NCBI RefSeq assembly: GCF_900636825.1
Contig: NZ_LR134318.1
Coordinates: forward strand, 434,001 to 498,000
Length of the DNA: 64,000 bases
Reading direction: 5' to 3'
Source of the DNA: Pseudomonas fluorescens
GTDB taxonomy: Bacteria > Pseudomonadota > Gammaproteobacteria > Pseudomonadales > Pseudomonadaceae
Below, in pieces: positions 1 to 64,000 of this stretch. The position numbers and the translations under genes are program-made. The notes below the pieces were generated by a model. It was not told the DNA's origin, made no database searches, and saw only the letters and a list, made by a program, of their open reading frames with translations. Numbering within the stretch: position 1 is the first letter of the stretch; each line of letters opens with the position of its first letter.

Positions 1-906
<906 letters not shown>

Positions 907-933
907 ACGCTGCTCGAAACTGCAATGCAATAC

Positions 934-1022
934 CTGTGGGAGCTGGCTTGCCAGCGATAGCATCTCCTTGGTTTACCTGACAAACCGAGGTGTCTGCATC
1001 GCTGGCAAGCCAGCTCCCACAG
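934..1022. repeat. REP-type inverted repeat pair (family A, GTGGGAGCTGGCTTGCCAGCGAT)
   Basis: Two perfect 25-base arms (934-958 and 998-1022) face each other around a 39-base centre. The same arm recurs near 9418, 24601, 45629 and 63451. It is a REPIN-like element between gltD and hemE. The rest of the 907-1152 gap shows nothing else recognisable. Confidence 0.93.
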
Positions 1023-1152
1023 TGTTTTGTGGTGTTGCAAAGTCAGCATTCCAACGCAATAAATTGACCCGATAGACAAAAGGCTGACCCACATCCGTGC
1101 CTTTTGCCTCGCGCTCTGAGAAAATGCCCGCACTTTTTTTCCGGATGCCGAC

Positions 1153-2220
1153 ATGACTGCCCTGAAGAACGACCGTTTCCTCCGCGCCCTGCTCAAGCAA
1201 CCCGTTGACGTCACGCCTGTGTGGATGATGCGCCAGGCCGGTCGCTATCTGCCGGAATATCGCGCCAGCCGCGCCCACGCCGGGGACTTCATGAGCCTGT
1301 GCATGAATCCGGAATTCGCTTGCGAAGTCACCATGCAACCGCTCGACCGCTATCCACAGCTGGACGCGGCGATCCTGTTTTCCGACATCCTCACCATTCC
1401 TGATGCCATGGGCCAAGGCCTGTACTTCGAAACCGGTGAAGGTCCGCGCTTTAAGAAAGTCGTCAGCACCCTCGCCGATATCGAAGCCCTGCCGATCCCT
1501 GATCCGCACAAGGATCTTGGCTATGTGATGGACGCGGTCAGCACCATCCGTCGCGAACTCAACGGCCGCGTGCCGCTGATCGGCTTCTCCGGCAGCCCTT
1601 GGACGCTGGCGACTTACATGGTCGAAGGTGGCTCGTCGAAAGACTTCCGCAAGACCAAAGCGATGCTCTACGACAACCCGCAAGCCATGCACCTGCTGCT
1701 CGACAAGCTGGCGCAGTCGGTGACCGCGTACCTCAACGGCCAGATCATGGCCGGCGCGCAAGCGGTGCAGATCTTCGATACCTGGGGCGGCAATCTGTCG
1801 GCAGCGGCGTATCAGGAGTTCTCGCTGGCCTACATGAAGAAAATCGTCAGCGGCCTGATCCGCGAACACGACGGGCGCAAAGTGCCGGTGATTCTCTTCA
1901 CCAAGAACGGCGGCCTGTGGCTGGAAAGCATCGCCGAAGCCGGTGCCGACGCGCTGGGCCTGGACTGGACCTGCGACATCGGCAACGCCCGCGCCCGTGT
2001 CGGCGACAAGGTCGCGCTGCAAGGCAACATGGACCCGACCGTGCTCTACGCCAAACCGGAAGCGATTCGCACTGAAGTCGGGCGCATCCTGGCCAGCTAC
2101 GGCAAAGGCAGCGGCCATGTTTTCAACCTTGGCCACGGCATCACTCCGGAGGTGGATCCGGAGCATGCCGGCGCGTTCCTGCGCGCGGTGCATGAGTTGT
2201 CGGCGCAGTATCACGAGTGA
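1153..2220 (+). CDS. hemE: Uroporphyrinogen decarboxylase
   Basis: This cytoplasmic heme-pathway enzyme removes four carboxyl groups from uroporphyrinogen III to give coproporphyrinogen III. The product has 355 residues, the usual length. The N-terminal signature [14 protein letters not shown] carries the substrate-binding arginines, and [18 protein letters not shown] is the second family signature. The C-terminal [10 protein letters not shown] motif is also present. It appears monocistronic, with a REP pair upstream and a strong hairpin terminator directly downstream. The gltD-hemE order matches other pseudomonads. Confidence 0.98.
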
Positions 2221-2232
2221 TCGCGTTGTAAT

Positions 2233-2264
2233 AAAAAACGCCCGGCCAATGCCGGGCGTTTTTT
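2233..2264. terminator. Bidirectional rho-independent terminator after hemE
   Basis: A perfect stem CGCCCGGC/GCCGGGCG with loop CAAT is flanked by an A-run on the left and a T-run on the right. It can therefore stop hemE transcription and also the MFS gene arriving from the other strand. Confidence 0.93.
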
Positions 2265-2270
2265 CAAGAT

Positions 2271-2341
2271 CAAAAGATCGCAGCCTGCGGCAGCTCCTAC
2301 ATGGGATTGATGTAGGAGCTGCCGAAGGCTGCGATCTTTTG
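2271..2341. repeat. REP-type inverted repeat pair (family B, GATCGCAGCCT..GGCAGCTCCTAC)
   Basis: The arms read CAAAAGATCGCAGCCTGCGG and onward, and their near-perfect complement; the CGCAGG/GAAGG position differs. The element sits between the hemE terminator and the stop codon of the MFS gene. The family recurs at eight places in the window. Confidence 0.92.
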
Positions 2342-2344
2342 CTT

Positions 2345-3619
2345 TTAAGCTTTGGCACCACCGAGAGGCGGCAACTTCGCGAGCTTCAGCGCCACCAGCA
2401 GCGCAATCAACAACAGCGAACCGATAAACAGGCCGATGCCGTTCCAGCCACCCAAATGCCAGAACACCCCGCCCGCCGTCCCGGCAATGCTCGAGCCGGC
2501 GTAATAACTGAACAGATACAGCGACGATGCCTGCCCCTTGGCCGTCAACGCACGCCGACCGATCCAGCTGCTCGCCACCGAATGCGCGGCAAAGAAGCCG
2601 AAGGTGAACACCAGCATGCCGACGATCACCAGCAGCAGCGGCGTGAACATCGTCAGCGCCAGCCCGGCGAACATTAGCGCAATGGTTGCCCACAACACTT
2701 TGCGCCGCCCCAGTTTATCCGCCAGCGAACCGATCTTCGCCGAGCTGTAGATGCCCGACAGGTAAACCACCGAAAGCAAGCCGACGAACACTTGATCGAG
2801 GTTGTACGGCGCCGCCAGCAAGCGATAGCCGATGTAGTTGAACAGCGTGACAAACGCGCCCATCAACACGAACGCTTCAAGAAACAGCAGCGGCAGGCCG
2901 GCGTCGCGAAAGTGCATGGTGAAGCCGTCGAGCAGGCTGCGCGGGTGCAGCGAGCGCGGGCGGAAATTGCGCGACTCCGGCAAAATCTTCCAGAACACCG
3001 CCGCAGCAATCATTGCCAGCGCACCAATTACCAGCATCGCCGTGTGCCAGCTGACGAAGTCGATCAAGACACCGGTGATCAAGCGTCCGCTCATCCCGCC
3101 AATAGCGTTACCGCCGATGTACAAGCCCATCGCCAGGCCGATGTGCTGTGGATGAATTTCTTCGCTGAGATAAGTCATCGCCACAGCGGCCAGACCGCTC
3201 AGCGACAATCCGATCAGCGCGCGCATGATCAGTACGCCTTCCCAGCTCGGCATCATTGAACTGGCGATGGTGCACAGCGCTGCCGCGAAGAGCGCGGCGA
3301 CCATCACCGGTTTACGTCCGATGCGATCGGAAATCGGCCCGGTGATCAGCAGACCGAAGGCGAGCATGCCGGTTGCGACCGAGAGGATCAGGCTGCTCTG
3401 CGCCGCATTGATCCGGTATTCGTGGGACAGCAGCGGCATCATCGGTTGCACGCAATAGAGCAGGGCGAACGTCGCAAAGCCGCCGCAGAACAACGCCAAC
3501 ACCGTGCGCATGAACGCCGGTGTGCCTTTTTCGATGTAAATCTCCTGCAGCTCGGCGAAAGCATCGTCGCCGGCAGCGGGCGGGACTTCGTGGGCAAGGG
3601 GCGCGACAACAGTTTTCAC
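2345..3619 (-). CDS. MFS transporter, YnfM-like drug/arabinose efflux family
   Basis: This is a 424-residue inner-membrane major facilitator with about 12 hydrophobic segments. The GPISDRIGRKPVMV loop between helices 2 and 3 is the classic MFS motif A, and GSLADKLGRRKVLW is its second-half repeat. The chosen start is a GTG at 3619 because GAGG lies about 7 bases upstream; the frame stays open further upstream but has no better site. It is divergent from a LysR regulator, the same arrangement as E. coli ynfL-ynfM, so the regulator probably controls it. The substrate cannot be told from sequence. Confidence 0.88.
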   Translation of the reverse strand: MKTVVAPLAHEVPPAAGDDAFAELQEIYIEKGTPAFMRTVLALFCGGFATFALLYCVQPMMPLLSHEYRINAAQSSLILSVATGMLAFGLLITGPISDRIGRKPVMVAALFAAALCTIASSMMPSWEGVLIMRALIGLSLSGLAAVAMTYLSEEIHPQHIGLAMGLYIGGNAIGGMSGRLITGVLIDFVSWHTAMLVIGALAMIAAAVFWKILPESRNFRPRSLHPRSLLDGFTMHFRDAGLPLLFLEAFVLMGAFVTLFNYIGYRLLAAPYNLDQVFVGLLSVVYLSGIYSSAKIGSLADKLGRRKVLWATIALMFAGLALTMFTPLLLVIVGMLVFTFGFFAAHSVASSWIGRRALTAKGQASSLYLFSYYAGSSIAGTAGGVFWHLGGWNGIGLFIGSLLLIALLVALKLAKLPPLGGAKA

Positions 3620-3686
3620 TTCAGACCTCGGAAAGCACAGCCTGGCAGGCAATGAAAAAAGCATATAGCTGGCTAATGTTTCTATC

Positions 3687-3696
3687 CAATATATTG
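3687..3696. promoter_or_regulatory. Candidate LysR operator in the divergent MFS/LysR promoter
   Basis: A perfect 10-base palindrome CAATATATTG lies in an AT-rich stretch of the 118-base divergent intergenic region, about 40 bases before the LysR start. LysR proteins usually bind AT-rich dyads in such divergent promoters. The assignment is inferred from position and symmetry only. Confidence 0.4.
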
Positions 3697-3737
3697 TTCG
3701 ACCTGTTTGATAGCATTTACGACCTAACGGGGTTTTC

Positions 3738-4640
3738 ATGGAATTGCGTCATCTGCGCTACTTCATCGCCGTTGCCGAAGAATTGCATTTCGGCCGCGCC
3801 GCGCTGGTGCTGGGCATTTCCCAGCCACCGCTGAGCCAGCAAATTCAGGCGCTGGAACAGGAAGTCGGCGCGCGCTTGTTTGAACGGACCAATCGTCGGG
3901 TCGAGCTGAGCGAGGCGGGCAGGTTGTTTCTGCAAGAGGCACGGCTGGTGCTGGCGCAGGTTGATAAAGCGGCGGATGTCGCCCGGCGTGCACAGCTCGG
4001 CGAGCTGGGTGAATTGAAAATCGGTTTCACCTCTTCGGCGCCATTCAATTCGACGATTCCACAGGCGATTTTTTCCTTTAGGCAGCGCTTCCCTGCGGTG
4101 CACCTGAACCTGCGCGAGATGAGCAGCACCATGGTCGCGGAAGCCTTGGTCGACGAATCAATCGAGGTCGGTATCATGCGCCCGCTGGGGTTGCCGGATT
4201 CGTTGAGCGTGGTGGAATTGATGCGCGAGCCATTGGTGGCGGTGCTCAGTTCCAAGCATCCGTTGGCGCAGGACAGTGACGAAGGCCTGTTTCTGTCGGC
4301 GCTGGCGCTGGAACCGTTCGTGTTTTTTCCGCGCAGCTATGGCAGTGGTCTCTATGCGCAACTGCTCAGCCTGGCTCGCGACGCCGGCTTCAGCCCGCAT
4401 TTTGCGCAAGAGGCCGGCGAGGCAATGACCATCATCGGTCTTGTCGCAGCGGGCCTGGGTGTGTCGGTGTTGCCGGCGTCTTATCAACGCATGCGCATCG
4501 ACGGCGTGGTCTACCGCCCGTTGCTCGACCCGGAAGCGATTTCAGCGGTATGGCTGGTGCAGCGCAAAGACCAGAAATCACCGATGGCCAAGGCGTTTGT
4601 CGAACTGCTTACGCGCAAAGTCGAACCTCTGAAAACCTGA
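3738..4640 (+). CDS. LysR-family transcriptional regulator (YnfL-like)
   Basis: The product has 300 residues. The N-terminal winged HTH (roughly residues 1-60) contains the typical run FGRAALVLGISQPPLSQQI followed by ARLFERTNRRVELSEAG. The rest is a periplasmic-binding-protein-like effector domain. Divergent transcription from the MFS exporter suggests it activates that gene in response to the exported compound. That link follows from the usual behaviour of the family; the effector is unknown. The ATG is preceded by GGGG at a short distance. Confidence 0.92.
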   Translation: MELRHLRYFIAVAEELHFGRAALVLGISQPPLSQQIQALEQEVGARLFERTNRRVELSEAGRLFLQEARLVLAQVDKAADVARRAQLGELGELKIGFTSSAPFNSTIPQAIFSFRQRFPAVHLNLREMSSTMVAEALVDESIEVGIMRPLGLPDSLSVVELMREPLVAVLSSKHPLAQDSDEGLFLSALALEPFVFFPRSYGSGLYAQLLSLARDAGFSPHFAQEAGEAMTIIGLVAAGLGVSVLPASYQRMRIDGVVYRPLLDPEAISAVWLVQRKDQKSPMAKAFVELLTRKVEPLKT

Positions 4641-4643
4641 AAA

Positions 4644-4713
4644 CAAAAGATCGCAGCCTCCGGCAGCTCCTACACCGATCCCTGTAGGAGCTGCCGAAGG
4701 CTGCGATCTTTTG
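4644..4713. repeat. REP-type inverted repeat pair (family B)
   Basis: Opposed arms beginning CAAAAGATCGCAGCCT enclose a short loop in the space between the convergent LysR gene and the APE operon. One arm reads CCTCCGG, a one-base variant of the family. Confidence 0.92.
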
Positions 4714-4815
4714 ACTTTGCTCTTTAAGGCTGCGGTGAGCCTCTGACAATCTGCCGAACCAGCCATCGCAGAGCCAGGCAGGTGAGCGGCGATGACAAGC
4801 CAACCTGTCTGCGAA

Positions 4816-4835
4816 AGGGCGCCAAACGGCGCCCT
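4816..4835 (-). terminator. Probable terminator of the APE operon
   Basis: A perfect 8-base stem AGGGCGCC/GGCGCCCT with a 4-base loop lies 17 bases past the last stop codon of the minus-strand operon. Only a weak T tract (TTTCGC) follows on the minus strand, so efficiency is uncertain. Confidence 0.55.
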
Positions 4836-4851
4836 GTGTCGTTTCTGGCGG

Positions 4852-5295
4852 TTACTGAACCTTCGCCAGATCACCTTTCAACGCAACGCCGGCCATGATC
4901 GCGCCTGCATGGCATTCATAGGTCTGCGCGTCCTTGCGCTCGTTGCTCTTGTAGAAGCTGACGATGTTGGTCACAGCGTTGGCGCCGGCGCTTTTGGCGG
5001 CCTGGTGCAGGCTGATGATTGCTGATTGGGCGACCCACTCGCAGGCGACTTCATCGGATTTGTTGAAGGCGTTGGTTTTTTTGTTGGTCACGGCGCCGGG
5101 GCTGACGACGGTGACTTTGCCAGCCGGGGTGTTGCCGGCCAGATAGAATTTCACGCTGCCGTCAATTTTGCCGGAGCGGGTCGCTTCGGCCACGGCTTTG
5201 TCGAACGGCAGGTAGACCGCCGTATCGCGGGCCTGGCTGACGGCTGGCAAGGCGCAGAGCAGCAGGGTGACGGCAGCGAGTTTCTTGAGGTGCAT
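4852..5295 (-). CDS. Small secreted protein at the end of the APE operon (annotated elsewhere as 'excinuclease ATPase subunit')
   Basis: The product has 147 residues. A clear Sec signal peptide (MHLKKLAAVTLLLCALPAVSQA) predicts a periplasmic protein of about 125 residues. Mature residues include two cysteines (VACEW and TYECH) that could form a disulphide. The GANAVTNIVSFYKS segment recalls small YbjQ-like beta proteins. Homologues are often labelled excinuclease subunit, which nothing in the sequence supports: there is no Walker motif and no zinc finger. It lies 20 bases behind apeR and is probably cotranscribed, so a role in pigment localisation or envelope function is plausible but unproven. 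Confidence 0.75.
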   Translation of the reverse strand: MHLKKLAAVTLLLCALPAVSQARDTAVYLPFDKAVAEATRSGKIDGSVKFYLAGNTPAGKVTVVSPGAVTNKKTNAFNKSDEVACEWVAQSAIISLHQAAKSAGANAVTNIVSFYKSNERKDAQTYECHAGAIMAGVALKGDLAKVQ

Positions 5296-5315
5296 GAAGG
5301 TCTCCTTGACCTGGA

Positions 5316-6551
5316 TTAATTCGGTTGCGGCCAGCGGCGAAAAATCAACGAAGTGTTGACGCCACCAAAAGCGAAATTGTTGTTCATCACGTATTCATGG
5401 TGCATCTGGCGGAATTCACCGCGCAGGTAATCGAGCTTGCCGCAGTGCGGGTCGACTTCGTCGAGGTTGAAGGTGTGCACATACTGATCGCTGTTGAGCA
5501 TCTCGATGCTGAACCATGACTCCAGCGCACCGCAGGCGCCGAGGGTGTGACCGAGGAAACTCTTCTGCGAGCTGATCGGCATGTGCTCGCCGAACAGGCT
5601 GCTGGTGGCCAGCGTTTCGGCGATGTCGCCCTGTTCGGTCGCGGTGCCGTGGCCGTTTACGTAGCCGATGGCGTCCGGCGTCAGGCCGGCATCTTCCAGG
5701 GCCAGCTCCATTGCGCGGCGCATGGTCACTTGTTCGGGGCGAGTGGTGTGCTGACCATCGGCGTTGCTGCCGAAGCCGACGATTTCAGCGTGAATGTGCG
5801 CGCCACGGGCGAGGGCGTGTTCCAGTTCTTCAAGCACCAGCATGCCGCCACCTTCGCCGATCACCAAGCCATCGCGGCCCTTGTCGTAAGGGCGAGGGCT
5901 AGTCTGCGGTGCATCGTTTTTCAGGCTGGTGGCGTACAGCGCATCGAAAACCATGGCTTCGGTCGGGCACAGCTCTTCGGCGCCGCCGGCGAGCATCAGT
6001 GGCAGGCGGCCAAACTTGATCGCTTCGTAGGCATAGCCGATGCCCTGGCTGCCGCTGGTGCAGGCGCTGGACGTCGGGATCAGCCGACCGGTAAGGCCGA
6101 AGAAAATGCTGATGTTTGCGGCGGTGGTATGCGGCATCATCCGCACGTAGGAGTTGGCGTTGAGGCCCTCGGCCACCGAGTTGAGCAGCATATTGCCGAA
6201 TGCTTTGATCTCGTCGGTGCTGCCGGTGGAAGAGCCACAGGCGACGCCCATGCGCCCGTCCTTGATCGATTCGTCGCCGAGCAGGCCGGCGTCGGCGAGG
6301 GCTTTTTCCGCCGCGCCGACCGCCAGTCGCGAGACCCGGCCCATGCTGCGCAATTGCTTGCGCGTCCAGTGCGCCGGCACGAGAAAATCATCGATGGGTC
6401 CGGCCAGACGTGTATTGAGTTCAGTGAAGCGATCCCACTCGTCCATCTGGCGAATGCCGCTGCGGTTGGCCGCGAAGTTGCCGGCAATGGTCTGCCAGTC
6501 GCTGCCCAGCGAGGTAATACCGGCCATGCCGGTGACGACGACGCGCTTCAT
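5316..6551 (-). CDS. apeR: APE beta-ketoacyl-ACP synthase (FabF-like), ApeR type
   Basis: The product is a 411-residue condensing enzyme with a complete Cys-His-His triad: SSACTSGSQ, VNGHGTATEQGD and QKSFLGHTLGA. The start at 6551 is preferred because GGAGG lies 9 bases upstream and the ATG overlaps the apeQ stop as TGATG; a GTG six bases earlier would be too close to the ribosome site. In aryl polyene systems this KS acts as a homodimer beside the ApeO/ApeC pair and is thought to start or support chain extension. That role is taken from work on the Xenorhabdus cluster. Confidence 0.92.
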   Translation of the reverse strand: MKRVVVTGMAGITSLGSDWQTIAGNFAANRSGIRQMDEWDRFTELNTRLAGPIDDFLVPAHWTRKQLRSMGRVSRLAVGAAEKALADAGLLGDESIKDGRMGVACGSSTGSTDEIKAFGNMLLNSVAEGLNANSYVRMMPHTTAANISIFFGLTGRLIPTSSACTSGSQGIGYAYEAIKFGRLPLMLAGGAEELCPTEAMVFDALYATSLKNDAPQTSPRPYDKGRDGLVIGEGGGMLVLEELEHALARGAHIHAEIVGFGSNADGQHTTRPEQVTMRRAMELALEDAGLTPDAIGYVNGHGTATEQGDIAETLATSSLFGEHMPISSQKSFLGHTLGACGALESWFSIEMLNSDQYVHTFNLDEVDPHCGKLDYLRGEFRQMHHEYVMNNNFAFGGVNTSLIFRRWPQPN

Positions 6552-7279
6552 CAGCACAAGCCTCCGTTGACCGCCAGCACCTGGCGGGTGATGTACGAAG
6601 CTTCCGCCGACATCAGGAAATTCACCGCAGCCGCTACTTCTTCAGGGGTGCCCATGCGTTGTGCGGGAATCATTTTCATCAGCTCTTCCACCGGCACGTT
6701 TTCGTCGAGCATGGCCGTGTCGATCAGACCCGGGGCGACGCAGTTAACGGTGATTTTGCGCTTGCCCAGCTCGATCGCCAATGCCTTTGCCGCACCGATC
6801 ACGCCGGCCTTCGAAGCGCTGTAATTGACCTGGCCACGGTTGCCGATCAAACCCGAAACGGAAGTGATGCAGACGATGCGCCCGGCGGCACGACGACGGA
6901 TCATCGGCATCATCACCGGGTGCAAAACGTTGTAAAAACCGTCGAGGTTGGTCCGCAGCACCACGTCCCAATCGTCGTCGCTCAGCGCCGGAAACGCGCC
7001 GTCGCGGGTCAACCCGGCGTTGAGCACCACGCCGTAATAGGCGCCGTGGCTTTCGACGTCGGCTTCGAGAATGCGTTTGCAGGTTTCGCGATCGGCGACG
7101 TCGAATTGCAGGACGCGCACACGGCGGCCCAACGCTTCGATTTCAGCCTGCACCGCCTGCGCTTCGCTCAAGCCGCTGCGGCAATGCAGGACGATGTCAT
7201 GCCCGGCTTGCGCCAAACGCAAGGCAATGGCGCGGCCGATGCCACGGCTGGAGCCGGTGACCAGTACGGATTCAGTCAT
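6551..7279 (-). CDS. apeQ: APE 3-ketoacyl-ACP reductase (FabG-like SDR)
   Basis: The product has 242 residues. It is a short-chain dehydrogenase with the NADP(H) motif TGSSRGIG near the N terminus, the NAG motif (VLNAGLTRDG) and the catalytic Tyr-Lys in NYSASKAG. It reduces the 3-keto group of the growing ACP-bound polyene before dehydration. The gene overlaps apeP by 8 bases and meets apeR at TGATG, so translation of the three is probably coupled. Confidence 0.93.
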   Translation of the reverse strand: MTESVLVTGSSRGIGRAIALRLAQAGHDIVLHCRSGLSEAQAVQAEIEALGRRVRVLQFDVADRETCKRILEADVESHGAYYGVVLNAGLTRDGAFPALSDDDWDVVLRTNLDGFYNVLHPVMMPMIRRRAAGRIVCITSVSGLIGNRGQVNYSASKAGVIGAAKALAIELGKRKITVNCVAPGLIDTAMLDENVPVEELMKMIPAQRMGTPEEVAAAVNFLMSAEASYITRQVLAVNGGLC

Positions 7280-7736
7280 CGTTCGACTCCTTTGTCTGTT
7301 GCAGATATTGGTTGGCTTCGGGCGGACGGAATACGTTCAGCCGGGCGCTGGCGTGAATCCCGTCGCCATTGATGTGGCATTCGAATACACCCATGCCATT
7401 GTCGTCTTCCAGCGAGCGCAAACCGTGGATGGTCAACGCACTCCCCGCTGGAAAGGCTTCGACATTGCACTCGTATTTGCGCGTGCCGAGCAAAAAGCCC
7501 AGCTCTACCGGATTGCCTTTCTGCCGGGCATGGCAACCGGCGAAAGCGGCGACGCTTTGCGCCATCAGCTCGACGCCGACCCACGCCGGCAGGCTGCCGT
7601 CGGGCAGGTTGAACAGGCCGTCGGGCTTGACCGTGAGGCGGGTGAAAATCTGCTCATCGTCGAAGCGCTCGATCGCATCGATCAGAATCATGTCGCCGGC
7701 ATGCGGCAGCAGTTCGGCGAGCGGCCAGTGGCTCAT
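7272..7736 (-). CDS. apeP: APE 3-hydroxyacyl-ACP dehydratase (hotdog fold)
   Basis: The product has 154 residues and fits the FabA/FabZ-like hotdog dehydratases; LPHAGDMILID carries the conserved His near residue 12. It removes water to create the conjugated double bonds. In the Xenorhabdus system ApeP works as a heterodimer with ApeI, whose equivalent here is the C-terminal domain of the ligase fusion at 19192-20871. The gene overlaps its upstream neighbour apeO by 4 bases. Confidence 0.9.
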   Translation of the reverse strand: MSHWPLAELLPHAGDMILIDAIERFDDEQIFTRLTVKPDGLFNLPDGSLPAWVGVELMAQSVAAFAGCHARQKGNPVELGFLLGTRKYECNVEAFPAGSALTIHGLRSLEDDNGMGVFECHINGDGIHASARLNVFRPPEANQYLQQTKESNDD

Positions 7737-8929
7737 GGGGCGTCTCCGATAATCAGGCTGACGTTATTGCCGCCGAAGGCAAACGAGTTGCTCATCAGGT
7801 AGCGCGGTGCAATGGACGTCAGGCGCTCGCTCGCGGTCACCCATTTGAGCGGTGGCAAGGCCGGATCGGCCTGGCCGTCCCAGATATGCGGCGGCAATGC
7901 GTGCTGAGGATTCTCTGCACTCAGGCTCAGCCAGCAGAACGCCGCTTCCAGCGCGCCAGCGGCACCGAGGGTATGGCCAGTCAGTGGTTTGGTCGACGAG
8001 CAGGCCACGCCATCCGGAAACAGTGTCGCGACCGCGAGACTTTCCATGGCGTCGTTGTGCTGGGTGGCGGTGCCGTGCAGGTTCAGATAGTTGATCTGCG
8101 GCGCTCGCAGGTGTGCGCGGCTCAAGGCTTTCTGCATCGCTTGCAGGGCGCCGCGTCCAGTCGGCTCCGGTGCCGAAATATGATGCGCGTCGGAACTCGC
8201 GCCCGCACCAAGCAGGGCAATCGCCGGCCCGTCATCCTGCTGTCGGCTCATCATGAACAATACCGCCGCCTCGCCGATGTTGATGCCGTTGCGATTGACC
8301 GAGAACGGATTGCAGCGCTCATCGGACACCGCATCGAGCGCGGAAAAACCATTGAGCGTCAGTTTGCACAAACTGTCGACGCCGCCGCACAGCACCGCGT
8401 CGCACAGGCCCAGATCAAGCAGGCGTTGGGCGCTCATCAGCGCCCGTGCGCTGGAAGTGCACGCGGTGGAAATGACATAGGCCGGGCCGCTCAGTTGCAG
8501 CCATTCAGCAAGAAAATTTGCCGGGGCACCGAGCTCCTGTTGGCGGTAATCGTATTCAGTCGGGAATTGCTGCTCGCGAATGTAATGCGCCAGGCCCCGG
8601 CTGGCCTCGTCGATGCCCGAGGTGCTGGTGCCCAGGACCACGCCGATGCGCTCACGACCGTAGGCCTGGATCGCGCGGTCGATATCATCACGGATCTGCA
8701 ACGCGGCTTCCAGCAGCAGTTGATTGTTGCGACTGCTTTGGTCGACCAGTTCCGCAGGAATCGCTGCCAGCTCGCCGTGCACGGCAGCCACCGGCAATTC
8801 ACGCTCGGCCACCCAGCCGGCTGTGCGGCGCATGCCCGAACAGTCGCCGGCGAACAGATTGCGCGCGACTTCAGACTTGTCGCGACCCAAAGCGCAGATC
8901 ACGCCGAGGGCATTGAGGTAAGCGGTCAT
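7733..8929 (-). CDS. apeO: APE beta-ketoacyl-ACP synthase, catalytic KS of the KS/CLF pair
   Basis: The 398-residue thiolase-fold KS has all active-site residues: Cys in STACTSSA, His in LNLHGTATQHND and His in KPLTGHTLGA. In characterised APE pathways it pairs with the shorter chain-length factor ApeC (here at 22715-23440) to set polyene length. It overlaps the downstream apeP and the upstream lipoprotein gene by 4 bases each. Confidence 0.93.
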   Translation of the reverse strand: MTAYLNALGVICALGRDKSEVARNLFAGDCSGMRRTAGWVAERELPVAAVHGELAAIPAELVDQSSRNNQLLLEAALQIRDDIDRAIQAYGRERIGVVLGTSTSGIDEASRGLAHYIREQQFPTEYDYRQQELGAPANFLAEWLQLSGPAYVISTACTSSARALMSAQRLLDLGLCDAVLCGGVDSLCKLTLNGFSALDAVSDERCNPFSVNRNGINIGEAAVLFMMSRQQDDGPAIALLGAGASSDAHHISAPEPTGRGALQAMQKALSRAHLRAPQINYLNLHGTATQHNDAMESLAVATLFPDGVACSSTKPLTGHTLGAAGALEAAFCWLSLSAENPQHALPPHIWDGQADPALPPLKWVTASERLTSIAPRYLMSNSFAFGGNNVSLIIGDAP

Positions 8930-9417
8930 GGCGTCGATTCACCGAGCTGGGATACGCGATATTGCGGGCCTTGGGGCAGGTTCAATTCGAAGCTCAACGG
9001 TTGTGCGTAGCGGACGTCCCAGCGCGCTGGCAGGGCGCGTTGCCCGGCCTGCTGCTGCGCGGTGGGGTAATTGCGCAGCAGCTCGCCCGACGGAGTCAGG
9101 GCGAACAGCAGCGCGGCGAACAGCTCCCGGGCTTCCGGGTTCGGCGGCAGCAGGCCATCGGCCTGCCAATGCCCATCGATCAATTGCTGACGCGCCTGGG
9201 GAATGCCCAGCGGGTCCATCATCGACCAGCGAATGCCCGGGCCTTCGCGCTGGATCACCAACAGCCAGTCCTGGCGTTGATCGGCTTGCAGGCGCTCAAT
9301 GTGCAATTGCAGCGGCAGGGGCAGCGTCGGGTTGCCGGCGGGCAATGGCGACTGGCTGGCGCAGGCACTCAACAGAAGCACCAAGCTCACCACAAAAAGT
9401 CGCCAAACCGCGGACAT
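8926..9417 (-). CDS. apeN: DUF3261-type lipoprotein of the APE export system (ApeN)
   Basis: The product has 163 residues. MSAVWRLFVVSLVLLLSACAS is a clear lipoprotein signal with a LSAC lipobox, so the mature protein is a lipid-anchored envelope protein. The family occurs in APE clusters with the LolA-like and RND proteins and is taken to help carry the pigment lipid to the outer membrane. The ATG at 9417 directly abuts a REP element and has no visible Shine-Dalgarno sequence. An alternative ATG at 9540, coupled to the methyltransferase stop, would add 41 residues translated from the REP and bury the signal peptide. Confidence 0.82.
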   Translation of the reverse strand: MSAVWRLFVVSLVLLLSACASQSPLPAGNPTLPLPLQLHIERLQADQRQDWLLVIQREGPGIRWSMMDPLGIPQARQQLIDGHWQADGLLPPNPEARELFAALLFALTPSGELLRNYPTAQQQAGQRALPARWDVRYAQPLSFELNLPQGPQYRVSQLGESTP

Positions 9418-9507
9418 TGTGGGAGCTGGCTTGCCAGCGATAGCGTCGGCAGCTCCAGTATTGAGCCTAACTGGTCCACCGCTATCGCTGGCAAGCCAGC
9501 TCCCACA
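9418..9507. repeat. REP-type inverted repeat pair (family A) inside the APE operon
   Basis: Two perfect 27-base arms (9418-9444 and 9481-9507) occupy most of the only gap of more than 25 bases inside the operon. The left arm touches the apeN start codon, so the element occupies the place where its ribosome-binding site should be. Confidence 0.93.
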
Positions 9508-9539
9508 GGACTCTATGTGTGCAGATGGAAAGTGGCGCA

Positions 9540-10265
9540 TCAGATAGCACCTGCAAGCGGCTTGCGCGCGACGACATTCACCAGGGTCTCTTCGCGCTCA
9601 CCGAATGGCTTCGGCTTGCTCAAGCCCAATCGCTCCAGCAGACCAAAATCCTTTGACCGACTCCACCACAGGTACGGGTAGGAAACGTTCTGCTCGGCAA
9701 ACTCGAAACCCTGGCCACGAATCATTTCCAGATACCCGGCGGCGCTCTTCTGCACGTGCATCGGATGGCGGAACAGCCAGCGAATCACCCAGGTATCAAT
9801 GTAAGCCTCGGTGGACTCGGCGAACAGCAGATAACCACCCGGTTTCAGCACCCGATAAAACTCGGCGAGTGCTTTTTCCTGCTCGACCAGGTGATGGAAA
9901 GTCTGATGGCAGAACAGCAGGTCGACACTGGCGTCCGCAACCTGGAGCGTTGCGCAATCGCTGCCGATCAGTTCGACGTCGAGGCCCAACCGCGCGGCCT
10001 CTTCGGCGCTGAGTTGCAGGCTGTGCGGGTCGGCATCGACGCCGATCAAGCGGTGGGGGGCGAACGTCTGGCGCAGATGTGCGAACGACTTGCCCTGACC
10101 GCAACCGGCGTCCAGCAGCACCGGGTTTTGCGGCAGCGCATGAGTAAACAATCCGCGTAGATCATTGATCGCCACTCGCAACACATGGTGCTGCCAAGTG
10201 TGGCTGCGCAGGAACCAGAAACCGAAGCGGGTTTCCTCGACGTAACTGTCGCTCAGGTAGTTCAT
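9540..10265 (-). CDS. SAM-dependent methyltransferase of the APE cluster
   Basis: The 241-residue class I methyltransferase has motif I VLLDAGCGQGKS, an acidic residue after beta2 (LIGVDADP) and the LKPGGYLLFAE motif. Similar enzymes in aryl polyene and flexirubin clusters are thought to methylate the aryl head or the phenol oxygen; the position methylated cannot be read from sequence. It overlaps the halogenase-like gene by 4 bases. Confidence 0.85.
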   Translation of the reverse strand: MNYLSDSYVEETRFGFWFLRSHTWQHHVLRVAINDLRGLFTHALPQNPVLLDAGCGQGKSFAHLRQTFAPHRLIGVDADPHSLQLSAEEAARLGLDVELIGSDCATLQVADASVDLLFCHQTFHHLVEQEKALAEFYRVLKPGGYLLFAESTEAYIDTWVIRWLFRHPMHVQKSAAGYLEMIRGQGFEFAEQNVSYPYLWWSRSKDFGLLERLGLSKPKPFGEREETLVNVVARKPLAGAI

Positions 10266-11509
10266 GAGGCATCCTGTGCGCAGAGTTCAGAGATCATCTT
10301 CAGCCGTCGACGCGCTTCGCTGACAAACGGGTTGCGCTCATTCCAGGCGTAGCCGGCGAGGATCGAGCAGATCATCCGACGAATTTCCGCCTGACCATCC
10401 TCATAGAAAATCACGTCCTGAAAAGTGCCGGCGTACCAGCCCTCGACGTAGCAGCGGAAGGTGTCGACGCCACGCTTGAGCGGCTCGGCAAATTCGCTTT
10501 GCCAATCGACCGTTTCACCCTGCAACTGACGGTGCAAAACGGCTGCGGCCATGCTTGCCGAACGCATGGCAATGGTCACGCCGGAGGAGAACACCGGGTC
10601 GAGAAATTCTGCGGCGTTGCCAAGCAAGGCAAAACCCGGCCCGTGCAGGCTTTTCACGTTGGCCGCGTAACCTCCGAGGGTGCGCGCCGGGGTGTCCCAC
10701 ACGGCATTGTTCAAGACCCCGGCGAGGCTCGGCGTTTCGGCGATGAAGCTGCGCAGGCACGCATCAAGGTCGGCGTCGCGACCGGCGAAATGCGCGGCGG
10801 CGGCCACCACGCCGACTGAGCAGCGTCCATTGCTGAACGGGATCGTCCAGAACCACACATCACGGTGCTCTGGATGGGTGGTGACGAGGATTTTTTCGCG
10901 GTCGAAGGCCGGGTTGTCGATGTGATCCTCGACATGGGTGAACACCGCCTGACGCACCGGAAAATTCGACGGCGCCTCAAGGTCGAGCAAGCGCGACAGT
11001 ACGCGGCCATAACCGCTGGCATCAAGGACGAAATCCGCTTCGACGCGGTACTCGCTGTCGTCCTCGCGACGCACATTCAGCTGTGGTTTTGCCCGGTCGA
11101 AATCGACGCTGACGATGGCGTCGCCATAACGAATTTCGACACCTTGCAGTGCCGCTTGATCGGCCAGCAGTTTGTCGAAATCGGCGCGCTGCACCTGGAA
11201 CGTGGTTGGCTTGCCGTCGGTAAAGGTGTCGCTGAAATCGAAAGCGCTGTAGCGCTCGCCCCAGGCGAAAGCCGCGCCAGTCTTGCGCTGGAATCCGGCG
11301 GCGTTGACGGCATCAAGCATGCCGGCTTCTTCAACGAAATCCAGGCAATGACTGAGCAGACTCTCACCGATGGAAAAGCGGGGGAAATGCTGGCGTTCGA
11401 GCACCAGCACATCGTGGCCCTTGCGCTTGAGCAGGGCAGCAGCGATAGCGCCGGACGGGCCGGCACCGATGATCACGACCTGACGGGATTCCATTTCAAC
11501 GATTGGCAC
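10262..11509 (-). CDS. Flavin-dependent halogenase-like FAD oxidoreductase
   Basis: The product has 415 residues. The N-terminal FAD motif VVIIGAGPSGAIAA is followed by FPRFSIGESLL, typical of this superfamily. Residues 219-224 read WFWTIP and fit the WxWxIP signature of flavin-dependent halogenases, and Lys76 in FQRKTGAAFAWG sits where halogenases keep their catalytic lysine. A halide-adding role on the aryl head or polyene would parallel the halogenated xanthomonadins. It could instead be a related monooxygenase or reductase that lost halogenation. The GTG at 11509 has GGAG upstream; an ATG at 11494 is also possible. Confidence 0.72.
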   Translation of the reverse strand: MPIVEMESRQVVIIGAGPSGAIAAALLKRKGHDVLVLERQHFPRFSIGESLLSHCLDFVEEAGMLDAVNAAGFQRKTGAAFAWGERYSAFDFSDTFTDGKPTTFQVQRADFDKLLADQAALQGVEIRYGDAIVSVDFDRAKPQLNVRREDDSEYRVEADFVLDASGYGRVLSRLLDLEAPSNFPVRQAVFTHVEDHIDNPAFDREKILVTTHPEHRDVWFWTIPFSNGRCSVGVVAAAAHFAGRDADLDACLRSFIAETPSLAGVLNNAVWDTPARTLGGYAANVKSLHGPGFALLGNAAEFLDPVFSSGVTIAMRSASMAAAVLHRQLQGETVDWQSEFAEPLKRGVDTFRCYVEGWYAGTFQDVIFYEDGQAEIRRMICSILAGYAWNERNPFVSEARRRLKMISELCAQDAS

Positions 11510-12659
11510 GCGAGCTCCGGGGCAAAGGGCTATTCAAGTTCAAGGACGCGCTGTGCAGGCCGATCAGGGCGGGCAACAGCGTCGCAGTCAGGCCCATCAA
11601 CATCAGCGCGAAATACAGCGCCGGAGTGATGAGTTGTTGTTGCAGCAGCAGATTGAGAAAGACGATTTCGCTCAGGCCGCGAATGTTCAGCAGCACGCTT
11701 TCGCGCCAGCGGCTGGCGCCTTCGAACGAGGCGCCGGCCCAGCCGAGGCCAAGCCAATTGCCGAGCAGTTTACTGGCAATCGGCAACAGCAACAGCGCGG
11801 CCCATTGCCCCCAACCGAGGCTGGCGAGGGCGCTGTGCACATCGATCTGCACGATGCCGAAGGTCAGAATCAGCGGAATCGCGATCCACGTCTGCAATCG
11901 GCTCATCCAGCGCGCCGGCAGTGGCAGCACCAGCGGCACCTTGAGCGCAGCCATGCACAGCAGATAGCCGATGCCGAAAATCAGCGCGTTGAGTTTGTAA
12001 TGCTCGGCCATCACCAACAGTGCGAAGAAACCCAGGCTGTAGGTCAGTGGTCGGCGTACACCGAGCAGGCGCAGCAACAGCGGCGCACAGGCCAATCCCA
12101 GCGGCAGCAGCAAACCGCTCAGGTGCAGACTGCCTTGACCGAGGCCGAACAGCGTCCAGCAGGTCAGATCGATGAGGATTGCGGTTTGCACCAGACGCCG
12201 GGTGGCGGCGGGCGGATAATCGATGTGCCGCAGGTACAGGTACAGCACGGGAATCGCGGTGATCGCGAACACCAGACCGATGGCCAGCCAACTCAGCCAG
12301 GGTTGCGCCGGCAGCAGCCAATACGCGGCCGCCAAGCCACAGGTAAAGGGCACGGCGAAACTCGGGATGGCGATTTTCACGCTTTGGCGATCGAGCTTCA
12401 GATCGATGACATCGCTGAGAATATGCCCCAGCAGCAGGGCGAAACTCAGGCTGTAGAGATTTTTCAGCCAGGCGGGCGCAATCAGTGCAGCGCCGCTGAG
12501 TTGCCAGCCGGGTTCGATCCAGAAATAAATCAGCAGCGGCAGACCGAAACTCGCCAGCAATAACTGGCTGACAATCGGAATCAATCCAACGCAGCGACCG
12601 ACGCGGGTGGCCATGGCGAACAGCGCCAAAGCCAACAGCCAGAAGACTGCGACCATCAT
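11496..12659 (-). CDS. CPA2-type cation/proton antiporter-like membrane protein in the APE cluster
   Basis: The 387-residue protein is very hydrophobic, with roughly 12 membrane spans. The segments VFAITAIPVLYLYLRHI, TAILIDLTCWTLFGL and NIRGLSEIVFLNLLL align with the ion-binding helices and the NPRGLTELV-like segment of CPA2 antiporters. The usual Asp-Asp pair is Asp-Leu here, so normal transport is uncertain. The ATG at 12659 overlaps the apeM stop as ATGA; the frame is open further upstream but that lies inside apeM. The role in pigment production is unknown; coupling export to the proton or ion gradient is one guess. Confidence 0.68.
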   Translation of the reverse strand: MMVAVFWLLALALFAMATRVGRCVGLIPIVSQLLLASFGLPLLIYFWIEPGWQLSGAALIAPAWLKNLYSLSFALLLGHILSDVIDLKLDRQSVKIAIPSFAVPFTCGLAAAYWLLPAQPWLSWLAIGLVFAITAIPVLYLYLRHIDYPPAATRRLVQTAILIDLTCWTLFGLGQGSLHLSGLLLPLGLACAPLLLRLLGVRRPLTYSLGFFALLVMAEHYKLNALIFGIGYLLCMAALKVPLVLPLPARWMSRLQTWIAIPLILTFGIVQIDVHSALASLGWGQWAALLLLPIASKLLGNWLGLGWAGASFEGASRWRESVLLNIRGLSEIVFLNLLLQQQLITPALYFALMLMGLTATLLPALIGLHSASLNLNSPLPRSSRANR

Positions 12660-14995
12660 GCGTTGGGCTCCGCAACGCTGGCGCTGTGGACGTGACGCCC
12701 GGCCCATGGCGCGAGGATGAAACTGAACGCCAGGCCGAGGCTCACCGACAGACCGAAGTTGCTCACCGCCGGTGTACTGGAAACCGCGAGCAAGCCGAAC
12801 GACAGCCACGTTGTCAGCGCGGCGAGCAACGTGCCGAGCAGGCTCACCGCCGCACCTCCGACCTGCTCACGCATGAGGATCGCGTAGTCGACGCTGATCG
12901 CAGTCACCAGCAGCAGGCCGAACAGGCTGAACAGGGTCAGCGGCTGACCGAGCCAGCCGAGGCTGGCCAAGCTGCACAGCGCAGCCAGCAGCGGCAGGGC
13001 AACGATGCGCAAGGCGCCACCGAAGCCGAACGGCAGGATCAATATCAAGACGATCAAGACGCAGGAGGCGAGCTTCAATTCGGCGGCGCTGACCTGCGTA
13101 GCGGCAAACACTTCATTCAGCTCGCCGAGACGATCCACCAGCCGCACCCCCGGCAAATCCAGCGCCTGGATCCGTAACAGGGCGGGGTTGTTCAAGCCTT
13201 GCAGGCTGGTAATGGCCGCCACACCCTCTGCGCTCGGCCCCAGCCACAGCGTGCGATACGGCTCGCCAAGCGGCCCGGCCAGTGCGGCGTCGATGTCTTC
13301 GGCGGGCAACGTCTGCAGCTGCTGCAATTCGCTTTGCAACGCCGCCAACGGCACGCCGAGATCGAGCAACGGCTGCCACAATGCCGGCAGTTTGTTCAGT
13401 GCTTCGCGCACTTGCTGTTGCTGGCTCGGCGGGCTGACCAGTTGATCGAGGGCCAGATAGCCTTGCAGTTTGTCGAGGTTGACCAGTTGCTCAAGGCGCT
13501 CGCTCAGCGCGCCTTGGCGCTCCAGCAACTCCTGCTGGTTGGCGCCGCGCACCAGGAAAAACTGGCTGGTGGGCTGATACCCGGTGATCCGTGCGATGGT
13601 CTGCGCTTCATCGGTCAGATGTTGCGGGGCGCCGACCCATTGGCGGATGTCATTCTTGCTTTGCAGCTGCATCAGTCCGCCAATGCAGAAGGCGATCAGC
13701 AGCGCCAGCAGCACCGGGGTGTGCACGCGTTGGAGCAGTGCTTCGCGCACGCTGATCAAGCGCTCGGCAAGTTTCAGCGGCCATTGCGTCGGACGTAATT
13801 CAACGTTATTGAGCAGCGCCGGCAACAGGCACACCGCCGAAAGATAAGCGCCAAGCAAACCGGCGGCCGAGAACACGGCAATTTGCGTCAGCGCCGGGAA
13901 CGGCGTCCAGGCCAGCGCCAGATAGCCGATGGCGCTGGTGATCAGGCTCAGGGTCAGCCCGGGCAACGTCAGTCGCAGCGCCGGCCAACTGCGCCATGGC
14001 CTCAGGCTCCAGCTCTTCGACAGATAGTGCAGCGGATAATCCACCGCGACGCCGATCAGGCTGGAGCCGAGCACCAGTGTCATCACATGCATGTGGCCGA
14101 ACAGCGCCACGCATGCCACTGCGCCGAACAGCATGCCCACCAGCACCGGCACGAAGGCCAGCAACACACGCCAGCGCCGGAACGCCAATAGCAGCAGCAA
14201 CAAAATGCCAACGGTGGCGCCGCCGCCGACCCAGGTCATCTCGCGGGTCGCTTGTTGTTGGCCGTTGGCGGCGTACAGCAAGCCACTGGCGGCGAGCAGT
14301 TGTACGTCGGATTTCGCCGCCTGCTCGCGACTGTGCTGCAGCAGATCGGCGACTTTCAGCGGCAGATTCATATCGAACGCATCGCCGGTGGTGCGCGCAC
14401 GCAGCATCACCCAGCTTTTGCCATCAGCGTCGGCGACCAGCGCGCCGCTGCCGATGTCCAGCTGCACCGCGCGGTGTTTCGGCTGGCTGTTCTGGATACG
14501 CCCGGTCAGGCCGAGCCAGTCATCCTGACTCGGCACCAGGCTGAAACCGGTGAAAGGATCGAACAGCGCTTGCACCCGCTGCTGAATGAACACGTCGGGG
14601 TGTTCGCGGAGCAATTGCCGGTCGTCCGCCGAGAGCATCGCCAAGCGCCCTTGCAGCAATTGCGTGCGCAGCGCCGGCAGATCCGCTTGCAGGTTCCACT
14701 GCACCTTTTCGAACAGGCCGCTGGCCTGCCATTGCTCACCGAGTTGCTGCGCCATGGCGACTGCCTGCTGGCGATCGACGTGACCGACCAGCACAAGCAT
14801 TTCGCGATTGAGCGGCTCCTGCATGCGCTGTTCCGCGCGCAGCTCGAGGGCGTCGGGATTGGTCCCGGGCACCAGCTCCATCAGGTTGGCCGACAGCGGC
14901 GAACCGTCGCGCCACTGCCAACCGCCCAGCGCAGCGACGGCCAGCAGCAGGATCAGAAACAGCCAGGGCAGCCTGCGTTCACTCGGCAAAATCAT
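12656..14995 (-). CDS. apeM: RND/MMPL-family exporter of the APE cluster
   Basis: The 779-residue polytopic inner-membrane protein has the RND/MMPL layout: one N-terminal helix, a large periplasmic domain, a five-helix block (from about WVGGGATVGILLLLLLAF), a second periplasmic domain and a second helix block. It is the predicted engine that moves the polyene lipid out of the inner membrane, together with LolA-like ApeL and lipoprotein ApeN. It overlaps apeL by 17 bases. Confidence 0.88.
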   Translation of the reverse strand: MILPSERRLPWLFLILLLAVAALGGWQWRDGSPLSANLMELVPGTNPDALELRAEQRMQEPLNREMLVLVGHVDRQQAVAMAQQLGEQWQASGLFEKVQWNLQADLPALRTQLLQGRLAMLSADDRQLLREHPDVFIQQRVQALFDPFTGFSLVPSQDDWLGLTGRIQNSQPKHRAVQLDIGSGALVADADGKSWVMLRARTTGDAFDMNLPLKVADLLQHSREQAAKSDVQLLAASGLLYAANGQQQATREMTWVGGGATVGILLLLLLAFRRWRVLLAFVPVLVGMLFGAVACVALFGHMHVMTLVLGSSLIGVAVDYPLHYLSKSWSLRPWRSWPALRLTLPGLTLSLITSAIGYLALAWTPFPALTQIAVFSAAGLLGAYLSAVCLLPALLNNVELRPTQWPLKLAERLISVREALLQRVHTPVLLALLIAFCIGGLMQLQSKNDIRQWVGAPQHLTDEAQTIARITGYQPTSQFFLVRGANQQELLERQGALSERLEQLVNLDKLQGYLALDQLVSPPSQQQQVREALNKLPALWQPLLDLGVPLAALQSELQQLQTLPAEDIDAALAGPLGEPYRTLWLGPSAEGVAAITSLQGLNNPALLRIQALDLPGVRLVDRLGELNEVFAATQVSAAELKLASCVLIVLILILPFGFGGALRIVALPLLAALCSLASLGWLGQPLTLFSLFGLLLVTAISVDYAILMREQVGGAAVSLLGTLLAALTTWLSFGLLAVSSTPAVSNFGLSVSLGLAFSFILAPWAGRHVHSASVAEPNA

Positions 14996-15581
14996 GTTGC
15001 TCCGCGTCGCTCAGTGGTTGCCCTGCCGTCCTGTCCTGCATGCGCAGTACCGTGCTGTCGCCCTGGGTTTCCAGCAACTCGATGGTCTGCACCAAGGCGC
15101 CGCCGTCAATATTGATCTGGTTGAAGACTTGCTTGAGCAGCATCGAACGCGGGGTCAACGTCAGTTTCCACTGCTGCGCATCGCCACTCAGGGCCAGATC
15201 GAAATCGCGCTGCAAGCCGCTGCTGTCGCCTTGCAGCACGGCGAGGAACAAGCGATTTTGCTCGGCCCCGGCGCTCTTGTTTGGCAGGACTTGCCAACCA
15301 TTGGCGTCACGGCGCGCGATGCCTTTGGCGGTGATGCGATAGTCCTGTTGCAGCGGCGTTTTCAACATCCACAACAGGCCGTGATTTTTCGCCAGGACAA
15401 AGCGGCCCTTGCTGATCAGCGGCTGCGGCAGGGCGCGCAGGTGTTTTTCCTGAGTGAACTGGCCGTGAATCACTTCTGGTTTCGCCAGTTGTTCACTGAG
15501 TTGTTGCAGGTCGAAAGCGTTGGCCCATGACGACACGGCCAGCAGTACCAGTGCGCCAAGGCTTTTGAAAAACACATTCAT
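14979..15581 (-). CDS. apeL: LolA-like outer-membrane lipoprotein carrier family protein (ApeL)
   Basis: The product has 200 residues with an N-terminal signal peptide (MNVFFKSLGALVLLAVSSWANA), so it is periplasmic. The rest fits the LolA/LolB-like fold: a run beginning with FDLQQLSEQLAKPE, then GQFTQEKHLRAL and a FVLAKNHGLLWML strand. By family it would shuttle a hydrophobic cargo, here presumably the aryl polyene lipid, across the periplasm. It overlaps apeK by 4 bases and apeM by 17. Confidence 0.87.
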   Translation of the reverse strand: MNVFFKSLGALVLLAVSSWANAFDLQQLSEQLAKPEVIHGQFTQEKHLRALPQPLISKGRFVLAKNHGLLWMLKTPLQQDYRITAKGIARRDANGWQVLPNKSAGAEQNRLFLAVLQGDSSGLQRDFDLALSGDAQQWKLTLTPRSMLLKQVFNQINIDGGALVQTIELLETQGDSTVLRMQDRTAGQPLSDAEQHDFAE

Positions 15582-16003
15582 CGCAGCATCCTTTCCACGG
15601 CATCGGTGAACACTTTTGGTGACGCCAGTTGCATCTCGCGGCTGCTGACTTCAACGGCGACCTGCACCGAGCTGGCGCGGGTCAGGCGTTCGTCGGTTTG
15701 CAGGTCGGTGATCAGATAGTTGATCTTCAGACGGTTTTCCCACTCGACCAGACTGGCGCGCACATTCAGCCGTTGGCCGAACACCGCGCCGCGTACATAA
15801 CGCAGTTGCAAGTCGATGATCGGCCAGGCGTAACCTGACTCGACCATGTGCGTGTAGTTGTGGCCGATCTTGTCGAGCAGCGCGCACCGTGCCACTTCGA
15901 GGTATTTGACGTAATGGCCGTGCCAGACCACGTGCATGGTGTCGACGTCGAAAAACGGCACGAGGATTTCCGTATCGGCGTGAAGCACTCCGGCGCTACG
16001 CAT
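15578..16003 (-). CDS. apeK: Acyl-CoA/ACP thioesterase, 4-hydroxybenzoyl-CoA thioesterase family (ApeK)
   Basis: This 141-residue hotdog thioesterase has the family motif VPFFDVDTMHVVWHGHYVKY, in which the Asp after F-F is the catalytic acid. It releases acyl groups from ACP; in aryl polyene pathways it is considered to free stalled or finished chains. It overlaps the ammonia-lyase gene by 8 bases. Confidence 0.9.
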   Translation of the reverse strand: MRSAGVLHADTEILVPFFDVDTMHVVWHGHYVKYLEVARCALLDKIGHNYTHMVESGYAWPIIDLQLRYVRGAVFGQRLNVRASLVEWENRLKINYLITDLQTDERLTRASSVQVAVEVSSREMQLASPKVFTDAVERMLR

Positions 16004-17540
16004 GCAACCTCCAGTGCTGTGCGGCGATGCGTTGCAGGCACAAACGCAGCTCGCCTTCCAGCGCTCGGTCTTCGATGACCGGCGGGAAGTCTTTGCCGAG
16101 TTCTTCGTGCATCGCGGCCAGCGCCGGCGGCAGCGGCCGGGCGTCTTCGGCCTGCGCGCGCAGCCACACGCCTTGGTTGGCCGCGAGCAAGGTGGCGGCG
16201 GCGACCTGTTCGGTCAGCTCCAGCACACGGATCGCATCGCGGGCGGCGATGGTGCCCATGCTCACCTTGTCCTGGTTGTGGCACTCGGTGGAGCGCGAGA
16301 ACACGCTGGCGGGCATGGTGTTTTTCAGCGCTTCGGCGGTCCAGGCGCTGGTGCCGATCTGCACAGCCTTGAAGCCGTGATTGATCATCGCCCGATCCGC
16401 CGGGGCGCCGGACAGGTTGCTCGGCAAACCGTGGTTGTAGCGCTCATCGACCAGCAAGGCGAGTTGCCGATCAAGCAGGTCGGCGATGTTGGCGACAAGG
16501 TTTTTCAGGCTGTCCATGGCGAACGCAATGTGCCCGCCGTAGAAGTGCCCGCCATGCAAAACGCGCTCGGCTTCGGCGTCGATGATCGGGTTGTCGTTGG
16601 CACTGTTCAGTTCGGTTTCGATGAAGCCGCGCAGCCAGTTCAGGCTGTCGGCCAGCACGCCGAGCACATGCGGGGCGCAGCGCAGGGAATAGCGATCCTG
16701 CAGACGATGCAGCGGCGCGGTGGGCGCGTCGATCGCCAGATCCTCGCGCAGCCACGCGGCCACCTGCATTTGTCCCGGATGCGGTTTGGCGGCGAACAAG
16801 CGCTCGTCGAAATGTTCCGGATTGCCTTGCAGCGCCACCACGTTGAGGGCGGTGATGCGCGTCGCCAGGTGCAGCAGGTAATCGGCGCGGGCGAAGGCTA
16901 GGCAGGCGAGGCCGGTCATCACCGCCGTGCCGTTCATCAGCGCCAACGCTTCTTTGGGGCGCAGCACCAGTGGCGTCCAGCCCAGTTCGCGATGCACATC
17001 GGCGGCCTGGCGGCGTTCGCCACGGAACATCACTTCACGCTCGCCGGACAGGGTCGCAGCGACGTAAGACAGCGGTGTCAGATCGCCGCTGGCACCGACC
17101 GAGCCCTCTTCGGGAATCAGCGGCAGGATGTCGTATTCGAGAAACGCGTGCAGACGTTCGAGCAGTTCCACGCGAACCCCGGAAACGCCGTGGCACAGCG
17201 ACTGCAAACGCGCCGCCAGCACCGCCCGAGTGGCCTGCGCGTCAAGCAGTTTGCCCAGGCCGCAACCGTGGAATGTATAGAGATGACGCGGCAACGCTTC
17301 GACGTGATGCAGCGGCACCGCCACGACGCAGGAATCGCCGTAACCGGTGGTGACGCCGTAGATCACGCCTTCCTTGTCCAGCAACGAATCGAGAAACCGC
17401 GCGCCCTTGGCGATACGCTCGCGGTAGTCGGCGTCATCCTGCAATCGCACGAGTGCCTGACGGTTGGCCAGGGCCAGCACGTCTTCGATGCGCAAAGGGC
17501 GTTCGCCGAAGGTTACCGGCTCATGAGTTGGCGTCGTCAT
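15996..17540 (-). CDS. Aromatic amino acid ammonia-lyase (HAL/PAL/TAL family)
   Basis: The 514-residue MIO enzyme eliminates ammonia from an aromatic amino acid to give a cinnamate-type acid, the aryl starter. Ala150-Ser151-Gly152 in GSVGASGDLTPLSY form the MIO cofactor and Tyr61 in YGVTTGYG is the catalytic tyrosine. The substrate-selectivity pair is Phe90-His91 (LYTFHGCGLG), compared with His-Leu in tyrosine, Phe-Leu in phenylalanine and Ser-His in histidine lyases. Histidine degradation is unlikely because no hut gene is near. The gene is embedded in the operon, overlapping both neighbours. Confidence 0.88.
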   Translation of the reverse strand: MTTPTHEPVTFGERPLRIEDVLALANRQALVRLQDDADYRERIAKGARFLDSLLDKEGVIYGVTTGYGDSCVVAVPLHHVEALPRHLYTFHGCGLGKLLDAQATRAVLAARLQSLCHGVSGVRVELLERLHAFLEYDILPLIPEEGSVGASGDLTPLSYVAATLSGEREVMFRGERRQAADVHRELGWTPLVLRPKEALALMNGTAVMTGLACLAFARADYLLHLATRITALNVVALQGNPEHFDERLFAAKPHPGQMQVAAWLREDLAIDAPTAPLHRLQDRYSLRCAPHVLGVLADSLNWLRGFIETELNSANDNPIIDAEAERVLHGGHFYGGHIAFAMDSLKNLVANIADLLDRQLALLVDERYNHGLPSNLSGAPADRAMINHGFKAVQIGTSAWTAEALKNTMPASVFSRSTECHNQDKVSMGTIAARDAIRVLELTEQVAAATLLAANQGVWLRAQAEDARPLPPALAAMHEELGKDFPPVIEDRALEGELRLCLQRIAAQHWRLHA

Positions 17541-18468
17541 CGGTCTTCCAGAAAGGGTAAAAGTTGAACCATTGCTGTGGCGCTTCGAGGCAATAGTGAC
17601 TCAGGCGCTGCGCGTAGCGGGTGGCCCACTGATGAATGACCTGCTCGCGCTCGCGGCGTGTCCAGGTCACGGCGTCGGCGAACGGTTCGAGGTTCAGGCG
17701 ATAGTGGCCGTCGGGTTGTTTCAGGCACATCAGCAGATTGACCGGGCATTTCAGCAGCCCGGCGAGGAGCCATGGCCCTTGCGGGAACGCTGCCGGGTGG
17801 CCGAGAAAATCCACTGTCACACTGCGCCCACCGTGCAGCGGCACGCGGTCGCCGGCAATGGCCAGCCACTCGCCGCGCTCCAGTCGTTCGTGCAGTTGCA
17901 GCATGATCACCGGGTCGAGCTCGCTGACCTGAATCAGACGCAGATTGGTGGCACCGGCCTCGCCCAGCAAGCGGTTGAATTGCTCGGCGTGTTTGGTGTG
18001 CACCAGCACGTTCATGGTGACCTTTTCGCCGATTTCCGCCAGTGCTCGGCACACTTCAAGATTGCCCAGATGCGCGCCGACCAGCAATTGCCCGCGACTG
18101 CCACGCAACTGCTGGCGCAACAGCGCCGGGTCGATGATTTCGATCTGCTCGATGCTCAGTTTGCCGTTCCACACATCGAGCTTGTCCAGCAGCGAATCGG
18201 CAAACGTCATGAACTGGCTGAAAACCCGCCAGTGGCTCGGCCGCAAATCGTCACGTTGGCTCCACTCGGCCAGGCGCTGCTGGAATTGCCAGGCACTGCG
18301 CCGCGCGGTGCGGCCGAACAGAAAGAAATACAGGACGATGCCATACAGCAACGGGCTAAGCAGGCGTCTGCCCAAGACTTTGGCGGCGAGTGCGGTAAAT
18401 TTCATCAGCATGAAACTGCCGCGCTCTTCACGGTCGGCCCAATGCTTCTTGTCGATTTCGCTGCTCAT
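17521..18468 (-). CDS. LpxL-like lysophospholipid acyltransferase of the APE cluster
   Basis: The 315-residue protein is membrane-associated near the N terminus (LYGIVLYFFLFGRTARRSA). VGAHLGNLEVCRAL supplies the HxxxxE motif of lipid A-type acyltransferases, and LAIAGDRVPLHGG and FPQGPWLLAGL are further family blocks. The ATG at 18468 overlaps the glycosyltransferase stop as ATGA; the open frame upstream lies inside that gene. In other APE clusters this domain is fused to the glycosyltransferase as ApeJ; here the two are separate genes. It probably transfers the polyene chain to a lipid or sugar acceptor. Confidence 0.85.
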   Translation of the reverse strand: MSSEIDKKHWADREERGSFMLMKFTALAAKVLGRRLLSPLLYGIVLYFFLFGRTARRSAWQFQQRLAEWSQRDDLRPSHWRVFSQFMTFADSLLDKLDVWNGKLSIEQIEIIDPALLRQQLRGSRGQLLVGAHLGNLEVCRALAEIGEKVTMNVLVHTKHAEQFNRLLGEAGATNLRLIQVSELDPVIMLQLHERLERGEWLAIAGDRVPLHGGRSVTVDFLGHPAAFPQGPWLLAGLLKCPVNLLMCLKQPDGHYRLNLEPFADAVTWTRREREQVIHQWATRYAQRLSHYCLEAPQQWFNFYPFWKTDDDANS

Positions 18469-19199
18469 GTTCGCCACCGGCGCCAGAGAATGACGGGAAG
18501 ACGCAGCAGCATGCCGAAGAACAGCCGGGTGTGCATGCTCGAGATCAGCGCGTTGTCGTGGAACAGGCGGAAGTGCGACACGCCATCGAGCGGATAATGC
18601 ACGCTGGTCTGCAGCCAGCGCATCGGCTGATTGCGCCAGGCCAGACGCACGAGAATGTCCGAATCGAAATCCATGCGTTTGCCGATTTTCGCCGAGTCGA
18701 TGACTGCCAGCGTCGGGGCCAGCGGATAAACGCGGAAACCGCACATCGAATCGCGAATCTGCAACGACAGCGTGTTGATCCACACCATTACGTGGGTCAG
18801 GTACCGCGCGTACAAACGACCCTTGGGCACGCTGTCGTCGAACAGCGGATAACCGCAGATCATCGCCTGTGGATGTGCGCGTGATTGCTCGACGAAACGG
18901 GCGACGTCGTGCAAATCGTGCTGGCCATCGGCGTCGACCTGGAGCGCGTGGGTGAACCCCAACCGCGCAGCTTCCCGCAGACCGGTCATGACCGCGCCGC
19001 CTTTGCCCTGATTGACGGCCAGGCGCACCAGAAAAACGTTGTCACGCCCGGCGAGGGAGTCGAGCACCCGAGCGCAGGACGGCGCGCTGGCGTCATCCAC
19101 CAGAATGCACGGCAAGTTCTGGGCGAGCAGCGCATCGACTACGGTGCCGATAGCGGTTTCGTGGTTGTAGACCGGGATCACGGCGCAAGGGTTATGCAT
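18465..19199 (-). CDS. Family 2 glycosyltransferase of the APE cluster
   Basis: The product has 244 residues. Its GT-A fold begins with CAVIPVYNHETAIG, and the metal-binding DxD is in LQVDADGQH. The gene begins at an ATG overlapping the stop of the ligase gene and ends in a 4-base overlap with the acyltransferase. It corresponds to the N-terminal half of ApeJ-type proteins and would add a sugar to the carrier lipid. The acceptor and sugar are unknown. Confidence 0.87.
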   Translation of the reverse strand: MHNPCAVIPVYNHETAIGTVVDALLAQNLPCILVDDASAPSCARVLDSLAGRDNVFLVRLAVNQGKGGAVMTGLREAARLGFTHALQVDADGQHDLHDVARFVEQSRAHPQAMICGYPLFDDSVPKGRLYARYLTHVMVWINTLSLQIRDSMCGFRVYPLAPTLAVIDSAKIGKRMDFDSDILVRLAWRNQPMRWLQTSVHYPLDGVSHFRLFHDNALISSMHTRLFFGMLLRLPVILWRRWRT

Positions 19200-20871
19200 G
19201 GGCAGTCCCCAAAAGAATCCGGCCACTGGAGCACGTTGCCGTGTCATTGCGATAAGCAAAATACAGTTTGCCGCGCTCTGGATCGAAGCGCAGATGCAAC
19301 TGGATCTGGTCGCCCGGACGCACCAATTGCTGAAATTTCAATACTTCCATTCCGGCGAACGCACCGGTCAGGTTCAGCAACTGCCGACCAAGATTCAACG
19401 CCCATTCCACCTGCACCACACCGGGCAACACCGGCGCCTTGGGAAAGTGGCCGCTGAAGTAGGCCAGATCTGGCGGCACGCTGAGTTGCAGGCTCCATTC
19501 GCCGCCGCTCTCGGTTTGCTCCAGCACTTCGGGAGCTTTCGGTCGCGCTGCCGTCAGCAACGCTTCGACGTCGGCTTGCGGCAATTTGCCCTGGCTGTTC
19601 AGCGGCAATTGCCGCAACAGACGCCAGCGTCGTGGCAGGGCGAGGGCTTCGCAATGCTGAGCGAGATGCTGGCGCAAGGTCGCGGTCAGGCTGCGCCGGC
19701 CATGCTCGCGCAGCGCAAACAGGCCCGCCTCGCTGAGTACCAGCAACACTCCGAGGGACGCACGGTTTTCCTGAACGACGCCCAGACGCGCTTCGGCGAC
19801 CCAGTCATGCGCCATCAAGGCTTGTTCCAGCATGGGCAGGGAGATGCGTTTTTCTTCCAGTTTGACGATCCGGTCCAGCCGTCCCAGCAGTTCGAACCGA
19901 CCGTCGGCAGCAATGCGTGCAGCGTCGGCGGTGTGTTCGATATGCCCGGCGGGCAGGTAAGGCGAAGCGATCAGCAGAGCGTCGTCGTTGTCCTGACTCA
20001 GTTCCACCCCGGCGAAGGGTTGCCACAGCAATTCGCCCTGACGCCAGGCGATGCCGCCGGTTTCCGAGCTGCCGAGAATTTCCGTCGGCCATTGCTGCAA
20101 GCGTTGCTGCAGAGCTTGCGCAGCCTCGGTCGGCAGCGCGCCTCCAGAAGAAAACACCCGGCGCACAGCGCTCAGGGCCGGCCAGTCGAGGTTGTCGCCC
20201 ATGCGTTTGAGCAGTGCCGGGCTGGCGACCCAGGCGAACGCTGGATGTTCGCGGCTGGCGCGTTGCATATCCTCGGAAAAGGCCAATTGTTTGCGCACGA
20301 ACGTCCGTCCGGCGCACAACGGCCACAGCACGCGAAACAGCAGACCGTAGATGTGCTGGGTGGCGACGCTGCCAATGATGCAGGCTTGCGCCAGATCGGC
20401 ACCCCATAGTTGTTCGAGGGCTTCGACTTCATTGGCCAGTTGGCGCAAAGTCTTGTCGATCCGCTTGGGCTCGCCGCTGGAGCCGGAGGTACACAGGCTC
20501 AGCTGACATTGATCGAGATCCAGCTCGGCGCCCGACAGTGGCGCCTGCATGAAATCATCCAGATGCGCGTCATCGCGCTGATCGGTCAGCCACCGATCGA
20601 CTTCGCTCGACCAGCGCTGGCGCGTCTGCGCTTGCAGATCCGAGGGCAGCAACACGCTGACGCCGGCGCGCCAGGCACCGAGCAGGGCGATGGCCAGATC
20701 GGCGGCGTCTTCCAGATGCACGGCCAGACGCTTCACGCCTTGGTTCTGCAATCCGGCGGCCACGCTCAACGCCTGCTCGCGCAGTTGCGCATGATCAAGT
20801 GCCGGCGCATGGCTGATCGCCCGCGCCGGCAGTGCCTTGAGCAATAGCTGCTCAAGTTTTATCCAATTCAT
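19192..20871 (-). CDS. Fused acyl-ACP ligase (ApeH) and hotdog dehydratase (ApeI)
   Basis: The product has 559 residues. Residues up to about 440 form an ANL-family adenylating domain: P-loop [24 protein letters not shown] and a C-terminal LNSQGKLP carrying the catalytic lysine. It should activate the cinnamate-type starter and load it on ACP. From about 450 a second domain, with [21 protein letters not shown], is a hotdog dehydratase like ApeI, which has the conserved histidine in GHFP. The ATG at 20871 overlaps the upstream stop as ATGA. ApeH and ApeI are separate proteins in the characterised Xenorhabdus pathway. Confidence 0.88.
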
Positions 20872-21413
20872 GTACGGCCTCTTACCCGTTGTCGTATCAG
20901 CCATTCAATGGCAAACATCAGGCCGATCAATCCGTAGGAGATCAGGCCGGTGTACAACATCCACCAATTCAGCGGCGCCCACAGGGTCAGGAGGGCGGCG
21001 CACAAACCGTTGCAAAAGAAAAACACGCTCCAGGCCACCGTGACCTTGCGCGTGTAGCGAATCGCGATATCAGGCAGTTCCGGCTCGCGCAGACGTGCCA
21101 AGCGCTCGACCATCGGCGGGCCGAATTTCAGGCTCAGGCTGAACAGCGCGAGCATGAAGGCGCTGATCAGCACCGGGTACCAGCGCAGCAAAAGCGGACT
21201 GTCGAACACTGCCAGCAGCAGGCAGAACACGATCGCCACAACGGCCATGGACAAACTGCCGGGTTTGCGCTCGCCGGTCAGTGCCCGCGCCAGCCATAAC
21301 CCGCCCAGCAGCAGCCCGAACTGCCACGGGGCGAAGTGCTCCATGCCGAAATACACCGCAAAGGGATACAGCAGACCGGCCAGCAGCAGGCCCAGGCCGA
21401 TCAGTCGGCTCAT
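20868..21413 (-). CDS. apeG: Small integral membrane protein of the APE cluster (COG4648-like, ApeG position)
   Basis: The 181-residue protein has about six hydrophobic segments, for example LIGLGLLLAGLLYPFAVYF and MAVVAIVFCLLLAVF. The conserved segment ELPDIAIRYTRKVTVAWSVFF is typical of the APE-linked membrane family, which databases often misname. The function is unknown; an accessory role in assembly of the membrane complex is likely from context. It overlaps the ACP gene upstream and the ligase gene downstream by 4 bases each. Confidence 0.78.
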   Translation of the reverse strand: MSRLIGLGLLLAGLLYPFAVYFGMEHFAPWQFGLLLGGLWLARALTGERKPGSLSMAVVAIVFCLLLAVFDSPLLLRWYPVLISAFMLALFSLSLKFGPPMVERLARLREPELPDIAIRYTRKVTVAWSVFFFCNGLCAALLTLWAPLNWWMLYTGLISYGLIGLMFAIEWLIRQRVRGRT

Positions 21414-21664
21414 GCGGCCGGTTGAACCAGACGGAATACCGCGTCGACCACGTCACCGACGGTACGCACCGATTTGAATTCTTCGGCGGCGATTTTCTTG
21501 CCGGTCTGGCGTTTGATGTGATCGATCAGGTCCACGGCATCGATGCTGTCGATTTCCAGATCCTGATACAGATTGGCGTCCATGCTTACACGGGCCGGAT
21601 CCAGTTCGAACAGCTCGACCAGGGCATCGCGCAGGGTGTTGAAAATATCGTCACGAGTTTGCAT
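21410..21664 (-). CDS. apeF: Acyl carrier protein 2 of the APE cluster
   Basis: The 84-residue ACP carries the phosphopantetheine serine in DLEIDSIDAVDLI. It is acidic and typical of type II systems. It is the second of two tandem carriers 9 bases apart; in the Xenorhabdus system the two ACPs have different roles in starter loading and chain growth. A 4-base overlap couples it to the membrane-protein gene downstream. Confidence 0.93.
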   Translation of the reverse strand: MQTRDDIFNTLRDALVELFELDPARVSMDANLYQDLEIDSIDAVDLIDHIKRQTGKKIAAEEFKSVRTVGDVVDAVFRLVQPAA

Positions 21665-21673
21665 GGTCCGGTC

Positions 21674-21949
21674 TCAAGCTGCCTGTTTTGCCGTGACGAA
21701 CGCCGCAAGGCTCGCCACGTTGGTGAAATGGTTGCGTGTGTCTTTGGCGTCGGCGTCGATCTTGATGCCGTACTTTTTCTGGATCGCCAGCCCCAGCTCC
21801 AGCGCGTCGACCGAATCCAGTCCGAGGCCTTCGCCGAACAATGTCTGCTCGTCGCCGATGTCGTCGGGGCTGATGTCTTCGAGGCCGAGGGCGTCGATGA
21901 TCAGCAGTTTGATGTCACGCATCAGGCTAGCGGTGTTCAGTTCGCTCAT
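21674..21949 (-). CDS. apeE: Acyl carrier protein 1 of the APE cluster
   Basis: The 91-residue ACP has the attachment serine in GEGLGLDSVDALELGL. The start at 21949 is chosen because AAGGAG lies 8 bases before this ATG; a start 30 bases further upstream would overlap the acyltransferase more. It overlaps the acyltransferase gene by 23 bases, suggesting translational coupling. Confidence 0.93.
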   Translation of the reverse strand: MSELNTASLMRDIKLLIIDALGLEDISPDDIGDEQTLFGEGLGLDSVDALELGLAIQKKYGIKIDADAKDTRNHFTNVASLAAFVTAKQAA

Positions 21950-22739
21950 CTGCGGCGAGCTCCTTATTGAAATAGTCATGCAAATAATCGTTGAGCTTGC
22001 GCGAGGCCTGCGGTGCCGGCCCTTGCGCGGCGAAGGTCTGTGGGTCTATATCGGCCCCGACGCGAAAACTGAAGTGCACGCGGCGATTGGGGATGCGATA
22101 CCACGGTTCGGCTTTGGTCAAAGTGGTCGGGCTGACCTTGATAATCACCGGTGTGACGATTTTCGCACCGCGCAGGGCAATCGCCGCCGCACCCCGATGA
22201 AAGGCCGGCGCCTGGCCGGGCTGGGTGCGGGTGCCTTCGGGAAAGATGATCAGCGTCTGGCCGTCTTGCAACGACTGCGCGGCGGCGTCGAGCATGTCCA
22301 TGCTGCCGTCGTTGCTGATGTATTCGGTACGACGCAGCGGCCCGCGGGTGAAGGGGTTTTCCCACAGGCTCTGCTTCACCACACAATTGGCGTGGCGCAC
22401 CAGGCCGATGAGGAACACCACATCAATCAGCGACGGGTGGTTGGCGATGATCATCTGACCCGGTCGGCCGAGGCGTTCGGCACCCTGAATGTCGTAGGTC
22501 AGCACGCCGCTGCGGGCCATGAAACGTACGAAAAACCAGAACAACCGACTGACGGTCAGGCGCGCACGCTGGCGATGTCTGAGTGCGTCACCGGGCAGGC
22601 AGCCGAGCAGTGGAAACACCAGCAGCCGCAGGCACAGGCCGCCGAGCCCGAACAACGCGAAGCTTGCGGCGGTGGCCAGCAGGCGCCAGTAATAGGCGTC
22701 GCGGTGTTTCCTGGTCACAGGCTGCGTTGCCAGGTCCAT
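21927..22739 (-). CDS. apeD: 1-acyl-glycerol-3-phosphate acyltransferase-like protein (ApeD position)
   Basis: The 270-residue PlsC-family protein has an N-terminal membrane anchor (LLATAASFALFGLGGLCLRL). IIANHPSLIDVVFL gives the HxxxxD catalytic motif and IIFPEGTRTQPG the FPEGTR motif. The ATG at 22739 overlaps the end of apeC by 25 bases; the open frame further upstream lies within apeC. It likely acylates the lipid anchor that carries the aryl polyene. Confidence 0.87.
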   Translation of the reverse strand: MDLATQPVTRKHRDAYYWRLLATAASFALFGLGGLCLRLLVFPLLGCLPGDALRHRQRARLTVSRLFWFFVRFMARSGVLTYDIQGAERLGRPGQMIIANHPSLIDVVFLIGLVRHANCVVKQSLWENPFTRGPLRRTEYISNDGSMDMLDAAAQSLQDGQTLIIFPEGTRTQPGQAPAFHRGAAAIALRGAKIVTPVIIKVSPTTLTKAEPWYRIPNRRVHFSFRVGADIDPQTFAAQGPAPQASRKLNDYLHDYFNKELAADERTEHR

Positions 22740-23440
22740 ACGCGATTTTTCCAGGCATGTTGGCAAAGGGATTGCTGGCCAAGCAGGGTGCGCAACAGAT
22801 TCAGCGCGTGTGGCCAGCGCGCGTTGGACAGTGCTTGCGACGTGCTGTTCAGGGTCAGCCGCCAGTCGGTACCGGAGGTGAGCAAAAGGCCCACGGCGTA
22901 GGGGAACGGCACGTCGTCGATCCACTTCGTATAGGCGGCGGGCGGCTGCTCTTCGGTGATGATCAGCAGCACCGCCGGCGCGCCTTCATGCAACAGCGCC
23001 GCGGCTTCGAGCATGCCGTGTTCAAGGCCGTCGCCGGCGGCGGCGAGGGCGGTCATTTCGCTGGTTTCACCGCGCATGATCGACCACAGGCCGATGATCG
23101 CGTTGTGCACGGAGAGGCTGAACTGGGTCGGCGAGAGCGGCTGCTCAGTCGCCAGATCGCTGAGGATTTCGTACGTGCGCGGCGTTTCGCCATGACGCGA
23201 GACAAACACCAGCGGCAGGTTTTCCCGTCCGTCGGCCAACGGCCAGCCGACGCTGAACGCCATCCGTGCCAGACGGCTGAGGCGGCGACGTTGCATGGCC
23301 GGTAAAAACGACACATCGGGCGCGGCATCACTGCTCTGGAGCACGACCGGTTGCCGGCTCCAGGCCTGCCAGGCGTCCGCGCTGTCGAGCCCCGGAGCCC
23401 ACGCGCGCCATTGGGCGATGTTGAAGTTGATCACGAACAT
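22715..23440 (-). CDS. apeC: Beta-ketoacyl synthase-like chain-length factor, first gene of the APE operon
   Basis: The 241-residue protein matches only the N-terminal half of a ketosynthase (FNIAQWRAWAPGLDSADAW, PAMQRRRLSRLARMAF) and lacks the Cys-His-His triad. It fits ApeC, the non-catalytic chain-length partner of ApeO in the known KS/CLF heterodimer. As the first gene of the minus-strand array it lies next to the operon promoter in the 23441-23808 gap. Confidence 0.87.
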   Translation of the reverse strand: MFVINFNIAQWRAWAPGLDSADAWQAWSRQPVVLQSSDAAPDVSFLPAMQRRRLSRLARMAFSVGWPLADGRENLPLVFVSRHGETPRTYEILSDLATEQPLSPTQFSLSVHNAIIGLWSIMRGETSEMTALAAAGDGLEHGMLEAAALLHEGAPAVLLIITEEQPPAAYTKWIDDVPFPYAVGLLLTSGTDWRLTLNSTSQALSNARWPHALNLLRTLLGQQSLCQHAWKNRVWTWQRSL

Positions 23441-23577
23441 TCATCCCGCCCCTGCGGGCTTCCATTGACGCGTTGAATCACCAAAGCCGCGACTGCGTTG
23501 TTTATAGGCGTCGCATGGTGCCTGGCGCCGAGTGGCGCGCATTATCCCGGTGCGACGGGCGTGTAGCAAACGTTGGT

Positions 23578-23600
23578 TACATTTTGTGCAACGAAATGTA
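23578..23600. promoter_or_regulatory. Dyad in the divergent APE operon / ParA promoter region
   Basis: TACATTT and AAATGTA form 7-base arms around a 9-base centre, 138 bases before apeC. The 368-base region 23441-23808 holds no gene and must contain the promoters of both the pigment operon and the ParA gene, so this is a candidate operator. The regulator is unknown. Confidence 0.45.
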
Positions 23601-23808
23601 CCGAGTGGTCCGCGCACTAACTGTCACTTGGCCATTATCCAGATTCTTCAGCGCTTGTCTGTCAGGCATCTCGGCGATCCTGGCTGGCTTTTGCCCTTGT
23701 TGTCTGTGGATTTTGCCGTCGAGCGCTGTAGTCCACGTCCGTTGAGGTAGCGAAGCGAGGCTGCACGCATCTACACTCGGTCATTCTTTGATACACGGAG
23801 GTTTGGTC

Positions 23809-24579
23809 ATGCGGCGCGTGGTGTTCAATCAGAAAGGTGGCGTAGGTAAATCCAGCATTGCCTGCAATCTCGCGGCGGTCAGCGCCAGCGAGGGTTATCG
23901 CACGTTGTTGGTTGACCTCGATGCCCAGGCCAACTCCACTCAGTATCTGACGGGGCTCACCGGCGACGATATCCCGATGGGCATTGCGGATTTTTTCAAA
24001 CAGACCCTGTCTTCCGGCCCGTTCTCGAAGAAGAATCAGGCGGATATCTACGAAACCCCGTTCGATAACCTGCACATTATTACTGCCACCGCCGAGTTGG
24101 CTGATCTACAGCCCAAGCTCGAGGCCAAGCACAAGATCAACAAGCTGCGTAAGTTGCTGGATGAATTGTCCGAAGATTACGACCGGATTTACCTGGATAC
24201 TCCGCCGGCGCTTAATTTTTATGCGGTTTCGGCGTTGATTGCGGCGGATCGCGTGCTGATCCCCTTCGATTGCGACAGCTTTTCCCGTCAGGCCCTATAC
24301 GGGCTGATCGCCGAGATCGAAGAACTTAAGGAAGACCACAATGAAGGCCTGGAAGTTGAGGGCATCGTGGTCAACCAGTTTCAGGCGCGGGCCAGTCTGC
24401 CGCAGCAGATCCTCGATGAGTTGATCGAGGAAGGCTTGCCGGTGTTGCCGGTGTATCTGAGCAGCTCCGTGCGCATGCGCGAATCGCACCAGGCCAGCAT
24501 GCCGCTGATCCATCTCGATCCACGACACAAGCTCACCCAGCAGTTTGTCGAACTGCATAACTTGCTCGAAGGCCACTGA
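23809..24579 (+). CDS. Orphan ParA/MinD-family ATPase
   Basis: The 256-residue protein has a deviant Walker A motif (FNQKGGVGKSSIA), LLVDLDAQANST as the A' box and YLDTPPALNF as Walker B. The start is the ATG at 23809, which has CGGAGG at the usual distance. Such ATPases position plasmids, chromosomes or protein clusters on the nucleoid. No parB gene or parS-like repeat is nearby, so it is not a standard partition pair. The cargo is unknown. It is divergent from the APE operon and followed by a REP pair and the convergent trxC. Confidence 0.9.
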   Translation: MRRVVFNQKGGVGKSSIACNLAAVSASEGYRTLLVDLDAQANSTQYLTGLTGDDIPMGIADFFKQTLSSGPFSKKNQADIYETPFDNLHIITATAELADLQPKLEAKHKINKLRKLLDELSEDYDRIYLDTPPALNFYAVSALIAADRVLIPFDCDSFSRQALYGLIAEIEELKEDHNEGLEVEGIVVNQFQARASLPQQILDELIEEGLPVLPVYLSSSVRMRESHQASMPLIHLDPRHKLTQQFVELHNLLEGH

Positions 24580-24600
24580 TCCCTCGAAGAATTTACAATC

Positions 24601-24694
24601 CCTGTGGGAGCTGGCTAGCCAGCGATAAGGGCAGCAGACTCAGCATCTTTCGTGACTGATCGATCGCAATCGCTGGCAAGCCAGCTCCCACAGG
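24601..24694. repeat. REP-type inverted repeat pair (family A)
   Basis: Arms at 24601-24626 and 24669-24694 face each other between the convergent ParA and trxC genes. The left arm reads GGCTAGCC where the family has GGCTTGCC. Confidence 0.9.
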
Positions 24695-24707
24695 TTTCTG
24701 TGCTGTT

Positions 24708-25142
24708 TCAGATCCCCTGGCTGCGCAGCCACGCCATCAATTGCGGCAACGGAAACGCGCCACTCTGCCGAGCCACTTCCTTGCCGTTCTTGAACAGAAT
24801 CAGACTCGGAATCGAGCGAATCCCCAACTGCGCCGACAACTGCTGATTCGCCTCGCTGTCGAGCTTGGCCAACCGGCACTTGCCCGCCAACTGCGCCGCG
24901 GCCTGTTCGAACACCGGCGCAAACGACTTGCACGGCCCGCACCAGTCCGCCCACACATCCACTAACAGCGGCAGATCGCCTTTGATCTGACTGGCGTAAT
25001 CGCCTTGCTTGAGCTCGAACGGTTTGCTCAACAACACCGCGGATTTGCAGCGCCCGCATTTGGGTTGGTCAGCCAAGCGCTCGGCTGGGATGCGGTTCAG
25101 GCCGTTGCAGGTGGGGCAGGGGATGAGCAGTGGAGTGGTCAT
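24708..25142 (-). CDS. trxC: Thioredoxin 2
   Basis: This 144-residue cytoplasmic disulphide reductase has an N-terminal zinc-binding extension with CPTC at 9-12 and CGRC at 29-32, and the thioredoxin active site WCGPC at 67-71. The zinc cysteines identify TrxC rather than TrxA. The start at 25142 (MTTPLLIPCP) places the zinc motif at the usual distance from the N terminus. It appears to be a single-gene unit. Confidence 0.95.
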   Translation of the reverse strand: MTTPLLIPCPTCNGLNRIPAERLADQPKCGRCKSAVLLSKPFELKQGDYASQIKGDLPLLVDVWADWCGPCKSFAPVFEQAAAQLAGKCRLAKLDSEANQQLSAQLGIRSIPSLILFKNGKEVARQSGAFPLPQLMAWLRSQGI

Positions 25143-25270
25143 GAGCGAAATCCGAAAGAGAGCTGTTAACACCTAGTTGGTGACGTTTGCTCATATTTTC
25201 AATCGTGCAGTCTTTTGCGCTGTGCCTAGGCTGAAAACGGCACAGGCGAAGCCGCTTGTCCGTCTACCAG

Positions 25271-25287
25271 TATCGCAACTTGCGATA
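25271..25287. promoter_or_regulatory. Palindromic operator of the HigBA module
   Basis: TATCGCAA-C-TTGCGATA is a perfect 17-base palindrome 52 bases before higB. A half-site TGCGATA recurs at 25322-25328, next to the higB ribosome site. Antitoxins of this family repress their own promoter through such dyads. Confidence 0.75.
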
Positions 25288-25308
25288 TCTTGGCGTTGTG
25301 ATTAACTT
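25280..25308 (+). promoter_or_regulatory. Candidate sigma-70 promoter of higBA
   Basis: TTGCGA (25280-25285) and TAACTT (25303-25308) are separated by 17 bases. The -35 hexamer lies inside the right arm of the palindrome, so bound HigA would block RNA polymerase. Confidence 0.5.
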
Positions 25309-25338
25309 CCCAATAGCAGAATGCGATAAGGATGTTGC

Positions 25339-25635
25339 ATGCATGTGTTTAGTGAAAAGCCCATTCGTGAGGCCAAAGCGAATTGGCCTCACGCAGCGAA
25401 CGCGCTAGCCCAGTGGTTTCGTCTGGCAAGCAGGAGTTATCCAAAGGATTTCGCGGCAATGAAATCGATATTTCCTGCAACCGATAAGGTGGGCGAATTC
25501 CACGTTTTCGATATCGGCGGCAATAAACTGAGGTTAATTGCTTTTGTCAGTTACCGGTCTCAGCGGCTCTACATAAAGCACGTAATGGAGCACCGCGAAT
25601 ATGATCGCGGCAAGTGGAAGGAGGGAGGGATATGA
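25339..25635 (+). CDS. higB: HigB-type toxin (ribosome-dependent mRNA interferase)
   Basis: The 98-residue basic protein of the RelE/HigB superfamily starts MHVFSEKPIREAKANWP and ends with YIKHVMEHREYDRGKWK. HigB toxins cleave mRNA on the translating ribosome. The toxin gene precedes the antitoxin gene and overlaps it by 4 bases, the order that marks higBA among type II systems. The surrounding sequence is less GC-rich than its neighbours and the module sits between two core genes, which suggests acquisition by transfer. Confidence 0.9.
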   Translation: MHVFSEKPIREAKANWPHAANALAQWFRLASRSYPKDFAAMKSIFPATDKVGEFHVFDIGGNKLRLIAFVSYRSQRLYIKHVMEHREYDRGKWKEGGI

Positions 25636-26033
25636 GTGTTTTGATCAAAACAGTCGCCGAGCATTGGGAGTTTGTTTCTCCCCTGGTTCGAAAACCCAAG
25701 AGCGAGGACGACTATGACTGCTTGGTACGGGCAGTTGATGAGCTACTTGAGATTACCGGTGATGATGAGTCCCATCCCTTGATGAGCCTTGTCGATATCA
25801 TCGGTGACTGGATCGAAGAATGGGATCACACTCATCATCCCATGGCCCAAGCGAGTGGCGAGGAAGTTCTGGGGTACATGATGCGTGAGCACGGCCTGAC
25901 CCAGAGCGATCTGCCAGGCGTGGGCACTCAATCCGTCGTTTCGGAAATTCTCAGTGGCAAGCGCAAGCTCAACTTACGCCAGATTCGTTGGTTAGCTGAG
26001 CGCTTCAATGTGCCCATCGACGTGTTTACCTGA
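25632..26033 (+). CDS. higA: HigA-type antitoxin with C-terminal HTH
   Basis: The product has 133 residues. The N-terminal part is acidic and rich in Asp/Glu. The C-terminal XRE-like HTH runs from about MMREHGLTQSDLPG through LSGKRKLNLRQIRWLAERFNV. It neutralises HigB and represses the operon through the palindrome at 25271. The start at 25632 forms an ATGA overlap with the toxin stop and has GGAGGG upstream. Confidence 0.9.
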   Translation: MSVLIKTVAEHWEFVSPLVRKPKSEDDYDCLVRAVDELLEITGDDESHPLMSLVDIIGDWIEEWDHTHHPMAQASGEEVLGYMMREHGLTQSDLPGVGTQSVVSEILSGKRKLNLRQIRWLAERFNVPIDVFT

Positions 26034-26040
26034 ATCCGCC

Positions 26041-27543
<1,503 letters not shown>

Positions 27544-27552
27544 TCATGTCCG

Positions 27553-30500
27553 TTAGTCGAGTTTGGCCGGCGGCGGTTCCGGCGAGGGTTTCTGCCCGTC
27601 GACGATCGGCATGATGGTTTTGTTCTCGGGTTCGACGGGGACCATCTTGTATTCCTGGCCGTGGAGGTTCTTCAGATAAACCTCCATCTGCCGGAACGAG
27701 ATATTGATGTGCTGCTTCTTGAACTCGCGGTTGATGAAGCGGTTGACCTCATCGAGCACCGGATTACGGTCGCCGAGATCGCGCACGTGCATGCGCAGTT
27801 CGTGGTCGAGGGTGCTTTCGCCGAAGTTGAGGAAGTACACGTGCGGCTCCGGTTCTTTCAGCACGCGCGGGTTCTCGCGGGCAGCCTTGAGCAGCAGTTC
27901 CTTGACCAGATCCAGATCCGAGCCGTAATCGACACCGAGTTTCAGAGTCACTCGAGTGATGGTGTCAGTCAGCGACCAGTTGATCAGTTGCCCGGTGATG
28001 AACGTCTTGTTCGGGACAATGATGTCCTTGCGGTCGAAGTCGGTGATGGTAGTCGCGCGGATGCGAATCTTGCTCACCGTGCCCGACAGGTTGCCGATGG
28101 TGATGGTGTCGCCGATCCGCACCGGGCGCTCGAAGAGAATCATGATGCCGGAGATGAAGTTCGCGAAGATCTCCTGCATGCCGAAACCCAGGCCAACCGA
28201 AAGCGCCGCCACCAGCCATTGCAACTTGTCCCAGCTGACGCCGAGTGTCGACAGGGTGGTGACGAAACCGACGCCGGCAATCACGTACGAAAGCAGCGTC
28301 GTCGTTGCGTAAGCACTGCCCTGCGCCAGATTAAGCTTCGACAACACGAACACTTCAAGCAGGCCGGGCAAGTTGCGCGCCAGCGCAAAGGTGATGCCGA
28401 TGATGATCACCGCGCCGAGCATGTCGCCGATGCTGATCGGCACCATGCTCATGTTGGCGCCGGTGCCGCTGGTGTATTCGTAGAGGGTGATGTTGTCCAG
28501 ATACGAGAACACCGAAATCAGGTCCGACCAGACCCAATACAGCGCAGCGATGAAACCGCCAAGCAGGGCCAGACGGATCAGGCGCAGGGATTGTTCGTTG
28601 ACCTTTTCGATGTCCAGCGTCGGCTCTTCGATCACCGCTTCGCCATCGCCGGCCTCTTTTGCCGCCTGCCGTTTGGCCAGGGCACGCTGGTAGGCCAGAC
28701 GGCGTGCGGCAACACTCAGACCGCGCACGAAAGTGGCTTCGATCACCAGCCAGAACATCAGCAGATACAGAGTGTTGATCAAACGGTCGCTGAGTTTCAG
28801 CGCGGTGTAGTAATAGCCGAAACACACCGCGACGAAGAGGGCGATCGGCAGCAGAGTGAACATCACACCCACGGCTTTGCGGAACAGCGAGGCATTCTGA
28901 TGCGTCGGGCTGCTGATCAGCAGGCGACTGAGCAGCCAGGCCATCAAGGCGTAGCAGGTCAGCACCACCGGCATGCCCAGAACATCGTCGGCCAGCGCGG
29001 CTGGTTGCAGTTCGGCGACCGCCACCACGGCGACCAGCGCCATCACCACCAGCCCGAGTCGGCGCACCCAGCCTTGCAGGAATTCAACCTGCGGTTTCTC
29101 CCAGCGGAAGTGCAGTTCCGCCACGCCGCCCGGCGCCAGAATCCGGTATGCGGTATAGAACACCAGCCACGCCTGACCCATCTGCAGCAGTGCGGCGCCC
29201 ATGTTGGCGTTCTGACCGCGGGCGTCGATCTGCAGCGCCAGACCGCACAATCCCAGACCGAGCGCCACCGGCATCGCCAACAGAATATTGATCAGGATGG
29301 CCTGAGGCGTGTGCCATTGGCTGTCGCGTTTGAAGTGGCCGATGTCCTGATGGACCTTGTTCAGTCTTCCGTAGAGGGCCTTGCGTCGCCACAGCAGCGC
29401 GCCGATCAATAGCGCCAGAGGCAGAAACAGCAATGGTCGCTGGATCAGGCCGTCAGTCAGCTCACTCAGGCTCGACGCCCAAGGCAGGGTGTTGACCTGG
29501 CGCTCCAGGCGCTCCGGCACACCGCGCATCCATTCCAGATCCAGGGGCTTGTTGCTTGGAATCCAGAACATCTGTTCGTCGAGGGTCGCGCGCAGGCTTT
29601 GTGCGGTGCTCAGCAATTGTTTCTGGTTGAGCTGCAAGGTGATCGATTCATTGAGCATCGCGCTCAGTTCGCGATTGAGTCGTTCGAGCAGATCAGTGCG
29701 GGTGTTGGCCAGATCCAACAGGCTCTTGCGCAGTTGCGGGGTGACCTGTTCCGGCGGCTGCGTGGCCAGCAAATTGTCGACATAGGTCGACGGGTTGCTC
29801 AGCAGCTCGCGTTGCTGGCTGACATCGAACTGATAAAGGCGAATATCGGCAATCTGGTCGGCGAGGTCGCGATCAACCTTCAAGTGCGGCAGCGCCTGCT
29901 TCTGTTTGTAGAGAATTTTCGACAGCAACAGGCTGCCCTTGAGCACGTTGATCTGCTCATCCAGCGCCGAGTCGCTTTGAGTCAGCGTGTCGAGTTGCTG
30001 CTTGGTCTGCAGGTTCTGCTGGGTGACCTCGTTGAGACGATCGGTACTCTTGAGCAAATAGTCGGAAAGCTTGAGGTTGGTGGCGCTCTCACTCGCCAGC
30101 AAACTGCTGCCGCCGGCCTTCTGCGCTTCGATCGATTGCTGGGTAACGGTTTCCTGCGACTGCGCCAGACGCTTCTGGTTGATCAGGGTTTGCAGTTCCT
30201 GAATTTCGCGGTCGAGGCGCTCGGATTTTTCCGAAAGCAAATCGTGCTGCGCGTTACCCAGATCCTGCAATTGGGTATTGCCGGCCAATTCCTGACGGCG
30301 CAGCGGAATCAGCGCATTGAGGGCGGCAAGCTCGGCATTCAACTGGTCACGCTGTTCGGCGGTGACCGTTTTGCCGGTGTCCTTGCCGGATTTGAGGATG
30401 TTGTTGATCTGCTGAATACGCGTCTGGCTGGCAGAAATTTCCGCCTGCGCGCGTTCCGGGCGGGTTTGCGCAGTGATGATCAGGCTGTTGGCTTCGGCCA

Positions 30501-30906
30501 GCGCTTTTTGCAGATCGCTCTGCTGGGTGGAGCGATCGGTGAGGATCTGTTCCAGCTGCTGGATCGACTCTCGCGGGAAACGCTGCGCCACCGGCACCAC
30601 CGGGGTGGCCTTGAGGCGTGTCAGTTCGCGGGTGTTTTCAATGGTCTGCCGGGGCGCGGTCGCCACTTGCTGCTTGAGATCGACCAGCTTCTGCTCGTAA
30701 TCATGCCGGTTGTTCAGCTGAGTCAGCGTGCTTTGCAGGACGGTTTGCAGGGCCTTTTTGTCGGCGTCCGGCAGCTTGCTGTCGGCAAGCTTGTCGAGGC
30801 TCGCCTGTACGGTTTCGGTGGACGGCGGTTCGGCGGCATAAAGCGGGCCGACAGTCAGACTCAGGCCCAGCAGGGCCGCGGCGAAAAAGGAGCGCAGGGT
30901 AGGCAT
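27553..30906 (-). CDS. mscK: MscK/KefA-type mechanosensitive channel
   Basis: The 1117-residue protein begins with a signal peptide (MPTLRSFFAAALLGLSLTVGPLYAAEP). About 450 residues of Gln- and Leu-rich coiled-coil periplasmic sequence follow, then about 11 membrane helices and the MscS core, whose pore helix region reads ALSVGLGFGMQEIFANFISGI. This is the large KefA/MscK layout. It gates on membrane tension and in E. coli also senses external potassium. It lies 34 bases after the NhaP2-type antiporter gene, so the two are probably cotranscribed. Confidence 0.93.
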   Translation of the reverse strand: MPTLRSFFAAALLGLSLTVGPLYAAEPPSTETVQASLDKLADSKLPDADKKALQTVLQSTLTQLNNRHDYEQKLVDLKQQVATAPRQTIENTRELTRLKATPVVPVAQRFPRESIQQLEQILTDRSTQQSDLQKALAEANSLIITAQTRPERAQAEISASQTRIQQINNILKSGKDTGKTVTAEQRDQLNAELAALNALIPLRRQELAGNTQLQDLGNAQHDLLSEKSERLDREIQELQTLINQKRLAQSQETVTQQSIEAQKAGGSSLLASESATNLKLSDYLLKSTDRLNEVTQQNLQTKQQLDTLTQSDSALDEQINVLKGSLLLSKILYKQKQALPHLKVDRDLADQIADIRLYQFDVSQQRELLSNPSTYVDNLLATQPPEQVTPQLRKSLLDLANTRTDLLERLNRELSAMLNESITLQLNQKQLLSTAQSLRATLDEQMFWIPSNKPLDLEWMRGVPERLERQVNTLPWASSLSELTDGLIQRPLLFLPLALLIGALLWRRKALYGRLNKVHQDIGHFKRDSQWHTPQAILINILLAMPVALGLGLCGLALQIDARGQNANMGAALLQMGQAWLVFYTAYRILAPGGVAELHFRWEKPQVEFLQGWVRRLGLVVMALVAVVAVAELQPAALADDVLGMPVVLTCYALMAWLLSRLLISSPTHQNASLFRKAVGVMFTLLPIALFVAVCFGYYYTALKLSDRLINTLYLLMFWLVIEATFVRGLSVAARRLAYQRALAKRQAAKEAGDGEAVIEEPTLDIEKVNEQSLRLIRLALLGGFIAALYWVWSDLISVFSYLDNITLYEYTSGTGANMSMVPISIGDMLGAVIIIGITFALARNLPGLLEVFVLSKLNLAQGSAYATTTLLSYVIAGVGFVTTLSTLGVSWDKLQWLVAALSVGLGFGMQEIFANFISGIMILFERPVRIGDTITIGNLSGTVSKIRIRATTITDFDRKDIIVPNKTFITGQLINWSLTDTITRVTLKLGVDYGSDLDLVKELLLKAARENPRVLKEPEPHVYFLNFGESTLDHELRMHVRDLGDRNPVLDEVNRFINREFKKQHINISFRQMEVYLKNLHGQEYKMVPVEPENKTIMPIVDGQKPSPEPPPAKLD

Positions 30907-30940
30907 AGAGACCGGTCAAGCAAGTGAGAGTGGACGCAGT

Positions 30941-32683
30941 TTAGAGGAAGAGTCCGGGGCCCGGGCGACTTCCTTCGGGGAATCTGACGCCCACTTTGCC
31001 GATCTTGTTCCCGTCCATGACCGCAACCGTCCAGTGGGTGTTGTTCCATTCCACCTGGTCACCGACGATGGGTGCACCGCCGACTTTCTGGGCGATAAAC
31101 GTGCCTAGGGTCATGCCCGGATCAATGCCTTCGGCCGGCAAGCCATAGAGGGCCGCAACCGCTTTAAGCTGGGCGTCTCCTTCGAGGACAAAGTCGCCGA
31201 AGAAACGCAGATCGAGGCCGCGCTGCGGTGCCTGGCTGAACAGTTTGCCGAGGGCTGGCAAGTTGTGTTCGTGGCCGATAACACACAGCAAATCATCGAC
31301 TTCCAGAACCGTACTACCCGACGGATGGAGCAGTTGCTGGCCGCGAAACAGCGCCGCGATACGTGTGCCTTCGGGCATTTTCAGCTCGCGCAGCGGCGAA
31401 CCGATGCACCATTTTTCGGCGCCGAGCTTGTAAACGAACAGCTCCCACTCGCTGGTCACGTGCACTTCCAGCGCCGCCCGGGAAATCGGTGCGGGCTCTG
31501 GCGGTACCGTCACTTTCAATAGTTTGGCGACCCAAGGCAGGCTCGTGCCCTGCACCAGCAGCGACACCAGCACGATAAAGAATGCCAGATTGAAATACAG
31601 CTGCGCTTGCGGCAGGCCGGCCATCAGCGGGAACACCGCAAGAATGATCGGTACCGCGCCGCGCAGGCCGACCCAGGAGATAAAGGCTTTTTCGCGGCCG
31701 TGAAACGCTTTGAAGGGCAGCAGGCCGACCATCACCGACAGCGGCCGCGCTAAGAGGATCATCCACAGCGCCAGACCGAGGGCAGGCAGGGCGATGGGCA
31801 ACAGATCGTGCGGCGTGACCAGCAGGCCCAGCACCAGAAACATGCCGATCTGCGCCAGCCAGGCCATGCCGTCGAGCATGTGCAGAATTCCGTGGCGGCT
31901 GCGCACCGGGCGGTTGCCAATCACCAGACCGCACAGGTAGACAGCCAGGAAGCCGCTGCCGTGCAGGGCGTTGGTCAGTGCGAAGACCACCAGGCCGCCA
32001 GCGATGATCAGGATCGGATACAGCCCGGCCGCGAGATTGATGCGGTTGACCAATTGCAGCATCACCCAGCCGCCGCCCAGCCCGATCACACCACCGATGC
32101 CGAACTCGCGGATCAGGTGGGTCAGCAGGCTCCAGTGCAGACCGGTCTCGCCGCTGGCGAGCATGTCGATCAGGGTCACGGTGAGAAACACCGCCATCGG
32201 GTCGTTGCTGCCGGATTCGATTTCCAGACTGGCGCTGACCCGTTCGTTCAGGCCCTTGCCGCCGAGCAGCGAGAACACCGCAGCGGCGTCCGTTGAGCCG
32301 ACGATGGCGCCAATCAGCAGGCCCTGAATCAGGTTCAGATCGAACAGCCAGGCAGCGGCCATGCCGGTCAGGCCGGTGGTGATCAGCACGCCGACCGTTG
32401 CCAGCGACAGCGCCGGCCATAGCGCCACGCGGAAACTCGACACCCGCGTGCGCAAACCGCCGTCGAGCAGAATCACAGCCAGGGCGAGGTTGCCGACCAG
32501 ATAGGCCGTCGGGTAGTTATCGAAAATGATCCCGCCGCCATCGACCCCGGCCGCCATGCCGACGGCGAGAATGATGACCAGAATCGGAATGCCGAGGCGT
32601 GAAGAAAGCGAGCTGACCAGAATACTTGCGCCTACCAGCAACGCGCCGATCAAGAACAGGCTGTTGATGGTCGTCGCATTCAA
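30941..32683 (-). CDS. nhaP2: CPA1-type potassium (sodium)/proton antiporter
   Basis: The 580-residue protein starts with about 12-13 membrane helices ([21 protein letters not shown] onward). [14 protein letters not shown] and [13 protein letters not shown] are CPA1 ion-site motifs. A cytosolic C-terminal part holds a TrkA-C domain and a CorC/HlyC-like domain, as in NhaP2/CvrA. The start is a TTG at 32683 preceded by GGAG at 9 bases, matching the N terminus of known NhaP2 proteins; a longer frame upstream lacks a good site. It exchanges cytosolic K+ or Na+ for protons and leads a probable operon with mscK. Confidence 0.9.
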
Positions 32684-32793
32684 AGGCAGTACTCCAGAAG
32701 CGTAAAGACGAGGGCGCAAGCTGACCATGCAGTCTGCGTGCCAGCGATTCTAACCTGTTGAAATGTGATGCTGTCAAAAAGCTTTTGCGGTCA

Positions 32794-32828
32794 CTGATCG
32801 TTCCCACGCAGAGCGTGGGAACGATCAG
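32794..32828. repeat. REP-type hairpin (family C, GATCGTTCCCACGC)
   Basis: Perfect 16-base arms (32794-32809 and 32813-32828) surround a 3-base loop AGA. This third repeat family occurs once in the window, directly next to a family B pair. Confidence 0.88.
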
Positions 32829-32831
32829 AAT

Positions 32832-32912
32832 CAAAAGATCGCAGCCTGCGGCAGCTCCTACGGGGACGACATCGTTCTTTTTGGAGGAGCTGCCGCAGGC
32901 TGCGATCTTTTT
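32832..32912. repeat. REP-type inverted repeat pair (family B)
   Basis: Arms AAAAGATCGCAGCCTGCGGC and complement lie between the chemoreceptor stop and nhaP2. The right arm begins GGAGGAGCTGCC instead of the usual GTAGGAGCTGCC. Confidence 0.9.
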
Positions 32913-32924
32913 CGCTTTTAAAGG

Positions 32925-34550
32925 TTAAAGGCTAAAGCGCCCAACCATATTGTTCAGATCCAGCGCCAACCGCGACAGTTCGTTGCTCGCCGCGCTGGTC
33001 TGATTGGCGCCGGTCGCCGATTGCACCGACAGATCGCGAATGTTCACCAGGTTGCGATCAACCTCCCGCGCCACTTGCGCCTGTTCCTCGGCGGCGCTGG
33101 CGATGACCAGGTTGCGCTCGTTGATTTCGACGATGGCGGTGTTGATGGTGTCCAGCGACATCCCGGCGCCACGGGCGATGTTCAATGTCGATTCGGCGCG
33201 CTCGGTACTATTGCGCATCGAGTCCACGGCATGCTCGGTGCCGCTCTGAATGCTGCCGATCATGCGCTCGATCTCGCTGGTCGACTGCTGGGTGCGATGC
33301 GCCAGTGCGCGCACTTCATCAGCAACCACCGCGAAACCGCGACCCGCCTCGCCGGCACGTGCGGCTTCAATCGCCGCGTTGAGCGCCAGCAGGTTGGTTT
33401 GATCCGCCAAGCCGCGAATCACGTCCAGGACCTTGCCGATGTCACGGGATTCGTTGGCCAGATCGCCGATCAATGAAGCGGTGCTCTGCACATCGGCGCT
33501 CATGCGTTCGATGGCGCTGACGGTTTCCTGTACCAGATCGCGACCGTCACCGGCCGACGTCGTTGCGTTCTTCGAGGCTTCCGAGGTGCTCACCGCATTG
33601 CGCGCGACTTCTTCGACGGCGCTGGTCATCTCGTTGACGGCAGTGGCCGCCTGTTCGATTTCGTTGTTCTGCTGGGTCAGGCCCCGTGCACTTTCGTCGG
33701 TGACGCTGTTCAGTTCTTCCGCTGCAGACGCAAGCTGCGTGGCCGAGCCGGAAATTCGCTGCAGGGTGTCGCGCAATTTGTCCTGCATCTTGGCCATCGC
33801 CGCCAACAAACGGCCCGCTTCATCTTCGCCGTCGACGTGAATCGGCTGGGTCAGATTGCCTTCGGCGATGGTTTCCGCCGCCTCGAGTGCCTTGGAAATC
33901 GGCTTGGTAATGCTCACGGTCAGCAGCCATGCGAACAGCAGGGTCAGGCCGCTGGCGATCACCAGCAACGTCACCACCAGATCGAAGGACATCGAATACT
34001 GATCCTTGGCGCCCTGATCGGTCTCGGCGATTTGCTGGGTGTTGATTTCCAGCAAGCGCGCGAGTGCGGTATTCACCGCTTCCGAGTTACTCAGCAGATC
34101 GCTGTTGAGCATCTGTCGCAACTCGTCGATCTGGTTATTGCGCGACAGGGTTTTCATGCGTTCTTCGAGTTGCCGGTATTGCGTCAGCAACTGCACGTAT
34201 TGGTCGTAGGCCGCACGTTCCTCGGCGCTGGAAATCAGCGGCTCATAGGCACGTTGAGCGTCGGCGATCTGGCGGTTGCGCATGTCGAACAGTTCGATGG
34301 TCTTTTGCTGAACGTCCGCTTCGCGGTTGATCAGCAGGCGATAGGACAACACGCGCAGGCGCAGGGTGAGTTGGGTGAACTCGTCGAGGGCCTTGATCGA
34401 AGGCACGCTGGCGGTGGCGATGTCTTCGCCGGCCGCGCGGATCTTGCTCATCTGGTTCAGGGCGAAGATGCCGAGAATCAGCATCAGACCGCCGATCAGG
34501 GCGAAGCCGGTGAATGCCCGTGGGGCGATGTTCATATTACGAAGGGACAT
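32925..34550 (-). CDS. Methyl-accepting chemotaxis protein, four-helix-bundle sensor
   Basis: The product has 541 residues. A first membrane helix ([21 protein letters not shown]) is followed by a periplasmic four-helix-bundle domain to about residue 190. A second helix ([19 protein letters not shown]), HAMP and a cytoplasmic signalling domain follow; the tip reads [19 protein letters not shown]. There is no C-terminal methyltransferase-docking pentapeptide (it ends GRFSL). The start at 34550 ([12 protein letters not shown]) matches the common Pseudomonas form, although the ribosome site is weak. The ligand is unknown. Confidence 0.92.
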
Positions 34551-34827
34551 GGAGGGGTACCGGAAAAAGGGCCGCTTCCATGCGGGCTGAGACTGCAATT
34601 GCATGACTTATCGGTCAGCCCGATCAACTCTTGAGGTCCTGTGCTTATTTGTCGCACCGGGTATTGATCGACGAAGTGCAGGAACCAGATCGGCCAATCA
34701 CAGTCTTTTAAACTCGCAAGAAGCTTCGCCACCCAGGAAAATCAAGGCCTTGCGCCGGTTTAACCCTGGCATCCGTGGTGACTTTTCTTTATCGTACGCG
34801 CCCTTTGAAAATGCCTGGAAGATCAAA

Positions 34828-35058
34828 ATGTTGGAAGCATCCCTCAGCCAATTGGAACAGCTCGTCAGCGATCTGGTGCAACAGAACCAGACCCTCGCGC
34901 AAACCAACCAGACTCTGTCCACCGAACTGGCTCAGGCCAGGGATGAAAACGAAAGCCTGCAACTGAACCTGATGGAGCAGGAAGAAAAACACGGCGCCAC
35001 GGCTGCCCGCATCCAAGCCCTGGTTGATCGCGTCAACGCCGGTCCGGTCAGCGCATGA
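34828..35058 (+). CDS. Small coiled-coil protein (TIGR02449/ZapB-like) upstream of a ZapA-like gene
   Basis: The product has 76 residues, nearly all heptad-repeat coiled coil: LEASLSQLEQLVSDLVQQN followed by further Leu/Gln/Glu-rich heptads. It resembles the short coiled-coil proteins encoded before zapA in pseudomonads. The ATG at 34828 has GGAAGA 6 bases upstream; the frame is open upstream but without a better site. It shares an ATGA overlap with the next gene, which strongly suggests the two products work together. Confidence 0.75.
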   Translation: MLEASLSQLEQLVSDLVQQNQTLAQTNQTLSTELAQARDENESLQLNLMEQEEKHGATAARIQALVDRVNAGPVSA

Positions 35059-35357
35059 ACCACGGCACAGCAGGGGTAAAAGTCATCTCCATTCTCGGGG
35101 AGGACTATTCGATCAAGGCACCGGCCGGGGAAGAACAGACCCTGCTGGACGCGGCATTGATGCTCAAGGCCGCTTTGGCCGACACCAAGCGCAAATACCC
35201 GACGCTGATCGGTGACCGCTTGCTGGTGCTTGCCGCGATGAACCTGTGTTCGCAGCAGATCGAGATGAAGAAGCAACATCAGGAAGAACTCGACCGTTAT
35301 CAAGAGCAAGTCAGCGCCACGGTCGATACCATCGCCAAGACCATCAATCAGGGCTGA
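35055..35357 (+). CDS. ZapA-like cell-division protein (divergent paralogue)
   Basis: The product has 100 residues. The N-terminal GVKVISILGEDYSIKAPAGEE matches the ZapA start (beta strand VxILGxxYxI), followed by LLDAALMLKAAL, a GDRLLVLAAMNL helix and a C-terminal coiled coil. ZapA proteins crosslink FtsZ filaments. In Pseudomonas the usual zapA lies beside the 6S RNA and pepP genes; neither is here, and the sequence differs from the usual form as remembered, so this is probably a second copy. It is flanked by two chemoreceptor genes. Confidence 0.78.
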   Translation: MNHGTAGVKVISILGEDYSIKAPAGEEQTLLDAALMLKAALADTKRKYPTLIGDRLLVLAAMNLCSQQIEMKKQHQEELDRYQEQVSATVDTIAKTINQG

Positions 35358-35396
35358 TGGCGGTGCGCACAACCAAAGAATAGATTGTCGATTGGG

Positions 35397-35406
35397 TTGT
35401 ATACAA
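35397..35406. promoter_or_regulatory. Palindrome upstream of the second chemoreceptor gene
   Basis: TTGTATACAA is a perfect 10-base palindrome inside the larger dyad GATTG-N9-CAATC, about 50 bases before the chemoreceptor start. Such sequences are often bound by GntR/FadR-subfamily regulators; here this is a guess from symmetry and position. Confidence 0.4.
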
Positions 35407-35456
35407 TCGGCACGGCTGTTGCATTGTTTCGGCCACTTATTCTTTGGGGGTGCTCC

Positions 35457-37394
35457 ATGCAATTGTGGCGACGCAGTATTCAATGGCAGCTGATTCTCAG
35501 CATGGGCACCGCCCTGCTGGTCAGCATCCTGATCGTGGTTGGCATTTATACCCTGGTGGTCAACCGCCTCGCCCAGAGCTATCTGGTCGAACAAGCCTTG
35601 CCGTCGAGCATCGAAGCGACGCGTAACGATATCGAGCGCATCCTCGTCCAGCCGCTCACCGCTGCCAAAGACATTGCCAGCAACACCATGGTCCGTGACT
35701 GGCTCGCTTCAGGGGAAGACAGCGGCAAAACCGCTGGCTTCGCACAGTATCTTGAAGGCATCCGCGCCGAACACAAGGCGTTCACAGCGCTGATCATTGG
35801 TGCTGAATCCAATCATTACATCACCGAAAAAGGCCTGGATCGCACCCTCAGTCGCGCCACACCGGCCGATGCCTGGTTCTACTCCTTCCTCGACAGCAAT
35901 CACCCGCGCACCTTGAATATCGATAACGATACCGCCACCGGAGAGTTGGCCTTGTTCATCGACTTGAAAGTCGAGCAGGCTGGAAAAGTCGTGGGCGTTG
36001 CCGGGCTTGGCTTGAGCATGAAAGAGCTGTCCGAGCTGATTCACAATTTCAGCTTTGGCGAGCGCGGCAAAGTCTATCTCGTGCGTTCCGACGGTCTGAT
36101 TCAGGTGCATCCGGAGGCGCAATTCAGCGGCAAGCGCACCTTGAGCGAGCAGATCGGCGCCAATGCGGCGCAATCGGTCATGGGGCAGAAAGACGCGGTC
36201 AGCAGCAGCTTTCAAAGGGATGGCGAAGACTTCCTCGCCTTCAGCCTGCCGCTGCGCGATCTGGGCTGGACCCTGGTGGCCGAAGTGCCGCAATCGCAGA
36301 TCTACGCCGAAGCGCGCAAGGCGATGTGGATAAGTGGCGGCATCGGTCTGGCCGTGGCGCTGGTGTGTCTCGCCCTGGTGGTGTGGCTGGCGCAAGGCTT
36401 GGTGCGACCGATTCGGCAAGTAACAGCGGCGCTGGTAGCAATCGGTAGCGGTGGTGGAGATTTGACCCACCGGTTAGATTCCAGTCGTGCCGATGAGCTG
36501 GGCGACCTTGCCCGTGGCTTCAACCGTTTCCTCGACAGCCAGCGCGGCATGATCGGCGAAGTGCTGACCACCAGCGAGCGTCTGCGTGTAGCCGTGGGGC
36601 AAGTGGCGAAGGTCGTCGAAAACACGGCCGAGCGTTCCGGACGCCAGCAGGAAATGACCGATATGGTTGCAACGGCCGTTCACGAAATGGGCCTGACCGT
36701 GCAGGAAATTGCGCAAAACGCTGGCAATGCCGCGTTGGCCTCGCAAACCGCCCGGGATGAAGCGCTGCAGGCACGTGAAGTGGTCGGCGGTTCGATTCGG
36801 CATATCGAAAGCATGTCGGATGAGGTCGGCGTGGCCGCTGGCGCGGTCGGTGAATTGGCCCAACAGGTGGCGTCGATCGACTCGGTGCTGGCGGTGATTC
36901 GCGGGGTCTCCGAGCAGACCAATCTATTGGCCCTGAACGCTGCCATCGAAGCCGCGCGGGCCGGAGATATGGGCCGGGGCTTTGCGGTGGTTGCTGACGA
37001 AGTCCGCACCTTGGCCCGCAGAACCCAAGCCTCCACCGACGAAATCCAGCTGATGATTGGCAGCCTCAAGCAAGGGGCGGAAAACGCCGTTTCGTCGATG
37101 CGCACGGGTCAGGCTGCGACCGGCACTGGAGTTGAGTCGAGCCAGCGCACCGGCGCATCACTGACCGCAATCACCGGCCAGGTCGAGCGCATCAGCGACA
37201 TGAACCATCAGGTGGCGACGGCAACTGAAGAGCAGTCGGCAGTGACCGAAGAGATCAACCGCAATGTGCAAGGGATCTCCGATCTGGCGCGGGCGACGGC
37301 GGGGGAGGTCAGGGCGTGTCGTGAGGATTGTCAGATGTTGCAGAAACTGGCGGATGACCTGGCGCGGCAGATGGGTGGGTTCAAGTTGAGTTGA
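35457..37394 (+). CDS. Methyl-accepting chemotaxis protein with dCache sensor domain
   Basis: The product has 645 residues. A membrane helix ([21 protein letters not shown]) leads into a periplasmic domain of about 230 residues that fits dCache_1, including [19 protein letters not shown] and the closing [17 protein letters not shown] second helix, HAMP and the signalling domain follow; the tip reads [19 protein letters not shown]. The ATG at 35457 has GGGGG upstream. Pseudomonas dCache receptors often sense amino acids or other small metabolites, but the ligand here is not evident. It ends GGFKLS, without a docking pentapeptide. Confidence 0.93.
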
Positions 37395-37411
37395 GTGTTG
37401 AGCCAGAAAAG

Positions 37412-37616
37412 CCCCTCACCCTAACCCTCCCGAAACGTCGGACCGCCCGGAGGGAGAGGGGACTTACCGAGGTGTCTTTGGCTATACATCGACCTGAATG
37501 CCAGTTGATTATGGATTCGGTGAACCTCTTTCAGGTCGGTGGAGTATTCAAGCATCCCCCGTTCGGCCCCCTCTCCCTCTGGGCGGTCCGACGTTTCGGG
37601 AGGGCTGGGGTGAGGG
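37412..37616. repeat. Long imperfect inverted repeat between convergent genes
   Basis: Arms of about 50 bases (37412-37461 and 37567-37616) are nearly complementary, with around four mismatches. They share the core CCTCCCGAAACGTCGGACCG and end in pyrimidine/purine runs (CCCCTC and GAGGGG types). A shorter inner dyad (GACCTGA at 37491 and TCAGGTC at 37531) extends the symmetry. It lies between the convergent chemoreceptor and acyl-CoA dehydrogenase genes and would fold into a long hairpin on either transcript. Confidence 0.85.
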
Positions 37617-37623
37617 TAGGCTT

Positions 37624-39426
37624 TCAGAACCACGCATCCTGCATCGCCAGACACGTATCATCCCGCGCCTCCAGCAAATCCAGCTCATGCTGACAGCCCG
37701 GCACTTCCCACGTCAGGAAGTACCGTGCCGCCTGCAACTTGCCCTGATAAAAGTCAGCATCCGCGGCGTTGCCTTTGGCCAAGCCTTCCTCGGCACGAAT
37801 CGCTTGCTCCAGCCAGCGCCAGCCGATCACCGTATGCCCGAATACCTTCAAGTACAGTGCCGAGTTTGCCAGGCTGCTGTTGACCTTGCCTTGAGCCAGA
37901 TCGGTCAGCAAACCGATGGTCACCGTTTGCAGGCGCGCCACCAGTTTTTCCAATGGTTCGCGCAACGCAATCAGCGTTTCGTGGGCTGATGCGCGCTCAG
38001 CGGTGTTGGCGATCAGCCGAACCAACTGCTTCAACCCCGCGCCGCCGTTCTGTGCCAGTTTGCGCCCGAGCAAATCCAGCGACTGGATGCCGTGGGTGCC
38101 TTCGTGGATCGGGTTCAAACGGTTGTCGCGGTAATACTGCTCCACCGGATATTCGCGGGTGTAGCCGTGGCCGCCAAGAATCTGGATCGCCAGTTCGTTG
38201 GCCTTGAGGCAGAACTCCGACGGCCAGGATTTGACGATCGGGGTGAGCAGATCCAGCAACTCATGGGCTTGCTTGCGCTCAGCCTCGGTTTCCAGCGTCG
38301 TGGTGTCATCGAACAGGCGCGCGGCATACAGGCCGAGGTCAAAGGCACCTTCGACGTAGGATTTCTGCGTCAACAGCATGCGTCTGACATCGGCGTGCTG
38401 AATGATCGCTACCGGCGCGGTCGACGGGTCCTTGCTGTCCGGCACCCGCCCTTGCGGGCGTTCCCGGGCGTATTCCAGCGAATACAGGTAACCGGCATAG
38501 CCGAGCATTACCGCGCCCATGCCGACGCCAATGCGCGCTTCGTTCATCATCTGGAACATGTAGCTCAGCCCGTGATGCGCCTTGCCCACCAGATAGCCAA
38601 CGCACTCGCCGTTGTCGCCGAAATTCAGTGCGGTCGATGTTGTGCCGCGCCAGCCCATCTTGTGAAAGAGCCCGGCCAGCAACACGTCGTTGCGCTGACC
38701 GAGGCTGCCGTCATCGTTAACCAGAAATTTCGGCACGATGAACAGCGAAATGCCTTTGACCCCCGGCGGCGCGTCCGGGAGTTTCGCCAGCACCATGTGC
38801 ACGATGTTCTCCGAAAGCGGGTGGTCGCCGCCGGAGATGAAAATCTTGTTGCCCTTGAGACGATAGGTGCCGTCGGACGCAGGCTCCGCGCGGGTGCGAA
38901 TATCCGACAGCGATGATCCAGCGTGCGGTTCGGTCAGGGCCATGGTGCCGAAGAATCGGCCATCGATCATCGGTTGCAGGAAGCGTTGTTTCTGTTCGTC
39001 GCTGCCGAAACTTTCAATCAGGTTCGCTGCGCCCATGGTCAGAAACGGGTAGGACGTCGAAGCGGCGTTGGCTGACTGGAAATGCGCGAAACAGGCTTGC
39101 GAGAGCAACGTAGGAAGTTGCATGCCGCCGGCGTCGAAACTTCGCGCGGCGTTGAGGAATCCGGCTTCGAGGAAGGCATCCACCGCAGGTTTTACCTCGG
39201 GAATCAGAATTGCCTGGCCATCTTCATAGCGCGGCTCGTTTTCGTCGCCCTTGCGGTTGTGTGGGGCGAAATACTTCTCGGCGATGTTGCGCGCAGTGCC
39301 GATGGCGGCGTCGAAGGTCTCACGATTGTGCTCGGCAAAACGCTCACGCCGGGTCAGGCCCTCGGCATCGAGGACTTCATACAGCTCGAAAGCCAGATTG
39401 CGGGAACTGAGCAGCGTCTCGGACAT
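37624..39426 (-). CDS. Acyl-CoA dehydrogenase with C-terminal extension (DmdC-like)
   Basis: The 600-residue FAD enzyme has ALTEPHAGSSLSDIRTRA as the FAD-binding loop, ISGGDHPLSENIVH, and ILGGHGYTREYPVEQYYRD near the end of the dehydrogenase domain, then a C-terminal domain of about 130 residues. The length and extension match the DmdC/FadE-like group that includes 3-methylmercaptopropionyl-CoA dehydrogenase. The physiological acyl-CoA cannot be told from sequence. It stands alone, with the long inverted repeat behind its stop codon. Confidence 0.9.
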   Translation of the reverse strand: MSETLLSSRNLAFELYEVLDAEGLTRRERFAEHNRETFDAAIGTARNIAEKYFAPHNRKGDENEPRYEDGQAILIPEVKPAVDAFLEAGFLNAARSFDAGGMQLPTLLSQACFAHFQSANAASTSYPFLTMGAANLIESFGSDEQKQRFLQPMIDGRFFGTMALTEPHAGSSLSDIRTRAEPASDGTYRLKGNKIFISGGDHPLSENIVHMVLAKLPDAPPGVKGISLFIVPKFLVNDDGSLGQRNDVLLAGLFHKMGWRGTTSTALNFGDNGECVGYLVGKAHHGLSYMFQMMNEARIGVGMGAVMLGYAGYLYSLEYARERPQGRVPDSKDPSTAPVAIIQHADVRRMLLTQKSYVEGAFDLGLYAARLFDDTTTLETEAERKQAHELLDLLTPIVKSWPSEFCLKANELAIQILGGHGYTREYPVEQYYRDNRLNPIHEGTHGIQSLDLLGRKLAQNGGAGLKQLVRLIANTAERASAHETLIALREPLEKLVARLQTVTIGLLTDLAQGKVNSSLANSALYLKVFGHTVIGWRWLEQAIRAEEGLAKGNAADADFYQGKLQAARYFLTWEVPGCQHELDLLEARDDTCLAMQDAWF

Positions 39427-39513
39427 GGCGGCCTACCTGGAAATTGGGATTGGGCCGAGTCTAGGCGTGCTGATAAAGGCTGAACAGGATGATTGATGTG
39501 CGTGATACAGAAG

Positions 39514-39583
39514 CAAAAGATCGCAGCCTTCGGCAGCTCCTACACCGTTCTCTGTAGGAGCTGCCGAAGGCTGCGATCTTTTG
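39514..39583. repeat. REP-type inverted repeat pair (family B)
   Basis: Perfectly matched arms (CAAAAGATCGCAGCCTTCGG and complement) lie between the acyl-CoA dehydrogenase start and the putA stop. Confidence 0.92.
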
Positions 39584-39605
39584 ATCTTCTGTAGGCGTAA
39601 TTCCA

Positions 39606-39624
39606 GGCGACCATTGCGGTCGCC
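39606..39624 (-). terminator. Possible putA terminator hairpin
   Basis: GGCGACC/GGTCGCC with a 5-base loop lies 15 bases past the putA stop. There is no T run, so termination is uncertain. Confidence 0.35.
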
Positions 39625-39638
39625 GGGCTTACAGCGGT

Positions 39639-42600
39639 TTAGCCGATGGTCATCAAGCTGGCATTACCACCCGCAGCAGCAGTGTTGACGCTCAACGCCC
39701 GCTCAATCACCAGACGCTCCAGCGCAATGTTGGTCTCGCCCTGGGACAAGCCCTGAACCCCAACAATCGCGCCGGCACGCTTGGCAATCTGCTGGCAAAC
39801 GCCGCGCAACTGGTCGGAATGGCCGTGATGCAGTACCGCGTCAAACACCACGTCGTCCTTGGCCCAGTCGGAAACCAGTTTGATCCGCGCCTGAATGTCC
39901 TTCGGCAGGCGTGCGAACAATGCCTTGCTGATGTCGGACTCCGGCCACACTGCCGAACCGCCGACGGCCAATACCGCAGCCAGTTGCGTCAGCAGATCAC
40001 CTTCAACTTCCGCCAGGCACAGCACGTGTTCACGCGGCAGGATCGCGTAGCTGTTTTTCTCGCCGGTCGGGCCGGCCAGCACACGGGTGATGCCGCTCTG
40101 CGATTGCGCAGCGTACTGCACGCACAGGCTGCTGAGGTCCGCGTATTTGTTGCTCTCGGCCCAGGCTTTCAGCGCATGCAGCGGTTTGCTCATTGCATCG
40201 CGCAGTCGAACGTCCGGGGCGATAACGGCATCGCCGCGAGCGAAGGATTGTTCGATGGCGTCGGTAGGACGTGTCGCCAACAAGCGGTACAGGTACAGCG
40301 GGCCACCGGCCTTCGGGCCAGTACCCGAGAGGCCTTCGCCGCCGAATGGCTGCACACCGACCACGGCACCGACGATGTTGCGGTTGACGTAGACGTTACC
40401 GGCGTTGACGTTGTCGATCACCTTGGCAATGGTCTCGTCGATGCGCGTGTGCACACCCAGCGTCAGGCCATAACCGGAAGCGTTGATCTGGCCGATCAGC
40501 TGATCCAGCTCTTTGCGCTTGTAGCGCACCACGTGCAGCACCGGGCCGAAAATCTCACGTTGCAACTCGTCGAAGCTTTCCAGCTCGATCAGCGTCGGCA
40601 TGACGAAGGTGCCGCGTTTGACCTCTTCACTGTCGGCAATCGCTACCTGGTACACGTTGCGACCTTTATCGCGCATGCCCTGGATGTGCTTGTCGATGCC
40701 AGCCTTGGCTTCGGCGTCGATCACCGGGCCGATGTCCACGGACAGGCGCTCAGGGTTGCCGAGACGGCTTTCGGCCATCGCACCTTTGAGCATTTCGATG
40801 ACGCGATCGGCGGAATCTTCCTGCAGACACAGTACCCGCAGCGCCGAGCAGCGCTGACCGGCGCTATCGAACGCCGACGACACCACGTCGATCACGACTT
40901 GTTCGGTCAGTGCCGAGGAGTCGACGATCATTGCGTTCTGGCCACCGGTTTCGGCGATCAGCGGAATCGGACGGCCCTGGCTGTCGAGACGGCCAGCGAT
41001 GTTGCGTTGCAGCAGACGCGCAACTTCGGTGGAGCCAGTGAACATCACGCCTTTGACGCGCTCGTCGCCTACCAGACCAGCGCCGACGGTTTCACCGCGA
41101 CCCGGCAGCAGTTGCAGAACGCCTTCCGGGATCCCGGCTTCGAGCATCAGGCGCACGGCCTGAGCGGCGACCAGCGGGGTTTGCTCAGCGGGTTTGGCCA
41201 GTACCGGGTTACCGGCAGCCAACGCTGCAGCCACTTGACCACTGAAGATCGCCAGCGGGAAGTTCCACGGGCTGATGCACACCACCGGACCCAGTGGGCG
41301 GTGGGCGTCGTTGCTGAAATCGTTGCGCGCTTGCACCGCGTAATAGCGCAGGAAGTCGACGGCTTCGCGGACTTCAGCGATGGCGTTGGCGTAGGTCTTG
41401 CCGGCTTCACGAGCCAACAGGCCCATCAGCGGCTGGATCTCGCCTTCCATCAAGTCAGCGGCACGTTCCAGAATTGCCGCACGTTCGGCCGGCGGGGTGG
41501 CCTGCCAGATCGGCGCGGCGTTCAGCGCGCATTGAATGGCGTTGTCGACGTCTTCGACGGTGGCTTCCTGAACATGACCGACCACATCGCGGTGGTCCGA
41601 CGGGTTCAGAACGGCAACCGGTGTTTCGTTGCTGGAGGCGCAACCGAGCATCGGCGCGGCTTTCCAGTCGTTGTGTGCAGTCGCCAGCAGGGCGCAAGAC
41701 AACGACGCCAGACGATGCTCGTTGGCCATGTCGATGCCGCTGGAATTGGCGCGCTCGGTACCGTACAGGTCACGCGGCAGCGGAATGCGCGGGTGCGGCA
41801 GGCCGAAACCACCTTCCACGGTCGCCATTTGCTCGATCTGCGCCACGGGATCGGCGACCAGTTCCTGAATCGATATCGACTGGTCGGCGATGCGGTTGAC
41901 GAACGAGGTGTTCGCGCCGTTTTCCAGCAAGCGACGGACGAGGTAGGCGAGCAAGGTTTCGTGAGTGCCAACCGGAGCGTACACGCGGCACGGACGGTTC
42001 AGCTTGCCTTCGGAAACTTTGCCTACAACTTGTTCGTAGAGCGGTTCGCCCATGCCGTGCAGGCACTGGAATTCGTACTGGCCCGGGTAATAGTTCTGAC
42101 CGGCGATGTGGTAAATCGCCGACAGGGTATGGGCGTTGTGCGTGGCGAATTGCGGGTAAATGACTTCCGGCACCGACAGCAGTTTGCGTGCGCAAGCGAT
42201 GTAGGAAACGTCGGTGTACACCTTGCGGGTGTAGACCGGATAGCCTTCCAGACCTTCGACCTGGGCGCGCTTGATTTCGCTGTCCCAGTACGCGCCTTTT
42301 ACCAGGCGGATCATCAGACGGTGACGGCTGCGGCGCGCCAGATCGATCACGTAGTCGATCACGTACGGGCAACGCTTCTGGTAAGCCTGAATAACAAAAC
42401 CGATACCGTTCCAGCCGGTCAGTTGCGGTTCGAAGCACAGACGCTCGAGCAGATCCAGCGACAGTTCCAGACGGTCGGCTTCTTCGGCGTCAATGTTCAG
42501 GCCGATGTCGTATTGCTTGGCCAGCAAGGTCAGCGACAGCAGACGCGGATACAACTCATCCATCACCCGCTCGTACTGCGCACGGCTGTAACGCGGGTGC

Positions 42601-43592
42601 AGTGCCGAAAGCTTGATGGAAATGCCCGGGCCTTCATAAATCCCACGACCGTGGGAGGCTTTGCCGATCGAGTGGATCGCTTGTTCGTACGAGGCCAGGT
42701 ATTTTTGCGCGTCGACTTCGGTGAGTGCCGCTTCACCGAGCATGTCGTAGGAATAACGGAAGCCTTTGGCTTCGAACTTGCTCGCGTTGGCCAACGCTTC
42801 GGCGATGGTTTCGCCGGTGACGAACTGCTCGCCCATCAGGCGCATGGCCATGTCGACGCCCTTGCGGATCATCGGCTCGCCACTCTTGCCAATGATGCGG
42901 CTGAGCGAGGAGGTCAGGCCGGCTTCGTTGTGCGTCGACACCAGTTTGCCGGTCAGCAGCAGGCCCCAGGTCGCAGCGTTAACGAACAGCGATGGGCTGT
43001 TGCCCAAATGCGGATGCCAGTTGCCAGTGCTGATCTTGTCGCGGATCAGTGCGTCGCGAGTGCCCTTGTCCGGGATACGCAGCAGCGCTTCAGCCAGGCA
43101 CATCAGCGCCACGCCTTCCTGCGACGACAGGGAAAATTCCTGCAGCAGCCCCTGAACAATGCCCGCACGACCGCCGGCACTTTTCTGGTTACGCAGTTTT
43201 TCCGCGATAGTCGCGGCGAGTTTATTGGTGGCTTCGGCCATTGGTGCCGGTAGACGTGCCTGCTCGATCAGCATCGGCACGACTTCTGGCTCAGGGCGAC
43301 GGTAAGCGGCGGTGATCGAAGCGCGCAAAACGGATTGCGGCAGGATGCTTTCAGCGAATTCGAGGAAGCACTGGTGAGCGTGATCGGTGTGGACTTCGCC
43401 CGCCTCATCGGCGTCCTTGGCGGTCAAACCGTTCAGCTCGGTCAGGGTTGCACCACCCTCGAGTTTTTCCAGGTAATTGAAAATTGCCTGCTTGATCAGC
43501 CAGTGCGGCGTGCGATCAATCGAGGTTGCGGCAGCCTTCAGGCGCTCGCGGGTCGGGTCATCGAGTTTGACCCCAAGGGTGGTGGTAGCCAT
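39639..43592 (-). CDS. putA: Trifunctional PutA: proline dehydrogenase, P5C dehydrogenase and repressor
   Basis: The product has 1317 residues. An N-terminal ribbon-helix-helix (MATTTLGVKLDDPTRERLKA) binds DNA. The FAD proline dehydrogenase barrel covers roughly residues 190-560, including VKGAYWDSEIKRAQVEGL. The P5C dehydrogenase domain has the LIAETGGQNAMIVDSS segment and the nucleophile Cys in DSAGQRCSALRVL. It oxidises proline to glutamate at the membrane and represses put genes when proline is low. The ATG at 43592 has GAGG 8 bases upstream. Divergent putP completes the pathway. Confidence 0.97.
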   Translation of the reverse strand: MATTTLGVKLDDPTRERLKAAATSIDRTPHWLIKQAIFNYLEKLEGGATLTELNGLTAKDADEAGEVHTDHAHQCFLEFAESILPQSVLRASITAAYRRPEPEVVPMLIEQARLPAPMAEATNKLAATIAEKLRNQKSAGGRAGIVQGLLQEFSLSSQEGVALMCLAEALLRIPDKGTRDALIRDKISTGNWHPHLGNSPSLFVNAATWGLLLTGKLVSTHNEAGLTSSLSRIIGKSGEPMIRKGVDMAMRLMGEQFVTGETIAEALANASKFEAKGFRYSYDMLGEAALTEVDAQKYLASYEQAIHSIGKASHGRGIYEGPGISIKLSALHPRYSRAQYERVMDELYPRLLSLTLLAKQYDIGLNIDAEEADRLELSLDLLERLCFEPQLTGWNGIGFVIQAYQKRCPYVIDYVIDLARRSRHRLMIRLVKGAYWDSEIKRAQVEGLEGYPVYTRKVYTDVSYIACARKLLSVPEVIYPQFATHNAHTLSAIYHIAGQNYYPGQYEFQCLHGMGEPLYEQVVGKVSEGKLNRPCRVYAPVGTHETLLAYLVRRLLENGANTSFVNRIADQSISIQELVADPVAQIEQMATVEGGFGLPHPRIPLPRDLYGTERANSSGIDMANEHRLASLSCALLATAHNDWKAAPMLGCASSNETPVAVLNPSDHRDVVGHVQEATVEDVDNAIQCALNAAPIWQATPPAERAAILERAADLMEGEIQPLMGLLAREAGKTYANAIAEVREAVDFLRYYAVQARNDFSNDAHRPLGPVVCISPWNFPLAIFSGQVAAALAAGNPVLAKPAEQTPLVAAQAVRLMLEAGIPEGVLQLLPGRGETVGAGLVGDERVKGVMFTGSTEVARLLQRNIAGRLDSQGRPIPLIAETGGQNAMIVDSSALTEQVVIDVVSSAFDSAGQRCSALRVLCLQEDSADRVIEMLKGAMAESRLGNPERLSVDIGPVIDAEAKAGIDKHIQGMRDKGRNVYQVAIADSEEVKRGTFVMPTLIELESFDELQREIFGPVLHVVRYKRKELDQLIGQINASGYGLTLGVHTRIDETIAKVIDNVNAGNVYVNRNIVGAVVGVQPFGGEGLSGTGPKAGGPLYLYRLLATRPTDAIEQSFARGDAVIAPDVRLRDAMSKPLHALKAWAESNKYADLSSLCVQYAAQSQSGITRVLAGPTGEKNSYAILPREHVLCLAEVEGDLLTQLAAVLAVGGSAVWPESDISKALFARLPKDIQARIKLVSDWAKDDVVFDAVLHHGHSDQLRGVCQQIAKRAGAIVGVQGLSQGETNIALERLVIERALSVNTAAAGGNASLMTIG

Positions 43593-43664
43593 ATTTTTAT
43601 CCTCATGGTTGCCACAGTTGCGTGGCATCAGCTGGCGGCAAGATTAGCTGCGCACTGAATGAGG

Positions 43665-43902
43665 TGCAACCGGGTGCAACCCTTTTTTGTCGGAAAAAAG
43701 CGCAACTCGTCAGGAAATAAATTCCTCGGCGAAAGTGCCGCCCCCGCTTGGTGCTTTTGCTTCTAGCAAAGGGCCATGACTGCGATAAAAGGGAGCAAAA
43801 ACGGGGTGATTATCGATAAATCCGACTAGGTGCAACTTAATCTCATGAAATTGGTTGCACCTTATTTGATTTGTTGCATAGCATTCGCGCCCAAGGTGCA
43901 AC
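43665..43902. promoter_or_regulatory. Cluster of six PutA-type operator sites (GTTGCA)
   Basis: The hexamer GTTGCA or its complement TGCAAC occurs at 43665, 43675, 43831, 43854, 43873 and 43897 in the 457-base gap between divergent putA and putP. E. coli PutA binds the same GTTGCA hexamer through its ribbon-helix-helix. The sites form two groups, one near putA and one near putP. The rest of 43593-44049 holds no gene. Confidence 0.82.
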
Positions 43903-44049
43903 CGGAATTAATCCGGCGCACCGGCTGATGGCTTTCCTGGGGAAACATCAGACCTAAATGCGCGGGATCCCGGATCGTCTGCCAAACGTCGTCGTTTGCG
44001 AGCGGTTCACCACCGCCGCTACATAAAAACAAAGCCAGGGCGTAACTCA

Positions 44050-45534
44050 ATGAGCGTAAGCAATCCAACCCTGATCACATTCGTGATCTACATCGCAGCA
44101 ATGGTGCTGATCGGCTTGATGGCCTATCGCTCCACCAATAACCTTTCTGACTATATTCTCGGCGGTCGCAGCCTCGGCAGTGTCGTTACCGCGCTGTCTG
44201 CCGGTGCCTCCGACATGAGCGGCTGGTTGCTGATGGGCCTGCCAGGCGCCATCTACATGTCCGGTCTTTCCGAAAGCTGGATCGCCATCGGTCTGGTCAT
44301 CGGTGCCTACCTGAACTGGCTGTTTGTTGCCGGCCGTCTGCGCGTCCAGACCGAGCACAACGGCGACGCCCTGACCCTGCCGGACTACTTCGCCAGCCGT
44401 TTTGAAGACAAGAGCGGCCTGCTGCGGATTATCTCGGCGATCGTGATTCTGGTGTTCTTCACCATCTATTGCGCTTCCGGCATCGTGGCCGGTGCCCGCC
44501 TGTTCGAAAGCACCTTCGGCATGTCCTACGAAACGGCACTTTGGGCCGGTGCGGCGGCGACGATTGCCTACACCTTCATCGGCGGTTTCCTCGCGGTGAG
44601 CTGGACCGACACTGTGCAAGCCACGCTGATGATCTTCGCGCTGATCCTGACGCCGATCATCGTTCTGTTGGCCACCGGCGGCGTCGATACCACGTTCCTG
44701 GCCATCGAAGCCAAGGACCCGAGCAACTTCGACATGCTCAAGGGCACCACTTTCATCGGCATCATCTCGCTGATGGGCTGGGGTCTGGGCTACTTCGGTC
44801 AGCCGCACATCCTCGCGCGTTTCATGGCCGCGGACTCGGTGAAATCGATCGCCAAGGCGCGTCGCATTTCCATGACCTGGATGATCCTGTGCCTGGGCGG
44901 CACCGTGGCGGTGGGCTTCTTCGGTATCGCTTACTTCTCGGCGCACCCGGAAGTGGCGGGCGCGGTCACCGAAAACCCTGAGCGTGTGTTCATCGAACTG
45001 GCCAAGATCCTCTTCAACCCATGGGTTGCCGGTGTCTTGCTGTCGGCCATTCTGGCTGCCGTGATGAGCACTTTGAGCTGCCAGTTGCTGGTGTGCTCGA
45101 GCGCTTTGACCGAAGACTTCTACAAAACCTTCCTGCGCAAATCCGCTTCCCAGGTTGAACTGGTTTGGGTTGGCCGTGCGATGGTGTTGCTGGTTGCCCT
45201 GATCGCTATCGGCCTGGCCGCCAACCCGGAAAACCGCGTACTGGGCCTGGTGTCCTACGCCTGGGCTGGTTTCGGTGCGGCGTTCGGTCCGGTTGTACTG
45301 ATTTCCGTGATCTGGAAAGACATGACCCGCAACGGCGCACTGGCCGGCATCATCGTTGGTGCGGTGACCGTGGTGGTGTGGAAGCATTTCGAACTGCTGG
45401 GTCTGTACGAAATCATCCCGGGCTTCATCTTTGCCAGTTTGGCGATCTACTTTGTCAGCAAGGCGGGCGAACCGACTCGCGGCATGGTTGAGCGCTTCCA
45501 GGCAGCGGAAAAAGATTTCAATCTGAACAAGTAA
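44050..45534 (+). CDS. putP: Sodium/proline symporter
   Basis: The 494-residue member of the sodium/solute symporter family has about 13 membrane helices. DYILGGRSLGSVVTALSAGA and SDMSGWLLMGLPG are hallmark PutP segments that include sodium- and proline-binding residues, and GYFGQPHILARFMAADS follows later. It imports proline with Na+ to feed PutA. The ATG at 44050 is followed by MSVSNPTLITFVIY; longer frames upstream cross the operator region and are not credible. A strong terminator follows. Confidence 0.97.
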   Translation: MSVSNPTLITFVIYIAAMVLIGLMAYRSTNNLSDYILGGRSLGSVVTALSAGASDMSGWLLMGLPGAIYMSGLSESWIAIGLVIGAYLNWLFVAGRLRVQTEHNGDALTLPDYFASRFEDKSGLLRIISAIVILVFFTIYCASGIVAGARLFESTFGMSYETALWAGAAATIAYTFIGGFLAVSWTDTVQATLMIFALILTPIIVLLATGGVDTTFLAIEAKDPSNFDMLKGTTFIGIISLMGWGLGYFGQPHILARFMAADSVKSIAKARRISMTWMILCLGGTVAVGFFGIAYFSAHPEVAGAVTENPERVFIELAKILFNPWVAGVLLSAILAAVMSTLSCQLLVCSSALTEDFYKTFLRKSASQVELVWVGRAMVLLVALIAIGLAANPENRVLGLVSYAWAGFGAAFGPVVLISVIWKDMTRNGALAGIIVGAVTVVVWKHFELLGLYEIIPGFIFASLAIYFVSKAGEPTRGMVERFQAAEKDFNLNK

Positions 45535-45557
45535 TGCGCTGAGCTTCGGCTCACACG

Positions 45558-45595
45558 AAAACGGCCCGTTTCCTACAGGAAGCGGGCCGTTTTTT
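45558..45595 (+). terminator. Rho-independent terminator after putP
   Basis: A GC-rich stem (ACGGCCCG with CGGGCCGT, extended by CCT/AGG near the loop) is followed by a T-run, about 25 bases after the putP stop. Confidence 0.92.
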
Positions 45596-45628
45596 GTTGC
45601 CTGTGATTTCTTGCGGACACTGGAGAAA

Positions 45629-45722
45629 CCTGTGGGAGCTGGCTTGCCAGCGATGGCGGTGCGTCAGTCAATGAATAAGTCGAATGTGCTGACCTCATCG
45701 CTGGCAAGCCAGCTCCCACAGG
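45629..45722. repeat. REP-type inverted repeat pair (family A)
   Basis: Perfect 27-base arms (45629-45655 and 45696-45722) fill much of the 350-base gap between putP and vgrG. The remaining part (45723-45884) should hold the vgrG promoter but shows no clear motif. Confidence 0.93.
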
Positions 45723-45884
45723 GTTTTGTGGTGTTTGTTCGGATTTGTCTGTAGTCGGATGTGCCAATTTTCAGATGGTTTTTCGACAATAGAAGTAGGG
45801 CAAATCTGATTTTCCCGTCACCCATTCATCACCCCTTGCCCCTCATGCAGAATCGCCCGCCCTCACACCGCAGAGAGACATCGG

Positions 45885-47900
45885 ATGTTCGCGCCTGCCA
45901 ATCAACCGCGTTTCACGTTGACCCTTGAAGGCGCCCAGCATGACCTCAAAGTCCTTGAGTTCACGGGCAAGGAAGCCATCAGCCAACCTTTTCGTTTCGA
46001 GCTGGAACTGGTCAGTGAACGACCGGATCTGGACCTGGAGAGCTTGCTGCACTGTGAGGCGTTTCTGAGTTTCGACGCCAACGGTTCCGGCGTTCACGGT
46101 CAGATTTATCAAGTGGGCCAGGGCGACTCCGGGAAACGTCTGACGCGTTATCACCTCAGCCTTGTCCCGCGTCTGACGTACCTGGGGCATCGCATCAATC
46201 AGCGGATTTTCCAGCACCTGAGCGTGCCGCAGATTGTCGAGCAGGTACTCAAGGATCATTCAATCCTGCGTGACGCTTTCGCATTTCGCCTCGGCAGCGA
46301 CTATCCGCCCCGCGAATATTGCGTGCAGTACGCCGAGAGCGACCTGGCGTTCATCCAGCGGTTGTGCGCAGAGGTCGGTATCCATTACCACTTTCAACAC
46401 AGCGCCGAAGGCCATCTGCTGGTATTCGGTGACGATCAAACCGTGTTCCCACGCCTCGCCAGACCGACGCTGTACCTGCCGGGCAGCGGGATGTCTGCGG
46501 GTGCGCCGGCGATCCAGCGGTTCAATGTACGGGTGGAAACCCGCACCAGCGTGGTCACTCGACGCGATTACAACTTCCTCAAACCGCGACTGCAATTGGA
46601 AGGGCGCTACGACGGCGAACAACGGCCGGTTCTGGAGGATTATCACTTTCCCGGCCAGTTCAATGATCGTGAAACCGGCAAGCATGTGGCGCAGCGAGCG
46701 CTTGAACGTCAGGCTGCGGATTACCGTCAGGCCGAAGGTGTCAGCGACGAATCCGCACTGGTGTGCGGACATTTCCTTCAACTGATCGACCACCCGCGTA
46801 ACGACTGGAACGATTTGTGGTTGCTGACCACAGTCGAGCACCATGGCCGACAGCCGCAAGTGCTGGAGGAGTCGGTAACCAGCGATGGGGAAGGATTCCA
46901 GGGTTACCGTAATACGTTTCGCGCCACGCCGTGGGCCGTGTTCTTTCGCCCGGCCCTGGGGCCGGAAAAGCCGCGCATGCTCGGTTACCAACCGGCGGTG
47001 GTGACTGGGCCGCAGGACACGGAAATCCATTGCGACGAATACGGCCGGGTGAAGGTGCAACTGGCCTGGGATCGCGAAGGTGAAATGAACGAGCATTCCA
47101 GTTGCTGGCTGCGGGTCGCCACGGGGTGGGCCCATGATCGTTACGGCAGTGTGCTGATTCCCCGCGTCGGCATGGAGGTGCTGGTCGGTTTCATTGATGC
47201 CGATGCCGACAAACCGTTGGTGGTCGGCTGCCTGCCCAACGCCGCGACGCCAGTGCCGCTGGATCTGCCGGCCGAAAAGACCCGCAGCATCTTCCGCAGT
47301 CAGAGCAGCCCCGGCGGTGGTGGCTACAACGAGTTACGCATCGAGGACAAGAAAGGCGCCGAGGAGATCTACCTGCGCGCCCAGCGCAACTGGACGCAGC
47401 ATGTGCTGAATGACCAACAGGTGCAGGTCGGCAACCAGCGCAGCATTGTCGTCACCGGCACTGCCCGGCATGAGTTGAAGGCCGATGAGCAACGCATCAC
47501 CCACGGCCAGCGCCAGGCCGAAGTGAAGCAGGATGATCACCTGACCGTCGCAGGCGACCGGCATATTCGCGTGAACAACCAAACCCTCAGTGCCGCAGCG
47601 CAACTCCATGTCAGCGCCGGCCAGCACGTGGTGATCGATGGCGGCGCGAGTGCAACGATTCAGGCCGGCGGGCAGTGGATCAACATCGGTCCGGGCGGGA
47701 TTTTCAGCAGCGTACCGATTGTCGTCGGTGGTGCGCCGATGGCGGCGATGAGTGCGGCGCCGGTTGTACCGGGGTTGCCGGGAAAATTGCTCGCAGCGCC
47801 GGCTGCCATGCTCACCGCCGCACAAATCATGAGTTTCAAAAGCGATGCGCCATTCTGCGAAGAATGTGAGCGTTGCAAGGACGGTGTCTGTGCAGCCTGA
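45885..47900 (+). CDS. vgrG: Type VI secretion tip protein VgrG
   Basis: The product has 671 residues. The gp27-like part (FTLTLEGAQHDLKVLEF, PQIVEQVLKDH, YCVQYAESDLAFIQRLCAE) is followed by the gp5-like OB domain (VVTGPQDTEIHCDEYGRVKVQ, SCWLRVATGWAHDRYG) and a beta-helix stretch rich in V-x-G repeats. The C-terminal tail ends CEECERCKDGVC at residues 658-669, a CxxCxxCxxxxC set that may bind metal. VgrG trimers cap the secreted Hcp tube and carry effectors. No structural T6SS genes are here, so this is an orphan vgrG unit. The DUF4123 gene follows with an overlap. Confidence 0.95.
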   Translation: MFAPANQPRFTLTLEGAQHDLKVLEFTGKEAISQPFRFELELVSERPDLDLESLLHCEAFLSFDANGSGVHGQIYQVGQGDSGKRLTRYHLSLVPRLTYLGHRINQRIFQHLSVPQIVEQVLKDHSILRDAFAFRLGSDYPPREYCVQYAESDLAFIQRLCAEVGIHYHFQHSAEGHLLVFGDDQTVFPRLARPTLYLPGSGMSAGAPAIQRFNVRVETRTSVVTRRDYNFLKPRLQLEGRYDGEQRPVLEDYHFPGQFNDRETGKHVAQRALERQAADYRQAEGVSDESALVCGHFLQLIDHPRNDWNDLWLLTTVEHHGRQPQVLEESVTSDGEGFQGYRNTFRATPWAVFFRPALGPEKPRMLGYQPAVVTGPQDTEIHCDEYGRVKVQLAWDREGEMNEHSSCWLRVATGWAHDRYGSVLIPRVGMEVLVGFIDADADKPLVVGCLPNAATPVPLDLPAEKTRSIFRSQSSPGGGGYNELRIEDKKGAEEIYLRAQRNWTQHVLNDQQVQVGNQRSIVVTGTARHELKADEQRITHGQRQAEVKQDDHLTVAGDRHIRVNNQTLSAAAQLHVSAGQHVVIDGGASATIQAGGQWINIGPGGIFSSVPIVVGGAPMAAMSAAPVVPGLPGKLLAAPAAMLTAAQIMSFKSDAPFCEECERCKDGVCAA

Positions 47901-48603
47901 GGTGTTTTCGCCTGCCGAATGGTTGGCCAGTGAGCCGTTGACTGCTTCCGAGCGATTGTTCGCGGTGTTCAGCAACGCCAGCGAGGCAAACCCGCGCAAG
48001 GCCTGGCGAGAACCGGCGAGCCCTATCTGGGCTGAGACGATCTACGCCGAGTGGGAAGCAGTGATGCCTTATGTGGGAATCGTCGCCGCCGACAGTAAGT
48101 TTCTGCATTGGGTGGCTACTACCGAGTCGCAGGATTGGGGTTGGCTGGCGGTGTCTTCGGCGAATCTCGAACAAGTGGTGGCGCACTTTCGCAGCCTGAC
48201 GCAGGTACTGATGCCGGATGGCAAAAAGGTATTTTTCCGTTTCTGGGATGGCCGGTTTCTGTTGCCCATTTTGCAGGCGAACGAGGTCGATCCGGCGCAA
48301 CTGTTGCCAATGATCGGGCGTGCTCTGGTCAATGGCCGTGCCCTGAAAATTGGCGGCAGGGCGCTGATTTCAGACCATGCTTTCCCGTGGTGGCAGGTGC
48401 CGGATTCAGTGCTGGCGCAGCAGGGTGAGGATGTTCGCACCGCCAACGCATTGCAGTGGTTGAGCGAAGAACATCCGGCAGTTTTCGAGGCATTCCCCGA
48501 GGCTGTTTTGCGCTGCAAGGTCAGGCAGTTTTTTCAGGTCTCGATGTCGGAAGATTCCTCGAAATCGGCATTATTGGCGTTTTTGCTGGCAGAGTCAGCG
48601 TGA
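47890..48603 (+). CDS. DUF4123 T6SS adaptor/chaperone
   Basis: The protein has about 237 residues. AVMPYVGIVAADSKFLHWV, GWGWLAVSS-like (DWGWLAVSS) and KKVFFRFWDGRFLLPIL are typical of DUF4123 proteins, which load effectors onto a cognate VgrG. The start is uncertain: the GTG at 47890 has AAGGA 8 bases upstream and overlaps the vgrG stop by 11 bases; a GTG at 47884 is also open. Effector genes usually come next, but none is recognised here. Confidence 0.85.
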   Translation: MQPEVFSPAEWLASEPLTASERLFAVFSNASEANPRKAWREPASPIWAETIYAEWEAVMPYVGIVAADSKFLHWVATTESQDWGWLAVSSANLEQVVAHFRSLTQVLMPDGKKVFFRFWDGRFLLPILQANEVDPAQLLPMIGRALVNGRALKIGGRALISDHAFPWWQVPDSVLAQQGEDVRTANALQWLSEEHPAVFEAFPEAVLRCKVRQFFQVSMSEDSSKSALLAFLLAESA

Positions 48604-48650
48604 CGTTTCGGGGCGAAGCTCTCGGACGATTCCTTCGAGTTGCGGCGGAT

Positions 48651-48800
48651 TGCATGAAATGGTGGGCGATGGGTTGCAGGGATAGTCTTTTCGTTGTCAC
48701 TGCGAGAGTGGTGGCGGGTGTAGGAACCGCCATCCCCCTGCGCGACGGCTGTGACGTGCTCGATGTCATCGGCAAACGCCTGAGCGCTATGCCTGCCTGA
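48651..48800 (+). CDS. Small open frame after the T6SS adaptor gene, uncharacterised
   Basis: A possible 49-residue product begins MKWWAMGCRDSLFVV and has a hydrophobic, glycine-containing middle. It lies where an effector or immunity gene is expected. No family is recognised and no clear ribosome site precedes the ATG. It may be a remnant of a decayed effector, or not a gene. The rest of 48604-48956 holds a REP pair and the rlmJ promoter. Confidence 0.25.
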   Translation, partial: CMKWWAMGCRDSLFVVTARVVAGVGTAIPLRDGCDVLDVIGKRLSAMPA

Positions 48801-48805
48801 AGAAT

Positions 48806-48876
48806 CAAAAGATCGCAGCCTGCGGCAGCTCCTACACGTTCACCCTGTAGGAGCTGCCGCAGGCTGCGATCTTTTG
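48806..48876. repeat. REP-type inverted repeat pair (family B)
   Basis: Perfectly matched arms CAAAAGATCGCAGCCTGCGG and complement lie between the T6SS unit and rlmJ. Confidence 0.92.
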
Positions 48877-48956
48877 ATGTTGAGGGCCGCTCGGCTGCGA
48901 ACCCCTGACTTGCCGCGCGGTAAAAGGTAAACTTTGCGCCCTTCGCAGGAGCAGCC

Positions 48957-49796
48957 ATGAATTATCGTCACGCCTTCCATGCCGGCAATCACGCCGATGT
49001 GTTCAAACACCTGACCTTGACCCGCCTCATCGCCCTGATGTCGCGCAAGGAGCAGCCGTTTGCCTATCTCGACACGCACGCCGGCATCGGTTTGTATGAC
49101 TTGCAGGGCGATCAGGCCAATCGCACGGGCGAGTACCTGGAAGGCATCGCGCGCTTGTGGGATCAGCCGGATCTGCCGACGCTGACTGCCGACTACATGA
49201 AGGTGCTGCACGAGATGAACCCGGATGGCCAGTTGCGCTACTACCCCGGTTCGCCGGAGCTGGCGCGGCGTCTGACCCGGCCGCAGGATCGCGTGATGCT
49301 CAACGAGAAGCACCCGGAAGACGGCGTGTTGCTCAAGGACAACATGGCTGGTGATCGTCGGGTCAAGGTTCATCTCGGCGAGGGCTGGCACGTTGCGCGG
49401 GCGATGTTGCCGGTGCAGGAAAAACGCGCGGTGATGTTGATCGACCCGCCGTTCGAAGAGCTCGACGAGATGCAGCGTTGCGCGGCGTCGTTGAAAGAAG
49501 CGATTGGCCGCATGCGCCAGACGGTAGCGGCGATCTGGTATCCGGTGAAGGAGCAGCGTGCACTGCGGCGCTTCTATCAGGATCTGGCTGGCACGGGCGC
49601 ACCGAAGTTGCTGCGCGTGGAGTTGTTGGTGCATCCCCTGGATACGCCGAACAGCCTTAACGGTTCGGGCATGGCCATTGCCAATCCGCCGTGGGGGCTG
49701 GAGGAAGAGTTGCGCGAGCTGCTGCCGTGGTTGTCTAAGAAGCTGGGGCAGACTCAGGGTGGCTGGCAGATGGATTGGCTGATCGCGGAGAGCTGA
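48957..49796 (+). CDS. rlmJ: 23S rRNA (adenine2030-N6)-methyltransferase
   Basis: The 279-residue SAM-dependent methyltransferase starts with MNYRHAFHAGNHADVFKHL, the diagnostic RlmJ N terminus. The catalytic motif IDPPFEE (a DPPF type motif IV) follows at about residue 162, with PYLDTHAG-like YLDTHAGIGLYDLQG as the SAM site. It methylates A2030 of 23S rRNA. An AGGAG sequence precedes the ATG. It is a single gene between two REP pairs. Confidence 0.96.
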   Translation: MNYRHAFHAGNHADVFKHLTLTRLIALMSRKEQPFAYLDTHAGIGLYDLQGDQANRTGEYLEGIARLWDQPDLPTLTADYMKVLHEMNPDGQLRYYPGSPELARRLTRPQDRVMLNEKHPEDGVLLKDNMAGDRRVKVHLGEGWHVARAMLPVQEKRAVMLIDPPFEELDEMQRCAASLKEAIGRMRQTVAAIWYPVKEQRALRRFYQDLAGTGAPKLLRVELLVHPLDTPNSLNGSGMAIANPPWGLEEELRELLPWLSKKLGQTQGGWQMDWLIAES

Positions 49797-49809
49797 TCAA
49801 CGGCAAGAT

Positions 49810-49916
49810 CAAAAGATCGCAGCCTGCGGCAGCTCCTACACGGTTCGGTGTCGTTCACAAATGTGCGGACGAACACTGATCTCCTGTAGGAGCTGCCGCA
49901 GGCTGCGATCTTTTGC
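49810..49916. repeat. REP-type inverted repeat pair (family B) with long centre
   Basis: Matched arms at about 49810-49841 and 49885-49916 have a centre of roughly 43 bases, longer than in the other family B pairs. It lies between the convergent rlmJ and msrA genes. Confidence 0.9.
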
Positions 49917-49925
49917 TTTCAGGCT

Positions 49926-50591
49926 TTAATTACCCGCCAGACTCGGCGGCATGCAAACGCCGGTGCCGCCGATGCCGCAATAACCCTCAGGATTTTTCGC
50001 CAGATATTGCTGGTGATACGTCTCGGCGAAATACACGGTCGGGGCCTGTTCAATCTCGGTGCTGATTTCACCAAGGCCGGCTTTCGACAGTTCGGCCTGG
50101 TAAACATCTTTGCTTTTCAGCGCGGCATCCAGTTGCTCCGGTGTGGTCGCGTAGATCACTGAGCGGTACTGCGTGCCGATGTCATTGCCCTGGCGCATGC
50201 CCTGAGTCGGGTTGTGCAATTCCCAGAACATCGCCAGCAGTTCTTCGTAGCTGAGCTGTGCCTTGTCGTACACCACCAACACCACTTCGGCGTGGCCGGT
50301 CAGGCCCGAGCAGACTTCTTCGTAGGTCGGGTTCGGCGTGAAACCGCCGGCATAACCGACAACCGTGCTGACGACACCTTCGCGCTGCCAGAAGCGACGC
50401 TCGGCGCCCCAGAAACAGCCCAGGCCGAAGATCGCAAAGTCGACATCCTGAAAAAACGGGCCGAGCAATGGGGTGTCTTCGAAGACAAAGTGTTTTTCAG
50501 GCAGGGTCATCGCGGTTTCGCGGCCGGGCAGAGCTTGTTCTTTGGTTGGAAGCACGTTTTTGTTCACCAGAATTTCCGAGCGCAGAACCAT
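49926..50591 (-). CDS. msrA: Peptide methionine-S-sulfoxide reductase A
   Basis: The 221-residue enzyme has the active-site motif [14 protein letters not shown] with its nucleophilic cysteine and GTQYRSVIY, and a C-terminal region with additional cysteines ([11 protein letters not shown]) that recycle the sulfenic acid. It reduces methionine S-sulfoxide in proteins using thioredoxin. It lies downstream of dipA on the same strand with an expanded REP between them, matching the PA5017-PA5018 order as remembered. Confidence 0.95.
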
Positions 50592-50671
50592 GAGCGTTCC
50601 TCTCAGTCAGGTTGGATTTGAAAAGTCAGACCGCCAGTGTGCCGAATGATGCCGGAATTCGCACTATCCAA

Positions 50672-50783
50672 TGTAGGAGCTGCCGCAGGCTCGGGCCGCG
50701 ATCGGACGATCTTTTGATCTTGTCTCAAAAAACAGGATCAAAAGATCGTCCGATCGCGGCCCGAGCCTTCGGCAGCTCCTACA
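50672..50783. repeat. Expanded REP-type inverted repeat pair
   Basis: Arms of 48 bases (50672-50719 and 50736-50783) differ at one position. They contain the family B core TGTAGGAGCTGCC, but with an added CGGGCCGCGATCGGACGATC-type insertion before the TTTT end, present in both arms. Confidence 0.88.
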
Positions 50784-50800
50784 TGAGAGGGCGGCGGGGG

Positions 50801-53497
50801 CTAGAGGCAGAGCGGGCCGCGTGGGTAGCGTTTGAGTGCCTGAATCAGTTCGCTGCCGGGGATCGGTCGGTCGAACAGATAGCCTTGGCCAACGTCGCAA
50901 CGGTGGCGGCGCAGGAACGCCAGTTGCTCGGCGGTCTCGATACCTTCGGCGACGACCTTGAGTTTCAGGTTGTGCGCCATGGCGATCACGGCGGAGGTGA
51001 TTTCCATGTCGTCCTGGTTGTCCGGGATTTCATGGATGAAGCTGCGATCGATCTTGATGATGTCGATCGGGAATTTCTTCAGATAGCTCAGCGACGAATA
51101 ACCGGTGCCGAAATCGTCCATGGCCAGGGTCAGGCCGAGACGCTTGAGCTGGTCGAGCTGCAAGTGGGTGTCTTCGGTGGCTTCCAGCAGCAGGCCTTCG
51201 GTCAGCTCCAGTTCGAGCAGATTGGCCGGCAGCGCTTCTTCCTTGAGGATGTTGGCGATTGAGGCGACCAGATCCGGGTCCGAGAACTGCTTCGGCGACA
51301 GGTTGATGGCCACCTGCAGATTGCCCAGGCCGGCGGCGGTGAGGGCTTTGCTCATGCGGCAAGCCTGTCGCGCAATCCATTTTCCGATCGGAATGATCAG
51401 GCCGGTTTCTTCGGCAACGCTGATGAATTGATCTGGGCGGATCATCCCGCGTTCCGGGTGATTCCAGCGCAGCAGCGCTTCCATGCCCAGCAAGCGACCG
51501 CTGCGCAGGCACAGTTTCGGCTGGTAGAACACATCGAGTTCGTTCTGGGTGAGGGCGCGGCGCAGGTTGTTCTCGACGAACAGCTTGTAGCTGGCCTCGG
51601 CGTTCAACGCTTCGGTGAACACCTGCACCTGATGTTTACCGTTGGCCTTGGCCTTGTGCAGCGCCAGGCCGGCGTTGCGCATCAGCGTCTGCGGATCGCG
51701 ACCGTGCAGCGGCGCGCAGGCCAGACCCACTGAACCGGTAACGCTGATCAGCTGGTTGTCGACGAACATCGGTTTGTCCAGCGTCGCCAGCAATTGGTTG
51801 GCGATCTGCTGGCCGGTCGGAAGGTCGGTGTCATCCAGCAGCACGGCGAATTCGTTACTGGCAAAACGCGCCAGACTGCCGCTCGGGCTGAGGCTGTTGC
51901 GCAGGCGTCGGGCGAGGCTGATCAGCAGTTTGTCGCCGGTCTGGTGGCCCAAGCTGTCGTTGATTCGCTTGAAGTTGTCGATGTCCACCAGCAGCAGACT
52001 GATCGGCGTATCGCTGTCGCGAGCGAAGCGTTCGTCGAGGTTGCGAATAAACGCCGGACGATTGCCAAGGTTGGTCAGGTTGTCGGTGTAGGCCAGACGC
52101 TCGATGCGCTGCTGCGCCAGTTTGGTCTGCGTGATGTCTTCGTAGATGCCGATGTAATGCGTCAGCTCGCGGTTGTCACCGTAGACCTTGGAAATCGACA
52201 ACTGGCCCCAGTACGGTTCGAGGTTCTTGCGGCGGCTCTTGAATTCACCTTGCCAGCTGTTGCTCTGGGCCAGTGCCGAGGGCGCGTCGAACAGCAATTC
52301 GCTGAGGTTTTCCAGGGCCGGCAGCTCGGACAAGCGCTGGCCGTGGACTTCTTCGGTGGTGTATTGCGTGATCGCGGTGAAGCTCGGGTTGACGTACTCG
52401 ACTACGCCCTCGCAGTTGACCAGCAGAAACGCGTTGGCACTTTGCTCGACTGCACGCTGAAACAAATGCAGGGCACTGGTGGCGGTGCGGCGGTTATGGT
52501 TGTTGATGACCTGGGCGAACTGATCGGCCAGCTCACCGGCAAAGGCGATTTCATCGGACTGCCAGGCGCGGGTCGCACCGGTTTGTTCAAGACACAGCAC
52601 ACCGACGACCTGGCCGTCGACGCGAATGCTGGCGTCGAGCATCGCGTTGACATCGCGCGGGCGCAGCGCCTCGGCCATTTCCCGTGTGCGCGGGTCGCGC
52701 ATTGCGTTGTGGGCGTCGATGGCGCGGCTGCTGTGCAACGCTTCCATGTAGTCCGGGAAGGTGCTGATGTCGATCGGGGCCTGCAGGATGTATTCTTGAG
52801 TCGCGCGGTGGTACGCCGAAATCGGCACCAGTTGCTGGTCTTCGAGATTCCACAGGCTGGCGCAGTCGATTTCATAGATTTCGCAGGCACAGCGAGTGAT
52901 CAGCTCGGCGGCCTCTTGCAATGAGTTATGCGAGCTGTAGCGCTGACGGGCGAGCAGCAGAATCAGATCCTGCTGGGCGCGGACGCGTTCCAGATGCAGC
53001 AGTTGCTCCTGCTGCGCGCGTTGATTCAGTTCGAGAGCGATCTGCAGCCGTGAGTTCTGGGTTTCCAGATCGACCGAAGGCGTCAGCGTCGCTTCGTCGA
53101 ACAGATTATCGACCGCCAGCAGATAGCCGCGCAGCAGATGCCGGTTGTGCTGTTTGTAGGCTTCGCCGAGTTCAAGAATGTTTAGCGCACCGGCCGGTGT
53201 GTGCAAGGTGTAGCGCACCAGATAATGCGGGCTCGCGGTCAGTTGTTGCTGGATCGCGTCGTGCAGTTGATAGCGCGCTTCGGGCTCCATCAGGCTGGCG
53301 TAGGGCGAACCGACCAGCGCGCAAAGCTCGACGGCCGGTTGGCCAAACTGGCGTTCGCAGTTGGGATCGAGAAACAGCATCGCCCAACTGGCTTCATTCA
53401 AGCGCTCGAAACGCAGCATGCCGAGCCGCGAGGGCACAGGCAACTGCGTCACTACCTCGGCCGCCATACGGCTGGCAGCATCGGGTTGGCTCTTCAT
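50801..53497 (-). CDS. dipA: Cyclic-di-GMP phosphodiesterase with GAF-PAS-GGDEF-EAL layout
   Basis: The product has 898 residues. N-terminal PAS-like and GAF regions (to about 345) are followed by a PAS domain (about 355-470), a GGDEF domain and an EAL domain. The GGDEF signature is degenerate (ASNEF at 546-550), so cyclase activity is not expected. The EAL domain keeps EAL at 673-675, NLSPKQF, ELTEG and DDFGTGYSSL, so c-di-GMP hydrolysis is. Length, domain order and the ASNEF motif match P. aeruginosa DipA (PA5017), which promotes biofilm dispersal; its neighbours match as well. Confidence 0.92.
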   Translation of the reverse strand: MKSQPDAASRMAAEVVTQLPVPSRLGMLRFERLNEASWAMLFLDPNCERQFGQPAVELCALVGSPYASLMEPEARYQLHDAIQQQLTASPHYLVRYTLHTPAGALNILELGEAYKQHNRHLLRGYLLAVDNLFDEATLTPSVDLETQNSRLQIALELNQRAQQEQLLHLERVRAQQDLILLLARQRYSSHNSLQEAAELITRCACEIYEIDCASLWNLEDQQLVPISAYHRATQEYILQAPIDISTFPDYMEALHSSRAIDAHNAMRDPRTREMAEALRPRDVNAMLDASIRVDGQVVGVLCLEQTGATRAWQSDEIAFAGELADQFAQVINNHNRRTATSALHLFQRAVEQSANAFLLVNCEGVVEYVNPSFTAITQYTTEEVHGQRLSELPALENLSELLFDAPSALAQSNSWQGEFKSRRKNLEPYWGQLSISKVYGDNRELTHYIGIYEDITQTKLAQQRIERLAYTDNLTNLGNRPAFIRNLDERFARDSDTPISLLLVDIDNFKRINDSLGHQTGDKLLISLARRLRNSLSPSGSLARFASNEFAVLLDDTDLPTGQQIANQLLATLDKPMFVDNQLISVTGSVGLACAPLHGRDPQTLMRNAGLALHKAKANGKHQVQVFTEALNAEASYKLFVENNLRRALTQNELDVFYQPKLCLRSGRLLGMEALLRWNHPERGMIRPDQFISVAEETGLIIPIGKWIARQACRMSKALTAAGLGNLQVAINLSPKQFSDPDLVASIANILKEEALPANLLELELTEGLLLEATEDTHLQLDQLKRLGLTLAMDDFGTGYSSLSYLKKFPIDIIKIDRSFIHEIPDNQDDMEITSAVIAMAHNLKLKVVAEGIETAEQLAFLRRHRCDVGQGYLFDRPIPGSELIQALKRYPRGPLCL

Positions 53498-53670
53498 GAA
53501 GGGAACTCGCTTGGAATATGCTGAATGCGCCGGGCTCTCGCCCTCTTGATTGTTGGCTGCGGCAAGGTTGCATCATTGCGGCACCGACTGACAAGAGAGA
53601 TGAAGGCCAAGTGCTATAAGAATATGTCGGCTGCAGTGAACATTTCTCCAGCGCGGGATTGAAATGAGCG

Positions 53671-53735
53671 AAAGATCGCAGCCTTCGGCAGCTTCTACAT
53701 GGGACCTGTAGGAGCTGCCGAAGGCTGCGATCTTT
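53671..53735. repeat. REP-type inverted repeat pair (family B)
   Basis: Arms AAAGATCGCAGCCTTCGGCA and complement (one reads CTTCTACA, a single-base variant) lie just after the PhoD-like gene stop. The rest of 53498-53742 should hold the dipA promoter. Confidence 0.9.
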
Positions 53736-53742
53736 GAAGGGT

Positions 53743-55140
53743 TCAACGCAATTTGATGCTGATCGATTGCAGCTTCCTGCCATCCCGATCATGGTAATTC
53801 ACCAAAATCTGCTCAGCCTCGACGACCAAATGGGCAAAGTTGTCCTGGCTCACCACAGCGCTGGTCAGTTCATGCCGATAATCGCCAGCCACCGTGCGAA
53901 TCAGCGGTTGATCGAGAATGAACGTCGAGGCCTTGGCATACGGCAGCAGTTTGCTGTTGTGCAGCGGCGAGGAGACGATGGTGTGGACTTCGAAATCAGC
54001 GTCATCGCTGTGGGTCAGGCGACTGGTCAGTGAGCCATGCACATCGCCAGAGACGAATATCACGTTCCTGATCCGCTGGGTGCGAATGGTTTCCAGCAGG
54101 CGCAGACGCTGTTCGGGAAATGCTTTCCAGGCGTCGTCACCGTGTAATTTGCGATCGGGATAGAACATGACACTGGTCACCACGAATTTGACCCGCGCCG
54201 GACTGCTGATCAACCAATCGAGCAGCGCTTCCTCTTGCTCGACGTCGAGGATGCGCCGGTCTTCTCTGGACAAGTTGCGCCGGGTGCGACTGTCGGTCAC
54301 AAACCAGGCGATATCGCTGTCGCCGAATTGATACCAGTAATGCTTCAAGGTATCGCGATCTATCTGACCATCGTTGTTACAGGCATAAACCGGGCTGTGG
54401 CTGGCTTGATAAAGTTCATAAGCGGCCATGGCGTTGCGATATAAGTCCTTGTCATCTTTGCTGGCATTGGCGGGCCAGTTATCTTCGATTTCATGATCGT
54501 CGAGGATCATGTAAGTCGACGTGCTGGACATCAAGCGTTGAATATTGGGTTGCGAAAACGCCGTTCGATACTTCTTCAGAATGTCTTTGGCTTCGCGATC
54601 CGGCGCAATGATATTCAGATCATCTACGTACACTTGATCCCCGGTCATGATCATCGCGCTCACCGCGGGCTGACTGTTTTCAATAAGTTTGTTGATGGAG
54701 CCAAAGATGCGATCGCCCAATTGCGGCAACGAGGCGATGCCTGCCGTGATACGCAGATAACGGCACGAACCGACGATAAACGCCCGAGGCTGCCGGGCTT
54801 GCTCGGTGCGGGTGCGAAAGCGATAGAGTTGACGCGGCCATTGCAGTGGAAACTCCACTACCGTGTCGATGGTATGCACCGGATTCATCGGGCTTAACCA
54901 GCCGGCTTGATATTCATATTCACAATCAGCTTCCAGATCCTGCAATACCAGCACTCCCGACATGTCATTGGCCGGGTTCAAGAGTGTGAATACGCTGTTG
55001 GACCATTTTTCCGCGCCGGCTTTACGTGCGCGAATGCCTGCAAATACCCGTTTTCTATCCTGCTGCTCGCCGCGAACAAAGATGCGTACTTGGTTAGTTG
55101 TGGTGTGGCCCACGATCGGGCCAATAACAGGTTTGAACAT
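53743..55140 (-). CDS. PhoD-like metallophosphatase without signal peptide
   Basis: The product has 465 residues. Motifs of the PhoD-like calcineurin-fold phosphatases are present: IVGSCRYLR, MTGDQVYVDDL, LDDHEIEDNW, VTDSRTRRNL and FVSGDVHGSLTSRL. They should supply the metal ligands for a di-metal site. Classical PhoD is exported by Tat, but this protein begins MFKPVIGPIVGHTTTNQV with no twin-arginine or Sec signal, so it is probably cytoplasmic. The start at 55140 is the first ATG that leads straight into the family fold. The substrate is unknown; phosphodiester or nucleotide substrates are possible. Confidence 0.85.
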   Translation of the reverse strand: MFKPVIGPIVGHTTTNQVRIFVRGEQQDRKRVFAGIRARKAGAEKWSNSVFTLLNPANDMSGVLVLQDLEADCEYEYQAGWLSPMNPVHTIDTVVEFPLQWPRQLYRFRTRTEQARQPRAFIVGSCRYLRITAGIASLPQLGDRIFGSINKLIENSQPAVSAMIMTGDQVYVDDLNIIAPDREAKDILKKYRTAFSQPNIQRLMSSTSTYMILDDHEIEDNWPANASKDDKDLYRNAMAAYELYQASHSPVYACNNDGQIDRDTLKHYWYQFGDSDIAWFVTDSRTRRNLSREDRRILDVEQEEALLDWLISSPARVKFVVTSVMFYPDRKLHGDDAWKAFPEQRLRLLETIRTQRIRNVIFVSGDVHGSLTSRLTHSDDADFEVHTIVSSPLHNSKLLPYAKASTFILDQPLIRTVAGDYRHELTSAVVSQDNFAHLVVEAEQILVNYHDRDGRKLQSISIKLR

Positions 55141-55321
55141 GATCGATTCCGTTCGACTGTGTTTGATTAATGATAAATAAATAAGCGCAGCGCGTTTATT
55201 CAACTTCCATGAGTAGAGGTTAGTTGGCCGGCGGCGGAAAATATTGGCGTTAAGTGGACCAGAGCTGTGGCCGATATCAGCGCAAGTTGTGGGAAAAAAC
55301 CCGGCCAGGTTTATTTCAGGC

Positions 55322-55349
55322 AAAAAAAAGCCCCGTCAAACTGACGGGG
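55322..55349 (-). terminator. Rho-independent terminator for aceF
   Basis: CCCCGTCA/TGACGGGG with a 3-base loop is followed, read on the minus strand, by GC and a run of eight T residues. It lies about 70 bases after the aceF stop. A second hairpin (GCGGCCCTC/GAGGGCCGC, 55391-55416) lies between it and the gene. Confidence 0.9.
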
Positions 55350-55422
55350 TTGAGGTACGAGCGTGTGGCGCTCGAAAACGTGAAACACCAGCGGCCCTCC
55401 GTTACCAGAGGGCCGCCGGGGA

Positions 55423-57390
55423 TTACAGCAGGATGGTCCGGATGTCCGCCAGCAGGCTGCCCAGACGCTGGGTGAAGCGTGCGGCAGCGGCGCCGTTGAT
55501 CACACGGTGATCGTAGGACAGCGACAGCGGCAGCATCAGTTTCGGCTGGAAGGCTTTGCCGTCCCAGACTGGCTGGATGGTTGCCTTGGAAACACCGAGG
55601 ATCGCCACTTCCGGCGCGTTGACGATCGGCGTGAAGCCGGTGCCGCCAATGTGGCCGAGGCTGGAAATAGTGAAGCAGGCGCCTTGCATGTCGTCAGCGG
55701 TGAGCTTCTTGTCGCGGGCTTTGGCGGCCAGCGCAGCCGCCTCAGCCGCAAGCTGCAGAAGGCTTTTCTGGTCGACGTTCTTGATGACCGGTACCAACAG
55801 ACCATCCGGCGTATCGACGGCGAAGCCGATGTTGACGTACTTCTTGCGGATGATCGCTTTGCCGCTTGGCGCCAGCGAACTGTTGAAGTCCGGCAGCTCC
55901 TTGAGCATGTGCGCGCACGACTTGAGCAGCAGCGGCAGGATGGTCAGCTTGACGCCAGCCTTCTCTGCAACGGCTTTCTGCGCTACGCGGAACGCTTCCA
56001 GCTCGGTGATATCAGCCGAGTCGAACTGAGTCACGTGCGGGATGTTCAACCAGCTGCGGTGCAGGCTCGACGCGCCGATCTGCATCAGGCGAGTCATCGG
56101 CACTTCTTCGATTTCGCCGAAACGGCTGAAGTCGACGACCGGAATCGGCGGGATGCCCGCGCCACCGGTTGCGCCCGCTGCAGCGGCCGGTGCTTCCTTG
56201 GCCTTCTGCATCATCGCTTTGACGTAAACCTGCACGTCTTCTTTCAGAATCCGACCGTGCGGGCCGCTGGCGCCGACAGCGTTCAGCTCAACGCCGAATT
56301 CGCGGGCCAGTTGACGCACGGCTGGGCCGGCGTGAACTTTGGCGCCCGGTTTCGCTGGCGTAGCAGCCGGTGCGGAGGCTGGAGCGGCAGCAGGTGCAGG
56401 TGCAGGTGCAGCCGGAGCCGCAGCGGCTGGAGCACTTGGAGCAGCGGCAGCAGCCGGGGCAGCAGCAGGCGCCGCGCCTTTGACTTTCAGCTTGAGAATC
56501 AGGTCGCCGGTACCGACTTCGTCGTCCAGCTTGATCGAAACGCTTTCGACCACGCCAGCGGCAGGCGATGGGATTTCCATGCTCGCCTTGTCGGATTCCA
56601 GAGTGATCAGTGACTGATCGGCTTCAACGGTATCGCCAGCCTTGACCAGCACTTCGATGATCTTGGCTTTGCCAGCCGAGCCGATGTCCGGAACGTGGAT
56701 GTCCTGAACGCTGTCGGCAACCGGTGCTGCTGGCGCGGCTGCCGGAGCAGGCGCAGCGGCAGCGGCCGGGGCAGCAGCCTGAGCCGGAGCGGCTGCAGCA
56801 GGGGCCGCAGCACCCGCCACTTCCAGATCCAGAATCAGATCGCCAGTGCCGACTTCGTCGTTGAGCTTGACGCTGATGGCCTTGACCACGCCAGCGGCAG
56901 GCGACGGGATTTCCATGCTCGCCTTGTCGGATTCCAGGGTGATCAGCGATTGATCAGCTTCGACGGTGTCGCCGACCTTGACTTGGATCTCGATGATCTG
57001 CGCCTTGCCCGACGAGCCGATGTCCGGCACGTGCACTTGCTGCACCGAAGCGGCAGCAGGAGCAGCGGCGGGTGCGGCAGCAGCAGGAGCGGCCGCCGGT
57101 TTTTCTTCAGCCTTTTTAGCCGGTGCAGCAGCCGGAGCAGGGGCCGCTTCAGCGGCGCCCTCGACTTCCAGCTCAAGCAGTTCGTCGCCTTCTTTCAGAC
57201 GGTCGCCCAGCTTCACTTTCAGGCTTTTGATGACGCCGGCTTTCGGGGCCGGCACTTCCATGCTGGCCTTGTCCGATTCCAGGGTCAGGATGCTCTGGTC
57301 GGCTTCGATACGGTCGCCGACCTTCACAAACAGTTCAATTACTTCACCTTCACCGCTGCCGATGTCAGGTACGCGAATGAGTTCGCTCAC
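55423..57390 (-). CDS. aceF: Dihydrolipoamide acetyltransferase (E2) of pyruvate dehydrogenase
   Basis: The product has 655 residues. Three lipoyl domains each carry the lipoylated lysine in ESDKASMEV/IP, joined by long Ala/Pro-rich flexible linkers. A peripheral E1/E3-binding domain (GPAVRQLAREFGVELNAV) follows, then the acetyltransferase core, which ends with SYDHRVINGAAAARF and carries the HxxxxG-type catalytic His. It transfers acetyl groups from E1 to CoA in the 24-mer core. Three lipoyl domains are at the high end for pseudomonads, as in E. coli. It is 11 bases behind aceE. Confidence 0.97.
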   Translation of the reverse strand: MSELIRVPDIGSGEGEVIELFVKVGDRIEADQSILTLESDKASMEVPAPKAGVIKSLKVKLGDRLKEGDELLELEVEGAAEAAPAPAAAPAKKAEEKPAAAPAAAAPAAAPAAASVQQVHVPDIGSSGKAQIIEIQVKVGDTVEADQSLITLESDKASMEIPSPAAGVVKAISVKLNDEVGTGDLILDLEVAGAAAPAAAAPAQAAAPAAAAAPAPAAAPAAPVADSVQDIHVPDIGSAGKAKIIEVLVKAGDTVEADQSLITLESDKASMEIPSPAAGVVESVSIKLDDEVGTGDLILKLKVKGAAPAAAPAAAAAPSAPAAAAPAAPAPAPAAAPASAPAATPAKPGAKVHAGPAVRQLAREFGVELNAVGASGPHGRILKEDVQVYVKAMMQKAKEAPAAAAGATGGAGIPPIPVVDFSRFGEIEEVPMTRLMQIGASSLHRSWLNIPHVTQFDSADITELEAFRVAQKAVAEKAGVKLTILPLLLKSCAHMLKELPDFNSSLAPSGKAIIRKKYVNIGFAVDTPDGLLVPVIKNVDQKSLLQLAAEAAALAAKARDKKLTADDMQGACFTISSLGHIGGTGFTPIVNAPEVAILGVSKATIQPVWDGKAFQPKLMLPLSLSYDHRVINGAAAARFTQRLGSLLADIRTILL

Positions 57391-57401
57391 AAAATGTCTC
57401 C

Positions 57402-60047
57402 TCAGCAGTCCAGTGGGTTGCGTTTTTCCGGGTCGATGCCGAACTTGGTGATGGCTTCAGCCACAACCTTAGGTTCGATATCACCACGGTCAGCCAGTGC
57501 TTCCAGGGCTGCCAACACCACGAAATGACGGTCGACTTCGAAGAAATGACGCAGTTTCTTGCGGCTGTCGCTGCGGCCGAAACCGTCGGTGCCGAGGACT
57601 TTGAATTCCTTGGACGGTACCCACTGACGGATCTGCTCGGCGAACAGCTTCATGTAGTCGGTAGAAGCAATCACCGGACCTTTACGGCCGTTCAGGCACT
57701 CTTCGACGTAGCTCAGCTGAGGCTTCTGGCCCGGCTTCAGACGGTTGCTGCGCTCTACAGCCAGACCATCGCGACGCAGTTCGTTGAAGCTGGTAACGCT
57801 CCACACGTCAGCGCCAACGTTGAACTCTTCACGCAGGATCTTCGCCGCTTCACGCACTTCACGCAGGATGGTGCCGGAGCCCATCAGCTGAACGTGGTGC
57901 GCCGCATCGCGGGTGTCTTCTTCGAGCAGGTACATGCCTTTCTTGATGCCTTCTTCGGCACCGGCCGGCATGGCTGGCTGCTGGTACGACTCGTTCATCA
58001 CGGTGATGTAATAGAAGATGTCCTGTTGCTCTTCGGTCATCTTCTTCATGCCGTCCTGAATGATCACCGCCAGCTCGTAGCCGTAGGTCGGATCGTAGGT
58101 ACGGCAGTTCGGGATGGTCGCGGCCAGCAAGTGGCTGTGACCGTCTTCGTGCTGCAGACCTTCACCGTTCAGGGTGGTACGGCCGGCGGTGCCGCCGATC
58201 AGGAAGCCACGGGTACGGCTGTCGCCGGCAGCCCAGGCCAGGTCGCCAATACGCTGGAAGCCGAACATCGAATAGAAGATGTAGAACGGCAGCATTGGCT
58301 GGTTGTGGCTGGAGTACGAAGTACCGGCAGCGATGAAGGAACTCATGGCGCCCGCTTCGTTGATGCCTTCTTCAAGGATCTGACCTTTCTGGTCTTCCTT
58401 GTAGAACATCACCTGGTCTTTATCGACTGGCTCGTAAAGCTGGCCGACGGACGAGTAGATGCCCAACTGACGGAACATGCCTTCCATACCGAAGGTACGG
58501 GCTTCGTCCGGGATGATCGGAACGATGCGCGGGCCGATTTCCTTGTCCTTGACCAGTTGCGCGAGGATCCGCACGAACGCCATGGTGGTGGAAATTTCAC
58601 GATCACCCGAGCCATCGAGAATGGCCTTGAGGGTGTCAAGATCCGGAGTCGGCACGCTGAAGCTCTGCGCGCGGCGCTGTGGCACGAAACCGCCCAGTGC
58701 AGCACGACGCTCGGCGAGGTAGCGGCCTTCGGCGCTGTTCGGCTCTGGCTTGAAGAACGGCAGGTTCTCCAGCTCTTCGTCTTTGACCGGGATATCGAAG
58801 CGGTCGCGGAACAACTTCAGGCTGTCGACGTCGACTTTCTTGGTGTTGTGCGCAGTGTTTTTCGCTTCGCCGGCACCGGTGCCATAACCCTTGATGGTCT
58901 TGGCAAGGATGACGGTCGGTTGTTCTTTGTGGTTGACCGCTTCGTGGTACGCCGCGTAGACCTTGTACGGGTCATGGCCGCCACGGTTGAGCTTCCAGAT
59001 CTCGTCGTCGGACAAGTCTGCAACCATCGCTTTGAGTTCAGGCGTGTTGAAGAAGTGCTCACGCACGAACGCGCCGTCTTTGGCTTTGTAGTTCTGGTAC
59101 TCGCCGTCGATGACTTCGTCCATGCGACGCTGCAGGATGCCGTCGACGTCCTTGGCCAGCAGAGGGTCCCAGAAACGGCCCCAGATGACTTTGGTCACGT
59201 TCCACTGTGCACCGCGGAACACGCCTTCGAGTTCCTGGATGATTTTGCCGTTGCCGCGAACCGGGCCGTCGAGGCGCTGCAGGTTGCAGTTGATGACGAA
59301 GATCAGGTTGTCCAGCTTCTCGCGGCCGGCCAGGGAGATCGCGCCCAGGGATTCCGGCTCGTCGCACTCGCCGTCACCCAGGAAGCACCAGACTTTCTGT
59401 TTGCCCGGCTGGATGAAACCGCGGTGTTCCAGGTACTTCATGAAGCGCGCCTGGTAGATCGCCTGGATCGGACCCAGACCCATCGATACGGTCGGGAACT
59501 GCCAGAAATCTGGCATCAGCCAAGGGTGCGGATAGGACGACAGGCCTTGACCATCGACTTCCTGACGGAAGTTGTTCATCTGGTCTTCGGTGATGCGGCC
59601 TTCCATGAATGCGCGGGCGTAAACGCCTGGCGAGGTGTGGCCCTGGAAATAGATCAGGTCGCCGCCGTGTTCGTCGGTCGGGGCCTGGAAGAAATAGTTG
59701 AAGCCGATGTCATACAGGGTCGCACTGGAAGCGAAGCTGGAGATGTGACCACCCAGGTCCGAATCTCGCAGGTTCGTACGCATTACCATGGCCATCGCGT
59801 TCCAGCGTACCAGCGAGCGAATGCGGCGTTCCATGAACAGGTCGCCAGGCATGCGTGCTTCGTGGGTAACGGGGATCGTGTTGCGGTAAGGCGTGGTGAT
59901 GGCGTAAGGGAGCTGCGAACCGCTGCGGGTTGCGAGTTCACCCATACGGGTCATCAGATAGTGAGCACGGTCTTCGCCTTCTTTGTCGAGAACCGATTCC
60001 AGGGCGTCCAGCCATTCCTGGGTTTCGACGGGATCGAGGTCTTGCAT
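57402..60047 (-). CDS. aceE: Pyruvate dehydrogenase E1 component
   Basis: The 881-residue homodimeric thiamine-diphosphate enzyme has the cofactor motif FLGDGECDEPESLGAIS and later NCNLQRLDGPVRGNGKII, and EGLQHEDGHSHLLAATIPN in the pyrimidine domain. It decarboxylates pyruvate and passes the acetyl group to AceF. The ATG at 60047 is preceded by GGAGCAAGCC. It is the first gene of aceEF; two HexR-like boxes lie 110-180 bases upstream. Confidence 0.97.
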   Translation of the reverse strand: MQDLDPVETQEWLDALESVLDKEGEDRAHYLMTRMGELATRSGSQLPYAITTPYRNTIPVTHEARMPGDLFMERRIRSLVRWNAMAMVMRTNLRDSDLGGHISSFASSATLYDIGFNYFFQAPTDEHGGDLIYFQGHTSPGVYARAFMEGRITEDQMNNFRQEVDGQGLSSYPHPWLMPDFWQFPTVSMGLGPIQAIYQARFMKYLEHRGFIQPGKQKVWCFLGDGECDEPESLGAISLAGREKLDNLIFVINCNLQRLDGPVRGNGKIIQELEGVFRGAQWNVTKVIWGRFWDPLLAKDVDGILQRRMDEVIDGEYQNYKAKDGAFVREHFFNTPELKAMVADLSDDEIWKLNRGGHDPYKVYAAYHEAVNHKEQPTVILAKTIKGYGTGAGEAKNTAHNTKKVDVDSLKLFRDRFDIPVKDEELENLPFFKPEPNSAEGRYLAERRAALGGFVPQRRAQSFSVPTPDLDTLKAILDGSGDREISTTMAFVRILAQLVKDKEIGPRIVPIIPDEARTFGMEGMFRQLGIYSSVGQLYEPVDKDQVMFYKEDQKGQILEEGINEAGAMSSFIAAGTSYSSHNQPMLPFYIFYSMFGFQRIGDLAWAAGDSRTRGFLIGGTAGRTTLNGEGLQHEDGHSHLLAATIPNCRTYDPTYGYELAVIIQDGMKKMTEEQQDIFYYITVMNESYQQPAMPAGAEEGIKKGMYLLEEDTRDAAHHVQLMGSGTILREVREAAKILREEFNVGADVWSVTSFNELRRDGLAVERSNRLKPGQKPQLSYVEECLNGRKGPVIASTDYMKLFAEQIRQWVPSKEFKVLGTDGFGRSDSRKKLRHFFEVDRHFVVLAALEALADRGDIEPKVVAEAITKFGIDPEKRNPLDC

Positions 60048-60158
60048 GGCTTGCTCCAGGGCGGAAAGGCTTCCAGAATCGGTTGCCTGAGTTTGCGACT
60101 GGCCTTGTGGGCAGACGATTTAAAATTCTTGGATTGCCGACAGGTTGTTCCGGCGGCG

Positions 60159-60225
60159 TGTAGTTTTACTACAAATCTTCCGGCATTTCAGCCTTTCGAA
60201 TGTATAGACGAGTAGTAAAACTACA
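60159..60225. promoter_or_regulatory. Two HexR-like boxes upstream of aceE
   Basis: TGTAGTTTTACTACA (60159-60173) fits the HexR consensus TGTARTWWWAYTACA at every position. AGTAGTAAAACTACA (60211-60225) fits at 14 of 15. They are inverted copies with centres 52 bases apart, about five helical turns. HexR represses glucose-catabolic genes until it binds KDPG. Linking it to aceEF here is inference. The remainder of 60048-60431 holds the aceE and glnE promoters and no gene. Confidence 0.68.
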
Positions 60226-60431
60226 GATGAAAGGCTTGTGGCCTCCGACTGCGTTGTGAGAATAATCGTTAAGGCGGGTCGATTTCCATCCGAATAAGGT
60301 GAAAGTTTGATGCTGGATGCCAAAGAAGAAGAGATTTCAGCTATTTCTAACTTTTGTTCGACAGTCCTTCACGTAGCGGGTTTTCATCATTCACTACAAG
60401 TGGCCCTTTACACGCCGATCAAGGATAGACC

Positions 60432-63371
60432 ATGACCCTGCCCGTGCTTGCCGAACTGCCCGCCATTCTCCTGCCGTTGGTCAGCCGATCGGAGCAGTCG
60501 TTCCGTACGGCCGTCGCCGAGCTGGAAGACGATCACGGCCTCTCGACCTGGACGCCGGAGCGTTGGGCGCAGTTCGCCCGCGTCACCGCCGCCAGCGAGT
60601 TTGTCATTGAACAGAGCGTTCGTGACCCTTTGATGTTGCTGTCGCTGGTGCAGTCAGGCGAACTCGACCGGGCCTTCGCGCCGGGCGAGCTGTGCGCGCA
60701 GATCGCCGCCGCGGTCGACGCCGCGCAGACCGAGGAAGAGCTGGGTCGCGCCCTGCGTCGCCAGCGCGCCCGCCATCAGGTGCGAATCATCTGGCGTGAC
60801 CTGACCCGCCAGGCCGATCTGGTACAAACCTGCCGCGATCTCTCGGACATGGCCGACGCCAGCATCGACCAGGCGTATCAATGGCTGTACCGCCGCCATT
60901 GCGAACAATTCGGTACGCCGACCGGTCGCCGCAGTGCCCTGCCGCAGCAAATGGTCATTCTCGGCATGGGCAAGCTCGGCGCGGTCGAATTGAACCTGTC
61001 TTCGGACATCGATCTGATCTTCGCCTACCCCGAGGGCGGCGAAACGGTGGGCGTGAAGCGCTCGCTGGATAATCAGGAATTCTTCATCCGTCTCGGCCAG
61101 CGTCTGATCAAGTCGCTCGATCCGATGACCGTCGATGGTTTCGTGTTTCGCGTCGACATGCGCCTGCGCCCCTACGGTTCGTCCGGCGCGCTGGTGCTCA
61201 GCTTCAATGCGCTGGAGCAGTATTACCAGGATCAGGGCCGCGACTGGGAACGCTACGCGATGATCAAGGCGCGGGTGGTGGCCGGCGATCAGGTGGCCGG
61301 CGCGCAGTTGCTCGACATGCTGCGCCCGTTCGTTTATCGGCGTTATCTGGACTTCTCTGCCATCGAAGCGCTGCGCACCATGAAGCAGTTGATTCAGCAG
61401 GAAGTGCGGCGCAAGGGCATGGCCGACAACATCAAGCTCGGCTCGGGCGGCATCCGTGAAGTCGAATTTATCGCCCAGGCCTTTCAATTGATCCACGGGG
61501 GCCGCGACCTGAGCTTGCAGCAGCGTCCTCTATTAAAGGTCTTGAGCACACTGGAAGGGCAGGGTTATCTGCCGCCGGCGGTGATCAGCGAGTTGCGCGA
61601 GGGCTACGAATTTCTGCGATACACGGAACACGCGATTCAGGCGATTGCCGACCGCCAGACGCAGATGTTGCCGGACGGCGCACAGGATCAGGCGCGCATC
61701 GCCTTCATGCTCGGCTTTTCCGATTGGGCGACGTTCCACGAAAAGCTGATGTTCTGGCGCGGCCGCGTCGCTTGGCATTTTGCCCAGGTGATCGCTGACC
61801 CTGACGAAGAAGAGGGCGCCGAAAGCGAAGTAGTGGTGGGTGGCGAGTGGCTGCCGCTGTGGGAAGAAGCGCAGGATGAAGAGGCGGCCTGCCGGCAGTT
61901 GCAAGAGGGTGGTTTTGCCGATGCGAGCAAGGCCCTGAAGGCGCTGGCGGGATTGCGCGGCAGCCCGCAATTGCGCGCAATGCAGCGGCTCGGGCGTGAG
62001 CGTCTTGATGCCTTTATTCCACGCCTGTTGGCGCAGGCGGTTGAGCATGCCAATCCGGATCTGGTGCTGGAAAGGGTGTTGCCGCTGGTTGAAGCTGTCG
62101 CGCGACGTTCGGCTTATCTCGTCCTGCTGACGGAAAACCCCAGCGCCCTGCGCCGCTTGCTGACGCTGTGCGCGGCGAGCCCGTGGATCGCTGAGCAGAT
62201 CACCCGTTTCCCTTTGCTGCTGGATGAATTGCTTAACGAAGGGCGTTTGTTCAAGCCACCGCTGGCGCCGGAGCTGGCCGCCGAGCTGCGCGAGCGTTTA
62301 ACGCGGATCCCCGAGGACGATCTCGAGCAACAAATGGAGGCCCTGCGCCATTTCAAACTGGCGCACCGTTTACGCGTCGCCGCCTCGGAGATCGCCGGCA
62401 GCCTGCCGTTGATGAAAGTCAGCGATTACCTGACCTGGCTGGCCGAGGCGATTCTCGAGCAAGTACTCGCGCTGGCCTGGCGCCAGACCGTGGCCAAACA
62501 CGGTACGCCGCTACGCACCGACGGCACCTTGTGCGATCCCGGCTTCATCATTGTCGGTTACGGGAAAGTCGGCGGTCTGGAACTCGGGCATGGTTCGGAC
62601 CTGGATCTGGTGTTTATCCACGACGGCGATCCCCAGGCGGAAACCGATGGGGCGAAACCAATTGATGGCGCGCAGTTCTTCACCCGTCTGGGGCAGCGGA
62701 TCATTCACTTGCTGACGGCGCAGACCAACTCGGGCCAGTTGTACGAGGTGGACATGCGTCTGCGGCCGTCCGGTGCTTCGGGGCTGCTGGTCAGTTCGCT
62801 CGGCGCCTTCGCCCGCTATCAGGAAAATGAAGCCTGGACGTGGGAGCATCAGGCACTGGTGCGCGCCCGCGTGCTGGTGGGCAGTCAGGATGTTGGTCAG
62901 GCGTTCGAGAAAGTACGCGCGCAGGTGCTGGGCAAAGCTCGCGATCTGACGAAGTTGCAACAGGAAGTGAGCGAGATGCGCGCGAAGATGCGCGACAACC
63001 TTGGCACCAAGAGCACTGCGGCCGGTATGGCAGCAAATGCTTTCGACGCCGCGTCGCCGTTCGACCTCAAGCAGGACGCCGGAGGTATCGTCGATATTGA
63101 ATTTATGGTGCAATACGCGGCCCTGGCGTGGTCGCAAAGTCACCCGCCACTGCTGCGCTGGACCGATAACATCCGCATTCTGGAAGAGCTGGAACACGAA
63201 GGGCTGATGCCTGCCGAAGACGCCAGCCTGTTGCGCGAGGCCTACAAAGCCTACCGCTCCGCCGCTCACCGGCAGGCCTTGCAAAAGGATCCCGGTGTCA
63301 TATCGGGCGACCAGTTTGCCGAAGAACGCCGGCAGGTGTTGCGGATCTGGAAAGAGATGGGGCTAAGCTGA
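60432..63371 (+). CDS. glnE: Bifunctional glutamine synthetase adenylyltransferase/deadenylase
   Basis: The product has 979 residues in two nucleotidyltransferase halves. The N-terminal deadenylase domain has ILGMGKLGAVELNLSSDIDL and the C-terminal adenylyltransferase has VGYGKVGGLELGHGSDLDLV; each keeps the metal-binding aspartates. It attaches AMP to, or removes it from, glutamine synthetase in response to PII and glutamine. AAGGA precedes the ATG by 7 bases. It is divergent from aceE and followed by waaF. Confidence 0.97.
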   Translation: MTLPVLAELPAILLPLVSRSEQSFRTAVAELEDDHGLSTWTPERWAQFARVTAASEFVIEQSVRDPLMLLSLVQSGELDRAFAPGELCAQIAAAVDAAQTEEELGRALRRQRARHQVRIIWRDLTRQADLVQTCRDLSDMADASIDQAYQWLYRRHCEQFGTPTGRRSALPQQMVILGMGKLGAVELNLSSDIDLIFAYPEGGETVGVKRSLDNQEFFIRLGQRLIKSLDPMTVDGFVFRVDMRLRPYGSSGALVLSFNALEQYYQDQGRDWERYAMIKARVVAGDQVAGAQLLDMLRPFVYRRYLDFSAIEALRTMKQLIQQEVRRKGMADNIKLGSGGIREVEFIAQAFQLIHGGRDLSLQQRPLLKVLSTLEGQGYLPPAVISELREGYEFLRYTEHAIQAIADRQTQMLPDGAQDQARIAFMLGFSDWATFHEKLMFWRGRVAWHFAQVIADPDEEEGAESEVVVGGEWLPLWEEAQDEEAACRQLQEGGFADASKALKALAGLRGSPQLRAMQRLGRERLDAFIPRLLAQAVEHANPDLVLERVLPLVEAVARRSAYLVLLTENPSALRRLLTLCAASPWIAEQITRFPLLLDELLNEGRLFKPPLAPELAAELRERLTRIPEDDLEQQMEALRHFKLAHRLRVAASEIAGSLPLMKVSDYLTWLAEAILEQVLALAWRQTVAKHGTPLRTDGTLCDPGFIIVGYGKVGGLELGHGSDLDLVFIHDGDPQAETDGAKPIDGAQFFTRLGQRIIHLLTAQTNSGQLYEVDMRLRPSGASGLLVSSLGAFARYQENEAWTWEHQALVRARVLVGSQDVGQAFEKVRAQVLGKARDLTKLQQEVSEMRAKMRDNLGTKSTAAGMAANAFDAASPFDLKQDAGGIVDIEFMVQYAALAWSQSHPPLLRWTDNIRILEELEHEGLMPAEDASLLREAYKAYRSAAHRQALQKDPGVISGDQFAEERRQVLRIWKEMGLS

Positions 63372-63450
63372 TACACGGACTTGTGGGTAATGCAAAACCC
63401 TGTAGGAGTGAGCCTGCCGTGTTCAAGGTTTTGCGGCAAAACGAATAACC

Positions 63451-63542
63451 CTGTGGGAGCTGGCTTGCCAGCGATAGCGGAGTATCAGACGACAATAATG
63501 TTGAATGTGAAGACCCCATCGCGAGCAGGCTCGCTCCCACAG
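63451..63542. repeat. REP pair with two different arm types
   Basis: The left arm reads GTGGGAGCTGGCTTGCCAGC and the right arm, complemented, GTGGGAGCGAGCCTGCTCGC. They share both ends but differ in the middle. A further single REP fragment (TGTAGGAGTGAGCCTG) lies near 63400. Together they fill most of the 245-base glnE-waaF gap. Confidence 0.85.
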
Positions 63543-63574
63543 TAGATCTACAGTGTTTGTAGAATTCTCGAGGC

Positions 63575-63607
63575 GGGGAGGCGTAAATGCCTCCCCGGTT
63601 CGTTTTT
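63575..63607 (+). terminator. Hairpin ahead of waaF
   Basis: A perfect GGGGAGGC/GCCTCCCC stem with a 6-base loop is followed by a short T-run (CGTTTTT), 10 bases before the waaF ATG. It looks like a terminator for transcription arriving from glnE, or it could attenuate waaF. Confidence 0.65.
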
Positions 63608-63616
63608 GGAAACCAC

Positions 63617-64000
63617 ATGAATATTCTGATCGTTGGGCCCAGTTGGGTCGGTGACATGGTGATGGCGCAGACACTGTTTCAGTGTCTCAAACAGCGCCAC
63701 CCGCAATGCGAAATCGACGTGCTGGCCCCCGAGTGGAGCCGGCCGATCCTTGAGCGCATGCCCGAAGTGCGCAAGGCCTTGAGCTTCCCGCTCGGCCATG
63801 GCGCGCTGGAGTTGGCAACGCGCCGGCGCATCGGCAAATCCCTGCGCGGTCAGTACGATCAGGCGATCCTGCTGCCCAACTCGCTGAAGTCGGCGCTGGT
63901 GCCGTTTTTCGCCGGCATTCCGAAACGCACCGGTTGGCGCGGCGAATTCCGCTACGGCCTGCTCAACGATGTGCGCACCCTCGATAAAGAACGCTATCCG
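63617..64000 (+). CDS. waaF: ADP-heptose:LPS heptosyltransferase II, N-terminal part
   Basis: The gene runs off the window after 128 codons; the complete family is about 345 residues. MNILIVGPSWVGDMVMAQTL is the diagnostic WaaF N terminus, with VLAPEWSRPILERMPEV and AILLPNSLKSALVPFFAGI following. It adds the second heptose to the LPS inner core at the cytoplasmic face of the inner membrane. It probably starts the LPS core cluster (waaF, waaC, waaG) known downstream in pseudomonads. Confidence 0.96.
   Translation, partial: MNILIVGPSWVGDMVMAQTLFQCLKQRHPQCEIDVLAPEWSRPILERMPEVRKALSFPLGHGALELATRRRIGKSLRGQYDQAILLPNSLKSALVPFFAGIPKRTGWRGEFRYGLLNDVRTLDKERYP

What the first reader, a model, noticed from the sequence alone, without database searches (positions are those of the whole stretch)
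10262..11509. Halogenase-like enzyme inside an APE cluster
Trp219-Phe-Trp-Thr-Ile-Pro fits the WxWxIP halogenase motif and Lys76 sits where the catalytic lysine is expected. Xanthomonadins, related polyenes, are halogenated. A halogenated aryl polyene from Pseudomonas would be notable.
Basis: partly seen in the sequence, partly recalled or inferred. Interest (0 to 1): 0.66.

Follow-up and report, generated by a model that had tools for sequence, protein, structure and literature searches.

The report
Likely halogenase of Pseudomonas pigment cluster
A gene cluster for an aryl-polyene pigment in this Pseudomonas contains an enzyme with the complete active-site signature of enzymes that attach chlorine or bromine; it is common across the genus rather than exceptional, and no halogenated pigment has yet been shown for it.

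Summary
The gene lies on the minus strand (11509 to 10262, GTG start, 415 aa). WFWTIP is at 219-224, and Lys76 aligns with the lysine of CndH, CmlS, ChlB4, Mpy16 and FasV. It is the FAD-halogenase-type gene of an aryl-polyene (APE) operon. It is not rare: 111 of 149 Pseudomonas genomes carry it, as do 12 of 14 Aliivibrio and 47 of 398 Pseudomonadota. In 153 distinct family proteins Lys76, WxWxIP and FxDPxFSSG never vary, whereas four QhpG hydroxylases of related fold lack the lysine, the IP and the FSSG. The AlphaFold model (pLDDT 91) is closest to 3nix, then to the halogenases ChlB4, Mpy16 and PltA. Six Pseudomonas APE clusters lack the gene plus one neighbour but keep the core genes, so it looks like an optional tailoring enzyme. 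It forms a clade apart from arc-type APE halogenase-like proteins and has Asn298 where 16 compared halogenase-type proteins have Asp. Halogenation is the best reading (about 0.6) but unproven; I saw no report of a halogenated product from this clade. It is a widespread, apparently uncharacterised member of a known kind.

The parts
10262..11509 (-). FAD-dependent halogenase-type protein (P0001, 415 aa): GAGPSG 15-20, Lys76, DASG 163-166, WFWTIP 219-224, GN 297-298, FLDPVFSSG 302-310
9540..10265 (-). SAM-dependent methyltransferase, overlaps the halogenase-type gene by 4 bases; not found in one of the six FDH-less Pseudomonas clusters
11496..12656 (-). membrane protein, overlaps the start of the halogenase-type gene; no Pfam match and no convincing PDB match; optional; my label 'antip' (antiporter-like) is a guess by eye
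5316..6557 (-). ApeR-type ketosynthase
   Evidence: PRK09116, over cut-off; ape names after Table 1 of PMC8253772
6551..7279 (-). ApeQ-type ketoreductase
   Evidence: sequence; name by position, recalled family and co-occurrence in APE loci
7272..7736 (-). ApeP-type dehydratase
   Evidence: name by position and co-occurrence
7733..8929 (-). ApeO-type ketosynthase
   Evidence: PRK09185, over cut-off
8926..9447 (-). ApeN-like lipoprotein (no Pfam match; named by position and similarity to other APE loci; start uncertain)
12656..14995 (-). ApeM-type MMPL/RND exporter
14979..15581 (-). ApeL, LolA-like
15578..16003 (-). ApeK-type thioesterase
   Evidence: annotated orthologue in Acinetobacter
15996..17540 (-). 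aromatic amino acid ammonia-lyase (best NCBIfam: tyrosine ammonia-lyase BagA/FevW, below cut-off); likely supplies the hydroxycinnamate starter
17521..18483 (-). LpxL-like acyltransferase
18465..19259 (-). family 2 glycosyltransferase
19192..20904 (-). AMP-ligase fused to FabZ-like dehydratase (ApeH+ApeI)
   Evidence: below cut-offs
20868..21413 (-). ApeG-type membrane protein
21410..21664 (-). acyl carrier protein (ApeF-like)
21674..21979 (-). acyl carrier protein (ApeE-like)
21927..22907 (-). ApeD-type acyltransferase (1-acylglycerol-3-phosphate acyltransferase model, below cut-off)
22715..23440 (-). ApeC, chain-length factor (ketoacyl-synthase N-terminal domain)

Best explanation
P0001 is an FADH2-dependent halogenase that tailors the aryl head group of the APE made by this operon. 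Proposed steps: (1, inferred) a host flavin reductase supplies FADH2; (2, inferred) O2 gives the C4a-hydroperoxyflavin, which oxidises chloride or bromide bound near the SSG loop (308-310) to HOX, while WxWxIP holds the substrate away from the flavin; (3, inferred; supported by the invariant Lys76) HOX is passed along the tunnel to Lys76; (4, inferred) Lys76 directs electrophilic halogenation ortho to the phenol of a hydroxycinnamoyl-type starter or polyene, probably bound to one of the cluster's two acyl carrier proteins, because the closest characterised folds are ChlB4, Mpy16, PltA and Bmp2, some of which act on carrier-bound pyrroles (recalled). Shown here: predicted fold, motifs, cluster membership, and that clusters exist without the gene. 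Not shown: any halogenation.
For: Complete FDH motif set, aligned column by column with the solved halogenases CndH, CmlS, ChlB4, Mpy16 and FasV. Invariance of K76, WxWxIP and FxDPxFSSG in 153 of 153 distinct proteins whose pairwise identity goes down to 37% in 2000 sampled pairs, and in the 77 fetched without conserved-peptide patterns. AF2 model pLDDT 91.3 with Z 43.8 to ChlB4, 43.3 to Mpy16 and PltA, 42.4 to FasV, about 42 to Bmp2, against 35.5 for the best p-hydroxybenzoate hydroxylase. DASG instead of the DG motif of NAD(P)H-using hydroxylases (motif recalled). Control: QhpG hydroxylases (23 of 79 Pseudomonas genomes over the NCBIfam cut-off; 8 loci fetched, 4 aligned) keep only W-x-W, have no lysine in the aligned stretch, and lack the IP and the FSSG; two LodB-like proteins lack the lysine and the IP and have SSAG or SSQG for FSSG (these distant alignments are uncertain). 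Genomic association: APE clusters in 13 of 13 wide loci, in 11 more (L078-L085, L087-L089; the twelfth family locus there, L090, shows only two weak APE matches) and in L215; at least 4 core APE genes in 76 of 80 named loci. Tailoring behaviour: six Pseudomonas clusters keep the core genes without it. Precedents: halogenase genes in xanthomonadin clusters, conserved beside the KS-CLF pair (PMC3691225, passages and section 8); brominated aryl-polyene chains with a halogenase gene in bromoalterochromides of Pseudoalteromonas (PMC7551054, passages; its halogenase was not compared).
Against: I saw no halogenated APE from an organism shown to have this clade (searches; passages of 5 of the 11 papers listed were looked at, the other 6 not opened). 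Azoarcus ArcA is annotated halogenase, yet arcuflavin is proposed to be non-brominated (PMC3949708, sections 18 and 22). 12 of 14 Aliivibrio genomes have the gene, and the loci examined have it beside the APE cluster, while the V. fischeri APE is, as I recall, not halogenated; that paper is not held. All 153 family proteins have Asn298 where 16 non-family halogenase-type rows have the Asp of the GD motif. No flavin reductase was recognised in the operon (by annotation only). QhpG shows that the fold can hydroxylate (PMC7876137 passages). NCBIfam gives no equivalog over cut-off among the 25 families shown.
Confidence: 0.6

Rival explanations
1. The protein is a halogenase-fold flavin monooxygenase that hydroxylates (or epoxidises) the head group or the polyene, as QhpG hydroxylates a peptidyl tryptophan.
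For: QhpG has a halogenase-like fold closest to CmlS and part of the WxW motif but hydroxylates (PMC7876137 passages). The model still gives Z 35 to p-hydroxybenzoate hydroxylases. Arcuflavin, from a cluster with an annotated halogenase, is proposed to be non-brominated. Asn298 replaces the usual Asp.
Against: Four Pseudomonas QhpG proteins lack the lysine, the IP and the FSSG, while these never vary in this family. DASG instead of the DG motif.
Confidence: 0.22
2. A halogenase-derived protein whose present role is another redox step (for example dehydrogenation or reduction of a polyene intermediate), as the PDB title 'flavoprotein/dehydrogenase' of 3nix suggests.
For: The closest solved relative carries that title; a geranylgeranyl-reductase model matches below its cut-off (130 against 159 bits).
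Against: I know of no assay behind that title (recalled); '3nix' occurs in none of the 25 papers listed. Such a role does not explain the invariant K76, WxWxIP and SSG. The E. coli APE cluster lacks the gene and still makes a polyene (Table 1 of PMC8253772), and six Pseudomonas clusters lack it.
Confidence: 0.1
3. The enzyme is a halogenase but acts on something other than the APE, or is rarely active, so that Pseudomonas pigments stay unhalogenated.
For: No Pseudomonas APE with halogen was seen in the papers found (with the limits stated).
Against: In 71 of 76 loci where ApeM was found on the same strand, the gene lies within about 1.25 kb of ApeM (loci without ApeM on that strand, such as Vibrionaceae, are not in this count). 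In the Pseudomonas sample 111 genomes have it, all of them among the 118 with ApeC.
Confidence: 0.08

Closest known systems
3nix, Cytophaga hutchinsonii 'flavoprotein/dehydrogenase' (PDB)
   Same: 40-42% identity over nearly the whole length, Z 53.9, same clade (100/100), same K, WxWxIP, FSSG and GN motifs
   Different: Bacteroidota; function not known to me; its gene neighbourhood was not examined
ChlB4, Mpy16, PltA, Bmp2 (FADH2-dependent halogenases; carrier-bound pyrrole substrates recalled for Mpy16, PltA and Bmp2)
   Same: fold over 383-396 residues, Z 42-44; catalytic Lys, WxWxIP and FSSG checked column by column for ChlB4 and Mpy16
   Different: 22-27% identity; Asp (checked for ChlB4 and Mpy16) instead of Asn at position 298; other substrates and clusters
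CndH and FasV (8zop)
   Same: same lysine and WxWxIP columns; FSSG in CndH, LSTG in FasV; FasV is the best-scoring halogenase by sequence (162.8 bits)
   Different: 28-30% identity; outside the P0001 clade
ArcA-type 'halogenases' of xanthomonadin/arcuflavin-like APE clusters (Azoarcus arcA, PMC3949708; Xanthomonas and others, PMC3691225)
   Same: halogenase-type protein encoded in an APE cluster; same K, WxWxIP and FSSG in the arc-like loci L069, L070, L072-L075
QhpG flavoprotein monooxygenase
   Same: related fold (paper passages), part of WxW
   Different: lacks the Lys, IP and FSSG; P0001 scores 134 bits against a cut-off of 240

Membership tests
FADH2-dependent halogenases (FDH) | GxGxxG dinucleotide-binding motif | tested here: met
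   GAGPSG 15-20
FADH2-dependent halogenases (FDH) | catalytic lysine | tested here: met
   K76 aligns with the lysine of CndH, CmlS, ChlB4, Mpy16 and FasV; 153 of 153
FADH2-dependent halogenases (FDH) | WxWxIP motif | tested here: met
   WFWTIP 219-224; 153 of 153
FADH2-dependent halogenases (FDH) | FxxPxxSxG loop near the flavin (motif recalled) | tested here: met
   FLDPVFSSG 302-310; 153 of 153
FADH2-dependent halogenases (FDH) | halogenase fold | tested here: met
   AF2 pLDDT 91.3; Z 42-44 to ChlB4, Mpy16, PltA, FasV and Bmp2
FADH2-dependent halogenases (FDH) | Asp of the GD motif (conserved across the wider flavoprotein superfamily as I recall; not a halogenase-defining residue) | tested here: not met
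   Asn298 in 153 of 153 and in 3nix; Asp in 16 of 16 other halogenase-type rows. A clade marker; hence 'halogenase-type', not a canonical member
FADH2-dependent halogenases (FDH) | lysine lines the HOX tunnel in 3D | tested here: inconclusive
   only by alignment; model coordinates not available
FADH2-dependent halogenases (FDH) | partner flavin reductase | not tested
   none recognised in the operon; the genome was not searched for one
FADH2-dependent halogenases (FDH) | halogenating activity | not testable with these tools
   needs enzyme assay or mass spectrometry
APE biosynthetic gene cluster | KS/CLF, second KS, KR, DH, ACPs, AMP-ligase, exporter, LolA in one operon | tested here: met
   compared with Table 1 of PMC8253772
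ArcA-type APE halogenases | groups with the arc-like FDHs in the tree | tested here: not met
   P0001 clade 100/100; the 6 arc-like proteins fall in a group (100/96) with 4 proteins from loci without APE genes; a named Xanthomonas or Azoarcus sequence was not in the tree
QhpG monooxygenase | NCBIfam NF049967 score over cut-off | tested here: not met
   134.2 bits against 240
class A NAD(P)H-dependent hydroxylases | DG motif (recalled) | tested here: not met
   DASG 163-166 (Gly for Ala164 in 12 of 153 family proteins) as in the halogenases; pHBH itself was not in that alignment

The most novel reading that the evidence does not exclude
A distinct clade of halogenases, marked by Asn in place of the usual GD-motif Asp and acting on an ACP-bound phenolic polyene, halogenates aryl polyenes in about three quarters of Pseudomonas species and in many Vibrionaceae, Shewanella, Acinetobacter, Burkholderiales and some Myxococcota and Bacteroidota. 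Halogenated cell-envelope polyenes would then be one of the commonest classes of bacterial organohalogens, overlooked in part because the best-studied cluster, that of E. coli, lacks the gene.
Probability: 0.45. Interest if true: 0.7.

Novelty: new member of a known kind. Interest (0 to 1): 0.45.

Why it matters
[quoted passage not shown] If this lineage halogenates, halogenated envelope pigments would be common in Pseudomonas and marine bacteria rather than a speciality of a few genera. The clusters that keep the core genes but lack this one are natural controls, so the question can be settled by mass spectrometry.

Tried and rejected
Rejected: that the plus-strand reading matters (it contains stops). 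That the gene is a rare acquisition. That it is an orthologue of the arc-type APE halogenase-like proteins. That the neighbouring membrane gene is obligatorily linked to it: 65 of 76 loci show no match to that gene.

Tried without result: model coordinates for a tunnel measurement (none are laid out). Pfam and PDB matches for the membrane protein at 11496-12656 (a single PDB hit, E 0.81). Two unnamed Aliivibrio genomes with a lux operon (L195, L196) are fischeri-like by gene order as I recall it, which does not prove the species. A LodB control reached no hit over the NCBIfam cut-off (0 of 229 genomes), so L212 and L213 are only LodB-like. A try at the alterochromide halogenase of Pseudoalteromonas failed: the Pseudoalteromonas plasmid hit checked (L215) is an ordinary APE cluster, and the genus of G432, which I had hoped was Pseudoalteromonas, is unnamed; there only 2 of 59 genomes have the family gene and 3 a distant relative, so the gene is patchy in that genus. 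Cimermancic 2014 is not held; statements on the V. fischeri APE structure are recalled.

Limits: the tree uses 49 selected rows and known halogenases as partial chains copied from HMMER output; L077, FasV and CmlS are long branches. Invariance of F302, D304 and N298 in L091-L170 is partly built in, because those loci were fetched with the patterns FPRF[SV]IGES and GNA[GA]EFLD; one search repeats the count on 77 proteins from other loci. Family membership was set by a tblastn score over 300 bits to P0001, which dropped 11 distant proteins before the 153 were counted. In five of the six FDH-less clusters the small gene at 4852-5295 was not detected either.
Full report
What is there. The ORF at 10262-11509 is on the minus strand, GTG start at 11509, 415 aa. 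It belongs to an operon-like run of minus-strand genes, about 5316-23440, with the parts of an aryl-polyene (APE) cluster: ApeC chain-length factor, acyltransferase, two ACPs, ApeG, AMP-ligase/dehydratase, glycosyltransferase, acyltransferase, aromatic ammonia-lyase, thioesterase, LolA-like protein, MMPL exporter, a membrane protein, the halogenase-type gene, a methyltransferase, an ApeN-like lipoprotein, and ApeO, P, Q and R (names after Table 1 of PMC8253772, section 5 read; some by position only, see parts). The E. coli cluster in that table has neither the flavoprotein nor an ammonia-lyase.

The observation. Lys76 and WFWTIP 219-224 are as reported. Pfam Trp_halogenase matches at 5.5e-27. 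No NCBIfam equivalog among the 25 families shown reaches its cut-off; CmlS is the best at 174.5 bits against 900. The best PDB match by sequence is 3nix of Cytophaga hutchinsonii, titled flavoprotein/dehydrogenase (2.1e-107), followed by the halogenases 8zop (FasV), CmlS, CndH, Mpy16, Bmp2, ChlB4 and PltA (Mpy16, Bmp2 and FasV named).

Distribution. In 149 Pseudomonas genomes 111 have the gene at 70-100% identity and 118 have ApeC; the 111 are all among the 118. The difference is seven genomes: G025, G048, G059, G060, G070, G093 and G095. Six of these have APE clusters with the core genes but without the halogenase-type gene: five also lack the membrane gene beside it, and one keeps that gene but lacks the methyltransferase; in five the small gene at the far end was not detected. 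The seventh (L203) has only a stretch of ApeC. So the gene looks like a tailoring module, not a core enzyme. In 398 Pseudomonadota genomes 62 have a match; 47 are family members (45% identity or more, over 370 bits) and 15 have only distant relatives (under 182 bits). Named carriers include Vibrio, Photobacterium, Shewanella, Cupriavidus, Achromobacter, Stutzerimonas, the P. syringae group and Corallococcus, Acinetobacter baumannii, Pseudoalteromonas, where one record names it tryptophan 7-halogenase, and an Aureispira plasmid. 12 of 14 Aliivibrio genomes have it, but in another, unnamed genus only 2 of 59. Thirteen of 13 wide loci and 11 of 12 more family loci (L078-L085 and L087-L089; L090 shows only two weak APE matches) lie in APE clusters, as does L215. 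Of the 80 named loci, 76 show at least four core APE genes and 57 an ammonia-lyase; of the other four, L092, L117 and L141 lie on short contigs or near a contig end, and L106 shows none in full flanks.

Active-site evidence. In 153 distinct family proteins, pairwise identity down to 37% in 2000 sampled pairs, K76, W219, W221, I223, P224, F302, D304, P305, F307, S308, S309 and G310 are all invariant; K76 is the only invariant lysine of ten. The columns coincide with those of CndH, CmlS, ChlB4, Mpy16 and FasV (FasV has LSTG and CmlS FSQG for FSSG). As a control I fetched QhpG proteins (23 of 79 Pseudomonas genomes over the NCBIfam cut-off). QhpG has a halogenase-like fold but hydroxylates (PMC7876137, passages). 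The four aligned (of eight fetched) keep only W-x-W, have no lysine in the aligned stretch, and lack the IP and the FSSG; two LodB-like proteins lack the lysine and the IP and have SSAG or SSQG. These are distant alignments, so single columns are uncertain. The motif set thus separates these proteins from halogenases, and P0001 is on the halogenase side. One residue goes against the pattern: Asn298 replaces the Asp of the GD motif in all 153 and in 3nix, while 16 other halogenase-type rows have Asp.

Structure and tree. The AlphaFold model has pLDDT 91.3 and pTM 0.90. VIA-align gives Z 53.9 to 3nix, 43.8 ChlB4, 43.3 Mpy16, 43.3 PltA, 42.4 FasV, 42.3 and 41.8 Bmp2, 38.7 RadH, 38.3 CndH and 35.2 CmlS; the best p-hydroxybenzoate hydroxylase has 35.5. 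Foldseek puts the same halogenases at the head of its list after 3nix. Mpy16, PltA and Bmp2 act, as I recall, on carrier-protein-bound pyrroles, which fits a cluster with its own ACPs. In the tree the P0001 clade, with 3nix and Aureispira, is supported 100/100. The six halogenase-like proteins of arc-like APE clusters fall in a group (100/96) together with four proteins from loci without APE genes, on the same side of the tree as the known halogenases.

Literature. PMC3691225 (passages, section 8): halogenase genes occur in xanthomonadin clusters and are conserved beside the KS-CLF pair, absent in Lysobacter and Xylella; the Lysobacter pigment showed no bromine pattern. PMC3949708 (passages, sections 18 and 22): Azoarcus has arcA 'halogenase', yet arcuflavin is proposed to be non-brominated. 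PMC7551054 (passages): bromoalterochromides of Pseudoalteromonas carry an aryl-polyene chain and bromine, and a halogenase gene is in the cluster; that enzyme was not compared here. PMC8776678 (passages): a probable halogenase is tentatively annotated near APE ketosynthases of Acetobacteraceae. PMC11573776 (passages): a Pseudoalteromonas with an APE cluster and a gene called tryptophan halogenase, not linked to each other in the passages. PMC5851621 (passages): a P. donghuensis APE cluster is likened to that of V. fischeri. PMC10165715 (passages): the E. coli and V. fischeri APE are called flexirubin-like. PMC8358021 (passages), PMC9966250, PMC12664062 and PMC12775259: passages seen, nothing on this flavoprotein. 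Searches showed no characterised member of this clade; of the 11 papers listed I looked at passages of 5, and subscription papers are not covered, so this is weak evidence of absence.

Verdict. A halogenase-type enzyme, probably a real halogenase of the APE head group (about 0.6), in a widespread and apparently uncharacterised clade.

Noticed in passing
window 11496-12656 (minus strand): Membrane protein gene without Pfam match that overlaps the start of the halogenase-type gene; not found in five of the six Pseudomonas APE clusters that lack the halogenase-type gene, but also not in most clusters that have it.
   Followed up: partly
P0001 residue 298 (window 10616-10618): GN instead of GD at the flavin-contact motif in all family proteins compared, including solved structure 3nix; effect on flavin chemistry unknown.
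   Followed up: partly
L192, L193, L194 (Aliivibrio, unnamed) and L091-L103 (Vibrionaceae): In these Vibrionaceae loci the halogenase-type gene is transcribed divergently beside ApeC instead of lying inside the operon; in the three Aliivibrio loci about 2 kb separate them.
   Followed up: no
L141, L148, L153, L165 (Methylococcales): A second, 25-28% identical halogenase-type match stands near the 54-59% orthologue.
   Followed up: no
hits H6 and H7; G022: The orthologue is matched in three pieces in two Neisseria gonorrhoeae records and in two overlapping pieces in one Pseudomonas genome, so it may be broken there; the Neisseria records, and two of the Acinetobacter records (3.7 and 4.0 Mb), are of chromosome size although filed as plasmids.
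   Followed up: no
L090 (Aureispira anguillae plasmid): The Bacteroidota orthologue lies on a 122 kb plasmid with an AMP-binding protein, a trifunctional MMPL/acyltransferase/methyltransferase and a second FAD oxidoreductase.
   Followed up: no
   Followed up: no
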